48,148 nucleotides of DNA from a virus, in IMG/VR virus record IMGVR_UViG_3300028920_000010, positions 1-48,148 of that record; one strand, written 5' to 3'. The first letter of the stretch is position 1, and the number at the start of each line of letters is the position of its first letter. The position numbers were made by a program, and so were the translations under genes. Under the pieces are notes generated by a model. The model ran no database searches. It was not told where the DNA came from and saw only the letters and a program-made list of their open reading frames with translations. This document shows positions 1-48,148 of this stretch, in pieces.

Positions 1-97
1 CGACTGCATACTCCAACTGAGCGATCAATGCATCACCAGACCACTTGTCTATCAACTTGCTTTCCCGCACAAGCCTCTTGACAGTAGACAAAGGAAT
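1..97. repeat. Terminal direct repeat, left copy (circular overlap)
   Basis: Bases 1-97 are identical to 48052-48148. The repeat cuts one open reading frame that is restored when the ends are joined, so it is most simply the overlap of a circular (or circularly permuted) assembly and not a biological terminal repeat. The unit length is then 48,051 bp. Confidence 0.95.
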
Positions 98-283
98 GGC
101 AGTCTGGCCGTGTTCTACGCCGTTGGCTGACCGTTCCGCCCCAGGCTGGGCCTCGTGACGCTCTATGATATCGGTCAACCTGTTACGCCACTTGACGGCA
201 TCCTCATACGACATATCGATAGTGAACCCGACGTTGATATGCTCAGCTTTGCCGACCCCCGGCGAATGGATATACGTTACCAC
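1..283 (-). CDS. Cassette gene spanning the circle junction (N-terminal part), unknown function
   Basis: GTG start at 283-281 with AGGAGGT five bases upstream. The frame runs off the left edge and continues at 48051-48032, giving a 100-residue protein once the circle is closed. It begins VVTYIHSPGVGKAEHINVGF and ends in VVAQRQS. No family recognised; mid-protein it carries a SANGVE segment encoded by bases resembling a segment inside the gene at 47079-47381. It is one of the array cassettes: its own promoter lies at 306-335 and a short attC-like site follows at 48018-48049. Confidence 0.8.
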   Translation of the reverse strand, partial: MVTYIHSPGVGKAEHINVGFTIDMSYEDAVKWRNRLTDIIERHEAQPGAERSANGVEHGQTAIPLSTVKRLVRESKLIDKWSGDALIAQLEYAV

Positions 284-305
284 TTGTGACCTCCTGGCCC
301 AGCCT

Positions 306-335
306 ACAATATGGTCGCCGAGCTATTGCGTGCAA
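306..335 (-). promoter_or_regulatory. Cassette promoter whose -35 lies in the attC core
   Basis: On the minus strand TTGCAC (335-330) and TATTGT (311-306) are separated by 18 bp. TTGCAC is the downstream core (GTTGCAC) of the preceding attC-like site. The 37 bp at 302-338 are identical to 47990-48026, which sits in front of a different gene. Confidence 0.65.
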
Positions 336-404
336 CGCTCCGGGCACACCCGCTGCGGTACGCCCACCTACTCACCCTCCCGTGGCGGGTTGCCCGTGTT
401 AGGC
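330..404 (-). other. attC-like site, 75 bp
   Basis: Minus strand: GCCTAAC, A, CGGGCA-ACCCGC, a 30-nt terminal region, then GCGGGT, one extra G, TGCCCG, GAGC, GTTGCAC. The two half-stems pair with a single extrahelical base, as integron attC sites do. The left box GCCTAAC fits RYYYAAC exactly. The site overlaps the last codons of the gene at 368-604. Confidence 0.75.
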
Positions 405-604
405 GATTTTGCCGCCGACTCCTTAGCGTACTGAGCGCGTTCTTCAGGTGAATCGATAGTCATGGTATAGCCACAACACTCCGGCCACCCCGACCGGAAA
501 CACTCAGCACTATCTACCTTTTTTGACTTACCGCAAGTACGACACCACACCATTCCTCGAGAAAGCGAGGGGTGGCATTTGGACAACTTATCGTGAATAG
601 ACAT
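368..604 (-). CDS. Small Cys-rich cassette protein, unknown function
   Basis: 78 residues; ATG at 604 preceded by TAGGAGCG. Near residues 22-25 is a CxxC pair (CRTCG) and further on C-x6-CC, a likely zinc-binding arrangement, though the family is not recognised. The C-terminus SPNTGNPPREGE is encoded by the first half of the attC-like hairpin, so the recombination site supplies the end of the protein. Upstream GAACCATTTAGATAGGAG resembles the -10 and RBS region of neighbouring cassettes. Function cannot be inferred beyond possible metal or nucleic-acid binding. Confidence 0.75.
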   Translation of the reverse strand: MSIHDKLSKCHPSLSRGMVWCRTCGKSKKVDSAECFRSGWPECCGYTMTIDSPEERAQYAKESAAKSPNTGNPPREGE

Positions 605-641
605 ACGCGCTCCTATCTAAATGGTTCGGCGGCAATTTCGC

Positions 642-740
642 CTAATGGCTGTTGTGAGATCGTTGAGCAGGGCCTCCATAATGTAAAGCAGGCCCAAGTA
701 CGGACTTGGTTTCAACCGCACCGTTACGGGTTAGGTTCAA
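642..740 (-). CDS. Possible very short cassette ORF
   Basis: About 32 codons from a TTG at 740 (a GTG at 755 abuts the GGAGG at 756-760). It follows a TATGATTATAGG -10-like element and ends next to CTCACAAC-A-GCC, which looks like the left half of an attC-like site. This pattern matches the flanking cassettes, but start choice is poor and the coding signal weak. Apart from this, 605-800 holds only leader sequence. Confidence 0.3.
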   Translation of the reverse strand: MNLTRNGAVETKSVLGPALHYGGPAQRSHNSH

Positions 741-804
741 GTGAGAGCTACCCACCCTCCAGCCTGAAAGCCTGCCTATAATCATAAAAGCCCTGCTCTA
801 TGTC

Positions 805-838
805 TCACAACGCAGGCGCTACGGATGCCGTGTTTCGA
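805..838 (-). other. Short attC-like site, 34 bp
   Basis: Minus strand: ..GAAAC, A, CGG-CAT-CCG, TAGCGCCTGC, GTTGTGA. It keeps the AAC and GTT borders and the GTAGC string found in the other short sites (47067, 48018), but has almost no stem. It may be a deletion derivative of a long site. Confidence 0.4.
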
Positions 839-1088
839 GTGACCGCATAGGGGCTTCCATTGACTCGGACATGGCATTCCTGGCGCTGTTGTGCGATGTG
901 AGCCAGTCCACATATTTTGCTTTCGGCTGGCCGGGCACAAGCGATATACTCACCTTGACAGGACGGTCGCTTGACCACCCGAACGCATAGATATACTCCT
1001 GTGCCTCCCGGCGCGTACCGAACAGAAACGGAACCTTGTCGTCTCCCTCGTCAAGCGACCCATCCCGACACTGGATAGCCCACAACAT
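819..1088 (-). CDS. Cassette protein, unknown function
   Basis: 89 residues from the ATG at 1088, chosen over the upstream in-frame codon because GGAGG lies six bases before it. The product begins MLWAIQCRDGSLDEGDDKVP and has a FGTRREAQEYIYAFG segment, reminiscent of small phage proteins that adjust arguments of tables or displays but not assignable. The stop lies inside the short attC-like site at 805-838. Upstream is GTTGTGC...CATTGT, a core site and -10 with 19 bp spacing. Confidence 0.75.
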   Translation of the reverse strand: MLWAIQCRDGSLDEGDDKVPFLFGTRREAQEYIYAFGWSSDRPVKVSISLVPGQPKAKYVDWLTSHNSARNAMSESMEAPMRSLETRHP

Positions 1089-1143
1089 GATTACCTCCAA
1101 TCTTAGGCCAGCCGAACTACAATGCTCAAGACTGGCTCATTTT

Positions 1144-1218
1144 GCACAACGCTCCGGGCACACCCGCTGCGGTACACCCCGTTACTCACTCTCCCGTGGC
1201 GGGTTGCCCGTGTTGTGC
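1144..1218 (-). other. attC-like site, 75 bp, fully paired core boxes
   Basis: GCACAAC, A, CGGGCA-ACCCGC ... GCGGGT, extra G, TGCCCG, GAGC, GTTGTGC on the minus strand. The outer boxes GCACAAC/GTTGTGC are perfectly complementary. Stem sequence is the same as at 330-404, but the loop and flanks differ. Confidence 0.78.
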
Positions 1219-1533
1219 GTTGTCCGAATCCGCATCCTTAGAGCACACCAGCATGATCCGCTTTTCTTTCGGAATCAACGCGAGGATGTCACCAAATGTT
1301 GGTTTGGGACGCCGCCCTTCGTATTCAGCAATAAGGCCATCGCGGAATGCGAACTCGTGGGTCCACACGGAACGACCAAGCACCTTTTCCATTGCCAACT
1401 GAAAGCGCGAGAATGGTAGCGCCAACCGGTCTTGATACAACTGAAATCGAACAACGTCCTCATCTGTCCAATCTTTCCACTCGCCACCATCATAGATAGC
1501 GATGGCCTGTTCTTTCGTTATCTGTTCCACCAC
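1186..1533 (-). CDS. Cassette protein, second gene of a two-gene cassette
   Basis: 115 residues; GTG start at 1533 (GTG at 1530 also possible) overlapping the end of the preceding gene by 16 nt, implying translational coupling. It begins with VEQITKEQAIAIYDGGEWKD and ends DNAQHGQPATGE; the last ten residues are encoded by the left arm of the attC-like site. Mostly hydrophilic, no family recognised. It shares its promoter with the gene at 1518-1730, making this one of two clear two-gene cassettes. Confidence 0.75.
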   Translation of the reverse strand: MVEQITKEQAIAIYDGGEWKDWTDEDVVRFQLYQDRLALPFSRFQLAMEKVLGRSVWTHEFAFRDGLIAEYEGRRPKPTFGDILALIPKEKRIMLVCSKDADSDNAQHGQPATGE

Positions 1534-1730
1534 TCTACCTTAGCTTTCAGAGCACGCCGCCTTTGGGCAGTGGCCTTGTTATTTCGAGTGGCGCGAATCA
1601 CCACGTACTTTCCTTTGACCTCGAACTCGAAATCGTGAACGAGCCCGCAGTCGCAACATGCAATCCTGTGTATCTGTTCGCGCCAAGGCACGAGGATGGG
1701 CTCACCGTCTATTCTCTGCGTGTACCTCAA
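1518..1730 (-). CDS. Cassette protein with CCxC motif
   Basis: 70 residues from a TTG start at 1730 with AGGAG six bases upstream and TTATAGG overlapping the RBS, as in other cassettes. Contains ACCDCGLVHDFEF near residue 24 and a basic C-terminus (RNNKATAQRRRALKAK), consistent with a small metal- and nucleic-acid-binding protein, by inference only. Co-transcribed and overlapping with the gene at 1186-1533. Confidence 0.7.
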   Translation of the reverse strand: MRYTQRIDGEPILVPWREQIHRIACCDCGLVHDFEFEVKGKYVVIRATRNNKATAQRRRALKAKVEWWNR

Positions 1731-1767
1731 GGCGTGCTCCTATAAGTCAAATGATTCACAAGATTGC

Positions 1768-1842
1768 AGCCAACGTTCGCGCTACACCTGCTGCGCCTGG
1801 CCCCCTGCTACATTGACAAGTGGCAGGTTGGCGCTGTTGGTT
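1768..1842 (-). other. attC-like site inside a 109-bp exact repeat (copy A)
   Basis: Minus strand: AACCAAC, A, GCGC-CA-ACCTGC ... GCAGGT-GTA-GCGC, GAAC, GTTGGCT. Bases 1772-1880 are identical to 45812-45920 although the genes upstream differ. Identity stops exactly at the GTT on the downstream side, the position at which attC recombination would exchange partners. Confidence 0.75.
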
Positions 1843-1879
1843 GTTGTATGCGACCGCTCCACCAGTTTAGCGAACGGGT

Positions 1880-2011
1880 TCACACGCACTCGCCATGATA
1901 CGACAACTGACGCTGGCACTCCTCATACGTGCCGGTGTAGATACAATGGTCGTAGATGTACGCGCTGTATGAGCCATCACCATTACGAACGATACGAACT
2001 GACTTTTGCAT
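1880..2011 (-). CDS. Small cassette protein, 43 aa
   Basis: ATG at 2011 with GGAGGTTATC before it; too short for usual ORF cut-offs but well supported by leader and position. Product starts MQKSVRIVRNGDGSYSAYIY and ends QLSYHGECV, a compact beta-rich-looking peptide of unknown role. The leader through CTCACTGGAGGTTATC and the downstream 109 bp are shared with the cassette at 45919-46056, which carries an unrelated gene. Confidence 0.75.
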   Translation of the reverse strand: MQKSVRIVRNGDGSYSAYIYDHCIYTGTYEECQRQLSYHGECV

Positions 2012-2033
2012 GATAACCTCCAGTGAGCGATTT

Positions 2034-2063
2034 ACAAAATGGTCGGTCGCATAGTGCAACCAA
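2034..2063 (-). promoter_or_regulatory. Cassette promoter
   Basis: TTGGTT (2063-2058) and TTTTGT (2039-2034) with an 18-bp spacer on the minus strand. TTGGTT is part of the core site GTTGGTT ending the previous cassette; the upstream arm of that attC is not recognisable. The GCGACCGACCA spacer end is shared with 46079-46108. Confidence 0.6.
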
Positions 2064-2065
2064 CG

Positions 2066-2326
2066 TTAACCCAAGCAGAAGTGCCGCCATAACTTCGCAT
2101 GGCAAAGGTGACTCCCGTATGATTCTACACACACTTGTCCGATATGAAGAACACACTCCGAACACGATGGCGGCATTTGCGCAGCGGACTGCTTGGGTGT
2201 GTTGGGTGCCGTGGAGGGAGCTTCCGCCAGTAAAGGCGCGACATCCGACCACTTACACCATGTGCCAGTTTCTGACTCCAGCCATCCACCGTTACTTTTA
2301 CTGTGATACCGTTTCAGTCGCGCCAT
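2066..2326 (-). CDS. Cys-rich cassette protein
   Basis: 86 residues; ATG at 2326 after GGGGG. Contains MPPSCSECV near residue 54 and three further cysteines (C, C, C in the last 25 residues), a possible zinc site. The linker APSTAPNT is encoded by GGCACCCAACA, a string that recurs inside the genes at 42967-43245 and 46752-47027 and matches an AAC-A core half-site. No -10 element is obvious in front. Family not recognised. Confidence 0.7.
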   Translation of the reverse strand: MARLKRYHSKSNGGWLESETGTWCKWSDVAPLLAEAPSTAPNTPKQSAAQMPPSCSECVLHIGQVCVESYGSHLCHAKLWRHFCLG

Positions 2327-2352
2327 ACAAACCCCCAGATCCCGGAATGGCA

Positions 2353-2427
2353 TCCCAACGTTGGGGCACACCGGATGCGGTACACCCATCACTTTACTTT
2401 AGCCGTTTCCGGTTGCCCGTGTTGTGC
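2353..2427 (-). other. attC-like site with covarying stem
   Basis: GCACAAC, A, CGGGCA-ACCGGA ... TCCGGT, extra G, TGCCC, then GTTGGGA on the minus strand. Compared with 330-404 the inner stem ACCCGC/GCGGGT has become ACCGGA/TCCGGT, so both arms changed together. This is direct evidence that the fold is under selection. Confidence 0.8.
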
Positions 2428-2610
2428 GATGTAGGCTGGCGACTCCTTAATTTGCTGGAGAATTGCCGGGGCATCATCGACCACCTTGCAATCAAACTCT
2501 GCATCATAAGGACATTGTGATGTCACCAACCCATATAGGTTGAGGCCATGCGCGTGCTTCAGGCAACCGCCGCACGCCTGAGCAATAGGACACTGTTCAT
2601 CGGTTGACAT
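2389..2610 (-). CDS. Cassette protein with Cys motif CxxxxxCxxC
   Basis: 73 residues; ATG at 2610 with GGGAG eight bases upstream (a TTG two codons earlier is less likely). Starts MSTDEQCPIAQACGGCLKHA, a C-x5-C-x2-C arrangement. C-terminus AQHGQPETAKVK is encoded within the attC-like hairpin. TTGTGC...TATTGTAGGG lies upstream with a 20-bp spacer. Function unknown. Confidence 0.75.
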   Translation of the reverse strand: MSTDEQCPIAQACGGCLKHAHGLNLYGLVTSQCPYDAEFDCKVVDDAPAILQQIKESPAYIAQHGQPETAKVK

Positions 2611-2650
2611 AGGCAATTCTCCCTACAATAAAAATTCGCCAGACTATTTT

Positions 2651-2661
2651 GCACAACGTTC
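2651..2661 (-). other. Half attC-like site
   Basis: Minus strand GAAC-GTTGTGC: the 4-nt spacer and core of an attC-like site remain directly after the gene at 2660-2908, but no matching left half was found. Probably a decayed site still serving as the -35 of the next cassette. Confidence 0.4.
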
Positions 2662-2908
2662 ACCGCACAGCCGGTAGTTTGCCCGACCCACCGCAATAAA
2701 CACAATCTTTGGTCGAAGGAGCATACACTTGATCACTCGCGCCAGTACCGTCGCACCGAGGGCAAATTTCGGCTTGCGGTTGTTGGCTGGCGGAGCGAAC
2801 TGTAGCCGGGGACTCCCCTAATGCCGCGCAAATCTGATCGAGACGCGCAATATCACGGCCATAATCACAGACCTTGCGTAAATACTCAATTGCTTCGTGT
2901 TCAGTCAT
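2660..2908 (-). CDS. First cassette gene; DnaJ-type zinc-ribbon protein
   Basis: 82 residues; ATG at 2908 with GGAGG five bases upstream. The N-terminus is helical (TEHEAIEYLRKVCDYGRDIA). The C-terminal half has CPRCDGTG and CVYCGGSG, the CxxCxGxG pair typical of DnaJ-like zinc ribbons, common in small phage proteins. It is the cassette nearest the putative insertion point at 2941-2947, which in integrons would be the most recently gained position. Confidence 0.8.
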   Translation of the reverse strand: MTEHEAIEYLRKVCDYGRDIARLDQICAALGESPATVRSASQQPQAEICPRCDGTGASDQVYAPSTKDCVYCGGSGKLPAVR

Positions 2909-2916
2909 TTGCGCCT

Positions 2917-2946
2917 CCAAAATGGTTCCCCGGCTATTGCAGCCAA
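2917..2946 (-). promoter_or_regulatory. Promoter of the first cassette
   Basis: TTGGCT (2946-2941) and TTTTGG (2922-2917) with an 18-bp spacer on the minus strand, overlapping the GGAGG of the gene at 2660-2908. Weak -10, but the spacing is exactly that of five other cassettes. Confidence 0.45.
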
Positions 2947-2947
2947 C
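2941..2947 (-). other. Array start: attI-like junction
   Basis: GTTGGCT on the minus strand. Its G is the last base of the TAG stop of the phage gene at 2947-3195, and no attC-like hairpin lies upstream. The array therefore begins at a lone GTTRRRY-type core, as at an integron attI or a secondary target. Confidence 0.4.
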
Positions 2948-3195
2948 TACCCCTTACCCGTCAAGACCCCCCGCAACCGTCGAATTCTCAGTGCGCTATC
3001 GTCGGGCAGCCAGGACACGTCTTTGCGCATCCTGATCAGCACCATCCACATCAATGTCTCGATTGTCTCACTGCGTGTCTGGCCTGCATCGGCACCGATG
3101 GTTGCAATGAGCCCCAGCGTTGCCTCATGTGCGTACCCGCGATAAGGGAGACGTGTCCGGTTTCGTGCCCGATGTATCGCGTTGTGATCAACCAT
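2947..3195 (-). CDS. Unknown protein, last gene before the cassette array
   Basis: 82 residues from an ATG at 3195, overlapping the previous stop by 8 nt, with GAGG nine bases upstream. Includes HEATLGLIATIGADAGQTRS and a basic tail (RIRRLRGVLTGKG). No family recognised. Its stop codon abuts the GTTGGCT core where the cassette array starts, so an original longer C-terminus may have been lost. Confidence 0.6.
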   Translation of the reverse strand: MVDHNAIHRARNRTRLPYRGYAHEATLGLIATIGADAGQTRSETIETLMWMVLIRMRKDVSWLPDDSALRIRRLRGVLTGKG

Positions 3196-3346
3196 TCGTC
3201 CACGCCTCATGACACGCTTTGCACTCTGTCCAGCGCCCATCGCAGACTATTTCCGATTCGGGAAACTCATCCCCGCAGCCGTCGCATGCGACTAACAACT
3301 CCAGCTCTGCCCTCGGCTCGCCGGGACCGTAATGATGCTCTACCAT
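3188..3346 (-). CDS. Small zinc-finger-like protein
   Basis: 52 residues, below most ORF thresholds. Two Cys pairs, CDGCG near residue 22 and CKACH near 43, spaced like a treble-clef or DksA-type zinc finger. ATG at 3346; RBS weak, 11 nt after the previous stop, so probably translated by coupling. Confidence 0.6.
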   Translation of the reverse strand: MVEHHYGPGEPRAELELLVACDGCGDEFPESEIVCDGRWTECKACHEAWTNG

Positions 3347-3357
3347 CTGCCGGCGGG

Positions 3358-3546
3358 TCAACACGTGTACCCCTGTTTGCGCGAATGTATCGTGTCAATC
3401 GTGGTCGCATGCACGCGGATCAGTATCTCGACCATCTCCTGCGGGCTCACCCGCCGCTGCTCGGCTGCGCGTCGCAGCATAGCGACAAGTGCCTGGTCGG
3501 TGATCTCGATTGTCAGGCTGTCACCATGTCCGGCATCTGATCCCAC
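3358..3546 (-). CDS. Ribbon-helix-helix-like small DNA-binding protein
   Basis: 62 residues from GTG at 3546, overlapping the upstream gene. SLTIEITDQALVAMLRRAAE followed by VSPQEMVEILIRVHAT fits a strand plus two helices as in Arc/CopG-type repressors. The predicted role, autoregulation of early genes, is inference. Confidence 0.5.
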   Translation of the reverse strand: MGSDAGHGDSLTIEITDQALVAMLRRAAEQRRVSPQEMVEILIRVHATTIDTIHSRKQGYTC

Positions 3547-4262
3547 AGAAACCCGTCCAGCTCGGGTAGTTCAACGACTGTCCCATGTTCCTCCCCCTGC
3601 TTGTACATGTACGGCACACCGTGCTCTATGCACTCGTGACGGAGTTGCCGAAACCATCGCGTCTTCGATTGGCGCCGGCCGGGTCCGCTCTCGCACCCCG
3701 CGACAACCCATTTCACGGGCGTCCGATCATCCGTCAGCATGGGCTCGACGGAAATGCTGGTCAGCAGCGGTTCCAGGGAAAGCCACACGACCGCAGGGCG
3801 GATGTCGTAGACGGCTTGGGCAAACTTCGGCCATCTGCGCACCGCTTCTTCCTCTGTGCAGAGGGACAGGCCGACCCAGGCGTTCCGCGGCCATCGCGGA
3901 TAGATGTATGACGTCGGCACCTTCCAGTACACTTCGGCTGCCCGCTTGGTCAGGAACAGAAACGTATGCTGTGGACAGGCCACCACAACGTCCAGTACTG
4001 CCGCTATCATCTCCCGGGGTATGGATGGATGGAAGATGTCGCCATTGAACTGCACGCCAATGCGCCGCGGCTTACGTGTCCAATGCAAGGGCTGCTGTAG
4101 TACGCTCTCCACGAGCACCGGCTCGCCCCTGTGCTCCCGATGGAACCGCCGCTGCACAGCCCTGGCCCAGCAATGGTCGCATCCAGGCGAACAGGGAGTG
4201 CAGCGCATAGAGATCGGGTTCCACGTCGCATCGAGGTATGGTATGCTGGTGCCGTCGCTCAC
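3513..4262 (-). CDS. Phage Gp37/Gp68 (DUF5131) family protein
   Basis: 249 residues; GTG start at 4262 overlaps the previous stop (GTGA). The N-terminus has TWNPISMRCTPCSPGCDHCW, the hallmark Cys cluster of the Gp37/Gp68 family, and FLFLTKRAAEVY and WVVAGCESGPGRR motifs follow in the usual order. Members are widespread in phages and mobile elements; the Cys cluster resembles that of radical SAM enzymes, and a related family member takes part in tRNA or DNA modification. Substrate here unknown. Confidence 0.88.
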   Translation of the reverse strand: MSDGTSIPYLDATWNPISMRCTPCSPGCDHCWARAVQRRFHREHRGEPVLVESVLQQPLHWTRKPRRIGVQFNGDIFHPSIPREMIAAVLDVVVACPQHTFLFLTKRAAEVYWKVPTSYIYPRWPRNAWVGLSLCTEEEAVRRWPKFAQAVYDIRPAVVWLSLEPLLTSISVEPMLTDDRTPVKWVVAGCESGPGRRQSKTRWFRQLRHECIEHGVPYMYKQGEEHGTVVELPELDGFLWDQMPDMVTA

Positions 4263-4621
4263 TCTGCCTCCTCATCCCCAATCTGCGACTGGTAGTCGGC
4301 GTCGACCATCTCGCGCCGGTGTATCTCTTCGCCCGTATCGTCGCGTACGACAACCACGACCTTGGCCCCGTAATCGACCGTCTCGGTGCAGGACATCTTA
4401 GTCGGCTTGCCTTTTTCAAGCGACTCCTGCGCCTCCGTGAGTGCCTTCTGCGGCGCCTTGCATTCCTCCTTGAGCTCGGCGATACGCGCCTGCAGCTTCT
4501 GGACCTCACGGCCGCGGGCATACACTGTGCTGGCCAGCTCGACGAGCTGCTTGTCCCCATCCTCGAATGCGACGAATACCTCGCGCTCGACCTGGCGCGT
4601 GACTTTCTTCGACTTCCCCAT
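4259..4621 (-). CDS. Coiled-coil protein, unknown function
   Basis: 120 residues; ATG at 4621, six bases after GGAGG. A long heptad-rich stretch (VQKLQARIAELKEECK onward, residues ~40-75) predicts a coiled coil, followed by a short beta-rich tail with VVVVRDDTGEEIHRRE. Lies in the recombination operon between RusA and the Gp37/Gp68 gene. Confidence 0.7.
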   Translation of the reverse strand: MGKSKKVTRQVEREVFVAFEDGDKQLVELASTVYARGREVQKLQARIAELKEECKAPQKALTEAQESLEKGKPTKMSCTETVDYGAKVVVVVRDDTGEEIHRREMVDADYQSQIGDEEAE

Positions 4622-4632
4622 TGCCAACCTCC

Positions 4633-5088
4633 TTAAAAGGGTAACGGTTCGTGGTGTATTTCTTCGACGGTAACCTGTACTCCAGGCCGTTCTCCGTACA
4701 GCTTCGTGAGTTGCTCATGTACTATCTGACAATCGTCATGGTAGACGACCCCTGTCATCGCGTCCTCGACGGCGCGTACGAACTTGCTGAGATCCCCGAC
4801 GTTCCCGTGCGGCGCCCAAGGTGCGGATGGCTTCAGCAGATGCGCATTGCGGCCGATCCGATAGTGTGACTTCGGGCGCACCATAAAGATGCGCGCCGTG
4901 AGGGATAGCGCCCCCTCCCAGAGCCCCCCGTCTTTCATAGCGTCCATTGCTGCGTCGGCGACCAATCCTCGCCAGGACTTCACCCGTTTCTTCTGCGGAG
5001 TCACAATCGCCCCAGTCGTCGAACTCCGGAATGAGCGCATCGAGCCTTGGGGAACAGGTTTGCCGGGTACCCAGAATGAGATTTTCAA
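4633..5088 (-). CDS. rusA: RusA-family Holliday junction resolvase
   Basis: 151 residues from the TTG at 5088, which overlaps the previous stop as TTGA and has AAGGCGAGG before it. FWVPGKPVPQGSMRSF at the start, then P-x-GD-L-S-K-x-x-R-A-x-E-D-A at ~100-113 and VYHDDCQI carry the conserved acidic and Lys residues of RusA. It would resolve branched DNA made by the annealing protein encoded at 5440-6228 before packaging. Confidence 0.88.
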   Translation of the reverse strand: MKISFWVPGKPVPQGSMRSFRSSTTGAIVTPQKKRVKSWRGLVADAAMDAMKDGGLWEGALSLTARIFMVRPKSHYRIGRNAHLLKPSAPWAPHGNVGDLSKFVRAVEDAMTGVVYHDDCQIVHEQLTKLYGERPGVQVTVEEIHHEPLPF

Positions 5089-5429
5089 TCCAACCTCGCC
5101 TTGATCTGGTTGATCAGCTTTTCCATGCATGTATAGTAGTACGTTTCCCAAGGGTCCTCCGAACCGGTCTGCTGCCACAGGCGATAGAGCACGGCCCGCA
5201 GGCGCTGGGACGGCGTTTTGCTACTCGCTTCGCTCTTGACTTCCGGCACGTCATTTTCATTTTCTGGGGCAAACCGCATGGACCCGAACGGCGCACCCTT
5301 AGCTGCGGTCATGATCAGCCCGGCCCCCTTGGCGCTCACCTCCTGCGTAGAGAAGCGCAACGTGAGACTGCCGTCCTTCCGGGTCGAAACGCCTTCGAGC
5401 TGTGCATCTACCTGAAAGCCATAACCCAT
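5085..5429 (-). CDS. Unknown protein of the recombination operon
   Basis: 114 residues. MGYGFQVDAQLEGVSTRKDG opens a beta-rich N-terminal domain (DGSLTLRFSTQEV); the C-terminal third is helical and ends LINQIKARLD. The position between an annealing protein and RusA, with a 4-nt overlap with RusA, suggests an accessory DNA-recombination role, which is inferred from context only. Confidence 0.7.
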   Translation of the reverse strand: MGYGFQVDAQLEGVSTRKDGSLTLRFSTQEVSAKGAGLIMTAAKGAPFGSMRFAPENENDVPEVKSEASSKTPSQRLRAVLYRLWQQTGSEDPWETYYYTCMEKLINQIKARLD

Positions 5430-5439
5430 AGCTCAATCC

Positions 5440-6228
5440 TCAGAATGGCAGGTCGTCGTGCTGCGCCGGGTCCAAGTCGTCGGTAATCACCGGGGGTCTC
5501 GGCGGGTGCTGCTCATCCTCGCGCATCTGGATTACCGGCTCGATACTCTCCAGCGTCCAGTATCGCCCCTTCTTTTTCGCCGTGTACTCGACGGTCTTCC
5601 CTTCCAACTCGACGGCCGCCGCCCCCAGCTTCGGATCAAATGTCGAGTACGTGATCCCTCCCATGGTGATCTCGAACCGACGCCATTTCAGTTTGCCGTC
5701 CTCCACTTTGTCGGTAATGTTCGTCGCATCGACACGCCCGGACCCCTTCTCCTTCCCTTCGGCCGGCGGCTGCGCGTTCCCGCGATTGCCGTACCTACTA
5801 TCGGTACTGCCCTTGTTCCCCAGGTACACCTCGGCCGCTACGCCAAGCATCTTCATGGCCACCGAAAGCGCATCGGTCAGCGCCATTTTGTAGCCCTCGT
5901 CGCTCGGATGAAGCCCGGTCTTCTCCTGCTCCAACACCTTGCTCCCCCCGATACCTGGGATGGGCTCTGACCAGTAGTCCTCTTTGATCTTCGTGTAGAG
6001 ATTGACAACCACGAAGCACAGCACCTCGGTCCCGCGCTCCTCGCACCATCGCTCGGCGATCTCGAATTTCCAGCCCTGTCCACAGGGACCAAATGCCTCA
6101 GTCATCGCCTGATAGCGCCACTGCGGCTTGATATCCAGCATGTCCTTCAGGCGCCCTCCCTCGATACGACTGAGTGCATTGCTGGGTGGATCCTTCAGCT
6201 TGTTCCACAGGTCTGTATTGGCCATCAT
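5440..6228 (-). CDS. Rad52-like single-strand annealing protein
   Basis: 262 residues. The N-terminal ~150 residues include RLKDMLDIKPQWRYQAMTEAFG, GPCGQGWKFEIAERW and KMALTDALSVAMKMLGVAAE, the pattern of phage Rad52/DdrA-type annealing proteins, in which an alpha-beta domain forms rings on ssDNA. A Gly/Pro-rich linker and a C-terminal domain end DDLDPAQHDDLPF, like acidic SSB-interacting tails. Neighbours RusA and Gp157 fit a recombination-replication operon. Start codon overlaps the preceding stop. Confidence 0.78.
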   Translation of the reverse strand: MMANTDLWNKLKDPPSNALSRIEGGRLKDMLDIKPQWRYQAMTEAFGPCGQGWKFEIAERWCEERGTEVLCFVVVNLYTKIKEDYWSEPIPGIGGSKVLEQEKTGLHPSDEGYKMALTDALSVAMKMLGVAAEVYLGNKGSTDSRYGNRGNAQPPAEGKEKGSGRVDATNITDKVEDGKLKWRRFEITMGGITYSTFDPKLGAAAVELEGKTVEYTAKKKGRYWTLESIEPVIQMREDEQHPPRPPVITDDLDPAQHDDLPF

Positions 6229-6716
6229 TTCACCTGGATCTTGTTGCGGGTGAGCAATCGCGCACCAGGGACAGGCTTCTCCGCCTTCAACGCATCCTTG
6301 ATACTTGTCTTGCTGATCTCGACCTTCGTCCGCAGATGCTCCTCCGGGACGGCCTTCTCATCGTCGATTATCACGGCCGTCGATTTGCGGTAGGACACCT
6401 GGGATATACCGTCTGTCCACTTCTGCCCATTGAGCACCCCATCAAGGTACTCGGTGAGCCACTTGGACCGATTGGTCTTCGTGCGAGCGCGCGCCTGCAG
6501 TATCTTGGCCTCGTCGTCGCAGACCTTTGCCTCGGCTCGCAGATTCTTGATGTAGCGGCAGATGTTCCCGAGTTTCTTGTCCCGGTCGAGCTGCAACCCC
6601 TCCAACTCCTCGCCCAACTGGTCCGGGATCTCTCCGCCAGTCTCTTCCGAGAGGTCGAAGACCGTGCCGAGTAAGTTGTCGATCTCCGCCTGAATTTCGT
6701 ACAGCGTCAATCCCAT
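6225..6716 (-). CDS. Siphovirus Gp157-family protein
   Basis: 163 residues. LYEIQAEIDNLLGTVFDLSE at the start and the central RYIKNLRAEAKVCDDEAKIL coiled coil, then KWLTEYLDGVL and a beta C-terminus, follow the Sipho_Gp157 layout. In phages of lactic bacteria the family was linked to phage resistance; its molecular role remains unclear. It is almost always next to an annealing protein, as here. Confidence 0.85.
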   Translation of the reverse strand: MGLTLYEIQAEIDNLLGTVFDLSEETGGEIPDQLGEELEGLQLDRDKKLGNICRYIKNLRAEAKVCDDEAKILQARARTKTNRSKWLTEYLDGVLNGQKWTDGISQVSYRKSTAVIIDDEKAVPEEHLRTKVEISKTSIKDALKAEKPVPGARLLTRNKIQVK

Positions 6717-6728
6717 GGTCGCCCCCTT

Positions 6729-7025
6729 TCAGGTACAATGTTCCGGGTTCAGAGTGCACCGGTTATGTTCTATGTCCCATCGTCCTCCACAGTCAGGGCA
6801 GACGAAGGCTTTCCCTGTGCGTATCTGCTCCATCATGTTATCCAAGTCGCCGCCCAATGTTTGGATAGGCGGTCCCTTGCTGCGAGTGTCCAGGTCCATC
6901 ACATTGATCATATACCGCGGTTGGGGTATCTCATCCCGTAGCTGAGGATAGTATGATGCGCTGACGGAAATGTCCCTGCCTGGGTGCAGCTCCTTCAGTT
7001 CCTGCAGTGCCTCTTCGAGTGTCAT
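6729..7025 (-). CDS. Unknown protein with CxxC
   Basis: 98 residues from ATG at 7025 (GGGGGTG upstream). Acidic helical N-terminus (LEEALQELKELHPGRD), middle part with RYMINVMDLDTR, and CPDCGGRWDIEHNRC near the end, a probable zinc knuckle. No family recognised; in the operon between the helicase and Gp157. Confidence 0.72.
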   Translation of the reverse strand: MTLEEALQELKELHPGRDISVSASYYPQLRDEIPQPRYMINVMDLDTRSKGPPIQTLGGDLDNMMEQIRTGKAFVCPDCGGRWDIEHNRCTLNPEHCT

Positions 7026-7026
7026 C

Positions 7027-7230
7027 TCACACCCCCACGAAATCTGCAATCGCCTTGATCATGCGGCAGTCCACCAGCATCGGATACTGCCGCTCCAAAT
7101 ACCGTCTCGCTGCGTGGTAGTCCTCCAGCCTCCCGGTATCCCGGTATCCCTGTATCTCGCGGAAGTACCGCGCCGTCGGGTCACCAGTCGTGGTATTTTT
7201 CTGCGTCTGTGTTTCTGTTCGTGTTCCCAC
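7027..7230 (-). CDS. Small unknown protein overlapping the helicase end
   Basis: 67 residues from GTG at 7230, chosen because AGGGAG lies six bases upstream inside the helicase gene. It overlaps the helicase by 50 nt in another frame. DPTARYFREIQGYRDTGRLE and the rest predict two helices. Function unknown. Confidence 0.6.
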   Translation of the reverse strand: MGTRTETQTQKNTTTGDPTARYFREIQGYRDTGRLEDYHAARRYLERQYPMLVDCRMIKAIADFVGV

Positions 7231-8548
7231 TCGATTTCTCCCTTTTCTGTACAACGAACATCGTGCGCGTTTTGTCAAATACAATCCCTTCGTCAACTGA
7301 CAGCTTGCAGGTCGGGCCGTTGCGCTGCTTGCCGACAATGATTTCAGCATCACCCCTCGGCGCATCGGCGTCGTAGAGTTCAGGGCGATGCGTGAGCAGT
7401 ATCACGTCGGCGCTGGCCTCGATGTTGCCTGTCTCCATCAAGTCGCCGGTCATCGGGCGTCGGTTTGATGCTGTTTTTGTCAGCTGCGAGATTCCGACTA
7501 CCGGTATGTCGAGCGCCTTCGCCACCGTTTTGAGTGTCCGCGCGACCTCCCCGATGTGCTCTTTCCGCGGTTGTCCCGGTGTCGTCGGTGTCGTGATCTG
7601 CAGGTGATCGAGCACCAGCAGCCGTATGCCGTACTGCCGGTGGAGCCGCCGAGCGCGTGTCACGATCTGCGGGGCACTCAGTGACGTGCTGTCGTCGATG
7701 TGGATTGGTAGCGTTTCCACCCGACCCACAGCCTGTGTGAGCGCAGCGTACTGCTCCTCAGTCAGCCCCCGACGAATGGATGCGACGGAAATTCCCGACT
7801 CCATCGCAAGGGATCGTTGCACCATCTGCTCCCCGGACATCTCCAGTTCGAGAACCCCGACCGGCAGCCCCATCACCCCGGCGGTGTGTACGGCGATCTG
7901 CCAGGCGAGGGACGTTTTGCCGGTCCCCGGGCACCCGCCGATGATGATCAGGTCGGCCCGCTGCATGCCGCCCGTCACCTGATCGAGCGACTCGATACCG
8001 GTGGGGATCCCGGTGATCTGGCCCCCCCGGGCCCGCTCCAGGTCAGCGATGACTGCCGGCATCAGCGACCGCGGGGTGTGGAAGCGGACGGCAGCGCTGC
8101 GGGTGCCGTCCATGGTCGTGATAATCTGACCCTCGGCCGACTCCAGCAGCTCCACCCCGTCCACGTCGCCGCAAAACGCCGTTTCCTGCATGTTTGCGGC
8201 AATCGTGATGGCTGCGCGTCTCAGCCTGTGAGACTCCAGGATCGCCAGGTAGCGGTCGAGATTGCGGCTCGTGCTCACCGTATCCAGCATCTCAGCCAGG
8301 TACACCTCGGTCCCCTGCTGGTCCCCGCCGTCAGCCCGCAGGCGCTCCGCCACGAGCGACACGTCCGGCACTCCCCCGGCGCCATGCACCTGAGATATCG
8401 CGCTCCAGATGGCTCGATGCTGCTCGCCGTACAGGTGGTCCTCCCGGATCCTGTCCACTGCCTCATCGAGCAAACCCGGGGTCACCATGAGCGACCCCAG
8501 TAGCGAGCGCTCGATGTCCGGCTCGTGTGGCAGCACGCAGTCAACCAT
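7181..8548 (-). CDS. dnaB: Replicative DNA helicase, DnaB-like
   Basis: 455 residues, close to the normal DnaB length. N-terminal helical domain (LPHEPDIERSLLGSLM), then a RecA-like domain with Walker A GCPGTGKTS at ~205-213, Walker B LLVLDHLQI near 313, and motifs ISQLTKTASNRRP and GNIEASADVILLTHRP. It unwinds the fork and probably is loaded by the initiator encoded just upstream; the start overlaps that gene by 8 nt. No separate loader was seen. Confidence 0.93.
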   Translation of the reverse strand: MVDCVLPHEPDIERSLLGSLMVTPGLLDEAVDRIREDHLYGEQHRAIWSAISQVHGAGGVPDVSLVAERLRADGGDQQGTEVYLAEMLDTVSTSRNLDRYLAILESHRLRRAAITIAANMQETAFCGDVDGVELLESAEGQIITTMDGTRSAAVRFHTPRSLMPAVIADLERARGGQITGIPTGIESLDQVTGGMQRADLIIIGGCPGTGKTSLAWQIAVHTAGVMGLPVGVLELEMSGEQMVQRSLAMESGISVASIRRGLTEEQYAALTQAVGRVETLPIHIDDSTSLSAPQIVTRARRLHRQYGIRLLVLDHLQITTPTTPGQPRKEHIGEVARTLKTVAKALDIPVVGISQLTKTASNRRPMTGDLMETGNIEASADVILLTHRPELYDADAPRGDAEIIVGKQRNGPTCKLSVDEGIVFDKTRTMFVVQKREKSSGNTNRNTDAEKYHDW

Positions 8549-9257
8549 CTCTCAGCGCCTCCTCGAGTGTCTGATTGATGCCGGACCCGAGTTCCCTGCG
8601 GTCCGCCTGTCGCCTCGGCTCAGGTATCGGGTAGATCCCCTGCCATCCTGACTCGATGGCGTTCTCTACGATCGCGACGGCCCGGGCCTCGTCCCCCCCC
8701 CCGAGCTTCAGCGCCTTCGCCCGGGCCAGTTCCAGAGCCCGCTTGGTGGCCGGCTTCCTCAGTTTCTTGCGATGCTCGGCAAAGTCAGTTATGGCGCGAC
8801 CCAATGGACTCCCTGATAGTGTTTCTTCATTCTTGTCATTCTTCTCATTCTTCTTTGTCGTCACTTGTGCGTCACCTGTGCGTCGTGTCTGCGTCGCCGT
8901 CGCGTCGTTATTCCGTCGCTTGGGGTCGTATGTGGAGTAGTTACAAATGGTTATCTGCGTCGATACACCTACGCTTTTTGATACAACTTGGTGAAGGTTT
9001 GCGAGCAGCTTGAGAAACCGCCTCACCTTAGCCTCTGACCAACCCCATCTGGCACCCAAGGTGCGGCAACTCATCACAATCTGCCCGTATCCACAGCTCA
9101 CCGTGGTCATGCCCATGACTACCTCGGTGGGTGTTTCCTCGTGGCGGGCTGACATGATGAGGTCGATCCACGCCTCGGCTTTGCTGAACGTTCGGTGCTC
9201 ACGCCAGAATGGGTGGTCGCGCAGTTTTCGCCAGATGGCAACATACCCTCTGTACAT
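8541..9257 (-). CDS. Phage replisome organiser/initiator-like protein
   Basis: 238 residues. MYRGYVAIWRKLRDHPFW followed by ARHEETPTEVVMG and GARWGWSEAKVRRFLKLLAN is the winged-helix domain of phage O-like and DnaD-type initiators. A Lys/Asn-rich linker and a second helical domain (ITDFAEHRKKLRKPATKRAL) follow. It would bind the origin, possibly the inverted repeat just upstream at 9294-9379, and recruit the adjacent helicase. Confidence 0.78.
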   Translation of the reverse strand: MYRGYVAIWRKLRDHPFWREHRTFSKAEAWIDLIMSARHEETPTEVVMGMTTVSCGYGQIVMSCRTLGARWGWSEAKVRRFLKLLANLHQVVSKSVGVSTQITICNYSTYDPKRRNNDATATQTRRTGDAQVTTKKNEKNDKNEETLSGSPLGRAITDFAEHRKKLRKPATKRALELARAKALKLGGGDEARAVAIVENAIESGWQGIYPIPEPRRQADRRELGSGINQTLEEALRDG

Positions 9258-9293
9258 AGGCAGGCACCATGAAAAAGGCCAGCCGCCCCGTGT

Positions 9294-9379
9294 GAATCCG
9301 CTACGAAACTCCGGGGCGTACCGCTCAGGGGCGGGGTTGCTGCTGGCTTCAGATTAGCATTCTGGGAGTTAGCGGATTC
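9294..9379 (-). promoter_or_regulatory. Inverted repeat in leader of the replication operon
   Basis: GAATCCGCT (9294-9302) plus AACTCC (9307-9312) pair with GGAGTT (9365-9370) and AGCGGATTC (9371-9379) with a 4-nt bulge. It lies just downstream of the predicted transcription start and 37 bp upstream of the initiator gene, so it could be an operator, leader hairpin or part of the origin. Confidence 0.55.
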
Positions 9380-9388
9380 ATCGGTCAT

Positions 9389-9417
9389 AATCTACCATTC
9401 GGCCACGGTAATGTCAA
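9389..9417 (-). promoter_or_regulatory. Sigma70-type promoter of the replication operon
   Basis: TTGACA (9417-9412), 17-bp spacer, TAGATT (9394-9389) on the minus strand. It faces the initiator-helicase-recombination genes. Confidence 0.7.
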
Positions 9418-9425
9418 CACCAAAA

Positions 9426-9518
9426 TCATCCCGTCAGCCAGTGGAGTATCCAAGCGAGCGCCCAGAGCACGCCCCCAATGGCCAAGGCGCCCGGCTTGGA
9501 TATGTCGTCCAGGATCAC
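9426..9518 (-). CDS. Tiny membrane protein, 30 aa
   Basis: GTG at 9518 overlaps the preceding stop (GTGA). The product ALAIGGVLWALAWILHWLTG is essentially one transmembrane helix. Last gene of a run of four tiny genes, two of them membrane proteins; a lysis or superinfection role is conceivable but not shown. Confidence 0.5.
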   Translation of the reverse strand: MILDDISKPGALAIGGVLWALAWILHWLTG

Positions 9519-9664
9519 TCGGTCTTCTCCCGGTACGTCTGCGCCGTAACCTTCACGTTGTCCTTTCCGTACTGCTCCTCCAGGTTCTCCACCTCGTGGG
9601 CAGCCTCGCGGATTTCCCGAACCGCCGTGATCGTGATTCGCAGCTTGACCTTGCTCGTCGCCAT
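9515..9664 (-). CDS. Small charged protein, 49 aa
   Basis: ATG at 9664 after AAAGGAGATGACT, an excellent RBS. MATSKVKLRITITAVREIRE opens a strand-helix; the second half is helical (EAAHEVENLEEQYGKD). Unknown function. Confidence 0.7.
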   Translation of the reverse strand: MATSKVKLRITITAVREIREAAHEVENLEEQYGKDNVKVTAQTYREKTE

Positions 9665-9676
9665 AGTCATCTCCTT

Positions 9677-9817
9677 TCAGAACCCCCACACCGACAGGAT
9701 CATGCGCCAGTCCCGGTATAGCATGTGGATCAGGCCAGCCAACATGCCAAAGAAGATGGCCAGGAGCAGGCAAGCCCCGCGGGGCGGTCGTGTGTATGTG
9801 TTGAATCCGTATCTCAC
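9677..9817 (-). CDS. Small membrane protein, 46 aa
   Basis: GTG at 9817 overlapping the previous stop; AAGG upstream. A basic N-terminus (RYGFNTYTRPPRG) precedes one hydrophobic segment, ACLLLAIFFGMLAGLIHMLY, giving a likely single-pass, N-in protein. Unknown function. Confidence 0.6.
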   Translation of the reverse strand: MRYGFNTYTRPPRGACLLLAIFFGMLAGLIHMLYRDWRMILSVWGF

Positions 9818-10014
9818 CAGTTGGCCTTGCTGGATCGTACTGGAAAGCGTTTCACGGTTCCGTCCAGTGCCACGCTACCCGGGTTGCGGTTCATGTCATG
9901 TGCGCTCTCCTCCCGCCGACAAACCCACGACAGCGGCTCTCTCGGCCACTGGTCCTGGACGTCTTCGTGAGGCAAGTGCGTGTTGTAGATAGTCGGGTAG
10001 TGGGTCTGCCTCAT
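9814..10014 (-). CDS. Unknown protein, 66 aa
   Basis: ATG at 10014 with AAGGAG upstream. Rich in charged and aromatic residues (HEDVQDQWPREPLSWVCRRE). Its frame is continuous with the N-terminal frame of the upstream gene at 10011-10215, so read-through without a frameshift would give a 133-residue fusion. Confidence 0.6.
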   Translation of the reverse strand: MRQTHYPTIYNTHLPHEDVQDQWPREPLSWVCRREESAHDMNRNPGSVALDGTVKRFPVRSSKANW

Positions 10015-10215
10015 GTTGCCAACTCCTTGATCTTGTCCAATACGGGGAGCAGGTCGCGCCGATTGTCGACCCCATAAAGGCGAAGGGCGGCTGGGGCCCC
10101 CTATCAAACCCCGAACCGCCCCCGCCACGAGACTCGGGGCTGTCACCACACCGCAGAAGACGAGCACAGGCAGGCCAAGCGATGGAACCCCGAGTGTATG
10201 TAGCGATTGTTTCAT
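10011..10215 (-). pseudogene. Small hydrophobic protein interrupted by a frameshift
   Basis: Begins MKQSLHTLGVPSLGLPVLVF at ATG 10215 (GGAG eight bases upstream) in one frame and ends RLYGVDNRRDLLPVLDKIKE in the frame +1 to it. The two join seamlessly if one base of the GGGGGCCCC run (plus 10093-10101) is removed, giving a 67-residue protein whose stop overlaps the next start (ATGA). Sequencing error, a real indel or +1 frameshifting are all possible. Confidence 0.55.
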
Positions 10216-10245
10216 GGAGCTCGCTCCAAGTGTGGTGACGTGCAA

Positions 10246-10274
10246 AGTATAGCGCCTGCCCGGGGCAATGTCAA
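10246..10274 (-). promoter_or_regulatory. Strong sigma70-type promoter
   Basis: TTGACA (10274-10269), 17 bp, TATACT (10251-10246) on the minus strand, a near-consensus promoter 30 bp ahead of the ATG at 10215. Confidence 0.82.
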
Positions 10275-10325
10275 CCGATTTCTGCACAAAGCGTTGCCAA
10301 ATGTTGACACAATGACCGACGGGGA

Positions 10326-10562
10326 TCAGCGTAAGTCGTTGTCGTGTTTGGGTAGTGTGGTGCCAGATTGGCCGTTGTCCTGCCGTGGTCTGGGACGGCC
10401 AGCCGGCAGTCGTGGATCGGGAGCATCGTGCGGGATCATCCACCGCCCGCTAAACTGCATCGCCCCCTGTAAACGTCCCTCAGTACACAGTACCCGCACT
10501 CGGCGGGGCTTGATAGGTGGAGTGAGACAGTTGCCGTATTCCTCTGGCGTCAAGTAATTCAT
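10326..10562 (-). CDS. Excisionase/MerR-like HTH DNA-binding protein
   Basis: 78 residues; ATG at 10562 with AAGAAGGGGGA upstream. YLTPEEYGN..PIKPRRVRVLCTEGRLQGAMQ..GRWMIPHDAP follows the helix-turn-helix-wing of small excisionase/HTH_17 proteins. No integrase is present, so a regulatory role is more likely than excision. The extended Pro/Arg-rich tail is unusual. Confidence 0.68.
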   Translation of the reverse strand: MNYLTPEEYGNCLTPPIKPRRVRVLCTEGRLQGAMQFSGRWMIPHDAPDPRLPAGRPRPRQDNGQSGTTLPKHDNDLR

Positions 10563-10868
10563 GTGTCCCCCTTCTTGCCTCTGGTTGCGGGGCCGGAGCC
10601 CCGGTTGGTTATAGTGAGAAACACGGGGACGGCCCTGGACAGTGCAGCTAACTGGCTTAGCTGCCCTTTCGGGCCAAGGGCGGCCAGGGACTCGCAGGGG
10701 CACTATGCCAGTTGGTACCCCGCTGAGCGCTTCCGCCCCCGTGTTGCCGGGACGGCTCCCGGCGGGCAGCACTCCGGCTCACGGAGTGCCCGCTCTAACC
10801 GGTTTTGATTGCCCGGACCGGTCAACCGGGAGCGGGGCCGGGGCCCCGCCAGGTGTGTTACTGGATCG
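10563..10868. other. Noncoding, hairpin-dense 306 bp
   Basis: No convincing gene. It contains perfect hairpins: CGGGGC/GCCCCG (about 10590-10605), GCAGCTAA/TTAGCTGC with a 5-nt loop (about 10643-10663), CCGGGA/TCCCGG (about 10748-10763), CACTCCG/CGGAGTG (about 10769-10787) and GCGGGGC/GCCCCGC (about 10833-10850). None has a U-run, so they are not standard terminators. Possible roles are a structured leader, an origin or a packaging signal. Confidence 0.6.
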
Positions 10869-11120
10869 CTATGCAGTGCCGATGCCACTTCTCGACGAGT
10901 TTTTGACCGACTCCCGGTACCGTGCTCTGCCGACACGATACACAGGCCACCCACATGGGGCACCCCGGATATCTCTCCACTCGGCGTAGTACTGCCCATG
11001 ACCGTAGAGGAGCTTCTCCTCCTCGGTCATCGTTCGTACCCGGACAATGATTTCGGATGGCTCGCCCTCGTGCGGGTCCACCATCTCCATGCACGCCCTT
11101 TGCGCTACGTAACGTCCCAT
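10869..11120 (-). CDS. Unknown protein, 83 aa
   Basis: ATG at 11120 after AGGGAGGGCACG. MGRYVAQRACMEMVDPHEGE, then EEEKLLYGHGQYYAEWRDIR and a basic C-terminus. It shares the leader AACCAGGGAGG with the next two upstream genes, suggesting a common expression unit from the promoter at 11708-11736. Confidence 0.65.
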   Translation of the reverse strand: MGRYVAQRACMEMVDPHEGEPSEIIVRVRTMTEEEKLLYGHGQYYAEWRDIRGAPCGWPVYRVGRARYRESVKNSSRSGIGTA

Positions 11121-11191
11121 CGTGCCCTCCCTGGTTAGTGGTTTGGGGACGCTCCCCGAAGGGAGCCACACAGGGCCTAACCCCACCCTGC

Positions 11192-11443
11192 CTACTGGAT
11201 GTAGGCGACCGGTCGCACAACCATGTCACCCGTCCCAGTCCCGTGCAGGTCGTAGTCATCCCCGACCAGTCTCACCCGCATCCAGCGCCCGTCTCGTGTC
11301 AGCGCGCGGAACGTGCGACCGTCCCACTCCCGCTGATGCTCGGCGATCTCCTGCGGGACGACTGCTCTCCGGTCCCCGGTCACGCCCAGATGTACCTCGT
11401 ACCCGTTGTCCCATGTCAGCGTCTCATACATCGTCCGTCCCAT
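11192..11443 (-). CDS. Unknown protein, 83 aa
   Basis: ATG at 11443 with GGGAGG upstream. Predicted mostly beta: YETLTWDNGYEVHLGVTGDR and RTFRALTRDGRWMRVRLVGD. No family recognised. Confidence 0.7.
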   Translation of the reverse strand: MGRTMYETLTWDNGYEVHLGVTGDRRAVVPQEIAEHQREWDGRTFRALTRDGRWMRVRLVGDDYDLHGTGTGDMVVRPVAYIQ

Positions 11444-11470
11444 CTCCGTCCTCCCTGGTTGTGCTGTTAG

Positions 11471-11668
11471 TCAGTCTGTTGTCCCGTATTTGGCAACAAT
11501 CGCGGCGAAGGCATCATCAGCCTCGACATAGATAATTGCGTCCCCATTGGGCTGGGGACTGAGCGCCTGCCTCAGTGCTGCTGCCACTTCGGGGTCGGTG
11601 GTTAGGGGCCTGATCTCTACAGACATGGCATCGATGTCATCCTTTGCCACCCGGAACCCTTTAAGCAT
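11471..11668 (-). CDS. Unknown acidic protein, 65 aa
   Basis: ATG at 11668, preceded by AGGGAGG; an earlier in-frame ATG would lie upstream of the predicted transcription start. MLKGFRVAKDDIDAMSVEIR and an AIIYVEADDAFAAIVAKYG segment. First gene after a strong promoter with operator-like repeats. Unknown function. Confidence 0.68.
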   Translation of the reverse strand: MLKGFRVAKDDIDAMSVEIRPLTTDPEVAAALRQALSPQPNGDAIIYVEADDAFAAIVAKYGTTD

Positions 11669-11707
11669 CCTGCCTCCCTGGTTTGTGTCTCTCGCTTCCA
11701 TGTCTAT

Positions 11708-11736
11708 AATATACCACAAAAGGCATAGTATGTCAA
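11708..11736 (-). promoter_or_regulatory. Strong sigma70-type promoter
   Basis: TTGACA (11736-11731), 17 bp, TATATT (11713-11708) on the minus strand, driving the small-gene operon 11668-10326 and perhaps beyond. Confidence 0.85.
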
Positions 11737-11742
11737 TACCTT

Positions 11743-11787
11743 TGTGCCGCGCAAGGCACATTACTGTATTCTGCCCCTGTATACAGG
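11743..11787. promoter_or_regulatory. Operator-like dyads upstream of the -35
   Basis: TGTGCC-GCGCAA-GGCACA (11743-11760) and the 12-bp palindrome CCTGTATACAGG (11776-11787) lie directly behind the promoter at 11708-11736, where a repressor or activator could bind. The HTH protein at 10326-10562 is a candidate binder. Confidence 0.55.
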
Positions 11788-11834
11788 ACCGTGTTACAAA
11801 TCAATAGGTTGTGGAACGTGTTTGGCGGGAGGGC

Positions 11835-12320
11835 TCAGTATGGTCGCGCGGCCTGCAGTTCCCGGCTCAGCTCGTGCCGGTTGAGCAGTGATCCTGGGCA
11901 CGGGTTCAGGCGCTCCCAGGCGCCACCAAACGGCCCAGAATCGAGGATCGCCAGGAGGTGTGGTCTGTGCCACCCCACCGTGAGATTGCGCCGTAGGGCG
12001 CGGCACAGGTCGTGATACAGCCGCACACAGCGGGCCAACTGCTGCGCGGTCGGGGCCCACTTCGAGAAATCCCCCTGGATCAGCACGCCCACGCTGTGGC
12101 TGTTCCGCCCCTTGGCATGGGCTCCGATCACAGCGAGGGGACGGCCGGTCCAGGTCGACCCGTCCGTATCGATCCCGTAGTGGTACCCGATATGGCGCAG
12201 CTGAACCGTTCGATCCTGCGTCCAGCAGAATCCGCGGAGCCGGTGCCACTCGTCGATGATCAACGGCGACACCTGGCGCGCGGCGCTGTGGTGGAAGATG
12301 ATCGTGTCAATCCGTCGCAT
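11835..12320 (-). CDS. N-acetylmuramoyl-L-alanine amidase (endolysin)
   Basis: 161 residues, typical for a single-domain amidase_2/PGRP-type lysin. Zn-ligand motifs FHHSAA (~residues 9-14), a central GYHYGI and GAHAKG, and C-terminal GWHRPHLLAILDSGP in the right order. It cuts the amide bond between MurNAc and the stem peptide at lysis. No signal peptide, so a holin is needed; none is clearly identified. Confidence 0.88.
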   Translation of the reverse strand: MRRIDTIIFHHSAARQVSPLIIDEWHRLRGFCWTQDRTVQLRHIGYHYGIDTDGSTWTGRPLAVIGAHAKGRNSHSVGVLIQGDFSKWAPTAQQLARCVRLYHDLCRALRRNLTVGWHRPHLLAILDSGPFGGAWERLNPCPGSLLNRHELSRELQAARPY

Positions 12321-13422
12321 TCTCCGGCTCCCGGATCATGGGCATTATCGCCTCGACCATATCTGGGGGGAGGTCGGGCAGATCCCCGATGTCCACCGTG
12401 TGCAGTTGCGCGTCCGGCTCTTCCTCTTCGAGAAAGTCGCGGATCCCGGCCACCAGTTCCTCGTGCTCCTCGTTAATCGTTTCGACGCGGGCCTGGTGCT
12501 CGTGCATACGGTCCTCATAGAGCTTGTAGGCTGGCCGATCCAGGTATCCGAACATAGCGATAGCGCGCCCCTGCACGATCGGCGTCCCGTTCTCCTTCGT
12601 CTCCGCGCATGACCTGTCGACCTCATTGATCGCATCGGTCCAGGGCTTGGCTCGACCGGCGACAGTCTCCGCGATGGACTTGACGATAGGCTCAATGCTC
12701 TTGATCGTGCGAGCCCGAGCGTATCCGAACTTGATCGGCGTGGTCCCCGGCCCGACGACGTTCCCGTCTTTGTCCACTATCGGGGGTGGCCGATACGCCT
12801 TCAGTGCATTGTACAGTCTGCCCAACTCGATACGTGTCATGGTGCCCCCATGTGTTGAGGAATAGTGTATGACGCGACAGTCGCAGTCCATGTAGATCGT
12901 GTAACCTGCGGCACGTGCCTGCATGCAGAATCCTATGTCCTCGCCCATGTACTCCGCCCGGTCCCGGAGGTTCCAGTAGTACGGGCGGAACCATGGATAT
13001 TCTATTCTGTCAAACACCTCTTTCGCGGTGTACAGGAACCCGGCCCCGATCCAATCCACCTCAACCAGGCCCGCGGCGTCGGGCGGGACGAGCTCTACCT
13101 CACCGCTGTCCCGCAGCCAGCCGCCGCATAACCGCCCTGTGTCCCGGTCCGCATAGGCCCCTCCGACAATCGGCAATCCGTGGGATAACAACCGGTCCAG
13201 GTCGTGTGGCTCGAATGCAATATCAGCGTCGAGGTGAAGTATGTCGTCGCGTGCCGGTTGCCGTTTGTCCCACGATGGGTGCGACTGTACCCCCGCGTTG
13301 CGCGCACGCCATATCAGTGTCCCCCGCCGACGGTCCCATAGGTCAACGTGGGCGGCTATGCGTTCGACGCTGCGGACCGTCGCCGGGTGAATGGTGTTGT
13401 ATCGCGGTGTAACTACTATCAT
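12307..13422 (-). CDS. Glycosyltransferase (GT-A fold) with extra C-terminal domain
   Basis: 371 residues. D65-A-D67 in ILHLDADIAFEPHD, WIGAGFLYTAKEVFD and GEDIGFCMQARAAGYTIYMD are the nucleotide-sugar/metal motif and acceptor-side motifs of phage GT2-like enzymes. Residues ~235-371 form a separate acidic helical domain (RPAYKLYEDRMHEHQARVET) not usual in these enzymes. Overlaps the amidase start by 14 nt and the tail fibre stop by 4 nt, so it may act on the fibre or on host glycans. Confidence 0.82.
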   Translation of the reverse strand: MIVVTPRYNTIHPATVRSVERIAAHVDLWDRRRGTLIWRARNAGVQSHPSWDKRQPARDDILHLDADIAFEPHDLDRLLSHGLPIVGGAYADRDTGRLCGGWLRDSGEVELVPPDAAGLVEVDWIGAGFLYTAKEVFDRIEYPWFRPYYWNLRDRAEYMGEDIGFCMQARAAGYTIYMDCDCRVIHYSSTHGGTMTRIELGRLYNALKAYRPPPIVDKDGNVVGPGTTPIKFGYARARTIKSIEPIVKSIAETVAGRAKPWTDAINEVDRSCAETKENGTPIVQGRAIAMFGYLDRPAYKLYEDRMHEHQARVETINEEHEELVAGIRDFLEEEEPDAQLHTVDIGDLPDLPPDMVEAIMPMIREPENATD

Positions 13423-15170
13423 ACAGGACCATCATGCAACATTTTATACGTGGTGCCGTTGATCTCCATTTCGACGTATTGATTACCCGACCCTGCCGAT
13501 CCACTACCGCCGGTTGTGCCGTCACTCACCGGCAGCCAAAAATCGGTACCGTCACCATCGGTAAAGCGCGGGCGATTAGGGTCGTCATCCTTGACCCAGA
13601 TTTGGCCGTAGGCTGCCGTATCGGCGTTCGCGGACGCCTGTTCCTGTAGGTAAATTGATTCGATAGTCCGAATGCCTGTCGAATCAATCACACACATATC
13701 CGTAGCTGTACCCGGCGAAACCTTGAAAGGCAGCTTGTTGCTATCGGTAACGTCCCTAAAGAATACACCGCTGTCATTACCGAGGATATCCCACGTCTGG
13801 GCGGGGAACGATGCATCGGTTTGCAGCAATCTGTAGTATGGAGAATCGTCCGATGTCAAGGAAACATACGCCGCCGTGACAGCAACATCGTCGTCAAACG
13901 TGAAGCTGCCGGCTGTTGCGTTCGAGAACACGAAATTCCCGCCACTTTCGGTGATGTACGACGCGGACGTGGAAAACTCCACCGAACCACACGCGAGGGT
14001 ATTGCTTGACAGATTGACAGTATCGTCAAAGGTGAATTCGCCCGTTCCGTCATTTGTAAAGGCGAAGTCGGCCCCGGTACATGAGATGGCCCCATAGGGG
14101 CCTGCACCGAAGTATAGATTCCCAGTGACCAACATCATATCCTGAACGGCGGCAACAACCCGGTCACCCCCGTAATAACCGCACCGCAAGTACTCGACTA
14201 TCGTCTCCGCGCCTCCATCATCGTTGACGTAGATAGACATGTACCCGGAGTAGTCATCCCCGGTCCCGCCGTGGGCGGCGGCGATCTTCCCCAGCATGTG
14301 TTCCGTCGTATCTGCTTTTTGACCGCGGAACCTAATCTCCGACTCACGCCCTCCATCGGCGTTCTCGTCCGTGTTGTTGTGAAATGTGAAGTACGGCGAC
14401 GCATGGGTCATTTCAATAGCCGTCACGGGGGTCTGTTCCCAGAACCCGATATTCCCGCCCGACGCCTTGAGCATGATCTGGTAGGTAGGGGTATCGATGT
14501 CGGATGTCAAGAGCACGTCTTGACTCGTTCCACCGCTGGTGACGCCACAACCCACCATGTACATGGATTCGTTAGCGTTCCATCCCATACCGAGGTATTC
14601 GGTGTCGTTGCCGCTCACGTAGCCGAACGCTCGGTACATCACCAGATCTCCGCGGTCCTCAGTTTTGCACCTGAGATGCAGCGCAATGTCGGTATCGGTA
14701 GATTGCCCCTGCAGGACCACGCCTGCTGATCCCGTTGTCCAGTAGTAGTGCTGGGCGCCGTCAGTCCACCGGATTTGGTCGGCGTTCTGCTCGATGTAGG
14801 TCGTGCCTCCCGAGAAGTCAATCACCAGTGCGGAGGCACCCGCAGCGCTGCCCGTGATCTTGTTCGTCTCGAAACGCCAGTAAGTATCGGTGTCCCCCAT
14901 GTGGTAGATGTACTCACCGACCAGCATGTCCCCATGTGCGTACACGTTTTGGAAGTGGGCGACACAGTAAGTCCACGCCGCGCCTTCCCAATATTTTTGC
15001 ATGGCGAGGACATACGTACGCACGGCGTCATCCGACTTGTACACCCACTCCTCATAGGGCAGGTCAGAAGAGGTGTCGGTCAGGATCGCGGACTGCCCGT
15101 GATCCCCGTCGGCGAGGAAGCCGGCCCAAGTATCCTCGATCCGCGTGATGTGTCTCTGTTCTGTTGCCAT
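13419..15170 (-). CDS. Tail fibre / receptor-binding-like protein
   Basis: 583 residues from ATG at 15170. Begins TEQRHITRIEDTWAGFLADG; the middle has repeated short strands such as NTLACGSVEFSTSASYITES and GGNFVFSNATAGSFTFDDDV, typical of fibre shafts. The C-terminus DDDPNRPRFTDGDGTDFWLP resembles phage fibre ends. Assigned from composition and repeat pattern; flanked by glycosyltransferases. Confidence 0.65.
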   Translation of the reverse strand: MATEQRHITRIEDTWAGFLADGDHGQSAILTDTSSDLPYEEWVYKSDDAVRTYVLAMQKYWEGAAWTYCVAHFQNVYAHGDMLVGEYIYHMGDTDTYWRFETNKITGSAAGASALVIDFSGGTTYIEQNADQIRWTDGAQHYYWTTGSAGVVLQGQSTDTDIALHLRCKTEDRGDLVMYRAFGYVSGNDTEYLGMGWNANESMYMVGCGVTSGGTSQDVLLTSDIDTPTYQIMLKASGGNIGFWEQTPVTAIEMTHASPYFTFHNNTDENADGGRESEIRFRGQKADTTEHMLGKIAAAHGGTGDDYSGYMSIYVNDDGGAETIVEYLRCGYYGGDRVVAAVQDMMLVTGNLYFGAGPYGAISCTGADFAFTNDGTGEFTFDDTVNLSSNTLACGSVEFSTSASYITESGGNFVFSNATAGSFTFDDDVAVTAAYVSLTSDDSPYYRLLQTDASFPAQTWDILGNDSGVFFRDVTDSNKLPFKVSPGTATDMCVIDSTGIRTIESIYLQEQASANADTAAYGQIWVKDDDPNRPRFTDGDGTDFWLPVSDGTTGGSGSAGSGNQYVEMEINGTTYKMLHDGPV

Positions 15171-15204
15171 TGTCAATCAACTCCCTGCCCCCAATGGTCC
15201 TCCG

Positions 15205-15678
15205 TCAGCAATTCTCAGCCTTCTCGAATCCGCGTATCCAGAGAGCGGCATCGTATGCTTCCGAGGCAATCATGCCATGCATGGCCCGCACAATATTCTC
15301 GAACTCCTGTTTTGCCATGCGCTTCGCCTGTTTGGCTGCCTCCACACGGAACACCCGCGCCTCCATTCTGGGACGGTTGCCCTCCAGTGTCTTGCGCCGG
15401 TCTTCGTCTTTCTCCGCTTTGAGCATCCTGTCAACGATCGCAGTGGCGTTGACGTTCTCCTTCGCCCATTCGACGGCGCTCGGGAGCATCGTCTCAGCAA
15501 CCGAAGCAGCAGTAATCTGGTACTCTTCCTCGCCGAGAAACTGCTCCTGTTTGTCGACGGGCTTCCCCTTGTAAACCTTGAACCCGATGCGGATCGTCTG
15601 CCTGTCCCGGTCGAACAGAACACGGTTGATGCGCCAGTAGGCGTCCGCGTGGAAGTTGTACTCTGCCTTGAAAGCCAT
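15205..15678 (-). CDS. Unknown structural or accessory protein, 157 aa
   Basis: MAFKAEYNFHADAYWRINRV opens a beta domain (IRIGFKVYKGKPVDKQEQFL), then a long Lys/Arg/Glu-rich helical part (EAAKQAKRMAKQEFENIVRA). Probably a small virion or fibre-assembly protein by position; no family recognised. Confidence 0.65.
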   Translation of the reverse strand: MAFKAEYNFHADAYWRINRVLFDRDRQTIRIGFKVYKGKPVDKQEQFLGEEEYQITAASVAETMLPSAVEWAKENVNATAIVDRMLKAEKDEDRRKTLEGNRPRMEARVFRVEAAKQAKRMAKQEFENIVRAMHGMIASEAYDAALWIRGFEKAENC

Positions 15679-15679
15679 G

Positions 15680-16666
15680 TCACGCCCCTTTCATTTCGGC
15701 GTAGAGTGTCGTGTCGACAAATGCCTCCAGGGGCAGTCGACCATTGAAATTGAGATCATACCACTCGGTCTGGATGCGCCGCAGGGACGCCTCGATTTTG
15801 CTGCGAAACGGCTTCTCGTTCTCCCCCGCATCTCGGTCAAAGCGCTCCAAGTATCCGCGAACGTACCCAGGTCGAGCCACGCGCCCATGCACTGAGTACA
15901 CGCGGTCCCCAGCATAGGTGTACCAGTAGTCGTGGTCCACCTGCAGGAAGGTCCAGGGCTTGATCACGGTGTGGTGCACCTGCGTCATGACGGACATCGG
16001 GAAAACCACGATCCGATCCTGCTTACCGCAGCGGACCACGGAGATGTTCCAGGAGTAGATGTCACCGATGCCCTTTTGTTCGCCGTTCTTCCACTGTCTC
16101 CCACCAAAGCAGATTTCCGTGTAGCTTTTGAACACGTCCTCCCAATGCTTGTAGACGAAGATAATCGGGACGGAGCAATGCATCTGCACGAGCTTCTGCG
16201 GGGGGTCCAGGATCGGCTTGCCGTCGAGTACGTAGTCATGCCCGATGTTCCACTTGAACCGCTCGTTGCAAGCGATGCAGAGCTGCGTCCCGTCAACCAG
16301 GTCAAACAGTTTCGCGAACTCCGGTGAGACAATGAACATGTCCGCATCGAGCAGGCAGACCGCATCGTACTTGGGCGCGTACTTCATGACCAACCAGAAG
16401 CGCGCGCGCTTGACGAACTCGATCCTCTTGGTCCCTTCGGGATGGGGAACGTCCGCGCGCTCGACGTTCACCGGGATCAGTCGGAAACTGAATGCCGTCT
16501 TTGCCGCCTCGGGATACTCCACTGGCATGTCGTGGTAGAGCAGGTACACGGTCAGGTTGCAGTGCCGATGCAACTCGCGCTTCTGGATACTGTTCAGTAG
16601 CGCGTTTACGTAGGGGAGGTAGTTGTCCGTCGATGCGACAAAAATCGCATAGTTCCCGAAACTCAT
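15680..16666 (-). CDS. Glycosyltransferase, GT8-like
   Basis: 328 residues; ATG at 16666 with GGGGGC upstream, 4-nt overlap with the preceding gene. N-terminal YAIFVASTDNYLPYVNALLN, D107-A-D109 in AVCLLDADMFIVSPEF, and later HHTVIKPWTF are the pattern of retaining GT8-type transferases using a nucleotide sugar and Mn. Part of a continuous block of sugar-active genes. Confidence 0.78.
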   Translation of the reverse strand: MSFGNYAIFVASTDNYLPYVNALLNSIQKRELHRHCNLTVYLLYHDMPVEYPEAAKTAFSFRLIPVNVERADVPHPEGTKRIEFVKRARFWLVMKYAPKYDAVCLLDADMFIVSPEFAKLFDLVDGTQLCIACNERFKWNIGHDYVLDGKPILDPPQKLVQMHCSVPIIFVYKHWEDVFKSYTEICFGGRQWKNGEQKGIGDIYSWNISVVRCGKQDRIVVFPMSVMTQVHHTVIKPWTFLQVDHDYWYTYAGDRVYSVHGRVARPGYVRGYLERFDRDAGENEKPFRSKIEASLRRIQTEWYDLNFNGRLPLEAFVDTTLYAEMKGA

Positions 16667-17214
16667 GATTGCCCCCAAGTGCTGACATTGTTGTCCTTCC
16701 AGAACCGTTTGTATGCGTGGTACGTGTACAGATGCCTCATGACGTAGACGCGATATCCGGCCCCTACGATTGCTCGGTGGTAGGCGTTGTCCATCCCGAT
16801 AAACTTGTCAGCGAAACCCCCGGCCATGGTCCAGGCTTCCTTGTGCGTGAGGAAGAAGAAGCCGGAAAGCACATGCTCCCGATTGTCCGTCACGTCGACA
16901 TACGGGGTCGCAGCGTACTCGTCGTACTGCCGCCGCGCCGCAGTGATATGCTCTGCCAGGTCGTCACCGCGAACGGCGTGCTTCGCGCGCTGCAGGGCGC
17001 AACCGATTCGGTTCGTCACGCATGTCAGTAGCCCCGCCGTGGGCCCCAGCGTCGTGATTGCCTGCTGGCAGATGTCGTACCAGTTCGGGTTGCACAGATA
17101 CGTGTCGTGGTCCAGGATCAGCACCCACCCGTCTGCGTGCTGCATGGCCCGATTGCACGCCTGCCCCAGCCGCTGCCCGGGTTCCCACGGGATCACAACT
17201 CCGATGTGTGTCAT
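16663..17214 (-). CDS. Glycosyltransferase, small GT2-like
   Basis: 183 residues. THIGVVIPWEPGQRLGQACN then ADGWVLILDHDTYLCNPNWY, with DHD as the likely metal site, and a C-terminal MDNAYHRAIVGAGYRVYVM motif. Shorter than most GT2 enzymes, so it may be a minimal domain. Overlaps both neighbours by 4 nt. Confidence 0.72.
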   Translation of the reverse strand: MTHIGVVIPWEPGQRLGQACNRAMQHADGWVLILDHDTYLCNPNWYDICQQAITTLGPTAGLLTCVTNRIGCALQRAKHAVRGDDLAEHITAARRQYDEYAATPYVDVTDNREHVLSGFFFLTHKEAWTMAGGFADKFIGMDNAYHRAIVGAGYRVYVMRHLYTYHAYKRFWKDNNVSTWGQS

Positions 17215-18317
17215 TTGGCCCCCAGAGCTGTCAGGCTGGTGTAGAGACTATACCGGTCATCCACTCCACCTTCAGGGGGACGGTGCAATCGGTTGAGCCC
17301 GCCGGGCATTTTCGCCAAGTCCTCACCGACCGGCCCGGACCAGGAAAAATCGCACAACCCGATCACGCCCTGCCGGACAAGTAGGTTCCTGGGCTGGATG
17401 TCCCGATGCTCCAGCCCGGCCGCCCGCAGCGCATGCAGGATCTCCTCGGCCTGTTGCCTCCAGTCCTGCGGCATGGTCGCCGCCCTGAGCCTGTTGCCGC
17501 AGTAGGTCATCTCAACCATGGTCCCGTGCGCACTGAGCAGCCGCGGGAAGTGAGGACTGCACAGAATCCCCAAGGCGCGTGCCTCCCGCTCCACGTTCTC
17601 CGCGGGTTGCCGTTTCTCGATACGGTCGTAGCCCCGTCGCCGTATCTCATTGTTCCCCTGCCCGACATACTCCCAGCGCCGCGACCCCCTACACCGGTAG
17701 ATCGGGCGGTATTTCCAATTGTCGGCCGTCCCAAGCCTTCTCACGTGCTCGAAGCAGTCGCTCAGAATTGTCTGCATGCGCTCCTCGGTGATACCATGTA
17801 GGCGCATGGCGTCCCCGGCCTGCCCGTCGCCAAAGGACGTTGAGAAGAAAAGGGTCGTCGGTCGCTTGCCGATCTCAAAGAGGGCATCGAGTCCGTCCTC
17901 CAAGCCATGCTGCTTCACGAACCACATCCACTGTGAAAGCCAGATCACAATGTCCTGCCCGACGACGGCCTTCCGGATCACGTCGAGCGTGATATCCAGG
18001 CAATGGAACTCACAGGGCAACTCCAGATTGTCGGCATACTCCGTTGCGACCGCGATCGCCTGGTGGTCATAGTCGATCCCGGTCATAATGGCGCCACGGT
18101 GCGCGAGGCACAAGCAGAACCCGCCTATGCTGCACCCCAGGTCCAGCCCATGACGGCGCAGCGGTTTACCCATGGCCCCCAGGATTAACTCGACCCGCGG
18201 CTGGACGCTCCCCCGATGGCTGGGCCCGTCGTACCCATCGAAGGAGTGGTACGACTTCCCGCGCGCGGTGTTGCTCCCAGCGTATCGCACGCGACCGAGC
18301 CCCTCTCGTGCGCTCAC
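17211..18317 (-). CDS. Methyltransferase fused to a kinase-like domain
   Basis: 368 residues from GTG at 18317 (AGGAGG upstream; overlaps the preceding stop). Residues ~20-200 are a class I SAM methyltransferase: GLDLGCSIGGFC binds SAM and FFSTSFGDGQAGD follows. Residues ~225-368 look like a truncated protein/small-molecule kinase catalytic lobe with LEHRDIQPRNLLV and GLCDFSWS (HRD and DF motifs; DFS in place of DFG). The pair suggests methylation and phosphorylation of one glycan substrate; inference. Confidence 0.72.
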   Translation of the reverse strand: MSAREGLGRVRYAGSNTARGKSYHSFDGYDGPSHRGSVQPRVELILGAMGKPLRRHGLDLGCSIGGFCLCLAHRGAIMTGIDYDHQAIAVATEYADNLELPCEFHCLDITLDVIRKAVVGQDIVIWLSQWMWFVKQHGLEDGLDALFEIGKRPTTLFFSTSFGDGQAGDAMRLHGITEERMQTILSDCFEHVRRLGTADNWKYRPIYRCRGSRRWEYVGQGNNEIRRRGYDRIEKRQPAENVEREARALGILCSPHFPRLLSAHGTMVEMTYCGNRLRAATMPQDWRQQAEEILHALRAAGLEHRDIQPRNLLVRQGVIGLCDFSWSGPVGEDLAKMPGGLNRLHRPPEGGVDDRYSLYTSLTALGAK

Positions 18318-19066
18318 ACCACCTCCTGCACCCATCGAGGAATTCTTTGTAGCTTGCCGGCGGGCCGGGATACATAGTTCCATTTCGCCCGGAGATCGCT
18401 TTCCTTCAGCCAGTTCTGCCACCCCCACCGGTTTTTAAGGCTCTCTTGATTGATCTTGTTCGCCTTGACATTGCGGATATTGCGGTCCCTGACGGTCGTG
18501 AAGTCCAGCCGATGCAAATGCACCAGCACCAGCCGATCAGACTGAACAGTATCCGGATTTCCGCACGTATGGAAGCCCACGTGCCACGAGACTGGCACCC
18601 TCGCTATCGCAGGTTTGTTGTACCGTTTCGACGGATACCACCACCCACGCTGACGCAAAAGGGGCCGCTGATCCCAGTTGACGGGCATTTTCTCGCGCTG
18701 GAGTTGCTGGACCACCTCGAAACCATTGCACCGAACCACCGGCCCCGGCGTTTGGAGGATTTGATCAATAGGGCTCCGGTTGTGACAGCAGATGATTTCA
18801 TCTACGTCCGTGTAGACGACTGTTCTGTACTGTTGTAGTAGTCGACACTGAGCCGTGGATACTGCGCGGACCAGACCCCGGGCATCGTAACACCCATCGG
18901 TCCTCGCTGGCCATACGAGGCACGGGAGCGCGTCCGTGGACCCGTCGTCACTTTCGTTGTCGAGCACGTAGATATCCTGACCAGGCAAGTATCGGCTCCA
19001 ATACTCGAGCCAGACCGGCAGATACCGGCTCTCGTTGCGCACGATTGTCATTACAGCAATGCTCAT
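18314..19066 (-). CDS. Glycosyltransferase, GT92/GT2-like
   Basis: 250 residues from ATG at 19066 (ATGA overlap with the upstream gene). MSIAVMTIVRNESRYLPVWL and VLDNESDDGST start the GT-A fold; VVYTDVDEIICC holds D87-V-D89. This combination, NE at the start with DxDE, is typical of GT92/DUF23-type enzymes. Basic C-terminus. Confidence 0.8.
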   Translation of the reverse strand: MSIAVMTIVRNESRYLPVWLEYWSRYLPGQDIYVLDNESDDGSTDALPCLVWPARTDGCYDARGLVRAVSTAQCRLLQQYRTVVYTDVDEIICCHNRSPIDQILQTPGPVVRCNGFEVVQQLQREKMPVNWDQRPLLRQRGWWYPSKRYNKPAIARVPVSWHVGFHTCGNPDTVQSDRLVLVHLHRLDFTTVRDRNIRNVKANKINQESLKNRWGWQNWLKESDLRAKWNYVSRPAGKLQRIPRWVQEVV

Positions 19067-19701
19067 CCAACGCGCCTCGCAATCACGAACAGGTCCCCGG
19101 GCAACCCGCGGGATGTCCAGTTTTCCTTGATTCCCTTTAGCTGGTTCGACCAATTTATCACCACGAAACCAGCCTCCCAGATCTTGCGCAGCCATTCCGG
19201 CGCATCCATCCTCTGGACATGCGTCACGTCCTTCTCATACTCCGGGTGTACGTAGTGTCCATCCCTCGCCAAAGGTATTACAAACAGCCACGTCCGCGCC
19301 ATGCTGCGGATCACCGTCAGCGTGTTGTCGAGCTCCGTGACCGATCGCGAGTGTTCAAGGACGTCTTTGCAGAATCCCAACTCGCACCGTGTGTGATCAT
19401 ACACGTCCCCGGTTATGTACTCGGCAACGGCCGGCTCGGCATGCTCCCGGGCGTATGCCGACACGTCGAACCCCCACGCCCGATATCCAAGCAACCGTAG
19501 CGCGTAGACGAAAAACCCCTTCGCGCAGCCGAAGTCAAGCACGCGGTCAGTCGCGCACGCCCCGAGATGCATCAGAAACCAATGCGCCTCCCGAAGCGAT
19601 CGCTCCGGTATCCACCGATAGCGCTCGTAGAGCGACACGCCCTTGGCTACCCCGCGCTCGAAGTAGTCCTCGTCAAATCTGGGATCGTCACGCAAGGTCA
19701 T
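19063..19701 (-). CDS. SAM-dependent methyltransferase
   Basis: 212 residues; ATG at 19701 with AAAAGGAAAAGAG upstream. VLDFGCAKGFFVYALRLLGY is motif I, GFCKDVLEHSRSVTELDNTL the post-II region, as in glycan O-methyltransferases. Preceded by EDYFERGVAKGVSLYERYRW, a lead-in common in the family. Confidence 0.82.
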   Translation of the reverse strand: MTLRDDPRFDEDYFERGVAKGVSLYERYRWIPERSLREAHWFLMHLGACATDRVLDFGCAKGFFVYALRLLGYRAWGFDVSAYAREHAEPAVAEYITGDVYDHTRCELGFCKDVLEHSRSVTELDNTLTVIRSMARTWLFVIPLARDGHYVHPEYEKDVTHVQRMDAPEWLRKIWEAGFVVINWSNQLKGIKENWTSRGLPGDLFVIARRVG

Positions 19702-19870
19702 CTCTTTTCCTTTTCGGGTCAACTGGCCGCTTCGCTCCTGACTCACGATTGACGAAGTAGTAATGCCAGCAAGCATCGGGGTCGCGCTTCAGAGCACATT
19801 GTGGTTGCTTCATTTGCCTACGACAACAGCGAGAAATTGGGACATCACACTCATGCGAACTCACAGTCAT
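19688..19870 (-). CDS. Small Cys-rich protein, 60 aa
   Basis: ATG at 19870, three bases after a GGAGG, overlapping the radical SAM gene by 20 nt and the methyltransferase start by 14 nt. Five cysteines: HECDVPISRCCRRQMKQPQC and DACWHYYF. The spacing and basic charge suggest metal binding or a peptide substrate of the adjacent radical SAM enzyme; both are guesses. Confidence 0.55.
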   Translation of the reverse strand: MTVSSHECDVPISRCCRRQMKQPQCALKRDPDACWHYYFVNRESGAKRPVDPKRKRDDLA

Positions 19871-20807
19871 CGACCTCCATGATCACGTCAGCCAATAGGT
19901 TGTTCTGCCTGGCGTATTTGCAGTATGAGCACGAGTGCTCCCGCTTCTGCAGTGGCCGAGAGTAGAACCGACGCACGTCGCTTGCATGACAAACCCGGAA
20001 CTCCTCGGCCATGTCGTTCGGGTTCTCTACCGCGAGCTCCAGAGACGGGCAGTCGTACACCCAACCATCGGCATACAGGAAGGGTTTCCACGCGTGCATC
20101 AGACACAGGTCGTCGGGCCGGTCCTCCAGGTACACGTTGAAATCGGACAGAAATACCAGCTCCGTCCCGCGCACGACTTCCTTGATCGACGCAATGGACG
20201 CGCGGATAGCCGACTTGCTCTGAATGCAGTCTGGGGCGATCCGCGTCGGTATCTGTTCGGCGTAGGCGTACTCTACGACATCGGCAAGGTTCTGAATGCC
20301 GAGCGTCTGGGGTACGATGTAGCAGGCCGTGACCTTCGTATGTCTGCGTATGTGGGCCACGTTGCGCTTGAACGTAGCGATGGCCTGCTTGTCCCCGTCG
20401 AATACGTTCAGGGCCACACGGACCCAGCGAAAGACGCTGTAGTCGATCCCGTCGACCTGCAGCGCGTTCGTGTTCATGCCGAGCGCCCAGCCTTGCTTGT
20501 CAAGCTCATGCGCCATAGCCGGGAGATGCGGCCAGAGAGTCGGTTCCCCACCGCCCGTAAACTCCAGTGCCCGCACTCCCAGATTGCCGAAGGCGCGTAC
20601 AGCCTCGGACGCCAGGTCGTATTCGATTTCGAGCTGTCGGTCCCGGTCTGAGAAGCAACAGTGCACGCACCTCCGATTGCAGCGGTTCGTCGGCGCGAAA
20701 TGCAGTAACACCGGAGAGGGGTGCCCGTCCTGGATCTCCTGCAGGTTGCTCAGGTGCTTGAACATCTTGACCTGATTACTGGTGATCGAATGGCGTACGT
20801 CAGGCAT
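19851..20807 (-). CDS. Radical SAM enzyme
   Basis: 318 residues. C43-x3-C47-x2-C50 (TNRCNRRCVHC) binds the 4Fe-4S cluster; FTGGGEPTLWP is the SAM-binding GGE motif. The C-terminus has Cys residues (YDCPSL, RVCHAS, CSYCKYA) like an auxiliary cluster (SPASM/twitch-type). Likely modifies a sugar, nucleotide or the Cys-rich peptide encoded next. Overlaps the GT9 gene by 8 nt. Confidence 0.85.
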   Translation of the reverse strand: MPDVRHSITSNQVKMFKHLSNLQEIQDGHPSPVLLHFAPTNRCNRRCVHCCFSDRDRQLEIEYDLASEAVRAFGNLGVRALEFTGGGEPTLWPHLPAMAHELDKQGWALGMNTNALQVDGIDYSVFRWVRVALNVFDGDKQAIATFKRNVAHIRRHTKVTACYIVPQTLGIQNLADVVEYAYAEQIPTRIAPDCIQSKSAIRASIASIKEVVRGTELVFLSDFNVYLEDRPDDLCLMHAWKPFLYADGWVYDCPSLELAVENPNDMAEEFRVCHASDVRRFYSRPLQKREHSCSYCKYARQNNLLADVIMEVDDCEFA

Positions 20808-21972
20808 AGCACAGCCTCCCCCCGGTGTAGTATCCCTCGATCTCCTTCGCGACCTGTTCGGGGGAGATCATCGCCATGCACCGCGGATCCCCACCGACCA
20901 TATTCTTGCACTTCTTATTCTGCCCAGCGTCTGGGTTGCGCCCTGTCATCCAGCAGCCGTCGTACCCACAGCAGGGGAGTTGCCCGTTCGTGTGCAGAAA
21001 GCGATGGTCCGGGTACATCTCCCAGCGCGGCGCCTCCCGACCTCCCGCAATCACGACGCAGGGCTTCCCGAACGCCGCCGCAAGATGCATGGGAAGGGAG
21101 ACGTGGCACACAACCCCCTGTGCGTGGTACACGAGCCGAATCAACTGACGCAGGTCCGTTTTGCCGACCAGGTTGATCACTCTCTTGTCAAATGCTGGCT
21201 GTGAGTGGTTTGGGCCTGCCTCGTGCCCAATCTGCACAAACTGCACGCGGTCCTGCAGCAGGTCGACCAGCTTCCACCAGCGCTCGAAGCCCCACTGCTT
21301 CACCGGGAAGTCGTGTTTGTGCCCAGCCGCAATCAGCCAGAACGGGCCTGCGTATCCCGTCGTCTCCTCGACCTGGTTGACCCAGCTGCGTTCCTTGTCG
21401 CTCAGATGGAGGTCGGGACGCAGGTCGGTTTGGGGGACACGCACCCCGAGCAGTTGCTCCAGCTCCATGTGATACGCCGTTGAGAAGTGCCGGCCACTCC
21501 ACCCCGAATTGTTGATATCGCGATAGCCGACATCGTACATCTCGACGGGATCGGGAGTACCCTCTTGAGGTGTCACCATGAACAGCAGGGAGTCATCCCG
21601 AAACCCCGGGCCATTCGGTGAGTCCTCGAATCCGTCGCTGTGGTAGTAATGGAACCGATCACCGACGCGCTTGCACCCGACCAGCCGCTTGCGCACCAGT
21701 CCGTCGAGAACGGCCGGGTACTGCTTTGCGTCGGCGGGAACCTCGACGTCGTGTCGCTGACAGTTCTCTGCGATGATCTCAAATGTCGGTTCCCCCGCCG
21801 TTTCCTTCAACGAGGTCAGATATGGGTTGGCCTCGAAGACAGCGGGGCAGCACGTCCGTATGTCGATCTCCCACTCGGGGTATGCTTTCTTGAGATCGCG
21901 TACCGCCCCGCTGAATACTACGATGTCCCCAGGGCTTTGCCCCTTGTCCAGAATGATCCTGCGCTTCTGCAT
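20800..21972 (-). CDS. Heptosyltransferase-like GT9 glycosyltransferase
   Basis: 390 residues. N-terminal SPGDIVVFSGAVRDLKKAYP, the central WLIAAGHKHDFPVKQWGFER, VQFVQIGHEAGPN and C-terminal CHVSLPMHLAAAFGKPCVVI form the GT-B pattern of ADP-heptose:LPS transferases and phage homologues. Extra cysteines near the C-terminus (CCGYDGCW, KKCKN). Suggests action on a Gram-negative surface sugar, though phage members may use other donors. Confidence 0.82.
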   Translation of the reverse strand: MQKRRIILDKGQSPGDIVVFSGAVRDLKKAYPEWEIDIRTCCPAVFEANPYLTSLKETAGEPTFEIIAENCQRHDVEVPADAKQYPAVLDGLVRKRLVGCKRVGDRFHYYHSDGFEDSPNGPGFRDDSLLFMVTPQEGTPDPVEMYDVGYRDINNSGWSGRHFSTAYHMELEQLLGVRVPQTDLRPDLHLSDKERSWVNQVEETTGYAGPFWLIAAGHKHDFPVKQWGFERWWKLVDLLQDRVQFVQIGHEAGPNHSQPAFDKRVINLVGKTDLRQLIRLVYHAQGVVCHVSLPMHLAAAFGKPCVVIAGGREAPRWEMYPDHRFLHTNGQLPCCGYDGCWMTGRNPDAGQNKKCKNMVGGDPRCMAMISPEQVAKEIEGYYTGGRLCYA

Positions 21973-21993
21973 TGTGCCCCCAATATGCTGTTC

Positions 21994-22314
21994 CTACGAC
22001 TCCGTGACAATGACCTTGGTGATCGCTGCAGCCGTCCCGCTTCCCGTCCCACCGATCACCGTTGCCGCGCGCAGTTTCTCCTGCCCGGCTTCGAAGTGCT
22101 CGGTAATGAAGGCATCTGAATCGTTTCGCAACTTGTAGGCGATCACGCCCGCGGCGGAACCCGCGTTCACAATTCCAGACGGTGCCTTCAGCGTGACAGT
22201 CGTGTCGCTGCTGAAGTCGGTGATCTCCTGCACCTTGTCTACAGTCGTCATCTGCTGCAGACATTCCTGTTCGTCGAGTGCCTGCGTCTCAAAAGTCGGC
22301 CCTTCCTTTGCCAC
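21994..22314 (-). CDS. Unknown protein, 106 aa
   Basis: GTG at 22314 with AAAGGAG upstream. Beta-rich with TDFSSDTTVTLKAPSGIVNA and a Gly/Thr/Ala-rich end (GGTGSGTAAAITKVIV). Between the tail LamG-like protein and the sugar block; perhaps a small virion decoration. Confidence 0.6.
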   Translation of the reverse strand: MAKEGPTFETQALDEQECLQQMTTVDKVQEITDFSSDTTVTLKAPSGIVNAGSAAGVIAYKLRNDSDAFITEHFEAGQEKLRAATVIGGTGSGTAAAITKVIVTES

Positions 22315-22335
22315 GGTTGACTCCTTTGTTGATGG

Positions 22336-24252
22336 TTATATCCGCGCGCGGGATCGGGATCGGCCGCGGTCCCCGCTGATTAGGGATCGTATGTGTGTGG
22401 TCGACGATGCGATGTCGAACGCCGCATTGTCCTCATGCAGGAACGTGCCCTGGAAAACGTCGTGGAGCATGCGGGATTCCTCAGCCGCAACTTGGTACGG
22501 GAGGAACAAATGCAGAACCATGTCCATACTACTGTAGCCACCCGGACCTTTACCGATTTCGTTGTCATTCGCAGTGTTGCTCATCGCGTTATATGTACCG
22601 GAGGAGTTGTCCGACACATCGGTAATTTCGCCGCACTCGCCCATGTCAATACCCGCCATAGGGTCCGTTTCGTCGCCATTGTACGAAACCATCGCGGTTA
22701 TCCATATATTTTCCACGCCTGCTTGGCCTACAGATTTTCGTCCTCGCCTGCCGCCAGCGACACTATCATAGACACTGAATTCCGGCGTACCGCTAGCTCC
22801 GGCCCAATATGTGAGATACTCATTCGGCGGCGCAAATCTATCCAGAACATTTACGTTTTCGACCGACTGTGGGCGCAATACGGTGATAATACTGAACGGC
22901 TCGTCCGTCGTCCCGTTGCCCCTTGACAAGTCGTCCGCATCCGCATCGGAAACGTACTGACTGGATCCGCCCACCAGATGCAGGTGCGTGCCGAACGGTC
23001 CGGAAGGGAACGTCGGCGTGTTGTGCTTTGTCAACGTCGCCAATCCCTTGATGTCCACCGCGTCCCCACCGCAGAACTCCAGCGCCCGGATTGCCGCCTG
23101 GTCGCTCGACGCTCCGTGATCGACGTAGGGGTCACCGTTGCTTTGCGCCGATCCGCCCATCTGGAACACGAGCCCCTTCCCGCTCCCGCTCGCGGGTATC
23201 CGCACGAACAGCCCCGCCGTCTGCCCTGATTTCGAGCACCGCGCCGTGAGGTACCGGGGGCACTCCGTCCCGTCCGTCAGGCTGATTCTCAGGTCGGAAA
23301 GATCGCTCTGGGTGAAGCGCGACCAGCAGTCAGACGGCCACCGCGACTCGTCGATGTACGCCACCACCGCGCGGGCAACGTGGTCGTATTCGTCGCGTAG
23401 GCTCACCTCGAACTGATGTGTACAATTGCCCAAGCGGTGTGCGCTGCCTGTGACTGCGGCTGGAGCTGCTGCCGTCGGGTCCACGAGTTGCCCTGTGGCA
23501 AACATCTCCAGGCCCATGTCCGGGGCGAGGGCGGAGTGATCGGCGATGCCGGTGTTGTTGTAGAAGGCGGGCGTGTATATCTGTCCGCCCCACGATAGTC
23601 CCCCGCTCCGGTAGTCGCCGACCAGCAGGTCGATCCCGGTCAGGTCGGGGATGGAGGCCGGGATCGTTCCTGTGAAGGACAGTGTGCGCGCCGTCCCATT
23701 TACCCACAATTTCAGCCGGTCAGCGTTGGCTGCGCCGGAGCCATCGTACTCCCATCGTACATGGAAAGTCTCACCGTCGCTGACGACAGAGCCAATCTCA
23801 AAACTGCCTACTGTAAGTGTACCCGCGGTCTTGACGTAGAAGTTCATTGTGCCGGATGCGACAGGCGTAATATGGCAGGCTACGAAGTTGTCGCTCCCCG
23901 CATCGCGTTTGTCAAATAGGTACTGGCTGTTGTCAATCGTCGGCGTCCGGCACCAGACCTCAAAGCTGAGCTTGGTCGCACTATTGAGAGCTGCCACGTC
24001 CCCCATGTTGACCACGTCGTCGTTGTCGTCGAAATTGAACGCCGCCAGATCGCGGCGATACCCATATCCGCTGGCCATGTTGGTGAGCGTGGCGGTGATG
24101 GTGCCCGGCCCCGCGTCTCCCTCGGCAACCGGTATCGTACCGCTGTTCTGGCTGGCGGGGGCGTGGCCGCGTTTCATCGCGGGGCCGTTCAACATAAACA
24201 CGAGATCGCTCGTGTCAATAGTACGTATCGTGCCGGTGTTCTTGTAGCCCAT
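22336..24252 (-). CDS. Large LamG/concanavalin-like tail protein
   Basis: 638 residues. A central segment with FEVWCRTPTIDNSQYLFDKR, SDGETFHVRWEYDGSG and LLVGDYRSGGLSWGGQIYTP is the laminin-G/concanavalin-like fold; a second similar domain lies at ~350-600 (DVDIKGLATLTKHNT region through SYNGDETDPMAGID). Such proteins bind carbohydrate on phage tails. ATG after GGGGGTGAGATA. Confidence 0.75.
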   Translation of the reverse strand: MGYKNTGTIRTIDTSDLVFMLNGPAMKRGHAPASQNSGTIPVAEGDAGPGTITATLTNMASGYGYRRDLAAFNFDDNDDVVNMGDVAALNSATKLSFEVWCRTPTIDNSQYLFDKRDAGSDNFVACHITPVASGTMNFYVKTAGTLTVGSFEIGSVVSDGETFHVRWEYDGSGAANADRLKLWVNGTARTLSFTGTIPASIPDLTGIDLLVGDYRSGGLSWGGQIYTPAFYNNTGIADHSALAPDMGLEMFATGQLVDPTAAAPAAVTGSAHRLGNCTHQFEVSLRDEYDHVARAVVAYIDESRWPSDCWSRFTQSDLSDLRISLTDGTECPRYLTARCSKSGQTAGLFVRIPASGSGKGLVFQMGGSAQSNGDPYVDHGASSDQAAIRALEFCGGDAVDIKGLATLTKHNTPTFPSGPFGTHLHLVGGSSQYVSDADADDLSRGNGTTDEPFSIITVLRPQSVENVNVLDRFAPPNEYLTYWAGASGTPEFSVYDSVAGGRRGRKSVGQAGVENIWITAMVSYNGDETDPMAGIDMGECGEITDVSDNSSGTYNAMSNTANDNEIGKGPGGYSSMDMVLHLFLPYQVAAEESRMLHDVFQGTFLHEDNAAFDIASSTTHIRSLISGDRGRSRSRARI

Positions 24253-24629
24253 TATCTCACCCCCATCTCGATAGCCTCGGCGTCAAACAGAGACGCCGTC
24301 TCAGTCCGTTTGACAATTCGCGTCTTCACCGGCATGGCCTCGGCGATCAGCTTTGGGTGCAGATCGGCGATGAGATTCCGGTCGATCTCAAACAGCCATC
24401 CGTCCTTGGTCGCCGTCGGCTTTCCCCACGTGCAGGTGATCGTGCCCTGCTGAGTCTCGCAGTCGCTGCGCTCGTGCAGGACAAACGCCGTCTGCTCGGC
24501 TGTCAAACCCTTCGCCGCCAGGGTAGGCCTGAGCACGTCGCACGCCGCCTTGAACGTAGCTGCCTGGACGTTGACATAGTACGAGTCGTATTCTACGGAC
24601 CCGTCTTCGGGCAGGTTGATTTTTGACAT
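24252..24629 (-). CDS. Unknown tail-region protein, 125 aa
   Basis: MSKINLPEDGSVEYDSYYVN start; helical middle (AACDVLRPTLAAKGLTAEQT) and basic C-terminus. Stop overlaps the next start (TAATG). No family recognised. Confidence 0.65.
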   Translation of the reverse strand: MSKINLPEDGSVEYDSYYVNVQAATFKAACDVLRPTLAAKGLTAEQTAFVLHERSDCETQQGTITCTWGKPTATKDGWLFEIDRNLIADLHPKLIAEAMPVKTRIVKRTETASLFDAEAIEMGVR

Positions 24630-24643
24630 TGCTATCCCCTATC

Positions 24644-25135
24644 TCAGATAATGACAGTCGTCCCATTGTGCCACAACGGCGATTGTGTCAGCCCCGCTGT
24701 TTTCGGACAGAACGAACGCGCATGCGCTACGCTCTCCGGCGTGTGCGGCTTGCGCTTTCGATGCATCCTGTTCCCTCCCACCCGGACGGCCACGTACATC
24801 GCCGCACGCTTCCAGCGCTTGACCCCGCGAAACTTGAGGGACGCCAGGAAACACCGATCGTTGAACCGGTACGACCACACCTCGGCCTCCCCTGCCCAAT
24901 CGTGTAGCAACGTCGGTGCACAGAAGTCGGGATCCTGTGGTGGGAACGTGTTCCAGAACCCGCGAGGGATGGACGGCTCCCACTCGAAGCCCGCCTCGAT
25001 CCGCACACAGTACCCGTTGACCACGAAGCTATAGGGCTCCTCCAGACGCCACCGGTAGGCTCCCATGTAGTCCTCTTCGTCGAGGGGCCTGTATACCGGG
25101 TTGTCGTTTGCGAATACGATATGTGGCAGTCTCAT
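24644..25135 (-). CDS. DUF1353-family protein
   Basis: 163 residues. FVVNGYCVRIEAGFEWEPSI PRG followed by APTLLHDWAGEAEVW matches the DUF1353 core with its HD pair. The family is common in phages near tail or lysis genes; biochemical role unknown. ATGA overlap with the upstream gene. Confidence 0.78.
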   Translation of the reverse strand: MRLPHIVFANDNPVYRPLDEEDYMGAYRWRLEEPYSFVVNGYCVRIEAGFEWEPSIPRGFWNTFPPQDPDFCAPTLLHDWAGEAEVWSYRFNDRCFLASLKFRGVKRWKRAAMYVAVRVGGNRMHRKRKPHTPESVAHARSFCPKTAGLTQSPLWHNGTTVII

Positions 25136-26283
25136 GTGATGTCCTGTGTGTCGGGGCCTTCGCCGTGTACGGCCTGCAGGTCCACGTTGTCTTGCCAGTC
25201 ATCCAAGATTGTCCCAGCATCAGGAGTATCCTGGACATAGAGCGCGATCTCAGTCTCGTCGCCGTATAGTACCGCCGAGATTTCGACGGCCTCTTTACCG
25301 GCTGCCAGCTGCTTCTTGTATCCCTCGATAGCGAACTCAAGAGCAATGTCGGTTGTCTGGTGTGGCAACTGCAACAGATGGTGCTGCGTGAGAAACCAAT
25401 CCTTCCCCAGCTCGTAATTGACCGTGAAGGCGATGCGCTTCCGCGGCTGGTAGACAATCCCGCTCGGCGTCCCATCCGTGTCGACCGCTCCCATCCACCC
25501 GAACCAGGTGTCCAGGTACCATAGGGCATCTTCGGGCCTGACGATCAGGTCATGATCCGTCATGTCAGACGGAGGTATTTCCACTCGGCGCGTTGCCTCC
25601 CACAAGACGTGCGCCTTGGTCCACAGCATCTCGGCAACGTCGCCGCTGACCCCTGTGACGTAGCTGCTGTCGTACGCCGCGGCCGCTGCCTGCGTCACCT
25701 TGATCAATCCAAGATACTCCCCGCTCCCACAGTGCCGGCAGTACCGGATGTACGCCTCGGGATAGATGTCGCGCTCCTGCGGCAACGTGACCGGCTTGAT
25801 CGGCCCGATGATATCCGACAGTGTGATAGTCGTCGCCGGAGTGCTTGCCGCCTTCTGTGCAAAGTGAGTTACGCGCTCCTCCCCGGTTGCCGGATCTTGG
25901 AAGGACGCGAGGAAAAATCCCTTGCACACCTTCTCGGCCATCTTCTCCGTACTTGTCTCCCGGTAGTTCAGCACCTGGTAGAAGGGCCGTATCTCCCGCA
26001 ACGCATAGAGCAGCTCGTAGTCGAACCCTCCCTCGTCGGTGCTTGTGTCGATCAGCGCATTGGGCGCGTATGCCTTGCCCCAATCGACCGCCGTGGTCTC
26101 CTGGTCGGAGTAGTTCTGCAGCCTCTTTATATGCTCCAAGATGTCGATGGGATCCTTGATCCAGTCACTTGCGATCTTGCGCCCCGCTGCCCCGGACGAA
26201 CTCGACGAGGACGAGCTCTGGGAAGTCGACGACGAGCTACTGCTCGACCATGAGCTGGAACTTGACGAGCTGGAGCTGCTCAT
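25132..26283 (-). CDS. Tail protein with N-terminal polyserine tract
   Basis: 383 residues from ATG at 26283. Residues 2-32 are almost pure serine with single Trp, Thr and Gln interruptions. The rest is a folded protein of unknown family, with a YCRHCG Cys pair, a LVRPEDALWYLDTWFGW segment and an IALEFAIEGYKKQLAAG helix. Third of three virion-type proteins in this genome with polyserine. Confidence 0.7.
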   Translation of the reverse strand: MSSSSSSSSSSWSSSSSSSTSQSSSSSSSSGAAGRKIASDWIKDPIDILEHIKRLQNYSDQETTAVDWGKAYAPNALIDTSTDEGGFDYELLYALREIRPFYQVLNYRETSTEKMAEKVCKGFFLASFQDPATGEERVTHFAQKAASTPATTITLSDIIGPIKPVTLPQERDIYPEAYIRYCRHCGSGEYLGLIKVTQAAAAAYDSSYVTGVSGDVAEMLWTKAHVLWEATRRVEIPPSDMTDHDLIVRPEDALWYLDTWFGWMGAVDTDGTPSGIVYQPRKRIAFTVNYELGKDWFLTQHHLLQLPHQTTDIALEFAIEGYKKQLAAGKEAVEISAVLYGDETEIALYVQDTPDAGTILDDWQDNVDLQAVHGEGPDTQDIT

Positions 26284-26320
26284 GAGCGGGCCCCGTCCGA
26301 CCAGGCTGGTAATGATTGTA

Positions 26321-28414
26321 TCAGTCCCATGTGTCCCCGTAGATGCGACCCCGGATGCCAGTGTACATCTTGTCTTTGATCCCAACCCGCTTTCCGAATA
26401 TCACAGCGCAGTCACGCAAGTACGCCTCGAACACATCACCCGTCAGCGGGTTGTCCCGGACGTAGCTGACCCGCAGAGCGAACAGCACCACGTCGAGTGC
26501 ACGATAGGCGGCTACATCCGTTACCCCGTCCAATTGGAACGTAGCGTGCCCAGAAACATTGTACACTTCCGATATCGAGCTATCTGCCCAATAGAACCAT
26601 CGATTGTTCCGCGATGGCCTATGACTGGTGTAATACTCGTCGAGAAGGCTACCGTAGGTCAAGGTAATGTTGGATACCCCTTGCGTTATGTTGACCTTCA
26701 GATCTTGGACGACAGGCCCCATCCAGTTCTGGTGCTGCAGATAAAGGTTTGCGCTGACCCCGTCTGAGGCTCGCGGGATAGTTGCCCAACCGTCTATGCC
26801 GATGTACACCGAATCGAAATCGAATCCGTCCGGCGGATTAGGTAGTCGCAACAGACAAGCAATTACTCCGGGATAGTGCTCCTGTGTTTTTGATCCCTGT
26901 TCATAAATCGTGATTCCTGCCCGTGTTGCATAATTCCTGTCTGTGCCAAGCCCGACGGCCCCTTCCTCGGTTGTTAGATACGCGCTTGGGGCCTCCTCAC
27001 TGCTGCCGTAAGCACCGTCACGTAATTTGATCCAAGAACCATGAACAGGCGCATCAATGCTCCAGTCGGACAGGTCTGTATCCGAAAGCCATTCGATGGA
27101 CGAACATGGAGTAATCACAACGTCCTTCACACGTCCGGAATCTTCGTGTAGAGAGCGGTTTCGCAACACCATATCGTTCTGTTTGCCGCTATCGTCCTCG
27201 AAAGTCTGTTCCGGCACGCGAGCCCATGCAGCGGCCTCGGTCTGTACGTCCGTCGTCGTATCTAAGGCGCTTACCTTGACGGAGGACTGAGGATCATACG
27301 CGCGCGGCTCGGGTTCTCCGACCGGCGTACCTTCCTCGTTCAGCCAGTTTCGACACTCCCAAACATCGAGAGCGTATTTGATAGACGCCGTGCGTATCTC
27401 GACCCACGAGTTGTCCGTTGCCGTTGCAGTCGCGTTCCCGGCAAGAGTCGTCTCAAAGTAATCAGCAATGGTCACGTCGATAACTGTCGGAGTGTTGTCG
27501 ATATCTACACGCGCAAGCGTGATTACTCGATACTCCCCTTGCCCGTCTCCGTCAACGACACGCAGCACCCTCCCGATCAGATTATCAAGGGACGGAGCGC
27601 CTACAGTGATCTCTACCCCTGCGTCGTCATACCACTTTACCGACTCGCCAACTTTGACGGCATATTCCAAGGGTGGTACCGCGCCGTTGTCTCCTACGAC
27701 CGGATACGCCTGCAGCGGCTTATTCGGCCTAAAGCGCACCATTCGAACGGCTGACGCGAGCCAGATTTCCGTGCCTTCCAGGTACAGTTCGTCCGTGTTC
27801 TCCGTACGGACCATGGCCCCGAAATTGTCGCGCCTTTCGTCCTCAATCTGCTGGGGGTACATAGTTCCAAGAGTCACCGGTATATCAACTGTCCCACCAC
27901 CAGCGACCTCGGACTGTGTGCCAAGGTACGCCTCCCGATTTTTCCGCGCCGTCTGGAGCTTGATCGACATGATCTTCTCGGTCCAGTTGATGTCTTCGGC
28001 TTTGCCCGTGTAGATCACAGTTCCGTCCGCGTCGACCAAGGCGCCCGCTGATATCTCGAAGCGCCGTATCTCCCCCAGGAGATTCTGCAAGTCGATGTCC
28101 GCATCGGAGAGCACCTTGTCGAACTGCGTCCAGCTCCCGCTCACTGACAGCGTGTTGGCTACCTGGACCATCACGTCCCCGGCCCTCGACAGCCCCCCGC
28201 TGCGCCGCAGGTCGATGCTCTCGGTGATGTCCCCGATCCCGCCCGGCACGATCACCCCGGACTTCCAGGCCAGAGTAGGGGAGTAGCTGGACAGGTCAAT
28301 CTCCGCCCAGCGCAATTGGCTGTTCCCGCCTCCGACGGCATAGAGCCCGATGTCGGCATTGCCGGCCGGGGCCGTGTCCAGGTAGATGCGCACTGTGTGA
28401 ATGTAGATTGCCAT
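26321..28414 (-). CDS. Tail hub / baseplate-like protein
   Basis: 697 residues from ATG at 28414 (overlaps the preceding stop). IRRFEISAGALVDADGTVIY and YTGKAEDINWTEKIMSIKLQ at ~115-155 are typical of phage tail proteins that follow the distal tail protein; a C-terminal carbohydrate-binding-like beta region has VYIGIDGWATIPRASDG. Position downstream of the tape measure fits a tail tip component. Confidence 0.65.
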   Translation of the reverse strand: MAIYIHTVRIYLDTAPAGNADIGLYAVGGGNSQLRWAEIDLSSYSPTLAWKSGVIVPGGIGDITESIDLRRSGGLSRAGDVMVQVANTLSVSGSWTQFDKVLSDADIDLQNLLGEIRRFEISAGALVDADGTVIYTGKAEDINWTEKIMSIKLQTARKNREAYLGTQSEVAGGGTVDIPVTLGTMYPQQIEDERRDNFGAMVRTENTDELYLEGTEIWLASAVRMVRFRPNKPLQAYPVVGDNGAVPPLEYAVKVGESVKWYDDAGVEITVGAPSLDNLIGRVLRVVDGDGQGEYRVITLARVDIDNTPTVIDVTIADYFETTLAGNATATATDNSWVEIRTASIKYALDVWECRNWLNEEGTPVGEPEPRAYDPQSSVKVSALDTTTDVQTEAAAWARVPEQTFEDDSGKQNDMVLRNRSLHEDSGRVKDVVITPCSSIEWLSDTDLSDWSIDAPVHGSWIKLRDGAYGSSEEAPSAYLTTEEGAVGLGTDRNYATRAGITIYEQGSKTQEHYPGVIACLLRLPNPPDGFDFDSVYIGIDGWATIPRASDGVSANLYLQHQNWMGPVVQDLKVNITQGVSNITLTYGSLLDEYYTSHRPSRNNRWFYWADSSISEVYNVSGHATFQLDGVTDVAAYRALDVVLFALRVSYVRDNPLTGDVFEAYLRDCAVIFGKRVGIKDKMYTGIRGRIYGDTWD

Positions 28415-29244
28415 CAGGCGACACTCACCTGGTAGAAGTTCAGGTCGAAGGCCCATTCGTCGTGTCGGCTGTGGGTCGCTGTCAACATGTCATTGAGCCA
28501 GTAACAGGTATGTGTCCCGGCCCCGCCGTTGTCCCGGCCGAATATGAAGTTGTTGGCCCCAGCAACAATGCTGACTGTGTTGTCCCGGACGGTCCCAACC
28601 ATGTGGTTGATCAGCGCTCCCGCCTTGCTCTCATTGCACACCATGGGCAATTTGGTCGTATAGATGTCTGTCAGCTTGTCCACCGGTTTCCCGGTGCCGT
28701 CCCGGGTGACTGCTGTCGTCACGTCGTACACAGTATCGGGTTCCGGAAAGTCGGGGGGGTACCGTAGCCCGGTAATCGTCCCGATCTGGAGATCCCCCTC
28801 GGATACCTCGGACGGCAGGGCATAGGCCGGGATGGAGGTCAACAGGAACTCGACCTCGACGCGAAAGTGCTGCCAGGGGCTCTCCAGGACCCCCCCGGGT
28901 TTCACCGACAGGAACCGTGCCAGGAAGTCGCCGCTCTCCCCCTTATCAGGCCCCGCAGGATGCCACCCACAGCCGGATCGGAGTCGGAGCTTCACCTCAC
29001 TCCCCCTACCCTTGTCGACGTCATTCGCGATCCCACAGAGCGTCTGAGCGTCCGTTGCGTCGAGCAGGAAACGGCACTGACAGGTCCGGAAGTCATTGCT
29101 GGCCTCATCGTCCCAGATCACGTACCCCCGGGGGAGCACCGGCTGGTGATGCATGGCGAGATGGTAGGTGACGGCGTACTCCCACTCAGGGAGCGGGAAT
29201 GTGTACGCCGTACCACCAGCATGCAGCTCGAAGGTCCGAATCAC
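28414..29244 (-). CDS. Distal tail-like protein
   Basis: 276 residues. RTFELHAGGTAYTFPLPEWE and CQCRFLLDATDAQTLCGIAN, then FRVEVEFLLTSIPAYALPS, all beta-rich. Immediately follows the tape measure gene, where the distal tail (Dit) or minor tail protein is normally found. Assignment by position. Confidence 0.55.
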   Translation of the reverse strand: MIRTFELHAGGTAYTFPLPEWEYAVTYHLAMHHQPVLPRGYVIWDDEASNDFRTCQCRFLLDATDAQTLCGIANDVDKGRGSEVKLRLRSGCGWHPAGPDKGESGDFLARFLSVKPGGVLESPWQHFRVEVEFLLTSIPAYALPSEVSEGDLQIGTITGLRYPPDFPEPDTVYDVTTAVTRDGTGKPVDKLTDIYTTKLPMVCNESKAGALINHMVGTVRDNTVSIVAGANNFIFGRDNGGAGTHTCYWLNDMLTATHSRHDEWAFDLNFYQVSVA

Positions 29245-29256
29245 CTACTTGCCTCT

Positions 29257-31095
29257 CTATATGGTTGCTATCCCCAAACGCCGCGGGTCGATGTAGCCGT
29301 ACCGTAGCGCGTTTTCGAACTGATTAGCCAACCCCTGCAGGGAACTCTCGATCTGCGTCACCGTCGCATCGGATGCGTTGCCCTGGACGACCACCTGCGG
29401 CGAGAACGTCACGCTACCGATGGACTGGCGTGTCTGCCGCGTGTTGTATACCTGCGTCCCGCGGGGGAGCCGCATTAGCTCCGGCCCCTCCTCACCTACG
29501 AGAGCCATCCCGCCGCCAAAGAAACCCGTGCCGCGGGCGAGGGGCTGGGCAGCGATCATGGCAACACTGGCAAAGCCCTTGGCGAGCGTCAGACCGTACG
29601 CTGCGGCCTTGACCGGATAGGGGCCCGGGGTGTCACGCATGGCACTGTTTGCAGCGACAAAGCTGTCCACTGTAGCGGTGATAAGGCCGATCACCTTGCG
29701 TGTCTGTGCGAGCTGCCTCTGAGACTGCCCTGCCTTCTCGGCGTATCCGATTAGGATATTGCCAAGGCCATGGGTCACCGTACGCGCCATGTCCATACGC
29801 GCACGGCTGTACATGCGCTCCAGCTGTTCCTGCTGCCGAAGGTGTATCTCCAAGTCCGCTTGCCGCTTCTCCAGCTCTTCCCGCTTCGCGCGCGTCAGTT
29901 CCTGTTCGTTCTCGATTTCGCGACGCTGCATCCATTCGTTAAGCTCCAGCATGCGCTGTTGAGCATCCATGCTGGCCTCGAAGCGCTCGCCGAATCCGAA
30001 GAACTCGGCGCCCTTCGCGGTCTTTGCGCCCTTGCCTTTGCCCTTGCCACCGGTACCGCCCCCCAACTCTCCAGTGCCAGGCAATACGGCACCGCCACCC
30101 CATGGATTCGCACCAGTGGCTTGGCGTATCCGCTCCATTCTCGCCTTATCCTCGGCGAGCTTGTTGAGACGCTGCTGATTCCTGGCCAGGTTCCCATAAA
30201 GACGTTGCAGCTCAGTCTGATTCTGAACCTCCTTCTGCAGCTCATCATTGATCCTACTCCGCACTCGCGCCTGCGCCTGTAGTAGACCAGATGTTTCTTT
30301 CGCATTGTCCACCCAATCAGTAGCAAATTTCCCTTGCCAAGTGAAGCCGCTACGGAGACTCGACGCAATCATGCCGAACGCTTCGGCCAGCTTTTTAACG
30401 ACTGGCAGAAATACCTGGCCAACCGTCGCAGCCAACTCGAAGAACTCGGATTTCATGACCGCGATATGTGCAGTCGTTGTGTTTGCCGCCGTCTTGATCG
30501 CATTCGGGAAGCGCTCGCCCCACACGTCCAGCAGTGCCTCGCGGATGCTTTCCGTGTCTTTCTTCACCTCGCGTCGGATATTCCCGCTCGTGATAATGGC
30601 CTTGCTCCCGGTCTTGTCAATCTCCACACCGAGATTGCGTAGCGGTTCTTTCTCCATCGAAATAAACGCCTGCAATACTTCGCTCATTCGTCGGTTCATA
30701 AGGACCGCAACGCCGCCGAGCGTTTCCATCTGCTGGATGGTCGGATTGATCCCCACGGAGCGCATACGGACATAGCTCTGCACTACGTCCTCGGTTTCGA
30801 GCGGCGATTTGCGCGCGAACTCTCGAATGGCCTCCAGCGCCTGCGCGGCCTGCCCCGCGCTCCCGGTTACGATGTTCAGCTGGTTGCGAAATACCTCCAG
30901 CTTTGCCGCTGCGTCGACAAACTGCTTGCCGATGTAGCCGATGCCAGCTATCGCGGCGATATTGCGGAACGAGGCCAGTTGATTGAACGCACGCTTGCTC
31001 TGATCGGCGAACCGCTCGACCTTGCCTGTCGCCGTCGCGAACGTGCGACTTAGTTGGTCTTTCGCCCCGAGAATGACTTCGATGCGCCTCGACAT
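29257..31095 (-). CDS. Tape measure protein
   Basis: 612 residues, mostly helical. MSRRIEVILGAKDQLSRTFA, RNQLNIVTGSAGQAAQALEA and AARSPLETEDVV-like pattern (EFARKSPLETEDVVQSYVRM) are standard tape-measure N-terminal features; coiled coil at ~370-430; a hydrophobic Gly-rich stretch near 520-545 (ARGTGFFGGGMALVGEEGPE). Implies a rather short tail. Overlaps the frameshifted chaperone by 46 nt. Confidence 0.9.
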   Translation of the reverse strand: MSRRIEVILGAKDQLSRTFATATGKVERFADQSKRAFNQLASFRNIAAIAGIGYIGKQFVDAAAKLEVFRNQLNIVTGSAGQAAQALEAIREFARKSPLETEDVVQSYVRMRSVGINPTIQQMETLGGVAVLMNRRMSEVLQAFISMEKEPLRNLGVEIDKTGSKAIITSGNIRREVKKDTESIREALLDVWGERFPNAIKTAANTTTAHIAVMKSEFFELAATVGQVFLPVVKKLAEAFGMIASSLRSGFTWQGKFATDWVDNAKETSGLLQAQARVRSRINDELQKEVQNQTELQRLYGNLARNQQRLNKLAEDKARMERIRQATGANPWGGGAVLPGTGELGGGTGGKGKGKGAKTAKGAEFFGFGERFEASMDAQQRMLELNEWMQRREIENEQELTRAKREELEKRQADLEIHLRQQEQLERMYSRARMDMARTVTHGLGNILIGYAEKAGQSQRQLAQTRKVIGLITATVDSFVAANSAMRDTPGPYPVKAAAYGLTLAKGFASVAMIAAQPLARGTGFFGGGMALVGEEGPELMRLPRGTQVYNTRQTRQSIGSVTFSPQVVVQGNASDATVTQIESSLQGLANQFENALRYGYIDPRRLGIATI

Positions 31096-31448
31096 GCGTC
31101 TACCTCGAACTTGGTGTGATAGAAGTACAGCAGATCAAATGCCTCGACCAGCTTGCGAACCTGAAACAGTCGCCCCCTACCATCCGGCCACGCCAACTGT
31201 TGCGAGTGCAGCCATGGAAAAAAGAACGGGAGGAGAGACGAATCCGCAGCAGCTTGGGGGCATTGCCGTATCGGTATCCGCCCCTTCCCCCCGCAATGAA
31301 CACACTTACTGTATTTGCCCCCACAGAAAAAGCACTCATCGGTATGCCAAATCTCTTTTCTCTTGAACGGTCTTACGCACCCGCGCCTCCTCTTGTCCTG
31401 CGGCGTGCACGTCTTACAGTTGAACATCGGCAGCCGCCCATTGACCAC
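31050..31448 (-). CDS. Tail assembly chaperone, frameshift extension (T part)
   Basis: Open reading frame of 132 codons in the -1 frame relative to the gene at 31460-31921. It has no good RBS, and is best read as the C-terminal part of a G-T fusion: after slipping at A AAA AAA (plus 31466-31472) translation goes on IIAAAFVVNGRLPMFNC. Two unusual Cys groups (FNCKTC; ECFFCGGKYSKCVHCGGKG) suggest a zinc-stabilised T domain. Confidence 0.7.
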   Translation of the reverse strand: MVNGRLPMFNCKTCTPQDKRRRGCVRPFKRKEIWHTDECFFCGGKYSKCVHCGGKGRIPIRQCPQAAADSSLLPFFFPWLHSQQLAWPDGRGRLFQVRKLVEAFDLLYFYHTKFEVDACRGASKSFSGRKTN

Positions 31449-31459
31449 GAACGCCGCCG

Positions 31460-31921
31460 CTATGATTTTTTTGCTTCGTCCTCCGTCAAGCCCGTCAGTT
31501 CCACGACGTGCTCATAGATCAGCTCCTGCAGCTTCGGGAGCGCGTTGACGCCAAAGCAATCGCTCGGCTTCGTGTCCTTCGGCAATTCGGCCACGTTCGG
31601 GCCACTCCATCCGACCACAAAGATGTCGACCAGACGCCTATTGTACTGGATCTGCTTGGCAACGAAATCGGCGTCTGCCTGCATCAGCCGTTCGACTTCG
31701 AGCATCAGCAGGTTGTCCGCGTCCTCGCCTTTCGGCAGGGCAGGCTTGTGCTTTTCCAAGTTCTTGCGCGCACGCTCGACGTATGGCTTGCGCGCGGCAG
31801 ACCACTGGTCCTGCAGTTGCATGAAGCCGATTTGATACTGTTCTTCAGTGAGATACCGAAGTCGGTAGGTCACGCCGTCGTGCTCGACCTCAAGGGTCGC
31901 GCCCGGTCGTATAGGTATCAT
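31460..31921 (-). CDS. Tail assembly chaperone (gpG-like)
   Basis: 153 residues: PIRPGATLEVEHDGVTYRLR, then helices with YVERARKNLEKHKPAL and a C-terminus ELTGLTEDEAKKS. Just upstream of the tape measure gene and just downstream of the tail tube gene, as in lambda. Codons GCA AAA AAA followed by TCA TAG form a classic -1 slippery site near the stop. Confidence 0.78.
   Translation of the reverse strand: MIPIRPGATLEVEHDGVTYRLRYLTEEQYQIGFMQLQDQWSAARKPYVERARKNLEKHKPALPKGEDADNLLMLEVERLMQADADFVAKQIQYNRRLVDIFVVGWSGPNVAELPKDTKPSDCFGVNALPKLQELIYEHVVELTGLTEDEAKKS
31466..31472 (-). promoter_or_regulatory. Programmed -1 frameshift site, A AAA AAA
   Basis: Seven As on the minus strand two codons before the stop of the gpG-like gene. 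A -1 slip bypasses TAG and enters the overlapping frame at 31050-31448. Confidence 0.75.
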
Positions 31922-31953
31922 GGTGCCCCCAATGAAAAGTGTTCATGTACCCA

Positions 31954-32943
31954 TCAACTGCTGCTGGACGAACTCGACGAACTGGACGAGGACGAGGACG
32001 AGCTTGACGACTCACCACCGGCGACACGGATCTCCAACCGGTTGTGATTGACCTGCCCCTCGATGTCGAACGTCTGGACCCCGTTCTCGTCGGACGGAGT
32101 GACCTTGGTAATTTGGCAGTCGTAGGCGTTGATCTTGAGCTTGTCGCTCGCGCCCCAATAGACGTTCGTGTTGCCCGTGGTCACGTCCTGGAGCATGGTC
32201 TCAGGATCGACCGTTCCGACCGCCTCCCGGTACACCTTCGCGGTCCACTTGATCTTGCGGGTCGTGATCTTCGAGACACCGACACCGGATGCGTGGGTCG
32301 GAAGCGTCGTCGCTTCTGTTCCCTGGTTGCCCTGGAACTCCAGATTCAGACAACGGAATGAGCTGGAACCAACCAGATTCATGGTCACGCCCATGAGAGC
32401 CGGTACGTTGGACTTGTTTTTGTTGATGGACGGATGCGTGCCGGCCGACGGGATTGTGTAGCGACCGACGCCGGTCAGCTCCAGCTTCCCGTACGTGTCG
32501 CCGCTGAAGTCGAGCGTCATGCGCCAGTCGAACTTGACGTTTCCGGCTTTCCCGAGATTGGATGCGCTGGACCCCTGCGCCCCGGTGTACTCCCAGACCG
32601 TGCAGGCAACGTGCCCGGTGTTGACAAACTTGACGATATAGTAGCCGTTGTTCTCGGTCACGCTCGCGCCGGCTCCCCTCCAAGCTGTGACCCAATCCGC
32701 CTGTATACCATCACCGAAATCGCGCATGGGAAAACCCAGCGTCACGTTGCACACGCGCCGGCCGGGAACCGCTGCGTCCTGTGTGTACCCACCTCCGACC
32801 AGGTTGATTTCAGCGACGCGGACGTCCGGCTCGATCTTCGAGTCAGGAGTGCACTCGACCAGGTTGTCCCGGGTCAACGATGTCAGCGGCGTTCCTTCCG
32901 CCTCCTGCACCCCGAGTAGAAAGAGCTTCAGTTCCTCGACCAT
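31954..32943 (-). CDS. Major tail (tube) protein with polyserine C-terminus
   Basis: 329 residues. Starts MVEELKLFLLGVQEAEGTPL, with EINLVGGGYTQDAAVPGRRV and a tail-tube-like beta sandwich (DIEGQVNHNRLEIRVAGG end). The final ~18 residues are all serine. Position upstream of the G/T chaperones fits the tube protein; the polyserine tail would project from every ring of the tail. Confidence 0.75.
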   Translation of the reverse strand: MVEELKLFLLGVQEAEGTPLTSLTRDNLVECTPDSKIEPDVRVAEINLVGGGYTQDAAVPGRRVCNVTLGFPMRDFGDGIQADWVTAWRGAGASVTENNGYYIVKFVNTGHVACTVWEYTGAQGSSASNLGKAGNVKFDWRMTLDFSGDTYGKLELTGVGRYTIPSAGTHPSINKNKSNVPALMGVTMNLVGSSSFRCLNLEFQGNQGTEATTLPTHASGVGVSKITTRKIKWTAKVYREAVGTVDPETMLQDVTTGNTNVYWGASDKLKINAYDCQITKVTPSDENGVQTFDIEGQVNHNRLEIRVAGGESSSSSSSSSSSSSSSSSS

Positions 32944-32957
32944 GTTACACTCCTTTG

Positions 32958-33422
32958 TTACCCGAGACTGTATGGGTCAGTAGAATCTTCTCGCGCTGTG
33001 ATTTCGATCCCGACGTACACGAAGAAGTCGATCGTGTCGTCCCCCTCCCCGAAGCCATACCCGCGTTCTGTTATCTTGGTGATTAGTGCGTTGTTGCCGC
33101 GCGTCGGGTCGACCATGAGTCCCTTGATTACGTCCGCTGCGACGTTGCGCGCATATCGCGTGATCTCGTCCTCGCTCACTTCCTCGTCGGAGTGCTTGAC
33201 GTACACAAGGATCAGGTAGCCGAGCATCGACATCGCCACTTCGTACGTCTGCGTATCGACCTCGACGAAGGGGCCCTGGATCTCGACGAACGGGTAGCGA
33301 TTGTTGATCAGCAGATAGGTCCGCTCGCGCTCCACCGCCCCCGGCACGGCTCCCAATATCGACGTGGCTTCGAGCGTCGTTTCCAGGTCATTGGTGATCA
33401 GTTCGTCAATACAGTCAGCCAT
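32958..33422 (-). CDS. Tail terminator-like protein
   Basis: 154 residues from ATG at 33422 (1-nt overlap). ADCIDELITNDLETTLEATS, RYPFVEIQGPFVEVDTQTYE and a DTIDFFVYVGIEITAREDST strand pair resemble gpU-type minor tail/terminator proteins, and it sits directly upstream of the tube gene. Confidence 0.6.
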   Translation of the reverse strand: MADCIDELITNDLETTLEATSILGAVPGAVERERTYLLINNRYPFVEIQGPFVEVDTQTYEVAMSMLGYLILVYVKHSDEEVSEDEITRYARNVAADVIKGLMVDPTRGNNALITKITERGYGFGEGDDTIDFFVYVGIEITAREDSTDPYSLG

Positions 33423-34162
33423 TACCTGCCCCAATCCCGTCTGCCCTTTTCGAGTACAGCCTTCGTTGCACGGTCCATCATGCCCTGACCGCGGAGCAAC
33501 ACCTTCGGGACAGCCCGACTCCAGCGCGCAAAGAAGTCGTAGCGCCCTGTGAGCGTCGGCCGGAGCCGTATCGTGTGCATACCCACGAACATTAAGGCCC
33601 GACGCAGGAAGCGCCGGCCCGTGCGACTGGTGCGCCGACCGGTCTTCAGGAAGTACAACGATCTCCGGCCATCACGGATCCGAACCAGCCGTTTGTACAT
33701 GAGCGCGCGCTTGAACACCTTCCCCTTCCAGTACCCACGAGCAGGCCCCCCGGCCGCCTGGATATTGCGGTAGATCGGGACAGGCATCTCTCGGCTACTC
33801 GTGATCAGCGCCCCTTCCATCTGCGCCTCGATGGCCTTGTGCATCTGTGTGCGCCGGTTGAGTCCGGCGCCCATCCGCAGAGACATCCCCTGGATCCGCC
33901 TCGATTGGTTCACGTAGCCCTTGAACAGTCCAATAAGCTGCGGGGGCCACTTGCCTTTTCGTCGACGCCTGGGCTTGCGTCCCAGAATGCCACGGTAGCC
34001 CTTGAATACCTTCGAGCGGCTGCCGCGACCTCCCAGGAACCTCCCGCGCTCGTCGAGGAACCAGGCGTAACAGAAGCGCGTGTAGACACGAGGGGCAAGG
34101 GCCATGCCTCGCGCGACCTCGTTCGCGCCTCTGACCTTTCCCTTGAGCACCAGTTCCGGCAT
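33422..34162 (-). CDS. Very basic neck/minor capsid-like protein
   Basis: 246 residues, strongly Arg/Lys-rich (GRKPRRRRKGKWPPQLIGLF, KTGRRTSRTGRRFLRRALMF). Location corresponds to the HK97-gp10-like neck slot. The charge suggests contact with DNA or an acidic partner. Start ATG chosen over an upstream GTG. Confidence 0.55.
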   Translation of the reverse strand: MPELVLKGKVRGANEVARGMALAPRVYTRFCYAWFLDERGRFLGGRGSRSKVFKGYRGILGRKPRRRRKGKWPPQLIGLFKGYVNQSRRIQGMSLRMGAGLNRRTQMHKAIEAQMEGALITSSREMPVPIYRNIQAAGGPARGYWKGKVFKRALMYKRLVRIRDGRRSLYFLKTGRRTSRTGRRFLRRALMFVGMHTIRLRPTLTGRYDFFARWSRAVPKVLLRGQGMMDRATKAVLEKGRRDWGR

Positions 34163-34164
34163 GC

Positions 34165-34509
34165 CTACCACCCCAATGCGAGCTGCTGACAGCCCGCGTC
34201 ACTGGAAATCACCGATCGCACAGTCATCGTCCGCGTCATACTGTCCCCGACCCGCGCTTTGACCTGCACCGTGTCCTCATTCGGCGTAACCGTCGGGACG
34301 TCGGTCGTACTCACGTAGATCGTCACCTCGTGCCGCCTGTTCGGGTTGCTGTCGACCCCGCGGGCTCGCCCGGCCTGGATCGGTGGGCCTCTGTCCACAA
34401 TCGCCGAAATGGTCGCCGCTGAGCCGCCGGACGGCGTATACACGATGTCCTCCTCGAACCCGGAGTCAAGGAAAACAGTGTCCATGTCGGCCTGCAGGTC
34501 AATCGTCAT
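34165..34509 (-). CDS. Head-tail joining-like protein
   Basis: 114 residues: TIDLQADMDTVFLDSGFEED followed by beta strands with RRHEVTIYVSTTDVPTVTPN and QVKARVGDSMTRTMTV. The size and position match lambda FII-like/connector proteins. 4-nt overlap with the next upstream gene. Confidence 0.6.
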   Translation of the reverse strand: MTIDLQADMDTVFLDSGFEEDIVYTPSGGSAATISAIVDRGPPIQAGRARGVDSNPNRRHEVTIYVSTTDVPTVTPNEDTVQVKARVGDSMTRTMTVRSVISSDAGCQQLALGW

Positions 34510-34748
34510 AGTCGTATCGGCCCCAACGAAAACAACGCAATTACAGCGATCGGTATAACTACTCCCAGGACAATCCAGCCGATTCGACGGATGGTCCGCA
34601 ATGCGCTCTCGTGCATTGCGACGGTTGCGCGCATGCCTCCCGGATCATCCTTGTCATCCGGGTTGCCAAAAAATGCGGTATGAATCTGACACACTTTTTC
34701 GTGCGTCTCTTGCACCAAATAGTGCTGATCGCAGTACCCGTCCGACAT
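34506..34748 (-). CDS. Small membrane protein
   Basis: 80 residues. Acidic Cys/His-bearing N-terminus (SDGYCDQHYLVQETHEK) and one C-terminal transmembrane helix, IGWIVLGVVIPIAVIALFSL, so a likely type-II-like or tail-anchored protein. It follows the terminator at 34764-34796, in the structural operon. A holin-like role is possible but unproven. Confidence 0.6.
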   Translation of the reverse strand: MSDGYCDQHYLVQETHEKVCQIHTAFFGNPDDKDDPGGMRATVAMHESALRTIRRIGWIVLGVVIPIAVIALFSLGPIRL

Positions 34749-34763
34749 TATGCCCTCCCTGCG

Positions 34764-34796
34764 AAAAAGGGGGCCTGGGCTAATGCCGAGGCCCCC
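34764..34796 (-). terminator. Rho-independent terminator
   Basis: Minus strand GGGGGCCT, 12-nt loop, AGGCCCCC followed by TTTTT. It is 24 bp downstream of the gene at 34820-35338 and ends the head transcription unit. Confidence 0.88.
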
Positions 34797-34819
34797 CCTA
34801 CAATGCTGAGAGCCCTCGT

Positions 34820-35338
<519 letters not shown>

Positions 35339-35380
35339 ATTTACCTCCTCGGTAGTGGTTATCGGTTTACCGTTCCGAGA

Positions 35381-37621
35381 CTATCGGCCGGTGTTGCAGT
35401 ACATCCCGCGCCAGTCCTCGGCCGCGATGTCGTAGTCCATCATGACCTGCCAGTGCATCCCCTCGGCTTCCCCAACCATGGAGGGACGCGAGGACGACCG
35501 CGGCGCGTCGGCGCCATTGAGTGTGAAGACACCGATCGTGCCGACCAGGTTCGAGTCCGCAGCCAGGTACCACGGATACGTCGCCGTATCCGTGATCAGG
35601 TAGTCCAGCAGCGGCTCCTCGATCGGCTCCAGCGAACGCGAGGCCCCGGGGCCGTACATGTTGGCCAGTTGCGTTCCGCTATTGCTCCCATCGTCCCCAC
35701 TCGCGGCGTAGAACGCGCTCTGCGTGAGCTCGTAGATGACCTGTGCGGTGTTGGGCCCGTGCAGGATGTACCGCGGCCGGTTGGCCATGTGCCGACGCTG
35801 CGTCTCGTTCTCGTCGCCCTTGAGGACCTGCTGCGTGACCATCGCGATCCAGCCCACCCCGAAGGCACTTTTCGTCGGTGCTCCGCCCGACCCGATGGCC
35901 ACGAGATTGTTGTGGCTCGCCGCGTTGAACATGGCCACGTCGTCCTCCAGCATCGTCGGTCCGACACCGTCCGTGCCCCAGACGTAATTGTACACGTCGT
36001 TGTTGATGTTCTGCCGGAGCGCCCCGGTCATTGCCCGCGGGATCACCGCAAACTGTGACAGGTCGTCATTGATCATGGATTGACGTGTGAGAACATACTT
36101 TCCGCCATACGTTTCGAGCTTGGCCTGTTCCTTGTTGTCGCGGAACGTCCCCATCTTCGGCGCGTCACCCTCGGGCACCTTCGCGATTCCCGCGTAGGCG
36201 CTGGTCGCGACCAAGTCGGCTGTCTTGAAATCCGACAAGGACTTCTGCTTGGTCCAGCGCGTGTACGAGGGGGGAGCTTCCTCCCACCCGGTCAGCAACG
36301 CCTTGTTCGCCGTGTTGGACAAAATATTCGTGAAGTCGCCGGTCCCCTGGCTTGACGCCTCCAGCCGGATCACCTCATGGTACAACTCCTCAGCGCTCAT
36401 GCGCGAGATGCCCTGAACCCCGACCGCTTCGAGCGTCACCCGCGCAAGGCTCTGCAGCCCGATCCCGCGGAACTCGTTCCCACGGTTTGCCTTCCGCTTC
36501 TCGGGAGTCACGCCGAGGTCGAACTTGCAGTCGATCGCCGTCTCGATGCCTTCCAGCATCTTGTCCCGGTTGTCCTGCAGGACGGAGGGACCGCCCACCG
36601 GGGCCGGCTGCAGCTCCGCGGCATGCTTCTCGATGATCTCCTTGCGCGCGTCCTCGATCGAGAGCCCCTTCTCGATCAAACCATCCGCGAACTCCTCCGG
36701 CAACTTCAGTGACCGGCAGGACGTGCGGATCTCCGTCTGGCGCTTCCGCTCGGCCTGTGTCGCCTCCTCGGCTGCCTGCTTTCTGGCCTCCTCGGTTTCC
36801 CTGTCGTGCGCCGCTTTGAGGGCGCCGTCCGTCTCAGGGGCCTGGGGGTCGGTGTTGGGCTTCCCCATGGGTGCCTCCTCTGGTTGCGAGTCATCCATCA
36901 GACTCAGTGCGTTTTCCAGTTTCGCCGCGATGCGATCGACCCGCTTGTTGTGCCCCCTGAGATTGCGGTATCGCCGCAGGAATGATCTACACGCTTCGAT
37001 TGCGTCCTCGGACTCCAGCAGCTCATCCAGGCGCTCGGTCATCTCTGCGCTTAGTTGCGCTGTAGACGAAAACATACCGGAGTTGGCTGCCGGGTCGTCA
37101 ACGACATCAGCGGCATACAATTTCTCGAGCCGCGTCACGGGTGGTAGTTCGTTGCCGTTGTCATCCTTCTGCACCGTACCATCCTCGTTCAAGCGCTTCA
37201 CCGGATCGCCCGAAAACACGATTGACGCCCCGAACATGTCCGGCTCTTCCTCGGCCATCTGGAACGTGTATTCAGACAGGTTGCCGTTCGGGGAATACTC
37301 CGCCGAATCGCTCAGATGGAGGTCGGCCCGGGCAACGTCGCCGTCGCGCCGGAAGTTCACGGATCGGCCCAAATACGTGCCGAACGCCGTCTGGCTCATG
37401 TTGGGATGCCCGAAGCGCGTTTTGATCCCGCTCTTTGCAGCATTGCCCAGCTCTACCACCTGATCGATGGTCGTGTCGTCCGCTTCCATGCCATGCCCGC
37501 GGACCTCCCCCTTGCTCATTACGGCATACCCACTGATCACACCCTCTTCGCGGTCGACCGCGCTCTCGGGTTTTTCCAACCCGTAGGCGATATCAGAGCG
37601 AAACCGTTTTCTCTTTGGCAT
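35381..37621 (-). CDS. Prohead protease-major capsid protein fusion
   Basis: 746 residues. The N-terminal ~180 match a phage maturation protease (VISGYAVMSKGEVRGHGMEA; RFGHPNMSQTAFGTYLG; EPDMFGASIVFS). A Glu/Lys coiled-coil delta-like region at ~250-330 follows, then a capsid domain (YTRWTKQKSLSDFKTADLVA; GDAPKMGTFRDNKEQAKLET). Cleavage of the linker would free the capsid subunit. ATG at 37621 after GAGGAG. Confidence 0.88.
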   Translation of the reverse strand: MPKRKRFRSDIAYGLEKPESAVDREEGVISGYAVMSKGEVRGHGMEADDTTIDQVVELGNAAKSGIKTRFGHPNMSQTAFGTYLGRSVNFRRDGDVARADLHLSDSAEYSPNGNLSEYTFQMAEEEPDMFGASIVFSGDPVKRLNEDGTVQKDDNGNELPPVTRLEKLYAADVVDDPAANSGMFSSTAQLSAEMTERLDELLESEDAIEACRSFLRRYRNLRGHNKRVDRIAAKLENALSLMDDSQPEEAPMGKPNTDPQAPETDGALKAAHDRETEEARKQAAEEATQAERKRQTEIRTSCRSLKLPEEFADGLIEKGLSIEDARKEIIEKHAAELQPAPVGGPSVLQDNRDKMLEGIETAIDCKFDLGVTPEKRKANRGNEFRGIGLQSLARVTLEAVGVQGISRMSAEELYHEVIRLEASSQGTGDFTNILSNTANKALLTGWEEAPPSYTRWTKQKSLSDFKTADLVATSAYAGIAKVPEGDAPKMGTFRDNKEQAKLETYGGKYVLTRQSMINDDLSQFAVIPRAMTGALRQNINNDVYNYVWGTDGVGPTMLEDDVAMFNAASHNNLVAIGSGGAPTKSAFGVGWIAMVTQQVLKGDENETQRRHMANRPRYILHGPNTAQVIYELTQSAFYAASGDDGSNSGTQLANMYGPGASRSLEPIEEPLLDYLITDTATYPWYLAADSNLVGTIGVFTLNGADAPRSSSRPSMVGEAEGMHWQVMMDYDIAAEDWRGMYCNTGR

Positions 37622-37754
37622 ACCGCCGCTCCTCGTTCTCGGTTGTCACAGCCTCCACGTCCATGTCTATCGGCACAGCCAGTCCGGGAGGTGTGTACCT
37701 CACCCGGACGGTCTTACCCTCGCGCTGCACGCTCGTCTCGTTCTTTCTGCTCAT
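37593..37754 (-). CDS. Small overlapping gene between portal and capsid
   Basis: 53 residues, MSRKNETSVQREGKTVRVRY then TPPGLAVPIDMDVEAVTTEN; basic then acidic. Overlaps the portal end by 41 nt and the capsid start by 29 nt, each in other frames, and bridges what would otherwise be a 92-nt gap. RBS GAGGA is very close to the ATG. Confidence 0.55.
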   Translation of the reverse strand: MSRKNETSVQREGKTVRVRYTPPGLAVPIDMDVEAVTTENEERRYAKEKTVSL

Positions 37755-39300
37755 CTTCCTCGTCCGTGTTGCCCTGCGCCTGCTCCTTCGTACGATCCAG
37801 ACCGAGCGTCTTCAGTTCCTCTTCCTCGTCCGAAATCTGACGCAGCTCCTCACGCCAATCGGCACCGTAACGCTCTGCGTAGAACCGCTCCAAACTCAGC
37901 ATTCGATTGTTGACCAATGCGATGTTGGCATTGGCGTCCTTCAGCGGGTCGACCCAATCCCAGCCGTCCGTGCGCCACATTGCCCGATTGTAGTGCCATG
38001 GGTCGCGCATGTAGTCGTTCATCCCCGCGCTGCCCATGTGCCCTTCGAGGAACATGCGCCCCACGAAGTAGTCCCACTCCCACTGCAGGCACGTCTCTAT
38101 GAAAAAAGCCTGAATCACGCGGTAGATACGCCGGTCCTCGATCGTGTTCCCGCGCATGGAGGAGAAAGACATATCCCCGGTGTCGCGCGTGAATGTCTGG
38201 TAGCTGTGACCCATGCTTGCGCCGATGCCCTGCAGCATGAGCTTCTGGAGGGGGTTCAGGACATCCTTGACGTTCTGGGACGTCGATATTACTTCCGGCT
38301 TGCCGGACTTGGGGTCATACTGCCAGACCTTCCCCGGCTCCCACTCCACGTTATCATTGGTATTGCGGTTGTTGCGGATCAGATTGCCAGCGATCGCATT
38401 CGGGACCAGCAACATCACCATGTTCTGGATACGGGACGCAACGATCGTGTCCTTCATAAGCTGTTCGTTGCCCCAAAGGAATTTCAGCGCCTGTGTGTAC
38501 CACGAGTTGCCAAGATACTGCTCGCTGGAGTCCTCCCGGTACGATGCGTGCATGACCGTTGCGGACACTGGCCGCTTGACCCCCTGGATCCAGTAGCTCA
38601 CCGGAGCCCCGTTCTCGTCGATGTTGACCCCGAAGACAGTCTGACTCCCCTTGAGACCTTCCTCCAAGCTTATGTCATCCCGGTCGTGGGAGTCGTCGAG
38701 CCGGAGGAGGTGGACGACCTGCGACTGCACCCCGAGGTAATTCTCCCGGGGGGCACGGACCTTGTTGGTCAGGCACGTTCCCGTCTTCATGATCTCCGAC
38801 AGCATCAGCCGCTGCTTGCCGACGAACGACGCTCCCTGCTTCGCGTCCCACTGGTCGTTGTATCGCTTCCAGCCCTCCTCCAGCGCCTTGTTGACGCCCT
38901 CGACCGACTTGCCGTCCTTCGTCTGGACATTGGGCCGGGGTCGGATACCGGTACCGATCACGTTGCCGAGGATCGATGTTTGTAGCCCCGCTGCATGCGG
39001 ATAGTTGTCGATTGCTTTGATTGCCCGCGCGACGATTGTCTTCCAGGAGTCCCGCAGGTTGTCGTAGTGAGTGCCGTAGTTCGTGCTCCAGTCGCCGTGC
39101 AACCGGTCGGTGCTCGCCGAATCGTAATGAGCGGAGAACATGCCGGTAACATCGGTGAGATAGGAAGCGATACGGCGCCTGTACTCCGCCCAATGTTCGA
39201 CGTGCTGCATCCGGTACGCCTGGGGCCAGAGCCGCTTAGACACGCTGTAAAGCGCCTGTCCAGCCCGATGGGCGTGTTTCTCCCACCACGCCCCGGTCAT
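37714..39300 (-). CDS. Portal protein, lambda family
   Basis: 528 residues. ARAIKAIDNYPHAAGLQTSI and GNVIGTGIRPRPNVQT near 110-140, CLTNKVRAPRENYLG, and the C-terminal WRTDGWDWVDPLKDANANIA are classic lambda gpB-type motifs. Forms the dodecameric DNA channel. Overlaps gpW-like gene by 4 nt. Confidence 0.93.
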   Translation of the reverse strand: MTGAWWEKHAHRAGQALYSVSKRLWPQAYRMQHVEHWAEYRRRIASYLTDVTGMFSAHYDSASTDRLHGDWSTNYGTHYDNLRDSWKTIVARAIKAIDNYPHAAGLQTSILGNVIGTGIRPRPNVQTKDGKSVEGVNKALEEGWKRYNDQWDAKQGASFVGKQRLMLSEIMKTGTCLTNKVRAPRENYLGVQSQVVHLLRLDDSHDRDDISLEEGLKGSQTVFGVNIDENGAPVSYWIQGVKRPVSATVMHASYREDSSEQYLGNSWYTQALKFLWGNEQLMKDTIVASRIQNMVMLLVPNAIAGNLIRNNRNTNDNVEWEPGKVWQYDPKSGKPEVISTSQNVKDVLNPLQKLMLQGIGASMGHSYQTFTRDTGDMSFSSMRGNTIEDRRIYRVIQAFFIETCLQWEWDYFVGRMFLEGHMGSAGMNDYMRDPWHYNRAMWRTDGWDWVDPLKDANANIALVNNRMLSLERFYAERYGADWREELRQISDEEEELKTLGLDRTKEQAQGNTDEEDEQKERDERAARG

Positions 39301-39515
39301 CCGTCGACCTCCGTGAATGCGACCGGGATGGTCCCGCCGTAGGTGTCGGCGTTGACCTGGGCCTCGGCCTCATGCAGCAGGGAACGGAGCTTGTCAATGT
39401 CGATGTAGGTGTGGGTGCGACCAGCGATCGTGACCGACGCGGACCCGCGCGTAGCGATGGTCACCAGTGCGGCGCGAATATTGGATACGTCTGTGGCGGT
39501 AAATCTTGCAGCCAT
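39297..39515 (-). CDS. gpW-like head-tail joining protein
   Basis: 72 residues from ATG at 39515. TATDVSNIRAALVTIATRGS, a beta pair (ASVTIAGRTHTYIDIDKLRS) and a last helix is the gpW fold, and the place just before the portal gene fits. The leader is only a few bases beyond the promoter at 39524-39552. Confidence 0.78.
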   Translation of the reverse strand: MAARFTATDVSNIRAALVTIATRGSASVTIAGRTHTYIDIDKLRSLLHEAEAQVNADTYGGTIPVAFTEVDG

Positions 39516-39532
39516 GTACACATAATGTACAG
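39516..39532. promoter_or_regulatory. Operator-like dyad over the -10
   Basis: TGTACA-CATAA-TGTACA: two copies of the palindrome TGTACA separated by 5 bp overlap the -10 of the promoter at 39524-39552 and the RBS region, a likely repressor site. Confidence 0.5.
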
Positions 39533-39552
39533 TCGATTGCAAGAAATGTCAA
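39524..39552 (-). promoter_or_regulatory. Sigma70-type promoter of head genes
   Basis: TTGACA (39552-39547), 17 bp, TACATT (39529-39524) on the minus strand, immediately ahead of the gpW-like and portal genes. Confidence 0.75.
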
Positions 39553-39588
39553 GTTAGGGGGTGTTTTTGGGGATTGTTTTGGGGAAAA

Positions 39589-39792
39589 TCAAGGGGTTGC
39601 GAGTTCTATTGCGTCCCGTCGCTTGAACAAGAACTCGTATCCCTCCCCGGGGATCCTGAATGACGCGTTCAGATCGTATCCGTCACCGTGCTGCTCGTTG
39701 CACAGGCGCTCCAAGTCCGGGTACGTCGTGCGCCGGACCACCCTGTATGGTGGCCTGATCTTGCTCTGCGATGGTCTGCCTCTCTTCGTCAT
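39589..39792 (-). CDS. Small basic protein next to terminase
   Basis: 67 residues: TKRGRPSQSKIRPPYRVVRR TTYPDLERLCNE..., ends RRDAIELATP. GGAGGTACC precedes the ATG. The AT-hook-like GRP near the start and high basic charge suggest DNA binding. Unknown. Confidence 0.6.
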   Translation of the reverse strand: MTKRGRPSQSKIRPPYRVVRRTTYPDLERLCNEQHGDGYDLNASFRIPGEGYEFLFKRRDAIELATP

Positions 39793-39800
39793 GGTACCTC

Positions 39801-41759
39801 CTACCAGCCTTCGAGCCCTTTGGTTACCTCGCTAAGATAGTCGCTGTACTGCCGTTTCTGCTCCTTCTCGCGCCCGCCCTTGTCTTCCTCCTCCGGCGCA
39901 TCCTTGATCGTCTGCGCTTCTCCTATGACCCGCACGACGCTCTCATCGTTGAGTTCACGTTCCAGGCTCAGAATCTGCCGTACGCCGGCTATCATGCATT
40001 CACAGTCCCGATAGTGGTCCGGCATTCCATGGTCGTCCCCGGTTACCCATCGTCGTTTAGTGTGACCGCGGGTGTCGGTGTACTCTTCCTCGTAGTGGTT
40101 GAGCACCTGCTCCATGTACGCCGGTGGACAGTCCTGCGGGATATGCCAGATCGGGCCCTCGATTTCCTTCGCCACCTGCCGGGACAAGTTGCGCGTATGC
40201 CCATGGTAGATCCCCGATTTTTTCATTTCGATCAGGGGGGCCTGGTGATACGTTGTCCCGATATATGGGTACAGATACGCCGTCCGACCCACGATGTAGT
40301 CAACGTCCGTCGAACGGTGACCCCCGCGGTCGATCAGTCCCATTGCGATGCCCAGCTTCTGTCCTCCCTGCCTCTCAAGGGGGTACCGTCCCAGCTCCTC
40401 CTGTAGCCGTGCCAGGACGTTCTGGGGCTTACTCTGATAGCGGTCCTCGCTCATGTCGCACTGCACGAAGTCGCACCGCAGCAGCCAACTCTCCACGTTG
40501 AACCCAAATCCACGGATCACGTAGTAGAACCCTCCGTCCTGCGTGTCGATCCCGCAGAGCACCACAGCCACCCCCTCCGGCACCGTGGCGCCTGGAGTCC
40601 CGATCATGTGGTACCGGCCCATCCTCGATGCGAGGTAGTTCTCCGACACGCGCTTCGTTTTCGTGCGTACCCAATCTGCCATGTCCTCATTCACGTACGT
40701 CTTGAGCGCTTCGGAATCCGCGCTCTGGTATGCCTCGAAGAAGCACGCCAGGCACTCGGCGAAGGTCCAGGACGTGACCACCAACCGGTTCCACTGCCGG
40801 ACCACAGTCTCTGACTGCACCTTGCCGTGCACCTTCCCGTCCTGGTCGATCTTCTCGCGCTCATCGGCCCATACCGGCCGCTGCCATATCTCATATCGCT
40901 GCTCCTCGGTGATCTCCTTCCCACATCCCTTAACCGGGCACTGATACCACGCCGCACGCGCCGCGCGGATCCGCTGCGGGTTGTGGTCCTTCACTCCCTT
41001 GCGGTTCGGCTTCTCCTGGATATGCTTGTCCTGCATGCAGATCCAGGTCCCGCAGTGTGGGCACTTGACGTAGGGCCGAGTGAACCGGATATGTGGGTCG
41101 TGACAAATCGCCCAGGACTTGTCCTGATCGTCGATCGGCGATGTCTGGTACAGAGCCCGCGTCTCCTTGCCCAGCATGACCGATGCCTGCGTGCGCCCCT
41201 TAAGCATTTTGACTTGATCGAAGCCCTCTTTTCTCGGCCACTTCGCAAACTCGTCCCCGATCGTGTAGGGCGCATTATGAGCCGCGATGTCCCCGCGGGT
41301 CCCGGCCGAGGCAATGCGCATGATCAGATGGCGGAACTTGAATCGGCGCTTTGTCAGGTTGTCCTCGTCGCCATCCCAATATCGACGGATCGCCGGAACT
41401 TCTTTGACCATCGGCTTGAATCGCTCGTCGAACACGTCCGCGACGGTTTCTTTCTTGTGATAGACGAACATGATGTTGCCGTGTCGCCGGTCGATCAGGT
41501 ACCCTGTGTATGCCTCGGCGAGCATGGACTTGCCCGTCTGCGTCGGCGCGATCCAGACGGATGTCTGGTACTCGATCGGGGAGTTGATCACGTCGACCTG
41601 CCAGGGGAATAGCGTGATGGGTCCCTGAGTCGCGTAGGCCGTAGACAAACGGAAGTGCTTCTCGGCCCACTCCGACGGCAGGATCGGGGGCCGCGGACGC
41701 ATAAAGGGAGAAGAGTCCGGCCACCACGGGAAGGAGTGTGTTGGGAAGTCGAAGATCAC
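39801..41759 (-). CDS. Terminase large subunit, GpA family
   Basis: 652 residues, the GpA norm. FPWQVDVINSPIEYQTSVWI, Walker A-like APTQTGKSM at 71-79, MFVYHKKETVADVFDERFKP, and zinc-like Cys pairs (CPHCGTWICM; CPVKGCGKE), followed by the nuclease domain with GIDTQDGGFYYVI and LIDRGGHRSTDVDY. Cuts and translocates genome concatemers; the family is mostly linked to cos-type cutting. Confidence 0.95.
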   Translation of the reverse strand: MIFDFPTHSFPWWPDSSPFMRPRPPILPSEWAEKHFRLSTAYATQGPITLFPWQVDVINSPIEYQTSVWIAPTQTGKSMLAEAYTGYLIDRRHGNIMFVYHKKETVADVFDERFKPMVKEVPAIRRYWDGDEDNLTKRRFKFRHLIMRIASAGTRGDIAAHNAPYTIGDEFAKWPRKEGFDQVKMLKGRTQASVMLGKETRALYQTSPIDDQDKSWAICHDPHIRFTRPYVKCPHCGTWICMQDKHIQEKPNRKGVKDHNPQRIRAARAAWYQCPVKGCGKEITEEQRYEIWQRPVWADEREKIDQDGKVHGKVQSETVVRQWNRLVVTSWTFAECLACFFEAYQSADSEALKTYVNEDMADWVRTKTKRVSENYLASRMGRYHMIGTPGATVPEGVAVVLCGIDTQDGGFYYVIRGFGFNVESWLLRCDFVQCDMSEDRYQSKPQNVLARLQEELGRYPLERQGGQKLGIAMGLIDRGGHRSTDVDYIVGRTAYLYPYIGTTYHQAPLIEMKKSGIYHGHTRNLSRQVAKEIEGPIWHIPQDCPPAYMEQVLNHYEEEYTDTRGHTKRRWVTGDDHGMPDHYRDCECMIAGVRQILSLERELNDESVVRVIGEAQTIKDAPEEEDKGGREKEQKRQYSDYLSEVTKGLEGW

Positions 41760-42271
41760 TCCGCGATCTCCTTTCCTGCCGCCGCGAACGCCTCACACAT
41801 CTGCCGACCGTACTCCTCGAACAGCACCAGCAACTGCTCCCGATTCTTGTTCCGAAACTGGTCCACATTCCGCCTGAACGACTCCTCGACGAACCGCCGC
41901 AGCTCCACGATCTGCTTCGCACCCACCTCATGCACCAGCGACCGCGGATACGTCTCCTCCCGCAGCCTACGCACCCGCTCCTCGATCAGCTCACGCTGCG
42001 CGATCGCTTTCCGGTCAGCTTCCTTCGCCCTGGCCTCCCCCTGGACGTGCAATGCCCCCTTCGACAGTGCCCATTTGATCAGTGTCGGCAGGTCATACGT
42101 CCCGTCCTCGTTCCTCGGAGCTCCCCTGTCCACCACCCATCTCTGCACCGTCGACCGGTCCACCCCCAGGACCACAGCCGCCTCCCTGCCCATTACATGC
42201 CTCGACAGCTCCAAAAACGACTCCGTTTCCGTCTTCGCCGTCTTCGCCCTTTTCACGCCCTTTTTGGGCAT
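41756..42271 (-). CDS. Terminase small subunit-like, Nu1-type
   Basis: 171 residues from ATG at 42271 with AAAGGA upstream (an earlier TTG at 42319 also fits). HVMGREAAVVLGVDRSTVQR WV is a winged HTH, followed by a long helical dimerisation region with REETYPRSLVHEVGAKQIVE. Overlaps the large subunit by 4 nt. Confidence 0.82.
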   Translation of the reverse strand: MPKKGVKRAKTAKTETESFLELSRHVMGREAAVVLGVDRSTVQRWVVDRGAPRNEDGTYDLPTLIKWALSKGALHVQGEARAKEADRKAIAQRELIEERVRRLREETYPRSLVHEVGAKQIVELRRFVEESFRRNVDQFRNKNREQLLVLFEEYGRQMCEAFAAAGKEIAE

Positions 42272-42415
42272 ATTCGTTTCATCCTTTTCATACTTCGGGT
42301 AGTCGGGACATGTTTTCAAGTTATCGCGAAAATCTGGGGTGCTGATTTAACCTCTTTGGGTTTCATTGCTGGGAGTACCTTCCGCCTTGTTTCAGTTTGA
42401 CACATGCGCAATTCT

Positions 42416-42441
42416 CTGTTGTGTGCTGGAACAGGAGCCTC
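42416..42441 (-). other. Broken attC-like end at distal border of array
   Basis: 26 bp matching 45061-45086 at 25 positions, including the AAC-A left core and 20 bp of adjacent cassette sequence, but with no hairpin behind it. 42272-42415 has no gene or clear promoter. This marks where the array stops before the terminase genes. Confidence 0.45.
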
Positions 42442-42456
42442 TTTCAGCGGTGCCGG

Positions 42457-42702
42457 CTACGTGCGCAGTCTGCGGCCACACCGAGCACAGTATTGACACC
42501 CGTTTTCGATCTGAATTTCTACATCCGCAGTATCACAGCACCATGAGCAAGATGCGGTGGGGAAAGCTATCCTCAATCTGCGACGGTGGCACTCCGCGAG
42601 CAGCACCCCCATGAGAGACCGCAGGAAACGACCGGCAGTCGTATTCTGGTACATGAGATGCACCATCCCGACAATCGCCTTGCCCGTCAGCCAGCCAACC
42701 AT
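42457..42702 (-). CDS. Last cassette gene; membrane/zinc-ribbon-like protein
   Basis: 81 residues from ATG at 42702 (AGGA nine bases upstream; ATG at 42732 is an alternative). The N-terminus GWLTGKAIVGMVHLMYQN is amphipathic to hydrophobic, then CSWCC and CQYCARCGRRLRT form a probable zinc ribbon. AATAATAGGA upstream resembles the cassette -10. Confidence 0.65.
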   Translation of the reverse strand: MVGWLTGKAIVGMVHLMYQNTTAGRFLRSLMGVLLAECHRRRLRIAFPTASCSWCCDTADVEIQIENGCQYCARCGRRLRT

Positions 42703-42736
42703 CGTAGCTCGTCCTATTATTCTCTTGCGCATTTGC

Positions 42737-42946
42737 TTAGTCGAGAGAATCCATGAAGTCGGCCAACTGCCTGAGACAGTCGGCCGTCATGTAGGTATCG
42801 GACTCGAACTTCGCAGCCCTTGTCAACTCTCTGCCGAAACGGACCTTGTGAATGCTCCCCAATTCGTCCTCCTTTGCGTAGAACCAATGACTGAGGGTAG
42901 GGAACATCGCCAGGATTGACGGATCCGTTTCGCTGTAAAATTCCAT
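42737..42946 (-). CDS. Cassette protein, unknown
   Basis: 69 residues. MEFYSETDPSILAMFPTLSH and FESDTYMTADCLRQLADFMD; helical, acidic, single cysteine. The RBS is poor. Preceded by a degenerate short attC-like site at 42954-42984. Confidence 0.6.
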   Translation of the reverse strand: MEFYSETDPSILAMFPTLSHWFYAKEDELGSIHKVRFGRELTRAAKFESDTYMTADCLRQLADFMDSLD

Positions 42947-42953
42947 GAGGGAG

Positions 42954-42984
42954 CCTACCGGTCCGGCTACGTGCGCTGTTTCCG
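42954..42984 (-). other. Degenerate short attC-like site
   Basis: Minus GGAAAC, AGCGCACGTAGCCGGAC, CGGTAGG. It carries the CGTAGCCGGAC string seen at 46738-46769 and about 42450, but the GTT core is lost. Confidence 0.3.
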
Positions 42985-43245
42985 CACTACGGACTCGAAA
43001 TTATTCAACATTTCCTGGAGCGCTACATATTCGCCCCAATGTGGATCGTCTTCGGTGATTCGCGTGTCCGCCGGTGGTCGCCACAAGTCCTTTATACGAA
43101 GCGCTCCTTCTATTGCGGAAATGGCGTCACTGGCCGTGTTGGGTGCCGTGCTTTCGACCTTAGATCGGGAGGCGCATGGCGCAAAGGCACTTGGATAATG
43201 TATGTGACAATACCGTCGAATCAAACAATCCTTACAAGGCATCAT
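42967..43245 (-). CDS. Cassette protein with Cys cluster
   Basis: 92 residues; ATG at 43245 behind GATTATAGGGAGGCGCG, a combined -10 and RBS. MMPCKDCLIRRYCHIHYPSA gives C-x2-C-x6-C-x-H, a possible zinc finger, then linker VESTAPNTASDA and a helical C-terminal part. The linker DNA matches internal segments in two other cassette genes. Confidence 0.72.
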   Translation of the reverse strand: MMPCKDCLIRRYCHIHYPSAFAPCASRSKVESTAPNTASDAISAIEGALRIKDLWRPPADTRITEDDPHWGEYVALQEMLNNFESVVRKQRT

Positions 43246-43278
43246 TTCGCGCCTCCCTATAATCAACTGAGCATGGTA

Positions 43279-43312
43279 TCCCAACGCTTCGCGGCAGTAT
43301 GCTGTACCGCCT
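43279..43312 (-). other. Degenerate attC-like site after the radical SAM cassette
   Basis: Minus: a GCGG/CCGC stem, GAAGC, GTTGGGA. The left box is poor. The right core and following ATACCAT resemble the cassette starts at 2353, 47067 and 47678. Confidence 0.35.
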
Positions 43313-43321
43313 ATAGTAAAG

Positions 43322-44680
43322 TTATTCCTTAGTGTCCAGCGGTATTGCATACTGCCGATGTTGGCCGATGTTCTGGCCTGTTCCATAGTGTTCTGCGGGC
43401 GGTTCCGCGCACAGGACGTGCGCTCTTGATTTTGGTATTTTGCAGTATGACTCAAGATTGCTTTCCATGCGCAACCACCCAAAGACATGCATGTCTATAT
43501 AATCAGACATCACCTTTACCTTTTCAGATGCCGGATACTTAGCACATTTCTTGATTATTTTTGTCAATTGTGCACCACTGATGCCGCGATTAATTAACAC
43601 CCTTTTTGCCAAAGTAAATCCGCTGTTAATTTGTGGCAAAACGAACGCCTCTATTTTTTTGCCCTTGTAAACTTGCCTGCCAATGCGCTCAAATATTCCA
43701 CGTGTGTCTACTGTAACGTTTGCTGGGTAATCGGCCATCGGTGTAAGCGGCTCCGGAGAAAACGGAGTTACCAAAAACATAATGAGTATTCTTGTTCCTG
43801 ACTCTGCATCGACTGACGCAAGTAATTTTGAGGTAGTCGCAATATCGGCTGTCAGGCTTGCTTCAGTTTCCCACGGATACCATACAATGTTGAATATCTT
43901 GAGATTGACAACTGACGAAAAATTACTTGCCATGATCCCGGTCAGCTTGTCGTGTATTTGCACATCCATTATGTGCTTGTTGACTGCAATCCTTGTTTGC
44001 TCTGACCATCCATCCCATGCGGTTGTATATCTACCGGGCTTAGTAACCGCAAGACCGCTCCAATCTTCTTCTGGTGTAACCAAATCTGAGCCGTGAGAGT
44101 ATCCCGCCCCAGTTGTGACATGTTTTCGAGTCCATGTGTATTGACAAAAAAAACACTTTTTGCGACAACCAACAGCGCATTCGCCACCGACAAAATACTG
44201 ATGCTGTCGCAACTGGTATCTCCCAGACATGTACGGGTCAATTTCTTTCCGCCACACATTATCTGGTGTTGCGCCATCAATTATGTCGTTGATTTGCCCC
44301 TCAGCCCGGCCAAAAACAGCCACGTCAACAATATTAATTATCGGATAAATAGACAAGCATCCCTGCCCGCCCGCAATAACCGTGCAGGAGCCCTTGTGTT
44401 CAGGACGTATCTGCAACGCGGATTGCTCAACATCTGAAATTGACGTGAGAGACAATAGACACACGGAGTAGTCCTTAATACGGTCTACCGTGACATACTC
44501 GTATTGATACCTTAGCTCAGACAATATGGCATTCATCCCGTTTGCCGCAAAAGAAATGTTGCGGTTTTTCGCATGATTGCCGCCAGACAGACAAATAACT
44601 CCGACAATAACAGACTGGTCTCTGAACAAGTTGTACTGTTGTTCTCGTGGCTTGTATGTTTTTGCCTCTTGCTTGTTCAT
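43322..44680 (-). CDS. B12-binding-type radical SAM protein in a cassette
   Basis: 452 residues, by far the largest cassette gene. The N-terminal 20-135 resembles the B12-binding lead-in (VIVGVICLSGGNHAK; IAGGQGCLSIYP; DVAVFGRAEGQINDII). C172-x3-C176-x2-C179 (GCRKKCFFCQ) is the 4Fe-4S motif, with an extra C168. Base composition is visibly more AT-rich than in the phage genes, suggesting recent arrival. Reaction unknown. ATG is 2 nt after the previous stop, so translation is probably coupled. Confidence 0.8.
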   Translation of the reverse strand: MNKQEAKTYKPREQQYNLFRDQSVIVGVICLSGGNHAKNRNISFAANGMNAILSELRYQYEYVTVDRIKDYSVCLLSLTSISDVEQSALQIRPEHKGSCTVIAGGQGCLSIYPIINIVDVAVFGRAEGQINDIIDGATPDNVWRKEIDPYMSGRYQLRQHQYFVGGECAVGCRKKCFFCQYTWTRKHVTTGAGYSHGSDLVTPEEDWSGLAVTKPGRYTTAWDGWSEQTRIAVNKHIMDVQIHDKLTGIMASNFSSVVNLKIFNIVWYPWETEASLTADIATTSKLLASVDAESGTRILIMFLVTPFSPEPLTPMADYPANVTVDTRGIFERIGRQVYKGKKIEAFVLPQINSGFTLAKRVLINRGISGAQLTKIIKKCAKYPASEKVKVMSDYIDMHVFGWLRMESNLESYCKIPKSRAHVLCAEPPAEHYGTGQNIGQHRQYAIPLDTKE

Positions 44681-44682
44681 TG

Positions 44683-44856
44683 TTACCAGCGCTTGTTTGC
44701 AGGACGGCGTGTCTTTTTTTCCTTGTACAAATCCGACGGCATTGATGGCTCGTTATCAGTACCGCAGATATTGCACACACGAAATCCTCGACGATAATGT
44801 GACCCGCACTTTGCGCACGGATCGTTGACTTGTATCACTTTTTGCTTTTCTTGCAT
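44683..44856 (-). CDS. Zinc-ribbon protein coupled to the radical SAM gene
   Basis: 57 residues, ATG at 44856 with GGGGAG eight bases upstream. DPCAKCGSHYRRGFRVCNIC GT is a two-CxxC zinc ribbon; the rest is basic. It forms a two-gene cassette with the radical SAM gene and could be its partner. Confidence 0.72.
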   Translation of the reverse strand: MQEKQKVIQVNDPCAKCGSHYRRGFRVCNICGTDNEPSMPSDLYKEKKTRRPANKRW

Positions 44857-44904
44857 TTGTATTTCTCCCCGGCGCACGACGCGCCGTCTTGGTTTTCCGC
44901 CCGC

Positions 44905-45174
44905 CTATAATATCTGGTTTTCAGGCCAGAATTTCAGCCAACGCTCGGCCAACGGTAGCCTGTGGGGAGTGTCGCCGACTACCACGCGAGACGGCGACGG
45001 GCTAATTGGGGGTCGAAACCCCTCCGGCGTGGAACCACTACTCCCCATGGCTACCTTGGCCTGTTGTGAGCTGGAACAGGAGCCTCCGCAAGTAAAGCGC
45101 GGTGAACCGTCGGCGGGGGAGACCCTTTGGCAGCGTTTCCGGGGGCCCGCCTTCGGAATCGAGCGAGCTACCAT
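44905..45174 (-). CDS. ORF running through an attC-like site
   Basis: 89 codons, MVARSIPKAGPRKRCQRVSP.. to the TAG at 44905, passing through the whole attC-like element at 44936-45069 without a stop. Upstream TATTGT is 20 bp from a TTGTGA core. Pro/Ser/Arg-rich composition makes it doubtful; the real product may be shorter or absent. Confidence 0.35.
   Translation of the reverse strand: MVARSIPKAGPRKRCQRVSPADGSPRFTCGGSCSSSQQAKVAMGSSGSTPEGFRPPISPSPSRVVVGDTPHRLPLAERWLKFWPENQIL
44936..45069 (-). other. Long attC-like site with pseudoknot potential (copy A)
   Basis: 134 bp. Minus strand: ..ACAAC, A, GGCCAA-GGTAGCC, a 70-nt terminal region, GGCTACC, extra bases, TTGGCC, GAGC, GTTGGCT. Inside are GGGGAGT/ACTCCCC, a GGGGT-TTCG-ACCCC hairpin, and CCACGC/GCGTGG interleaved with GTCGCC/GGCGAC, i.e. 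a pseudoknot. Bases 44939-45067 match 46429-46557 with one difference. Confidence 0.75.
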
Positions 45175-45227
45175 TCGGAATCTATCTCTTTAACCGCGCT
45201 CACAATACGAAAGCTCCTGTTCTGGCA

Positions 45228-45261
45228 TCACAACGGTTCGGCCCACGCACGCCGTGCCTAC
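45228..45261 (-). other. Degenerate short attC-like site
   Basis: Minus: A-CGGC, CGTGCGTGGG loop, GCCG region, AACC, GTTGTGA. A short CGGC/GCCG stem and one good core (GTTGTGA); the left AAC is changed. Confidence 0.35.
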
Positions 45262-45500
45262 ACCCCGCTTTCCCAACATGCAGGACATGTTCTAACGTGT
45301 ATAAAGGCCTCACCAGTGTATCCACAGTTCGCGCATGGCGTGCTGGGCTTGTTGGTGGATGCGGGCTTCGGCTCAATTTTTCGGAGCGCGGCAAGGCACT
45401 CCTCCTCTGTGGCGAACCTGTCAAGAATAGGTCCACACCATTGCCCTCTCCACGTACCGTCTATCTCTTGCAGAATGAACGGACCAACTCGTTTCCTCAT
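45258..45500 (-). CDS. Zinc-ribbon-like cassette protein
   Basis: 80 residues; ATG at 45500 after TAGGAGCGCTAC. A beta-rich first half (RVGPFILQEIDGTWRGQWCG), then a helix, then CANCGYTGEAFIHVRTCPAC, a clear two-CxxC zinc ribbon. The promoter with 18-bp spacing is at 45512-45541. Confidence 0.75.
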   Translation of the reverse strand: MRKRVGPFILQEIDGTWRGQWCGPILDRFATEEECLAALRKIEPKPASTNKPSTPCANCGYTGEAFIHVRTCPACWESGV

Positions 45501-45511
45501 GTAGCGCTCCT

Positions 45512-45541
45512 ATGATATGGCCCGAAGGCCGTTTCCACCAA
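45512..45541 (-). promoter_or_regulatory. Cassette promoter
   Basis: TTGGTG (45541-45536) in the attC core and TATCAT (45517-45512), 18 bp apart on the minus strand. Confidence 0.6.
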
Positions 45542-45610
45542 CGTCCCGGGCACCACCCGCTGCGGTACACTCACGTATCACCCTCCCGTGGCGGGTTGCC
45601 CGTGTTAGGC
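45536..45610 (-). other. attC-like site, 75 bp
   Basis: GCCTAAC, A, CGGGCA-ACCCGC ... GCGGGT, extra GG, TGCCCG, GGAC, GTTGGTG on the minus strand. Same stem as at 330-404 with a different 4-nt spacer and loop. Confidence 0.76.
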
Positions 45611-45802
45611 GATGCGTGGCGACTCTCCATAGTCAATGGCACCCCGTAGGTAATCATCCTCCCACCGCATGATTTTTGAGCGATAGTAGCACGTCCGTTG
45701 GTGGTGCCTTTCGATAATACACTGGTCATCGTATAGACGCTCCGTGTCGAGGTCGTCGAGGTCGCGTTCATATGGGTGCCATACAAATCCAGAAGTCGCC
45801 AC
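45605..45802 (-). CDS. Cassette protein, no RBS visible
   Basis: 65 residues from GTG at 45802, just 5 nt after the GTTAGGC core, so possibly leaderless. WHPYERDLDDLDTERLYDDQ and CIIERHHQRTCYYRSKIMRW look protein-like; the TAA stop is inside the GCCTAAC box. An alternative frame ends SPNTGNPPREGDT like the gene at 368-604 but has poorer composition. Confidence 0.5.
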   Translation of the reverse strand: MATSGFVWHPYERDLDDLDTERLYDDQCIIERHHQRTCYYRSKIMRWEDDYLRGAIDYGESPRIA

Positions 45803-45807
45803 GTTTT

Positions 45808-45882
45808 GCCTAACGTTCGCGCTACACCTGCTGCGCCTGGCCCCCTGCTACATTGACAAGTGGCAGGTTGGCGCTGTTGGTT
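45808..45882 (-). other. attC-like site, exact repeat (copy B)
   Basis: Same element as 1768-1842 with the downstream core GTTAGGC, a perfect GTTRRRY. The exact repeat is 45812-45920 and ends at the GTT. Confidence 0.78.
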
Positions 45883-45918
45883 GTTGTATGCGACCGCTCC
45901 ACCAGTTTAGCGAACGGG

Positions 45919-46056
45919 TTATCGCGCATCACTTTTGCAACGGAATGAACGCGAATACCAAATCGGAATACCGACGAAAAGAATAAGCCGGTTTTCCCAC
46001 GTATACTTGTAGATACCCTTCTTGCTCTCGGACAGCCAAAACAGTTTCGTTAACAT
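45919..46056 (-). CDS. Small cassette protein, 45 aa
   Basis: ATG at 46056 behind GGAGGTTATC. MLTKLFWLSESKKGIYKYTW then LILFVGIPIWYSRSFRC: a short hydrophobic stretch with basic ends, perhaps membrane-associated. Both flanks are shared with the cassette at 1880-2011, but the gene is unrelated. Confidence 0.68.
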   Translation of the reverse strand: MLTKLFWLSESKKGIYKYTWENRLILFVGIPIWYSRSFRCKSDAR

Positions 46057-46076
46057 GATAACCTCCAGTGAGCGGT

Positions 46077-46379
46077 TTATAATATGGTCGGTCGCATATT
46101 GCAACCAACCAACGTCCGCCGCACCGTGCGATGCGGTACGCTCACTTGCCACCCTTTGCCCGTTTTGCACTGCGGCTGTTGTGGGATGTAACTCCCACTT
46201 TCCACCAGTTCATAGGAGCCGTACACGCCCATCGCTTCGAGGCGTGCCACGATACACGACCCGCAAAGCAGACCAGCCCCCACGGCTTTACCAGACGGCT
46301 GGATGCGCTCCCAAATTTCGTCTGGCACGCCTATATCAATACGGTACTGATTTCCGCATCCCTGGCATTTACACGACAT
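46077..46379 (-). CDS. Phage zinc-binding cassette protein
   Basis: 100 residues; ATG at 46379 with AAAGGAG upstream. MSCKCQGCGNQYRIDIGVPD, IWERIQPSGKAVGAGLLCGS C and LEAMGVYGSYELVE form a recognisable small phage protein type with C-x-C-x2-C plus CGSC metal ligands. The C-terminal third is encoded by the attC-like site and by the next cassette's leader, so the tail differs from that of relatives; inference. Confidence 0.78.
   Translation of the reverse strand: MSCKCQGCGNQYRIDIGVPDEIWERIQPSGKAVGAGLLCGSCIVARLEAMGVYGSYELVESGSYIPQQPQCKTGKGWQVSVPHRTVRRTLVGCNMRPTIL
46079..46108 (-). promoter_or_regulatory. Cassette promoter
   Basis: TTGGTT (46108-46103) and TATTAT (46084-46079), 18-bp spacer, minus strand. 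The sequence duplicates the core (GTTGGTTGGTT), keeping the 18-bp distance. Confidence 0.65.
46107..46184 (-). other. attC-like site with different covarying stem
   Basis: CCACAAC, A, GCCGCA-GTGC ... GCAC, extra GG, TGCGGC, GGAC, GTTGGTT on the minus strand. Both stem halves differ from 330-404 yet pair perfectly; the loop keeps GTACCGCA. Confidence 0.78.
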
Positions 46380-46425
46380 AGCTTCAACGGCTCCTTTACA
46401 ACAATTCTCAAAAGGGACGCATGGC

Positions 46426-46559
46426 GCACAACGCTCGGCCAACGGTAGCCTGTGGGGAGTATCGCCGACTACCACGCGAGACGGCGACGGGCTAATTGGG
46501 GGTCGAAACCCCTCCGGCGTGGAACCACTACTCCCCATGGCTACCTTGGCCTGTTGTAC
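46426..46559 (-). other. Long attC-like site with pseudoknot potential (copy B)
   Basis: As 44936-45069, with the downstream core GTTGTGC. The only difference in 129 bp is plus A at 46461 versus G at 44971; on the minus-strand RNA or DNA this turns a G-C pair into G-T/U, whereas on the plus strand it would make A-C. Confidence 0.76.
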
Positions 46560-46692
46560 GACGTGTCAAGTTCCCTCCACACGTTGGCGAGGTGTCGGTG
46601 ATGATGCACATGGCCGGGACACTGTACGTATAGGTAGGCCGAAGCCTCTCATCCTTAGCACCCCTGGTTGCCCGATCATTTCTCACGTACAC
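46528..46692 (-). CDS. Cassette protein, 54 aa
   Basis: GTG at 46692 with GAGGTGG eight bases before and TATTGTAGG upstream. VYVRNDRATRGAKDERLRPT then YTYSVPAMCIITDTSPTCGG. The last residues (TGQGSHGE) are encoded in the attC-like site. Unknown function. Confidence 0.6.
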   Translation of the reverse strand: MYVRNDRATRGAKDERLRPTYTYSVPAMCIITDTSPTCGGNLTRRTTGQGSHGE

Positions 46693-46737
46693 CAAAGCGC
46701 CCACCTCGCCTACAATATGAAAGGAACTTGACATGTT

Positions 46738-46769
46738 GTACAAAGTCCAGGCTACGTGCGAAGTCGCGC
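46738..46769 (-). other. Degenerate short attC-like site
   Basis: Minus GCGCGAC, 18 nt with CGTAGCC, TTTGTAC. Layout equals 48018-48049, but both cores have one change. Confidence 0.35.
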
Positions 46770-47027
46770 TATGACTGCATTGAGCCTGTGTAACTCCAAC
46801 GAACCATCGAAGTCGGGATGCTTTTCGAGCGACATACGAATGTGCTCAAGATCCAAAGCGATTTCCGCACTGGCCGCGTTGGGTGCCGTGGAGGTCGCTT
46901 CCGCCAGTTTGGAGGCGCAGTCCTTACATAGCACGCGCATGTACCCCACTCGATCATAATTCACTTCGGCATCATAAAACACCTTGCACCCACACTCGTC
47001 ACATGAGTAATATTCACCTGCGGCCAT
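46752..47027 (-). CDS. Zinc-ribbon cassette protein with helical tail
   Basis: 91 residues; ATG at 47027 after AGGAGGCGCAAG. AAGEYYSCDECGCKVFYDAE and MRVLCKDCASKL form a two-CxxC zinc ribbon. The linker ATSTAPNAAS is encoded by GGCACCCAAC, then a helical domain ends AVIARLRT. The linker DNA, shared with two other cassette genes, may mark an old fusion point. Confidence 0.75.
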   Translation of the reverse strand: MAAGEYYSCDECGCKVFYDAEVNYDRVGYMRVLCKDCASKLAEATSTAPNAASAEIALDLEHIRMSLEKHPDFDGSLELHRLNAVIARLRT

Positions 47028-47066
47028 CTTGCGCCTCCTCAGTATTCAAGAGCGACCGGAATGGCA

Positions 47067-47099
47067 TCCCAACGTCCGCTACATAGACGCCCGTTGCGC
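47067..47099 (-). other. Short attC-like site, 33 bp
   Basis: Minus GCGCAAC, 19 nt (GGGCGTCTATGTAGCGGAC), GTTGGGA. Good cores and a weak stem; the following ATGCCATTCC is shared with the cassette start at 2353. Confidence 0.45.
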
Positions 47100-47381
47100 T
47101 ACCTTGACAAGCAACTCATCCAATTGGTCCCACTCCTCTTGGTCCAGCCACTCAGCACTGTTTTGTACGAGAGCAATGGCGGCTTGTAGCTGTTCTACGC
47201 CGTTGGCCGGTGATTCCTTAGATTTGGAGGCGCATTGGGCACATGCCGCGCGAATGGCCGCACCAGTGACGGGTCCGCGTTCATTCGCAAATGCCTCGAC
47301 GTTCACCAGAGCACCCGACCCATTGCCAGACTGAAAACGTAACCACAACCCATCCTCTTTCTTGACTACCGATACACTCAC
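47079..47381 (-). CDS. Cassette protein, unknown
   Basis: 100 residues; GTG at 47381 with GGAGG upstream. N-terminal beta (SVSVVKKEDGLWLRFQSGNG), a CAQCAS pair near residue 47, the linker ESPANGVEQLQ, and an acidic helical C-terminus (SAEWLDQEEWDQLDELLVKV). The C-terminal codons lie in the short attC-like site. Confidence 0.72.
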   Translation of the reverse strand: MSVSVVKKEDGLWLRFQSGNGSGALVNVEAFANERGPVTGAAIRAACAQCASKSKESPANGVEQLQAAIALVQNSAEWLDQEEWDQLDELLVKVAQRASM

Positions 47382-47401
47382 TCGCGCCTCCTCAGTATAT
47401 G

Positions 47402-47436
47402 GTTCACCGGACTATGGCGTAGAACGGTTGTTGGGT
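47402..47436 (-). other. Degenerate attC-like site
   Basis: Minus ACCCAAC, A, ACCG, 15-nt loop, CGGT, GAAC, then CAT instead of GTT. Left core and stem kept, right core lost. Confidence 0.35.
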
Positions 47437-47461
47437 GCTGTTTAACCCGCTTCCATATTTT

Positions 47462-47632
47462 TCAGCGCACCGCGTATTTCGTTTGAGAATACATATAGTC
47501 CTGAAAATCAGAATAAGACACGCAACGCCCAGCCATAAAATCATCGAACGACACTTTGGCATCTTCGAGAAACCGAGCGTACAAATCACGCAAAGCATGT
47601 TTGTTTTCTTGTGACCATTTTGCTACGTTCAT
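47462..47632 (-). CDS. Small cassette protein, 56 aa
   Basis: ATG at 47632 with CCGGAGG upstream and AAATTATAGGC, a clear cassette -10. MNVAKWSQENKHALRDLYAR and SFDDFMAGRCVSYSDFQDYM; helical and aromatic-rich. Lower GC than its neighbours. Unknown function. Confidence 0.72.
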   Translation of the reverse strand: MNVAKWSQENKHALRDLYARFLEDAKVSFDDFMAGRCVSYSDFQDYMYSQTKYAVR

Positions 47633-47677
47633 ATTTTCCTCCGGTGCGCCTATAATTTCAAGGCGGGTTAAATGGCA

Positions 47678-47710
47678 TCCCAACGTTCAGCCAATGTGCG
47701 CACGTTTGGC
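47678..47710 (-). other. Short attC-like site, 33 bp
   Basis: Minus GCCAAAC, a GTGCGCAC palindrome, ATTGGCTGAAC, GTTGGGA. Two good borders and the usual length of the short class. Confidence 0.4.
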
Positions 47711-47974
47711 ACACCTTGGCGGTGAATCAAGTTGCCCACACTCAGGCAAAAGCGGACAGTCGAAACACAAATCTGACTCACCGTTGACAAATTGCGCACT
47801 TGGCTTGTTGCACGGCGAAGCGGACTGTAGATCGGCGCTCCCATGCTCCTGCCGGGCGGCGTGTACCAACTGATGCGGGACTGGGCACGAACACATCCAC
47901 ACGGTGGCCAATGCTTTACCTCCAGCAATGAGATGCTGTTTGTGCAACTCACCATGACAATCTGGGCACTTCAT
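47687..47974 (-). CDS. Cys-rich cassette protein
   Basis: 95 residues; ATG at 47974 after GGGAGGATGT. MKCPDCHGELHKQHLIAGGK and VWMCSCPVPHQL resemble a small zinc ribbon; further on DLCFDCPLLPECG gives another Cys set. Metal binding likely, function unknown. Confidence 0.75.
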   Translation of the reverse strand: MKCPDCHGELHKQHLIAGGKALATVWMCSCPVPHQLVHAARQEHGSADLQSASPCNKPSAQFVNGESDLCFDCPLLPECGQLDSPPRCAKRAHIG

Positions 47975-47989
47975 ACATCCTCCCGCCCG

Positions 47990-48026
47990 GCCTACAATAT
48001 GGTCGCCGAGCTATTGCGTGCAACGC
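47990..48026 (-). repeat. 37-bp leader repeat
   Basis: Identical to 302-338. On the minus strand it starts at the GTTGCAC core and runs to TATTGTAGGC, so two different cassettes begin with the same promoter segment. Confidence 0.9.
47994..48023 (-). promoter_or_regulatory. Cassette promoter
   Basis: TTGCAC (48023-48018) and TATTGT (47999-47994) with 18 bp between, minus strand. Confidence 0.65.
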
Positions 48027-48049
48027 CCCGGCTATGACTGCCGTTGCGC
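48018..48049 (-). other. Short attC-like site, 32 bp
   Basis: Minus GCGCAAC, GGC-AGTCATA-GCC, GGGGC, GTTGCAC. A three-base stem between two good cores. Confidence 0.45.
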
Positions 48050-48148
48050 TACGACTGCATACTCCAACTGAGCGATCAATGCATCACCAGACCACTTGTC
48101 TATCAACTTGCTTTCCCGCACAAGCCTCTTGACAGTAGACAAAGGAAT
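48032..48148 (-). CDS. Cassette gene spanning the circle junction (C-terminal part)
   Basis: The same gene as at 1-283, seen here from the TAG at 48032 into the terminal overlap. The last residues (VVAQRQS) lie in the short attC-like site. Confidence 0.8.
   Translation of the reverse strand: MPLSTVKRLVRESKLIDKWSGDALIAQLEYAVVAQRQS
48052..48148. repeat. Terminal direct repeat, right copy
   Basis: Exact copy of 1-97; see the left copy. Confidence 0.95.

Follow-up and report, generated by a model that had tools for sequence, protein, structure and literature searches.

The question raised by this locus is whether a region of small genes and hairpin-forming repeats in a phage genome is a mobile gene-cassette array and, if so, how it relates to integrons, the textbook device for gene trading among bacteria. 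The region lies in a viral record of IMG/VR (IMGVR_UViG_3300028920_000010), the whole 48,148 nucleotides of which were analysed and are called the window here. The record has an exact direct repeat of 97 nt at its two ends (1-97 and 48052-48148) and is therefore circular or terminally redundant. It encodes a gpA-type large terminase, a lambda-type portal, a capsid/protease, a tape measure protein, RusA, DnaB, and a DnaD-like helicase loader, with nearly all likely genes on the minus strand. The best matches of the terminase among sequenced phages are about 20-25 % identical. Genes for GT8 and GT9 glycosyltransferases, a methyltransferase, and radical-SAM proteins are found among the tail-side genes at 15.7-22 kb. 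The region of interest is located between the early genes and terS-terL and runs from 2947 across the junction of the record to about 42416 (Table 1).

The original prediction for this DNA had described nine long copies of a repeat with a fixed layout on the minus strand, and all nine were verified. Read in the coding direction, each consists of NNNNAAC, a single A, a 6-bp arm, a second stem with its loop, a bulge of 1-2 nt, the other half of the 6-bp arm, 4-5 nt, and GTTNNNN. A covariance model (R2) was made from 14 sites of other phages only (alignment A5), with no site of the window included. In A5, pairing extends to 93.9 % of the stem cells (70 % in shuffles, at most 34 % with the stem slid), and changes on both sides were seen in eight of nine stem pairs, a covariation count that leans towards structure because the sites were picked by eye with the layout in mind. 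The search of the window with R2 is not biased in the same way, because the window sites are absent from the model. With filters off, it returned 15 sites with E ≤ 1.1e-3, none of which lies outside the array or on the plus strand; the best match elsewhere in the window had an E value of 0.17. All nine long copies are among the 15 (E = 2.5e-8 to 9.5e-4), together with six additional sites (E ≤ 1.1e-3), and two weaker sites were also obtained. Of the claim of about 22 cassettes on the minus strand, the strand was thus borne out and the number came near, with 17 sites by the model and about 20-21 cassettes by hand-counted borders.

The consensus NNNYAAC and GTTRNRY gives the best description of the boxes in 49 sites from five arrays; AAC and GTT are nearly invariant, and the boxes resemble RYYYAAC/GTTRRRY. 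The bulge is on the L' arm, and the spacers measure 1 and 4-5 nt. Like sites were also found behind different genes, as had been claimed: the bodies that start at 44939 and 46429 are 99 % identical over 129 nt, and those at 333 and 1147 and at 1771 and 45811 form two further families. Both copies of the 129-nt body fold far better than shuffles (z -5.1) and both follow non-coding cassettes; this body is tRNA-like at first sight, a reading that was rejected when ARAGORN found no tRNA. The cassette end ACAGTYCG...AAC recurs behind different genes at the 3' ends 47807 and 2782 of the window and in the related contigs L097, L200, L208, L257, and L259. An Rfam scan of the window and exact-pattern scans for its site bodies in IMG/VR gave no match.

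The gene units are themselves bracketed by inverted repeats, a feature that the original prediction did not contain. A cassette opens with GTT and an arm and closes with AAC, which is preceded by the matching arm; typically there are 7 bp, a 4-nt internal loop, and about 10 bp. Twelve matched-end units with a score of at least 12 were found in the 8.6-kb array, against none in the other 40 kb. In five arrays, the two ends of the same cassette score at least 10 in 26 of 44 cassettes, compared with 9 of 426 cross pairs of ends from different cassettes; several low own-end scores go back to a site missed by R2, with two cassettes counted as one, or to chimeric units. A cassette of a true integron takes its start from the end of its own circular attC, and in the real integron cassettes of reference loci the own ends match over 12-19 nt. 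The simplest reading of the matched ends in the phage array would be that circularisation brings the two cassette ends together and thereby lengthens the hairpin.

Table 1. Array borders, hairpin sites and matched-end units in the window (long copy, one of the nine originally predicted; additional, site added by R2)
Feature	Position	Strand	Evidence and remarks
Array, right part	42416..48051	- (coding direction)	R2 sites and matched-end units restricted to region; runs on into 1-2947
Array, left part	1..2947	-	R2 sites and matched-end units
Array upstream border	2945..2955	-	coding strand ...GGGGTA, border, GTT; window sequence
Hairpin site, body family A (long copy)	330..404	-	R2 E=3.8e-8
Hairpin site, body family A (long copy)	1144..1218	-	R2 E=2.5e-8
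Hairpin site, body family A (long copy)	45536..45610	-	R2 E=6.3e-4
Hairpin site, related to body family A (long copy)	2353..2427	-	R2 E=9.5e-4
Hairpin site, body family B (long copy)	1768..1842	-	R2 E=7.2e-7
Hairpin site, body family B (long copy)	45808..45882	-	R2 E=9.2e-7
Hairpin site, body family C, 129 nt (long copy)	44936..45069 (body 44939-45067)	-	R2 E=1.8e-5; repeat
Hairpin site, body family C, 129 nt (long copy)	46426..46559 (body 46429-46557)	-	R2 E=5.7e-7; repeat
Hairpin site (long copy)	46107..46184	-	R2 E=1.5e-6
Hairpin site (additional)	805..894	-	R2 E=8.8e-7
Hairpin site, long loop (additional)	2651..2788	-	R2 E=1.9e-6
Hairpin site, long partly coding loop (additional)	42953..43144	-	R2 E=1.1e-3
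Hairpin site (additional)	43279..43366	-	R2 E=6.7e-6
Hairpin site, long loop containing gene end (additional)	45228..45357	-	R2 E=1.6e-5
Hairpin site, long loop (additional)	47678..47813	-	R2 E=6.1e-8
Weaker hairpin site	47067..47198	-	R2 E=0.068
Weaker hairpin site	46738..46884	-	R2 E=0.44
Matched-end unit (GTTGTGC-4 nt-TGAGCCAGTC)	888..1150	-	score 15
Matched-end unit	1836..2064	-	score 15; both ends and site body common to 45876-46109
Matched-end unit	2421..2657	-	score 14
Matched-end unit	45351..45542	-	score 15
Matched-end unit (GTTAGGC)	45604..45814	-	score 15.5
Matched-end unit	45876..46109	-	score 15
Matched-end unit	46878..47073	-	score 12.5
Matched-end unit	47192..47425	-	score 16
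Matched-end unit	47430..47684	-	score 15.5
Largest cassette unit, 1583 nt, weak radical-SAM-like gene, matched ends	43359..44941	-	score 15; Pfam weak
Matched-end unit without convincing gene (non-coding cassette)	651..811	-	score 16.5
Matched-end unit without convincing gene (non-coding cassette)	45063..45234	-	score 15.5
Matched-end unit without convincing gene (non-coding cassette)	46554..46743	-	inverted repeat; score 16

Relatives were sought in IMG/VR. Single-protein scans with TerL and with the capsid protein found none; an alignment of distant TerL sequences gave the first ones, and a closer alignment gave many more. Arrays are located upstream of terS-terL in L097, L184, and L200 (terminases 46.6-47.4 % identical to that of the window), in L201 and L202 (35.8 %), and in L208 (34.9 %), and array sites are also present in the further contigs L257, L258, and L259. 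In the relatives searched, R2 gave 47 matches at E ≤ 1. A match in an EBPR podovirus was set aside as a homologous gene with no array. Window and L097 have collinear structural genes, with amino-acid identities of 28-55 %; for their cassettes and early genes no comparable match was obtained, and no homologous early gene was found at E < 1e-4. The leading border of the array, GTA directly before GTT, was observed in four phages (the window, L200, L097, as seen in L250, and L201), each with a different first cassette, and this border is a candidate for an attI-like entry point.

One species is represented by three strains, L097, L184, and L200, which come from three metagenomes and are 96-100 % identical at the nucleotide level in their shared parts. 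The content, number, and order of the cassettes in their arrays, as given by metagenome assemblies, differ. The unit ending in ...GGGCGTGCGGTGAAC-GTT has AGGTGCC behind it in L097, GGGCGAA in L200, and GTATGC in L184; another, starting with GTTGTGCACAATG, comes after another hairpin in L097 and stands at the border of the array in L200. Three different successors were seen for a third unit, which is present in L097, L200, and L201; the L201 copy of this unit is 95 % identical to that of L200, whereas the terminase of L201 is 40 % identical to that of L097. As GTT begins at only 1.6-1.9 % of the coding-strand positions in the strain arrays, chance does not account for the agreement of the strain borders with GTT; a single border was found 4 nt ahead of it. 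Assembly artefacts are a lesser concern for the recurrence of one unit in several contexts and samples than for cassette order. Blocks common to the relatives begin or end at the GTT after a hairpin, from which it follows that the moving unit is a gene with the hairpin behind it. Gain, loss, and reordering of cassettes with borders at GTT, the changes looked for in the original prediction, were thus seen in relatives, the borders at GTT both among strains and between phages.

These changes bear on the explanation that the repeats are DNA or RNA structures only, the pairing of which serves transcripts or replication, and that slippage or template switching at hairpins sharing a short AACGTT changes the region. 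Such a reading would account for the strength of the hairpins and for the ACGTT or AACGTT sequence common to many junctions. It is nevertheless very unlikely, as slippage gives loss and not gain, reordering, or whole-unit exchange between distant phages, and the near invariance of GTT and AAC in the 49 sites goes beyond what pairing needs.

Precise exchange was also observed in cultured phages of Polaribacter. The isolates Danklef_5 (L090) and Danklef_4 (L092) differ by the exact gain or loss of one methyltransferase unit at about 37850-38600, which lies between TAAC and TAAC and has flanks that are 99.8 and 99.9 % identical. P12002L (L086) and P12002S (L088) carry arrays at about 29-31 kb and 36.7-41.7 kb. 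Of their junctions at 37.3, 39.2, and 39.7 kb, two fall at GTT and one falls in a hairpin stem; near 47.4 kb the two phages differ again, away from any GTT border. These two arrays contain more matched-end units than the two P12002L attC sites tested in the literature, in an AT-rich background in which single weak units are uncertain. The Polaribacter arrays are like that of the window in their matched-end units and in the precise gain or loss of units between nearly identical isolates. In contrast, their moving unit is a hairpin with the gene downstream of it; relative to the site, the gene thus points the other way than in the window family, and R2 finds none of their sites.

The window sites had been taken for attC sites. 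Two attC covariance models, R1 and a broader R3 built from 47 attCs, were run on both strands with filters off, and neither gave a significant match in the window (best E = 5, with R3) or in the array-bearing relatives (best E = 0.089, with R3). As no long site was recognised, the identification as attC in the accepted sense could not be upheld. R1 does recover the attCs in integron loci and in the phage TJE1 but misses an experimentally active phage attC, attC2 of P12002L, and the failure of the attC models here accordingly shows a different class of site and not a loss of function. R2, in turn, yielded no convincing match when run on 437 kb of integrons and other phages, and no sites in 398 bacterial genomes of one phylum, searched with strict filters and without a positive control. 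In canonical attC sites, the extrahelical base is on the L'' arm, and an unpaired spacer of about 5-6 nt is found on both sides; the window sites carry their bulge on the opposite arm and have other linkers. A canonical attC on the opposite strand, suggested by the side of the bulge, was considered and rejected: both kinds of model had been run on both strands, without either recognising the other class of site, and the strain borders put the moving hairpin behind the gene.

By definition, a CALIN needs no integrase. Attention was drawn to such attC clusters lacking integrase in phages by Qi et al. (2023), who described them in the Tetrasphaera phage TJE1, the Polaribacter phage P12002L, and the Pseudoalteromonas phage PH101, and who found IntI1 activity for five of the six phage attC sites tested (PMC9892861). 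With that report on virulent phages, the original statement that no described case was known does not stand. Phage arrays of canonical attC are already published, and the site class found here is distinct; no published description of it was found in the open-licence literature. The phage CALINs and the window have in common cassette-like genes between hairpin sites, the absence of an integrase, AAC/GTT boxes, and an expected exchange between the G and TT of GTT. Unlike the window sites, those of TJE1 fit the canonical attC model, and the example shown for TJE1 has three attCs, as opposed to about 20 units with 15-17 model matches. Recombination in the phage CALINs was assayed with IntI1, whereas in the window family shuffling was seen at the strain level and the bulge is on the other arm. 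Bacterial integrons, both class 1 and chromosomal, resemble the window array in having a gene followed by its site, one direction, borders between G and TT, matched ends, and a fixed leading border; the window array differs from them in that no intI was found in it, its sites are missed by attC models, its end matching is longer (7 bp, loop, and 10 bp), and its attI is only putative.

The array might, in spite of these differences, be an ordinary integron-derived one, in which host cassettes were captured by the phage as a CALIN and the attC sites diverged beyond the models used. The known phage CALINs with sites active with IntI1 (PMC9892861) give this reading some weight, as do the RYYYAAC/GTTRRRY-like boxes, and the models are not exhaustive, as the P12002L attC2 missed by R1 illustrates. 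We consider it unlikely, albeit far from negligible, since the two site classes fail to recognise each other in either direction and on either strand, and since a layout that is consistent across several phages, with the bulge on the other arm and linkers of A and 4-5 nt, is unlike random decay.

An integron integrase had been predicted to be absent, and the window indeed contains no match to TIGR02249 or PF00589; a search of the window for a tyrosine recombinase, a serine resolvase, and a Y1 transposase found none. A partial Y1 transposase match below the cut-off (E = 4.6e-6) is located at 4051-4143 of G011 (IMGVR_UViG_3300044802_000094), about 1 kb from array sites; the other array-bearing records have no such match. 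Because no recombinase was found in the window and no early gene is shared with L097, the enzyme working on the sites is probably supplied in trans. A unit would then leave in circular form, with its two ends brought together so that the hairpin is lengthened into a long attC-like stem. The single-strand structure could be cut and joined between G and TT by the recombinase in trans, most likely a host integron-type tyrosine recombinase, and new units may enter at the leading border or at other sites. Alternatively, the sites may belong to a phage-specific cassette system that follows the logic of integrons and is worked by an unrelated structure-specific recombinase of phage or host. The distinct and consistent site class points in this direction, as do the fixed locus in one virus lineage and the lack of R2 sites in the 398 bacterial genomes of one phylum, a search that had no positive control. 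Against it stand the absence of known recombinase families from the window and the lack of a homologue common to the window and L097 outside the structural genes. Such a system is regarded as possible, at rather less than even confidence.

The cargo of the window array consists mostly of small proteins without known function; one cassette encodes a weak radical-SAM-like protein, and in three units no convincing gene was recognised. The cargo of the relatives includes MT-A70, Dam, C5, and N6/N4 DNA methyltransferases, which suggests escape from host restriction; judged from these enzymes, part of the cargo would serve counter-defence. Six non-coding units, those of the window and one each in L097 (1943-2104), L200 (6571-6743), and L257 (3913-4062), have a long closing stem and an alike 3' end around ...TGGAGG; their interiors are not clearly alike, and only some of the six fold clearly better than shuffles. 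They are possibly small-RNA cassettes. Of 57 cassettes, 19 have a TATAG element at a distance of 24-34 nt behind GTT, where 2.8 would be expected; the element differs from the consensus sigma-70 promoter. The idea of a sigma-70 promoter in every cassette was abandoned, as promoter scans stayed at the shuffle level with no excess; the same result was obtained in a scan of the arrays for intrinsic terminators.

The TATAG element and the repeated stem-loops between small phage genes would also be compatible with mobile regulatory cassettes made up of a promoter and a stem-loop, between which genes are shuffled by homologous recombination. In PMC4503421, Arbiol 2010 and Comeau 2014 are cited for such PeSL elements, to which gene shuffling in T4-like phages is ascribed; they likewise form repeated stem-loops between small variable phage genes. 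The window differs from them in the lack of an excess of sigma-70 promoters or intrinsic terminators, in exchange at a 3-nt GTT border beside unrelated sequence and not inside the repeated body, and in the gene-specific matched ends, which PeSLs do not predict. An explanation of this kind is improbable and already disfavoured.

In conclusion, the region is probably an array of mobile gene cassettes that functions in the manner of an integron's cassette part. The 15 array sites on one strand, the stem covariation, the matching of own ends (seen in real integron cassettes too), the strain borders at GTT, the 95 %-identical unit across 40 %-identical terminases, the exact unit change between Danklef_5 and Danklef_4, and the fixed locus with its GTA border were counted for this conclusion; the misses of the attC models, the opposite bulge, the negative R2 search of the 398 bacterial genomes, the dependence of the strain evidence on metagenome assemblies, and the two borders off GTT (one 4 nt before GTT and one in the P12002S stem) were counted against it. 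The array works like an integron cassette array without being a demonstrated member of the integrons. A bolder version, advanced here with more doubt than confidence, is that cassette capture is owned by the phages: a mirror-image class of attC hairpin with an added outer arm would be worked by a recombinase other than the known integron integrases and used by a virus lineage for trading anti-defence genes and small non-coding units.

If it is true that the array has its own site class, about 20 cassettes, and a fixed locus, phages would possess a layer of gene trading that is invisible to attC-based searches, and the R2 covariance model provides a means for others to look for such arrays. The array would help to explain how small accessory genes are swapped precisely by phages. 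The missing enzyme would then be a target for direct search: if it is not provided by host integrons that serve the phage, there is a structure-specific recombinase yet to be described.
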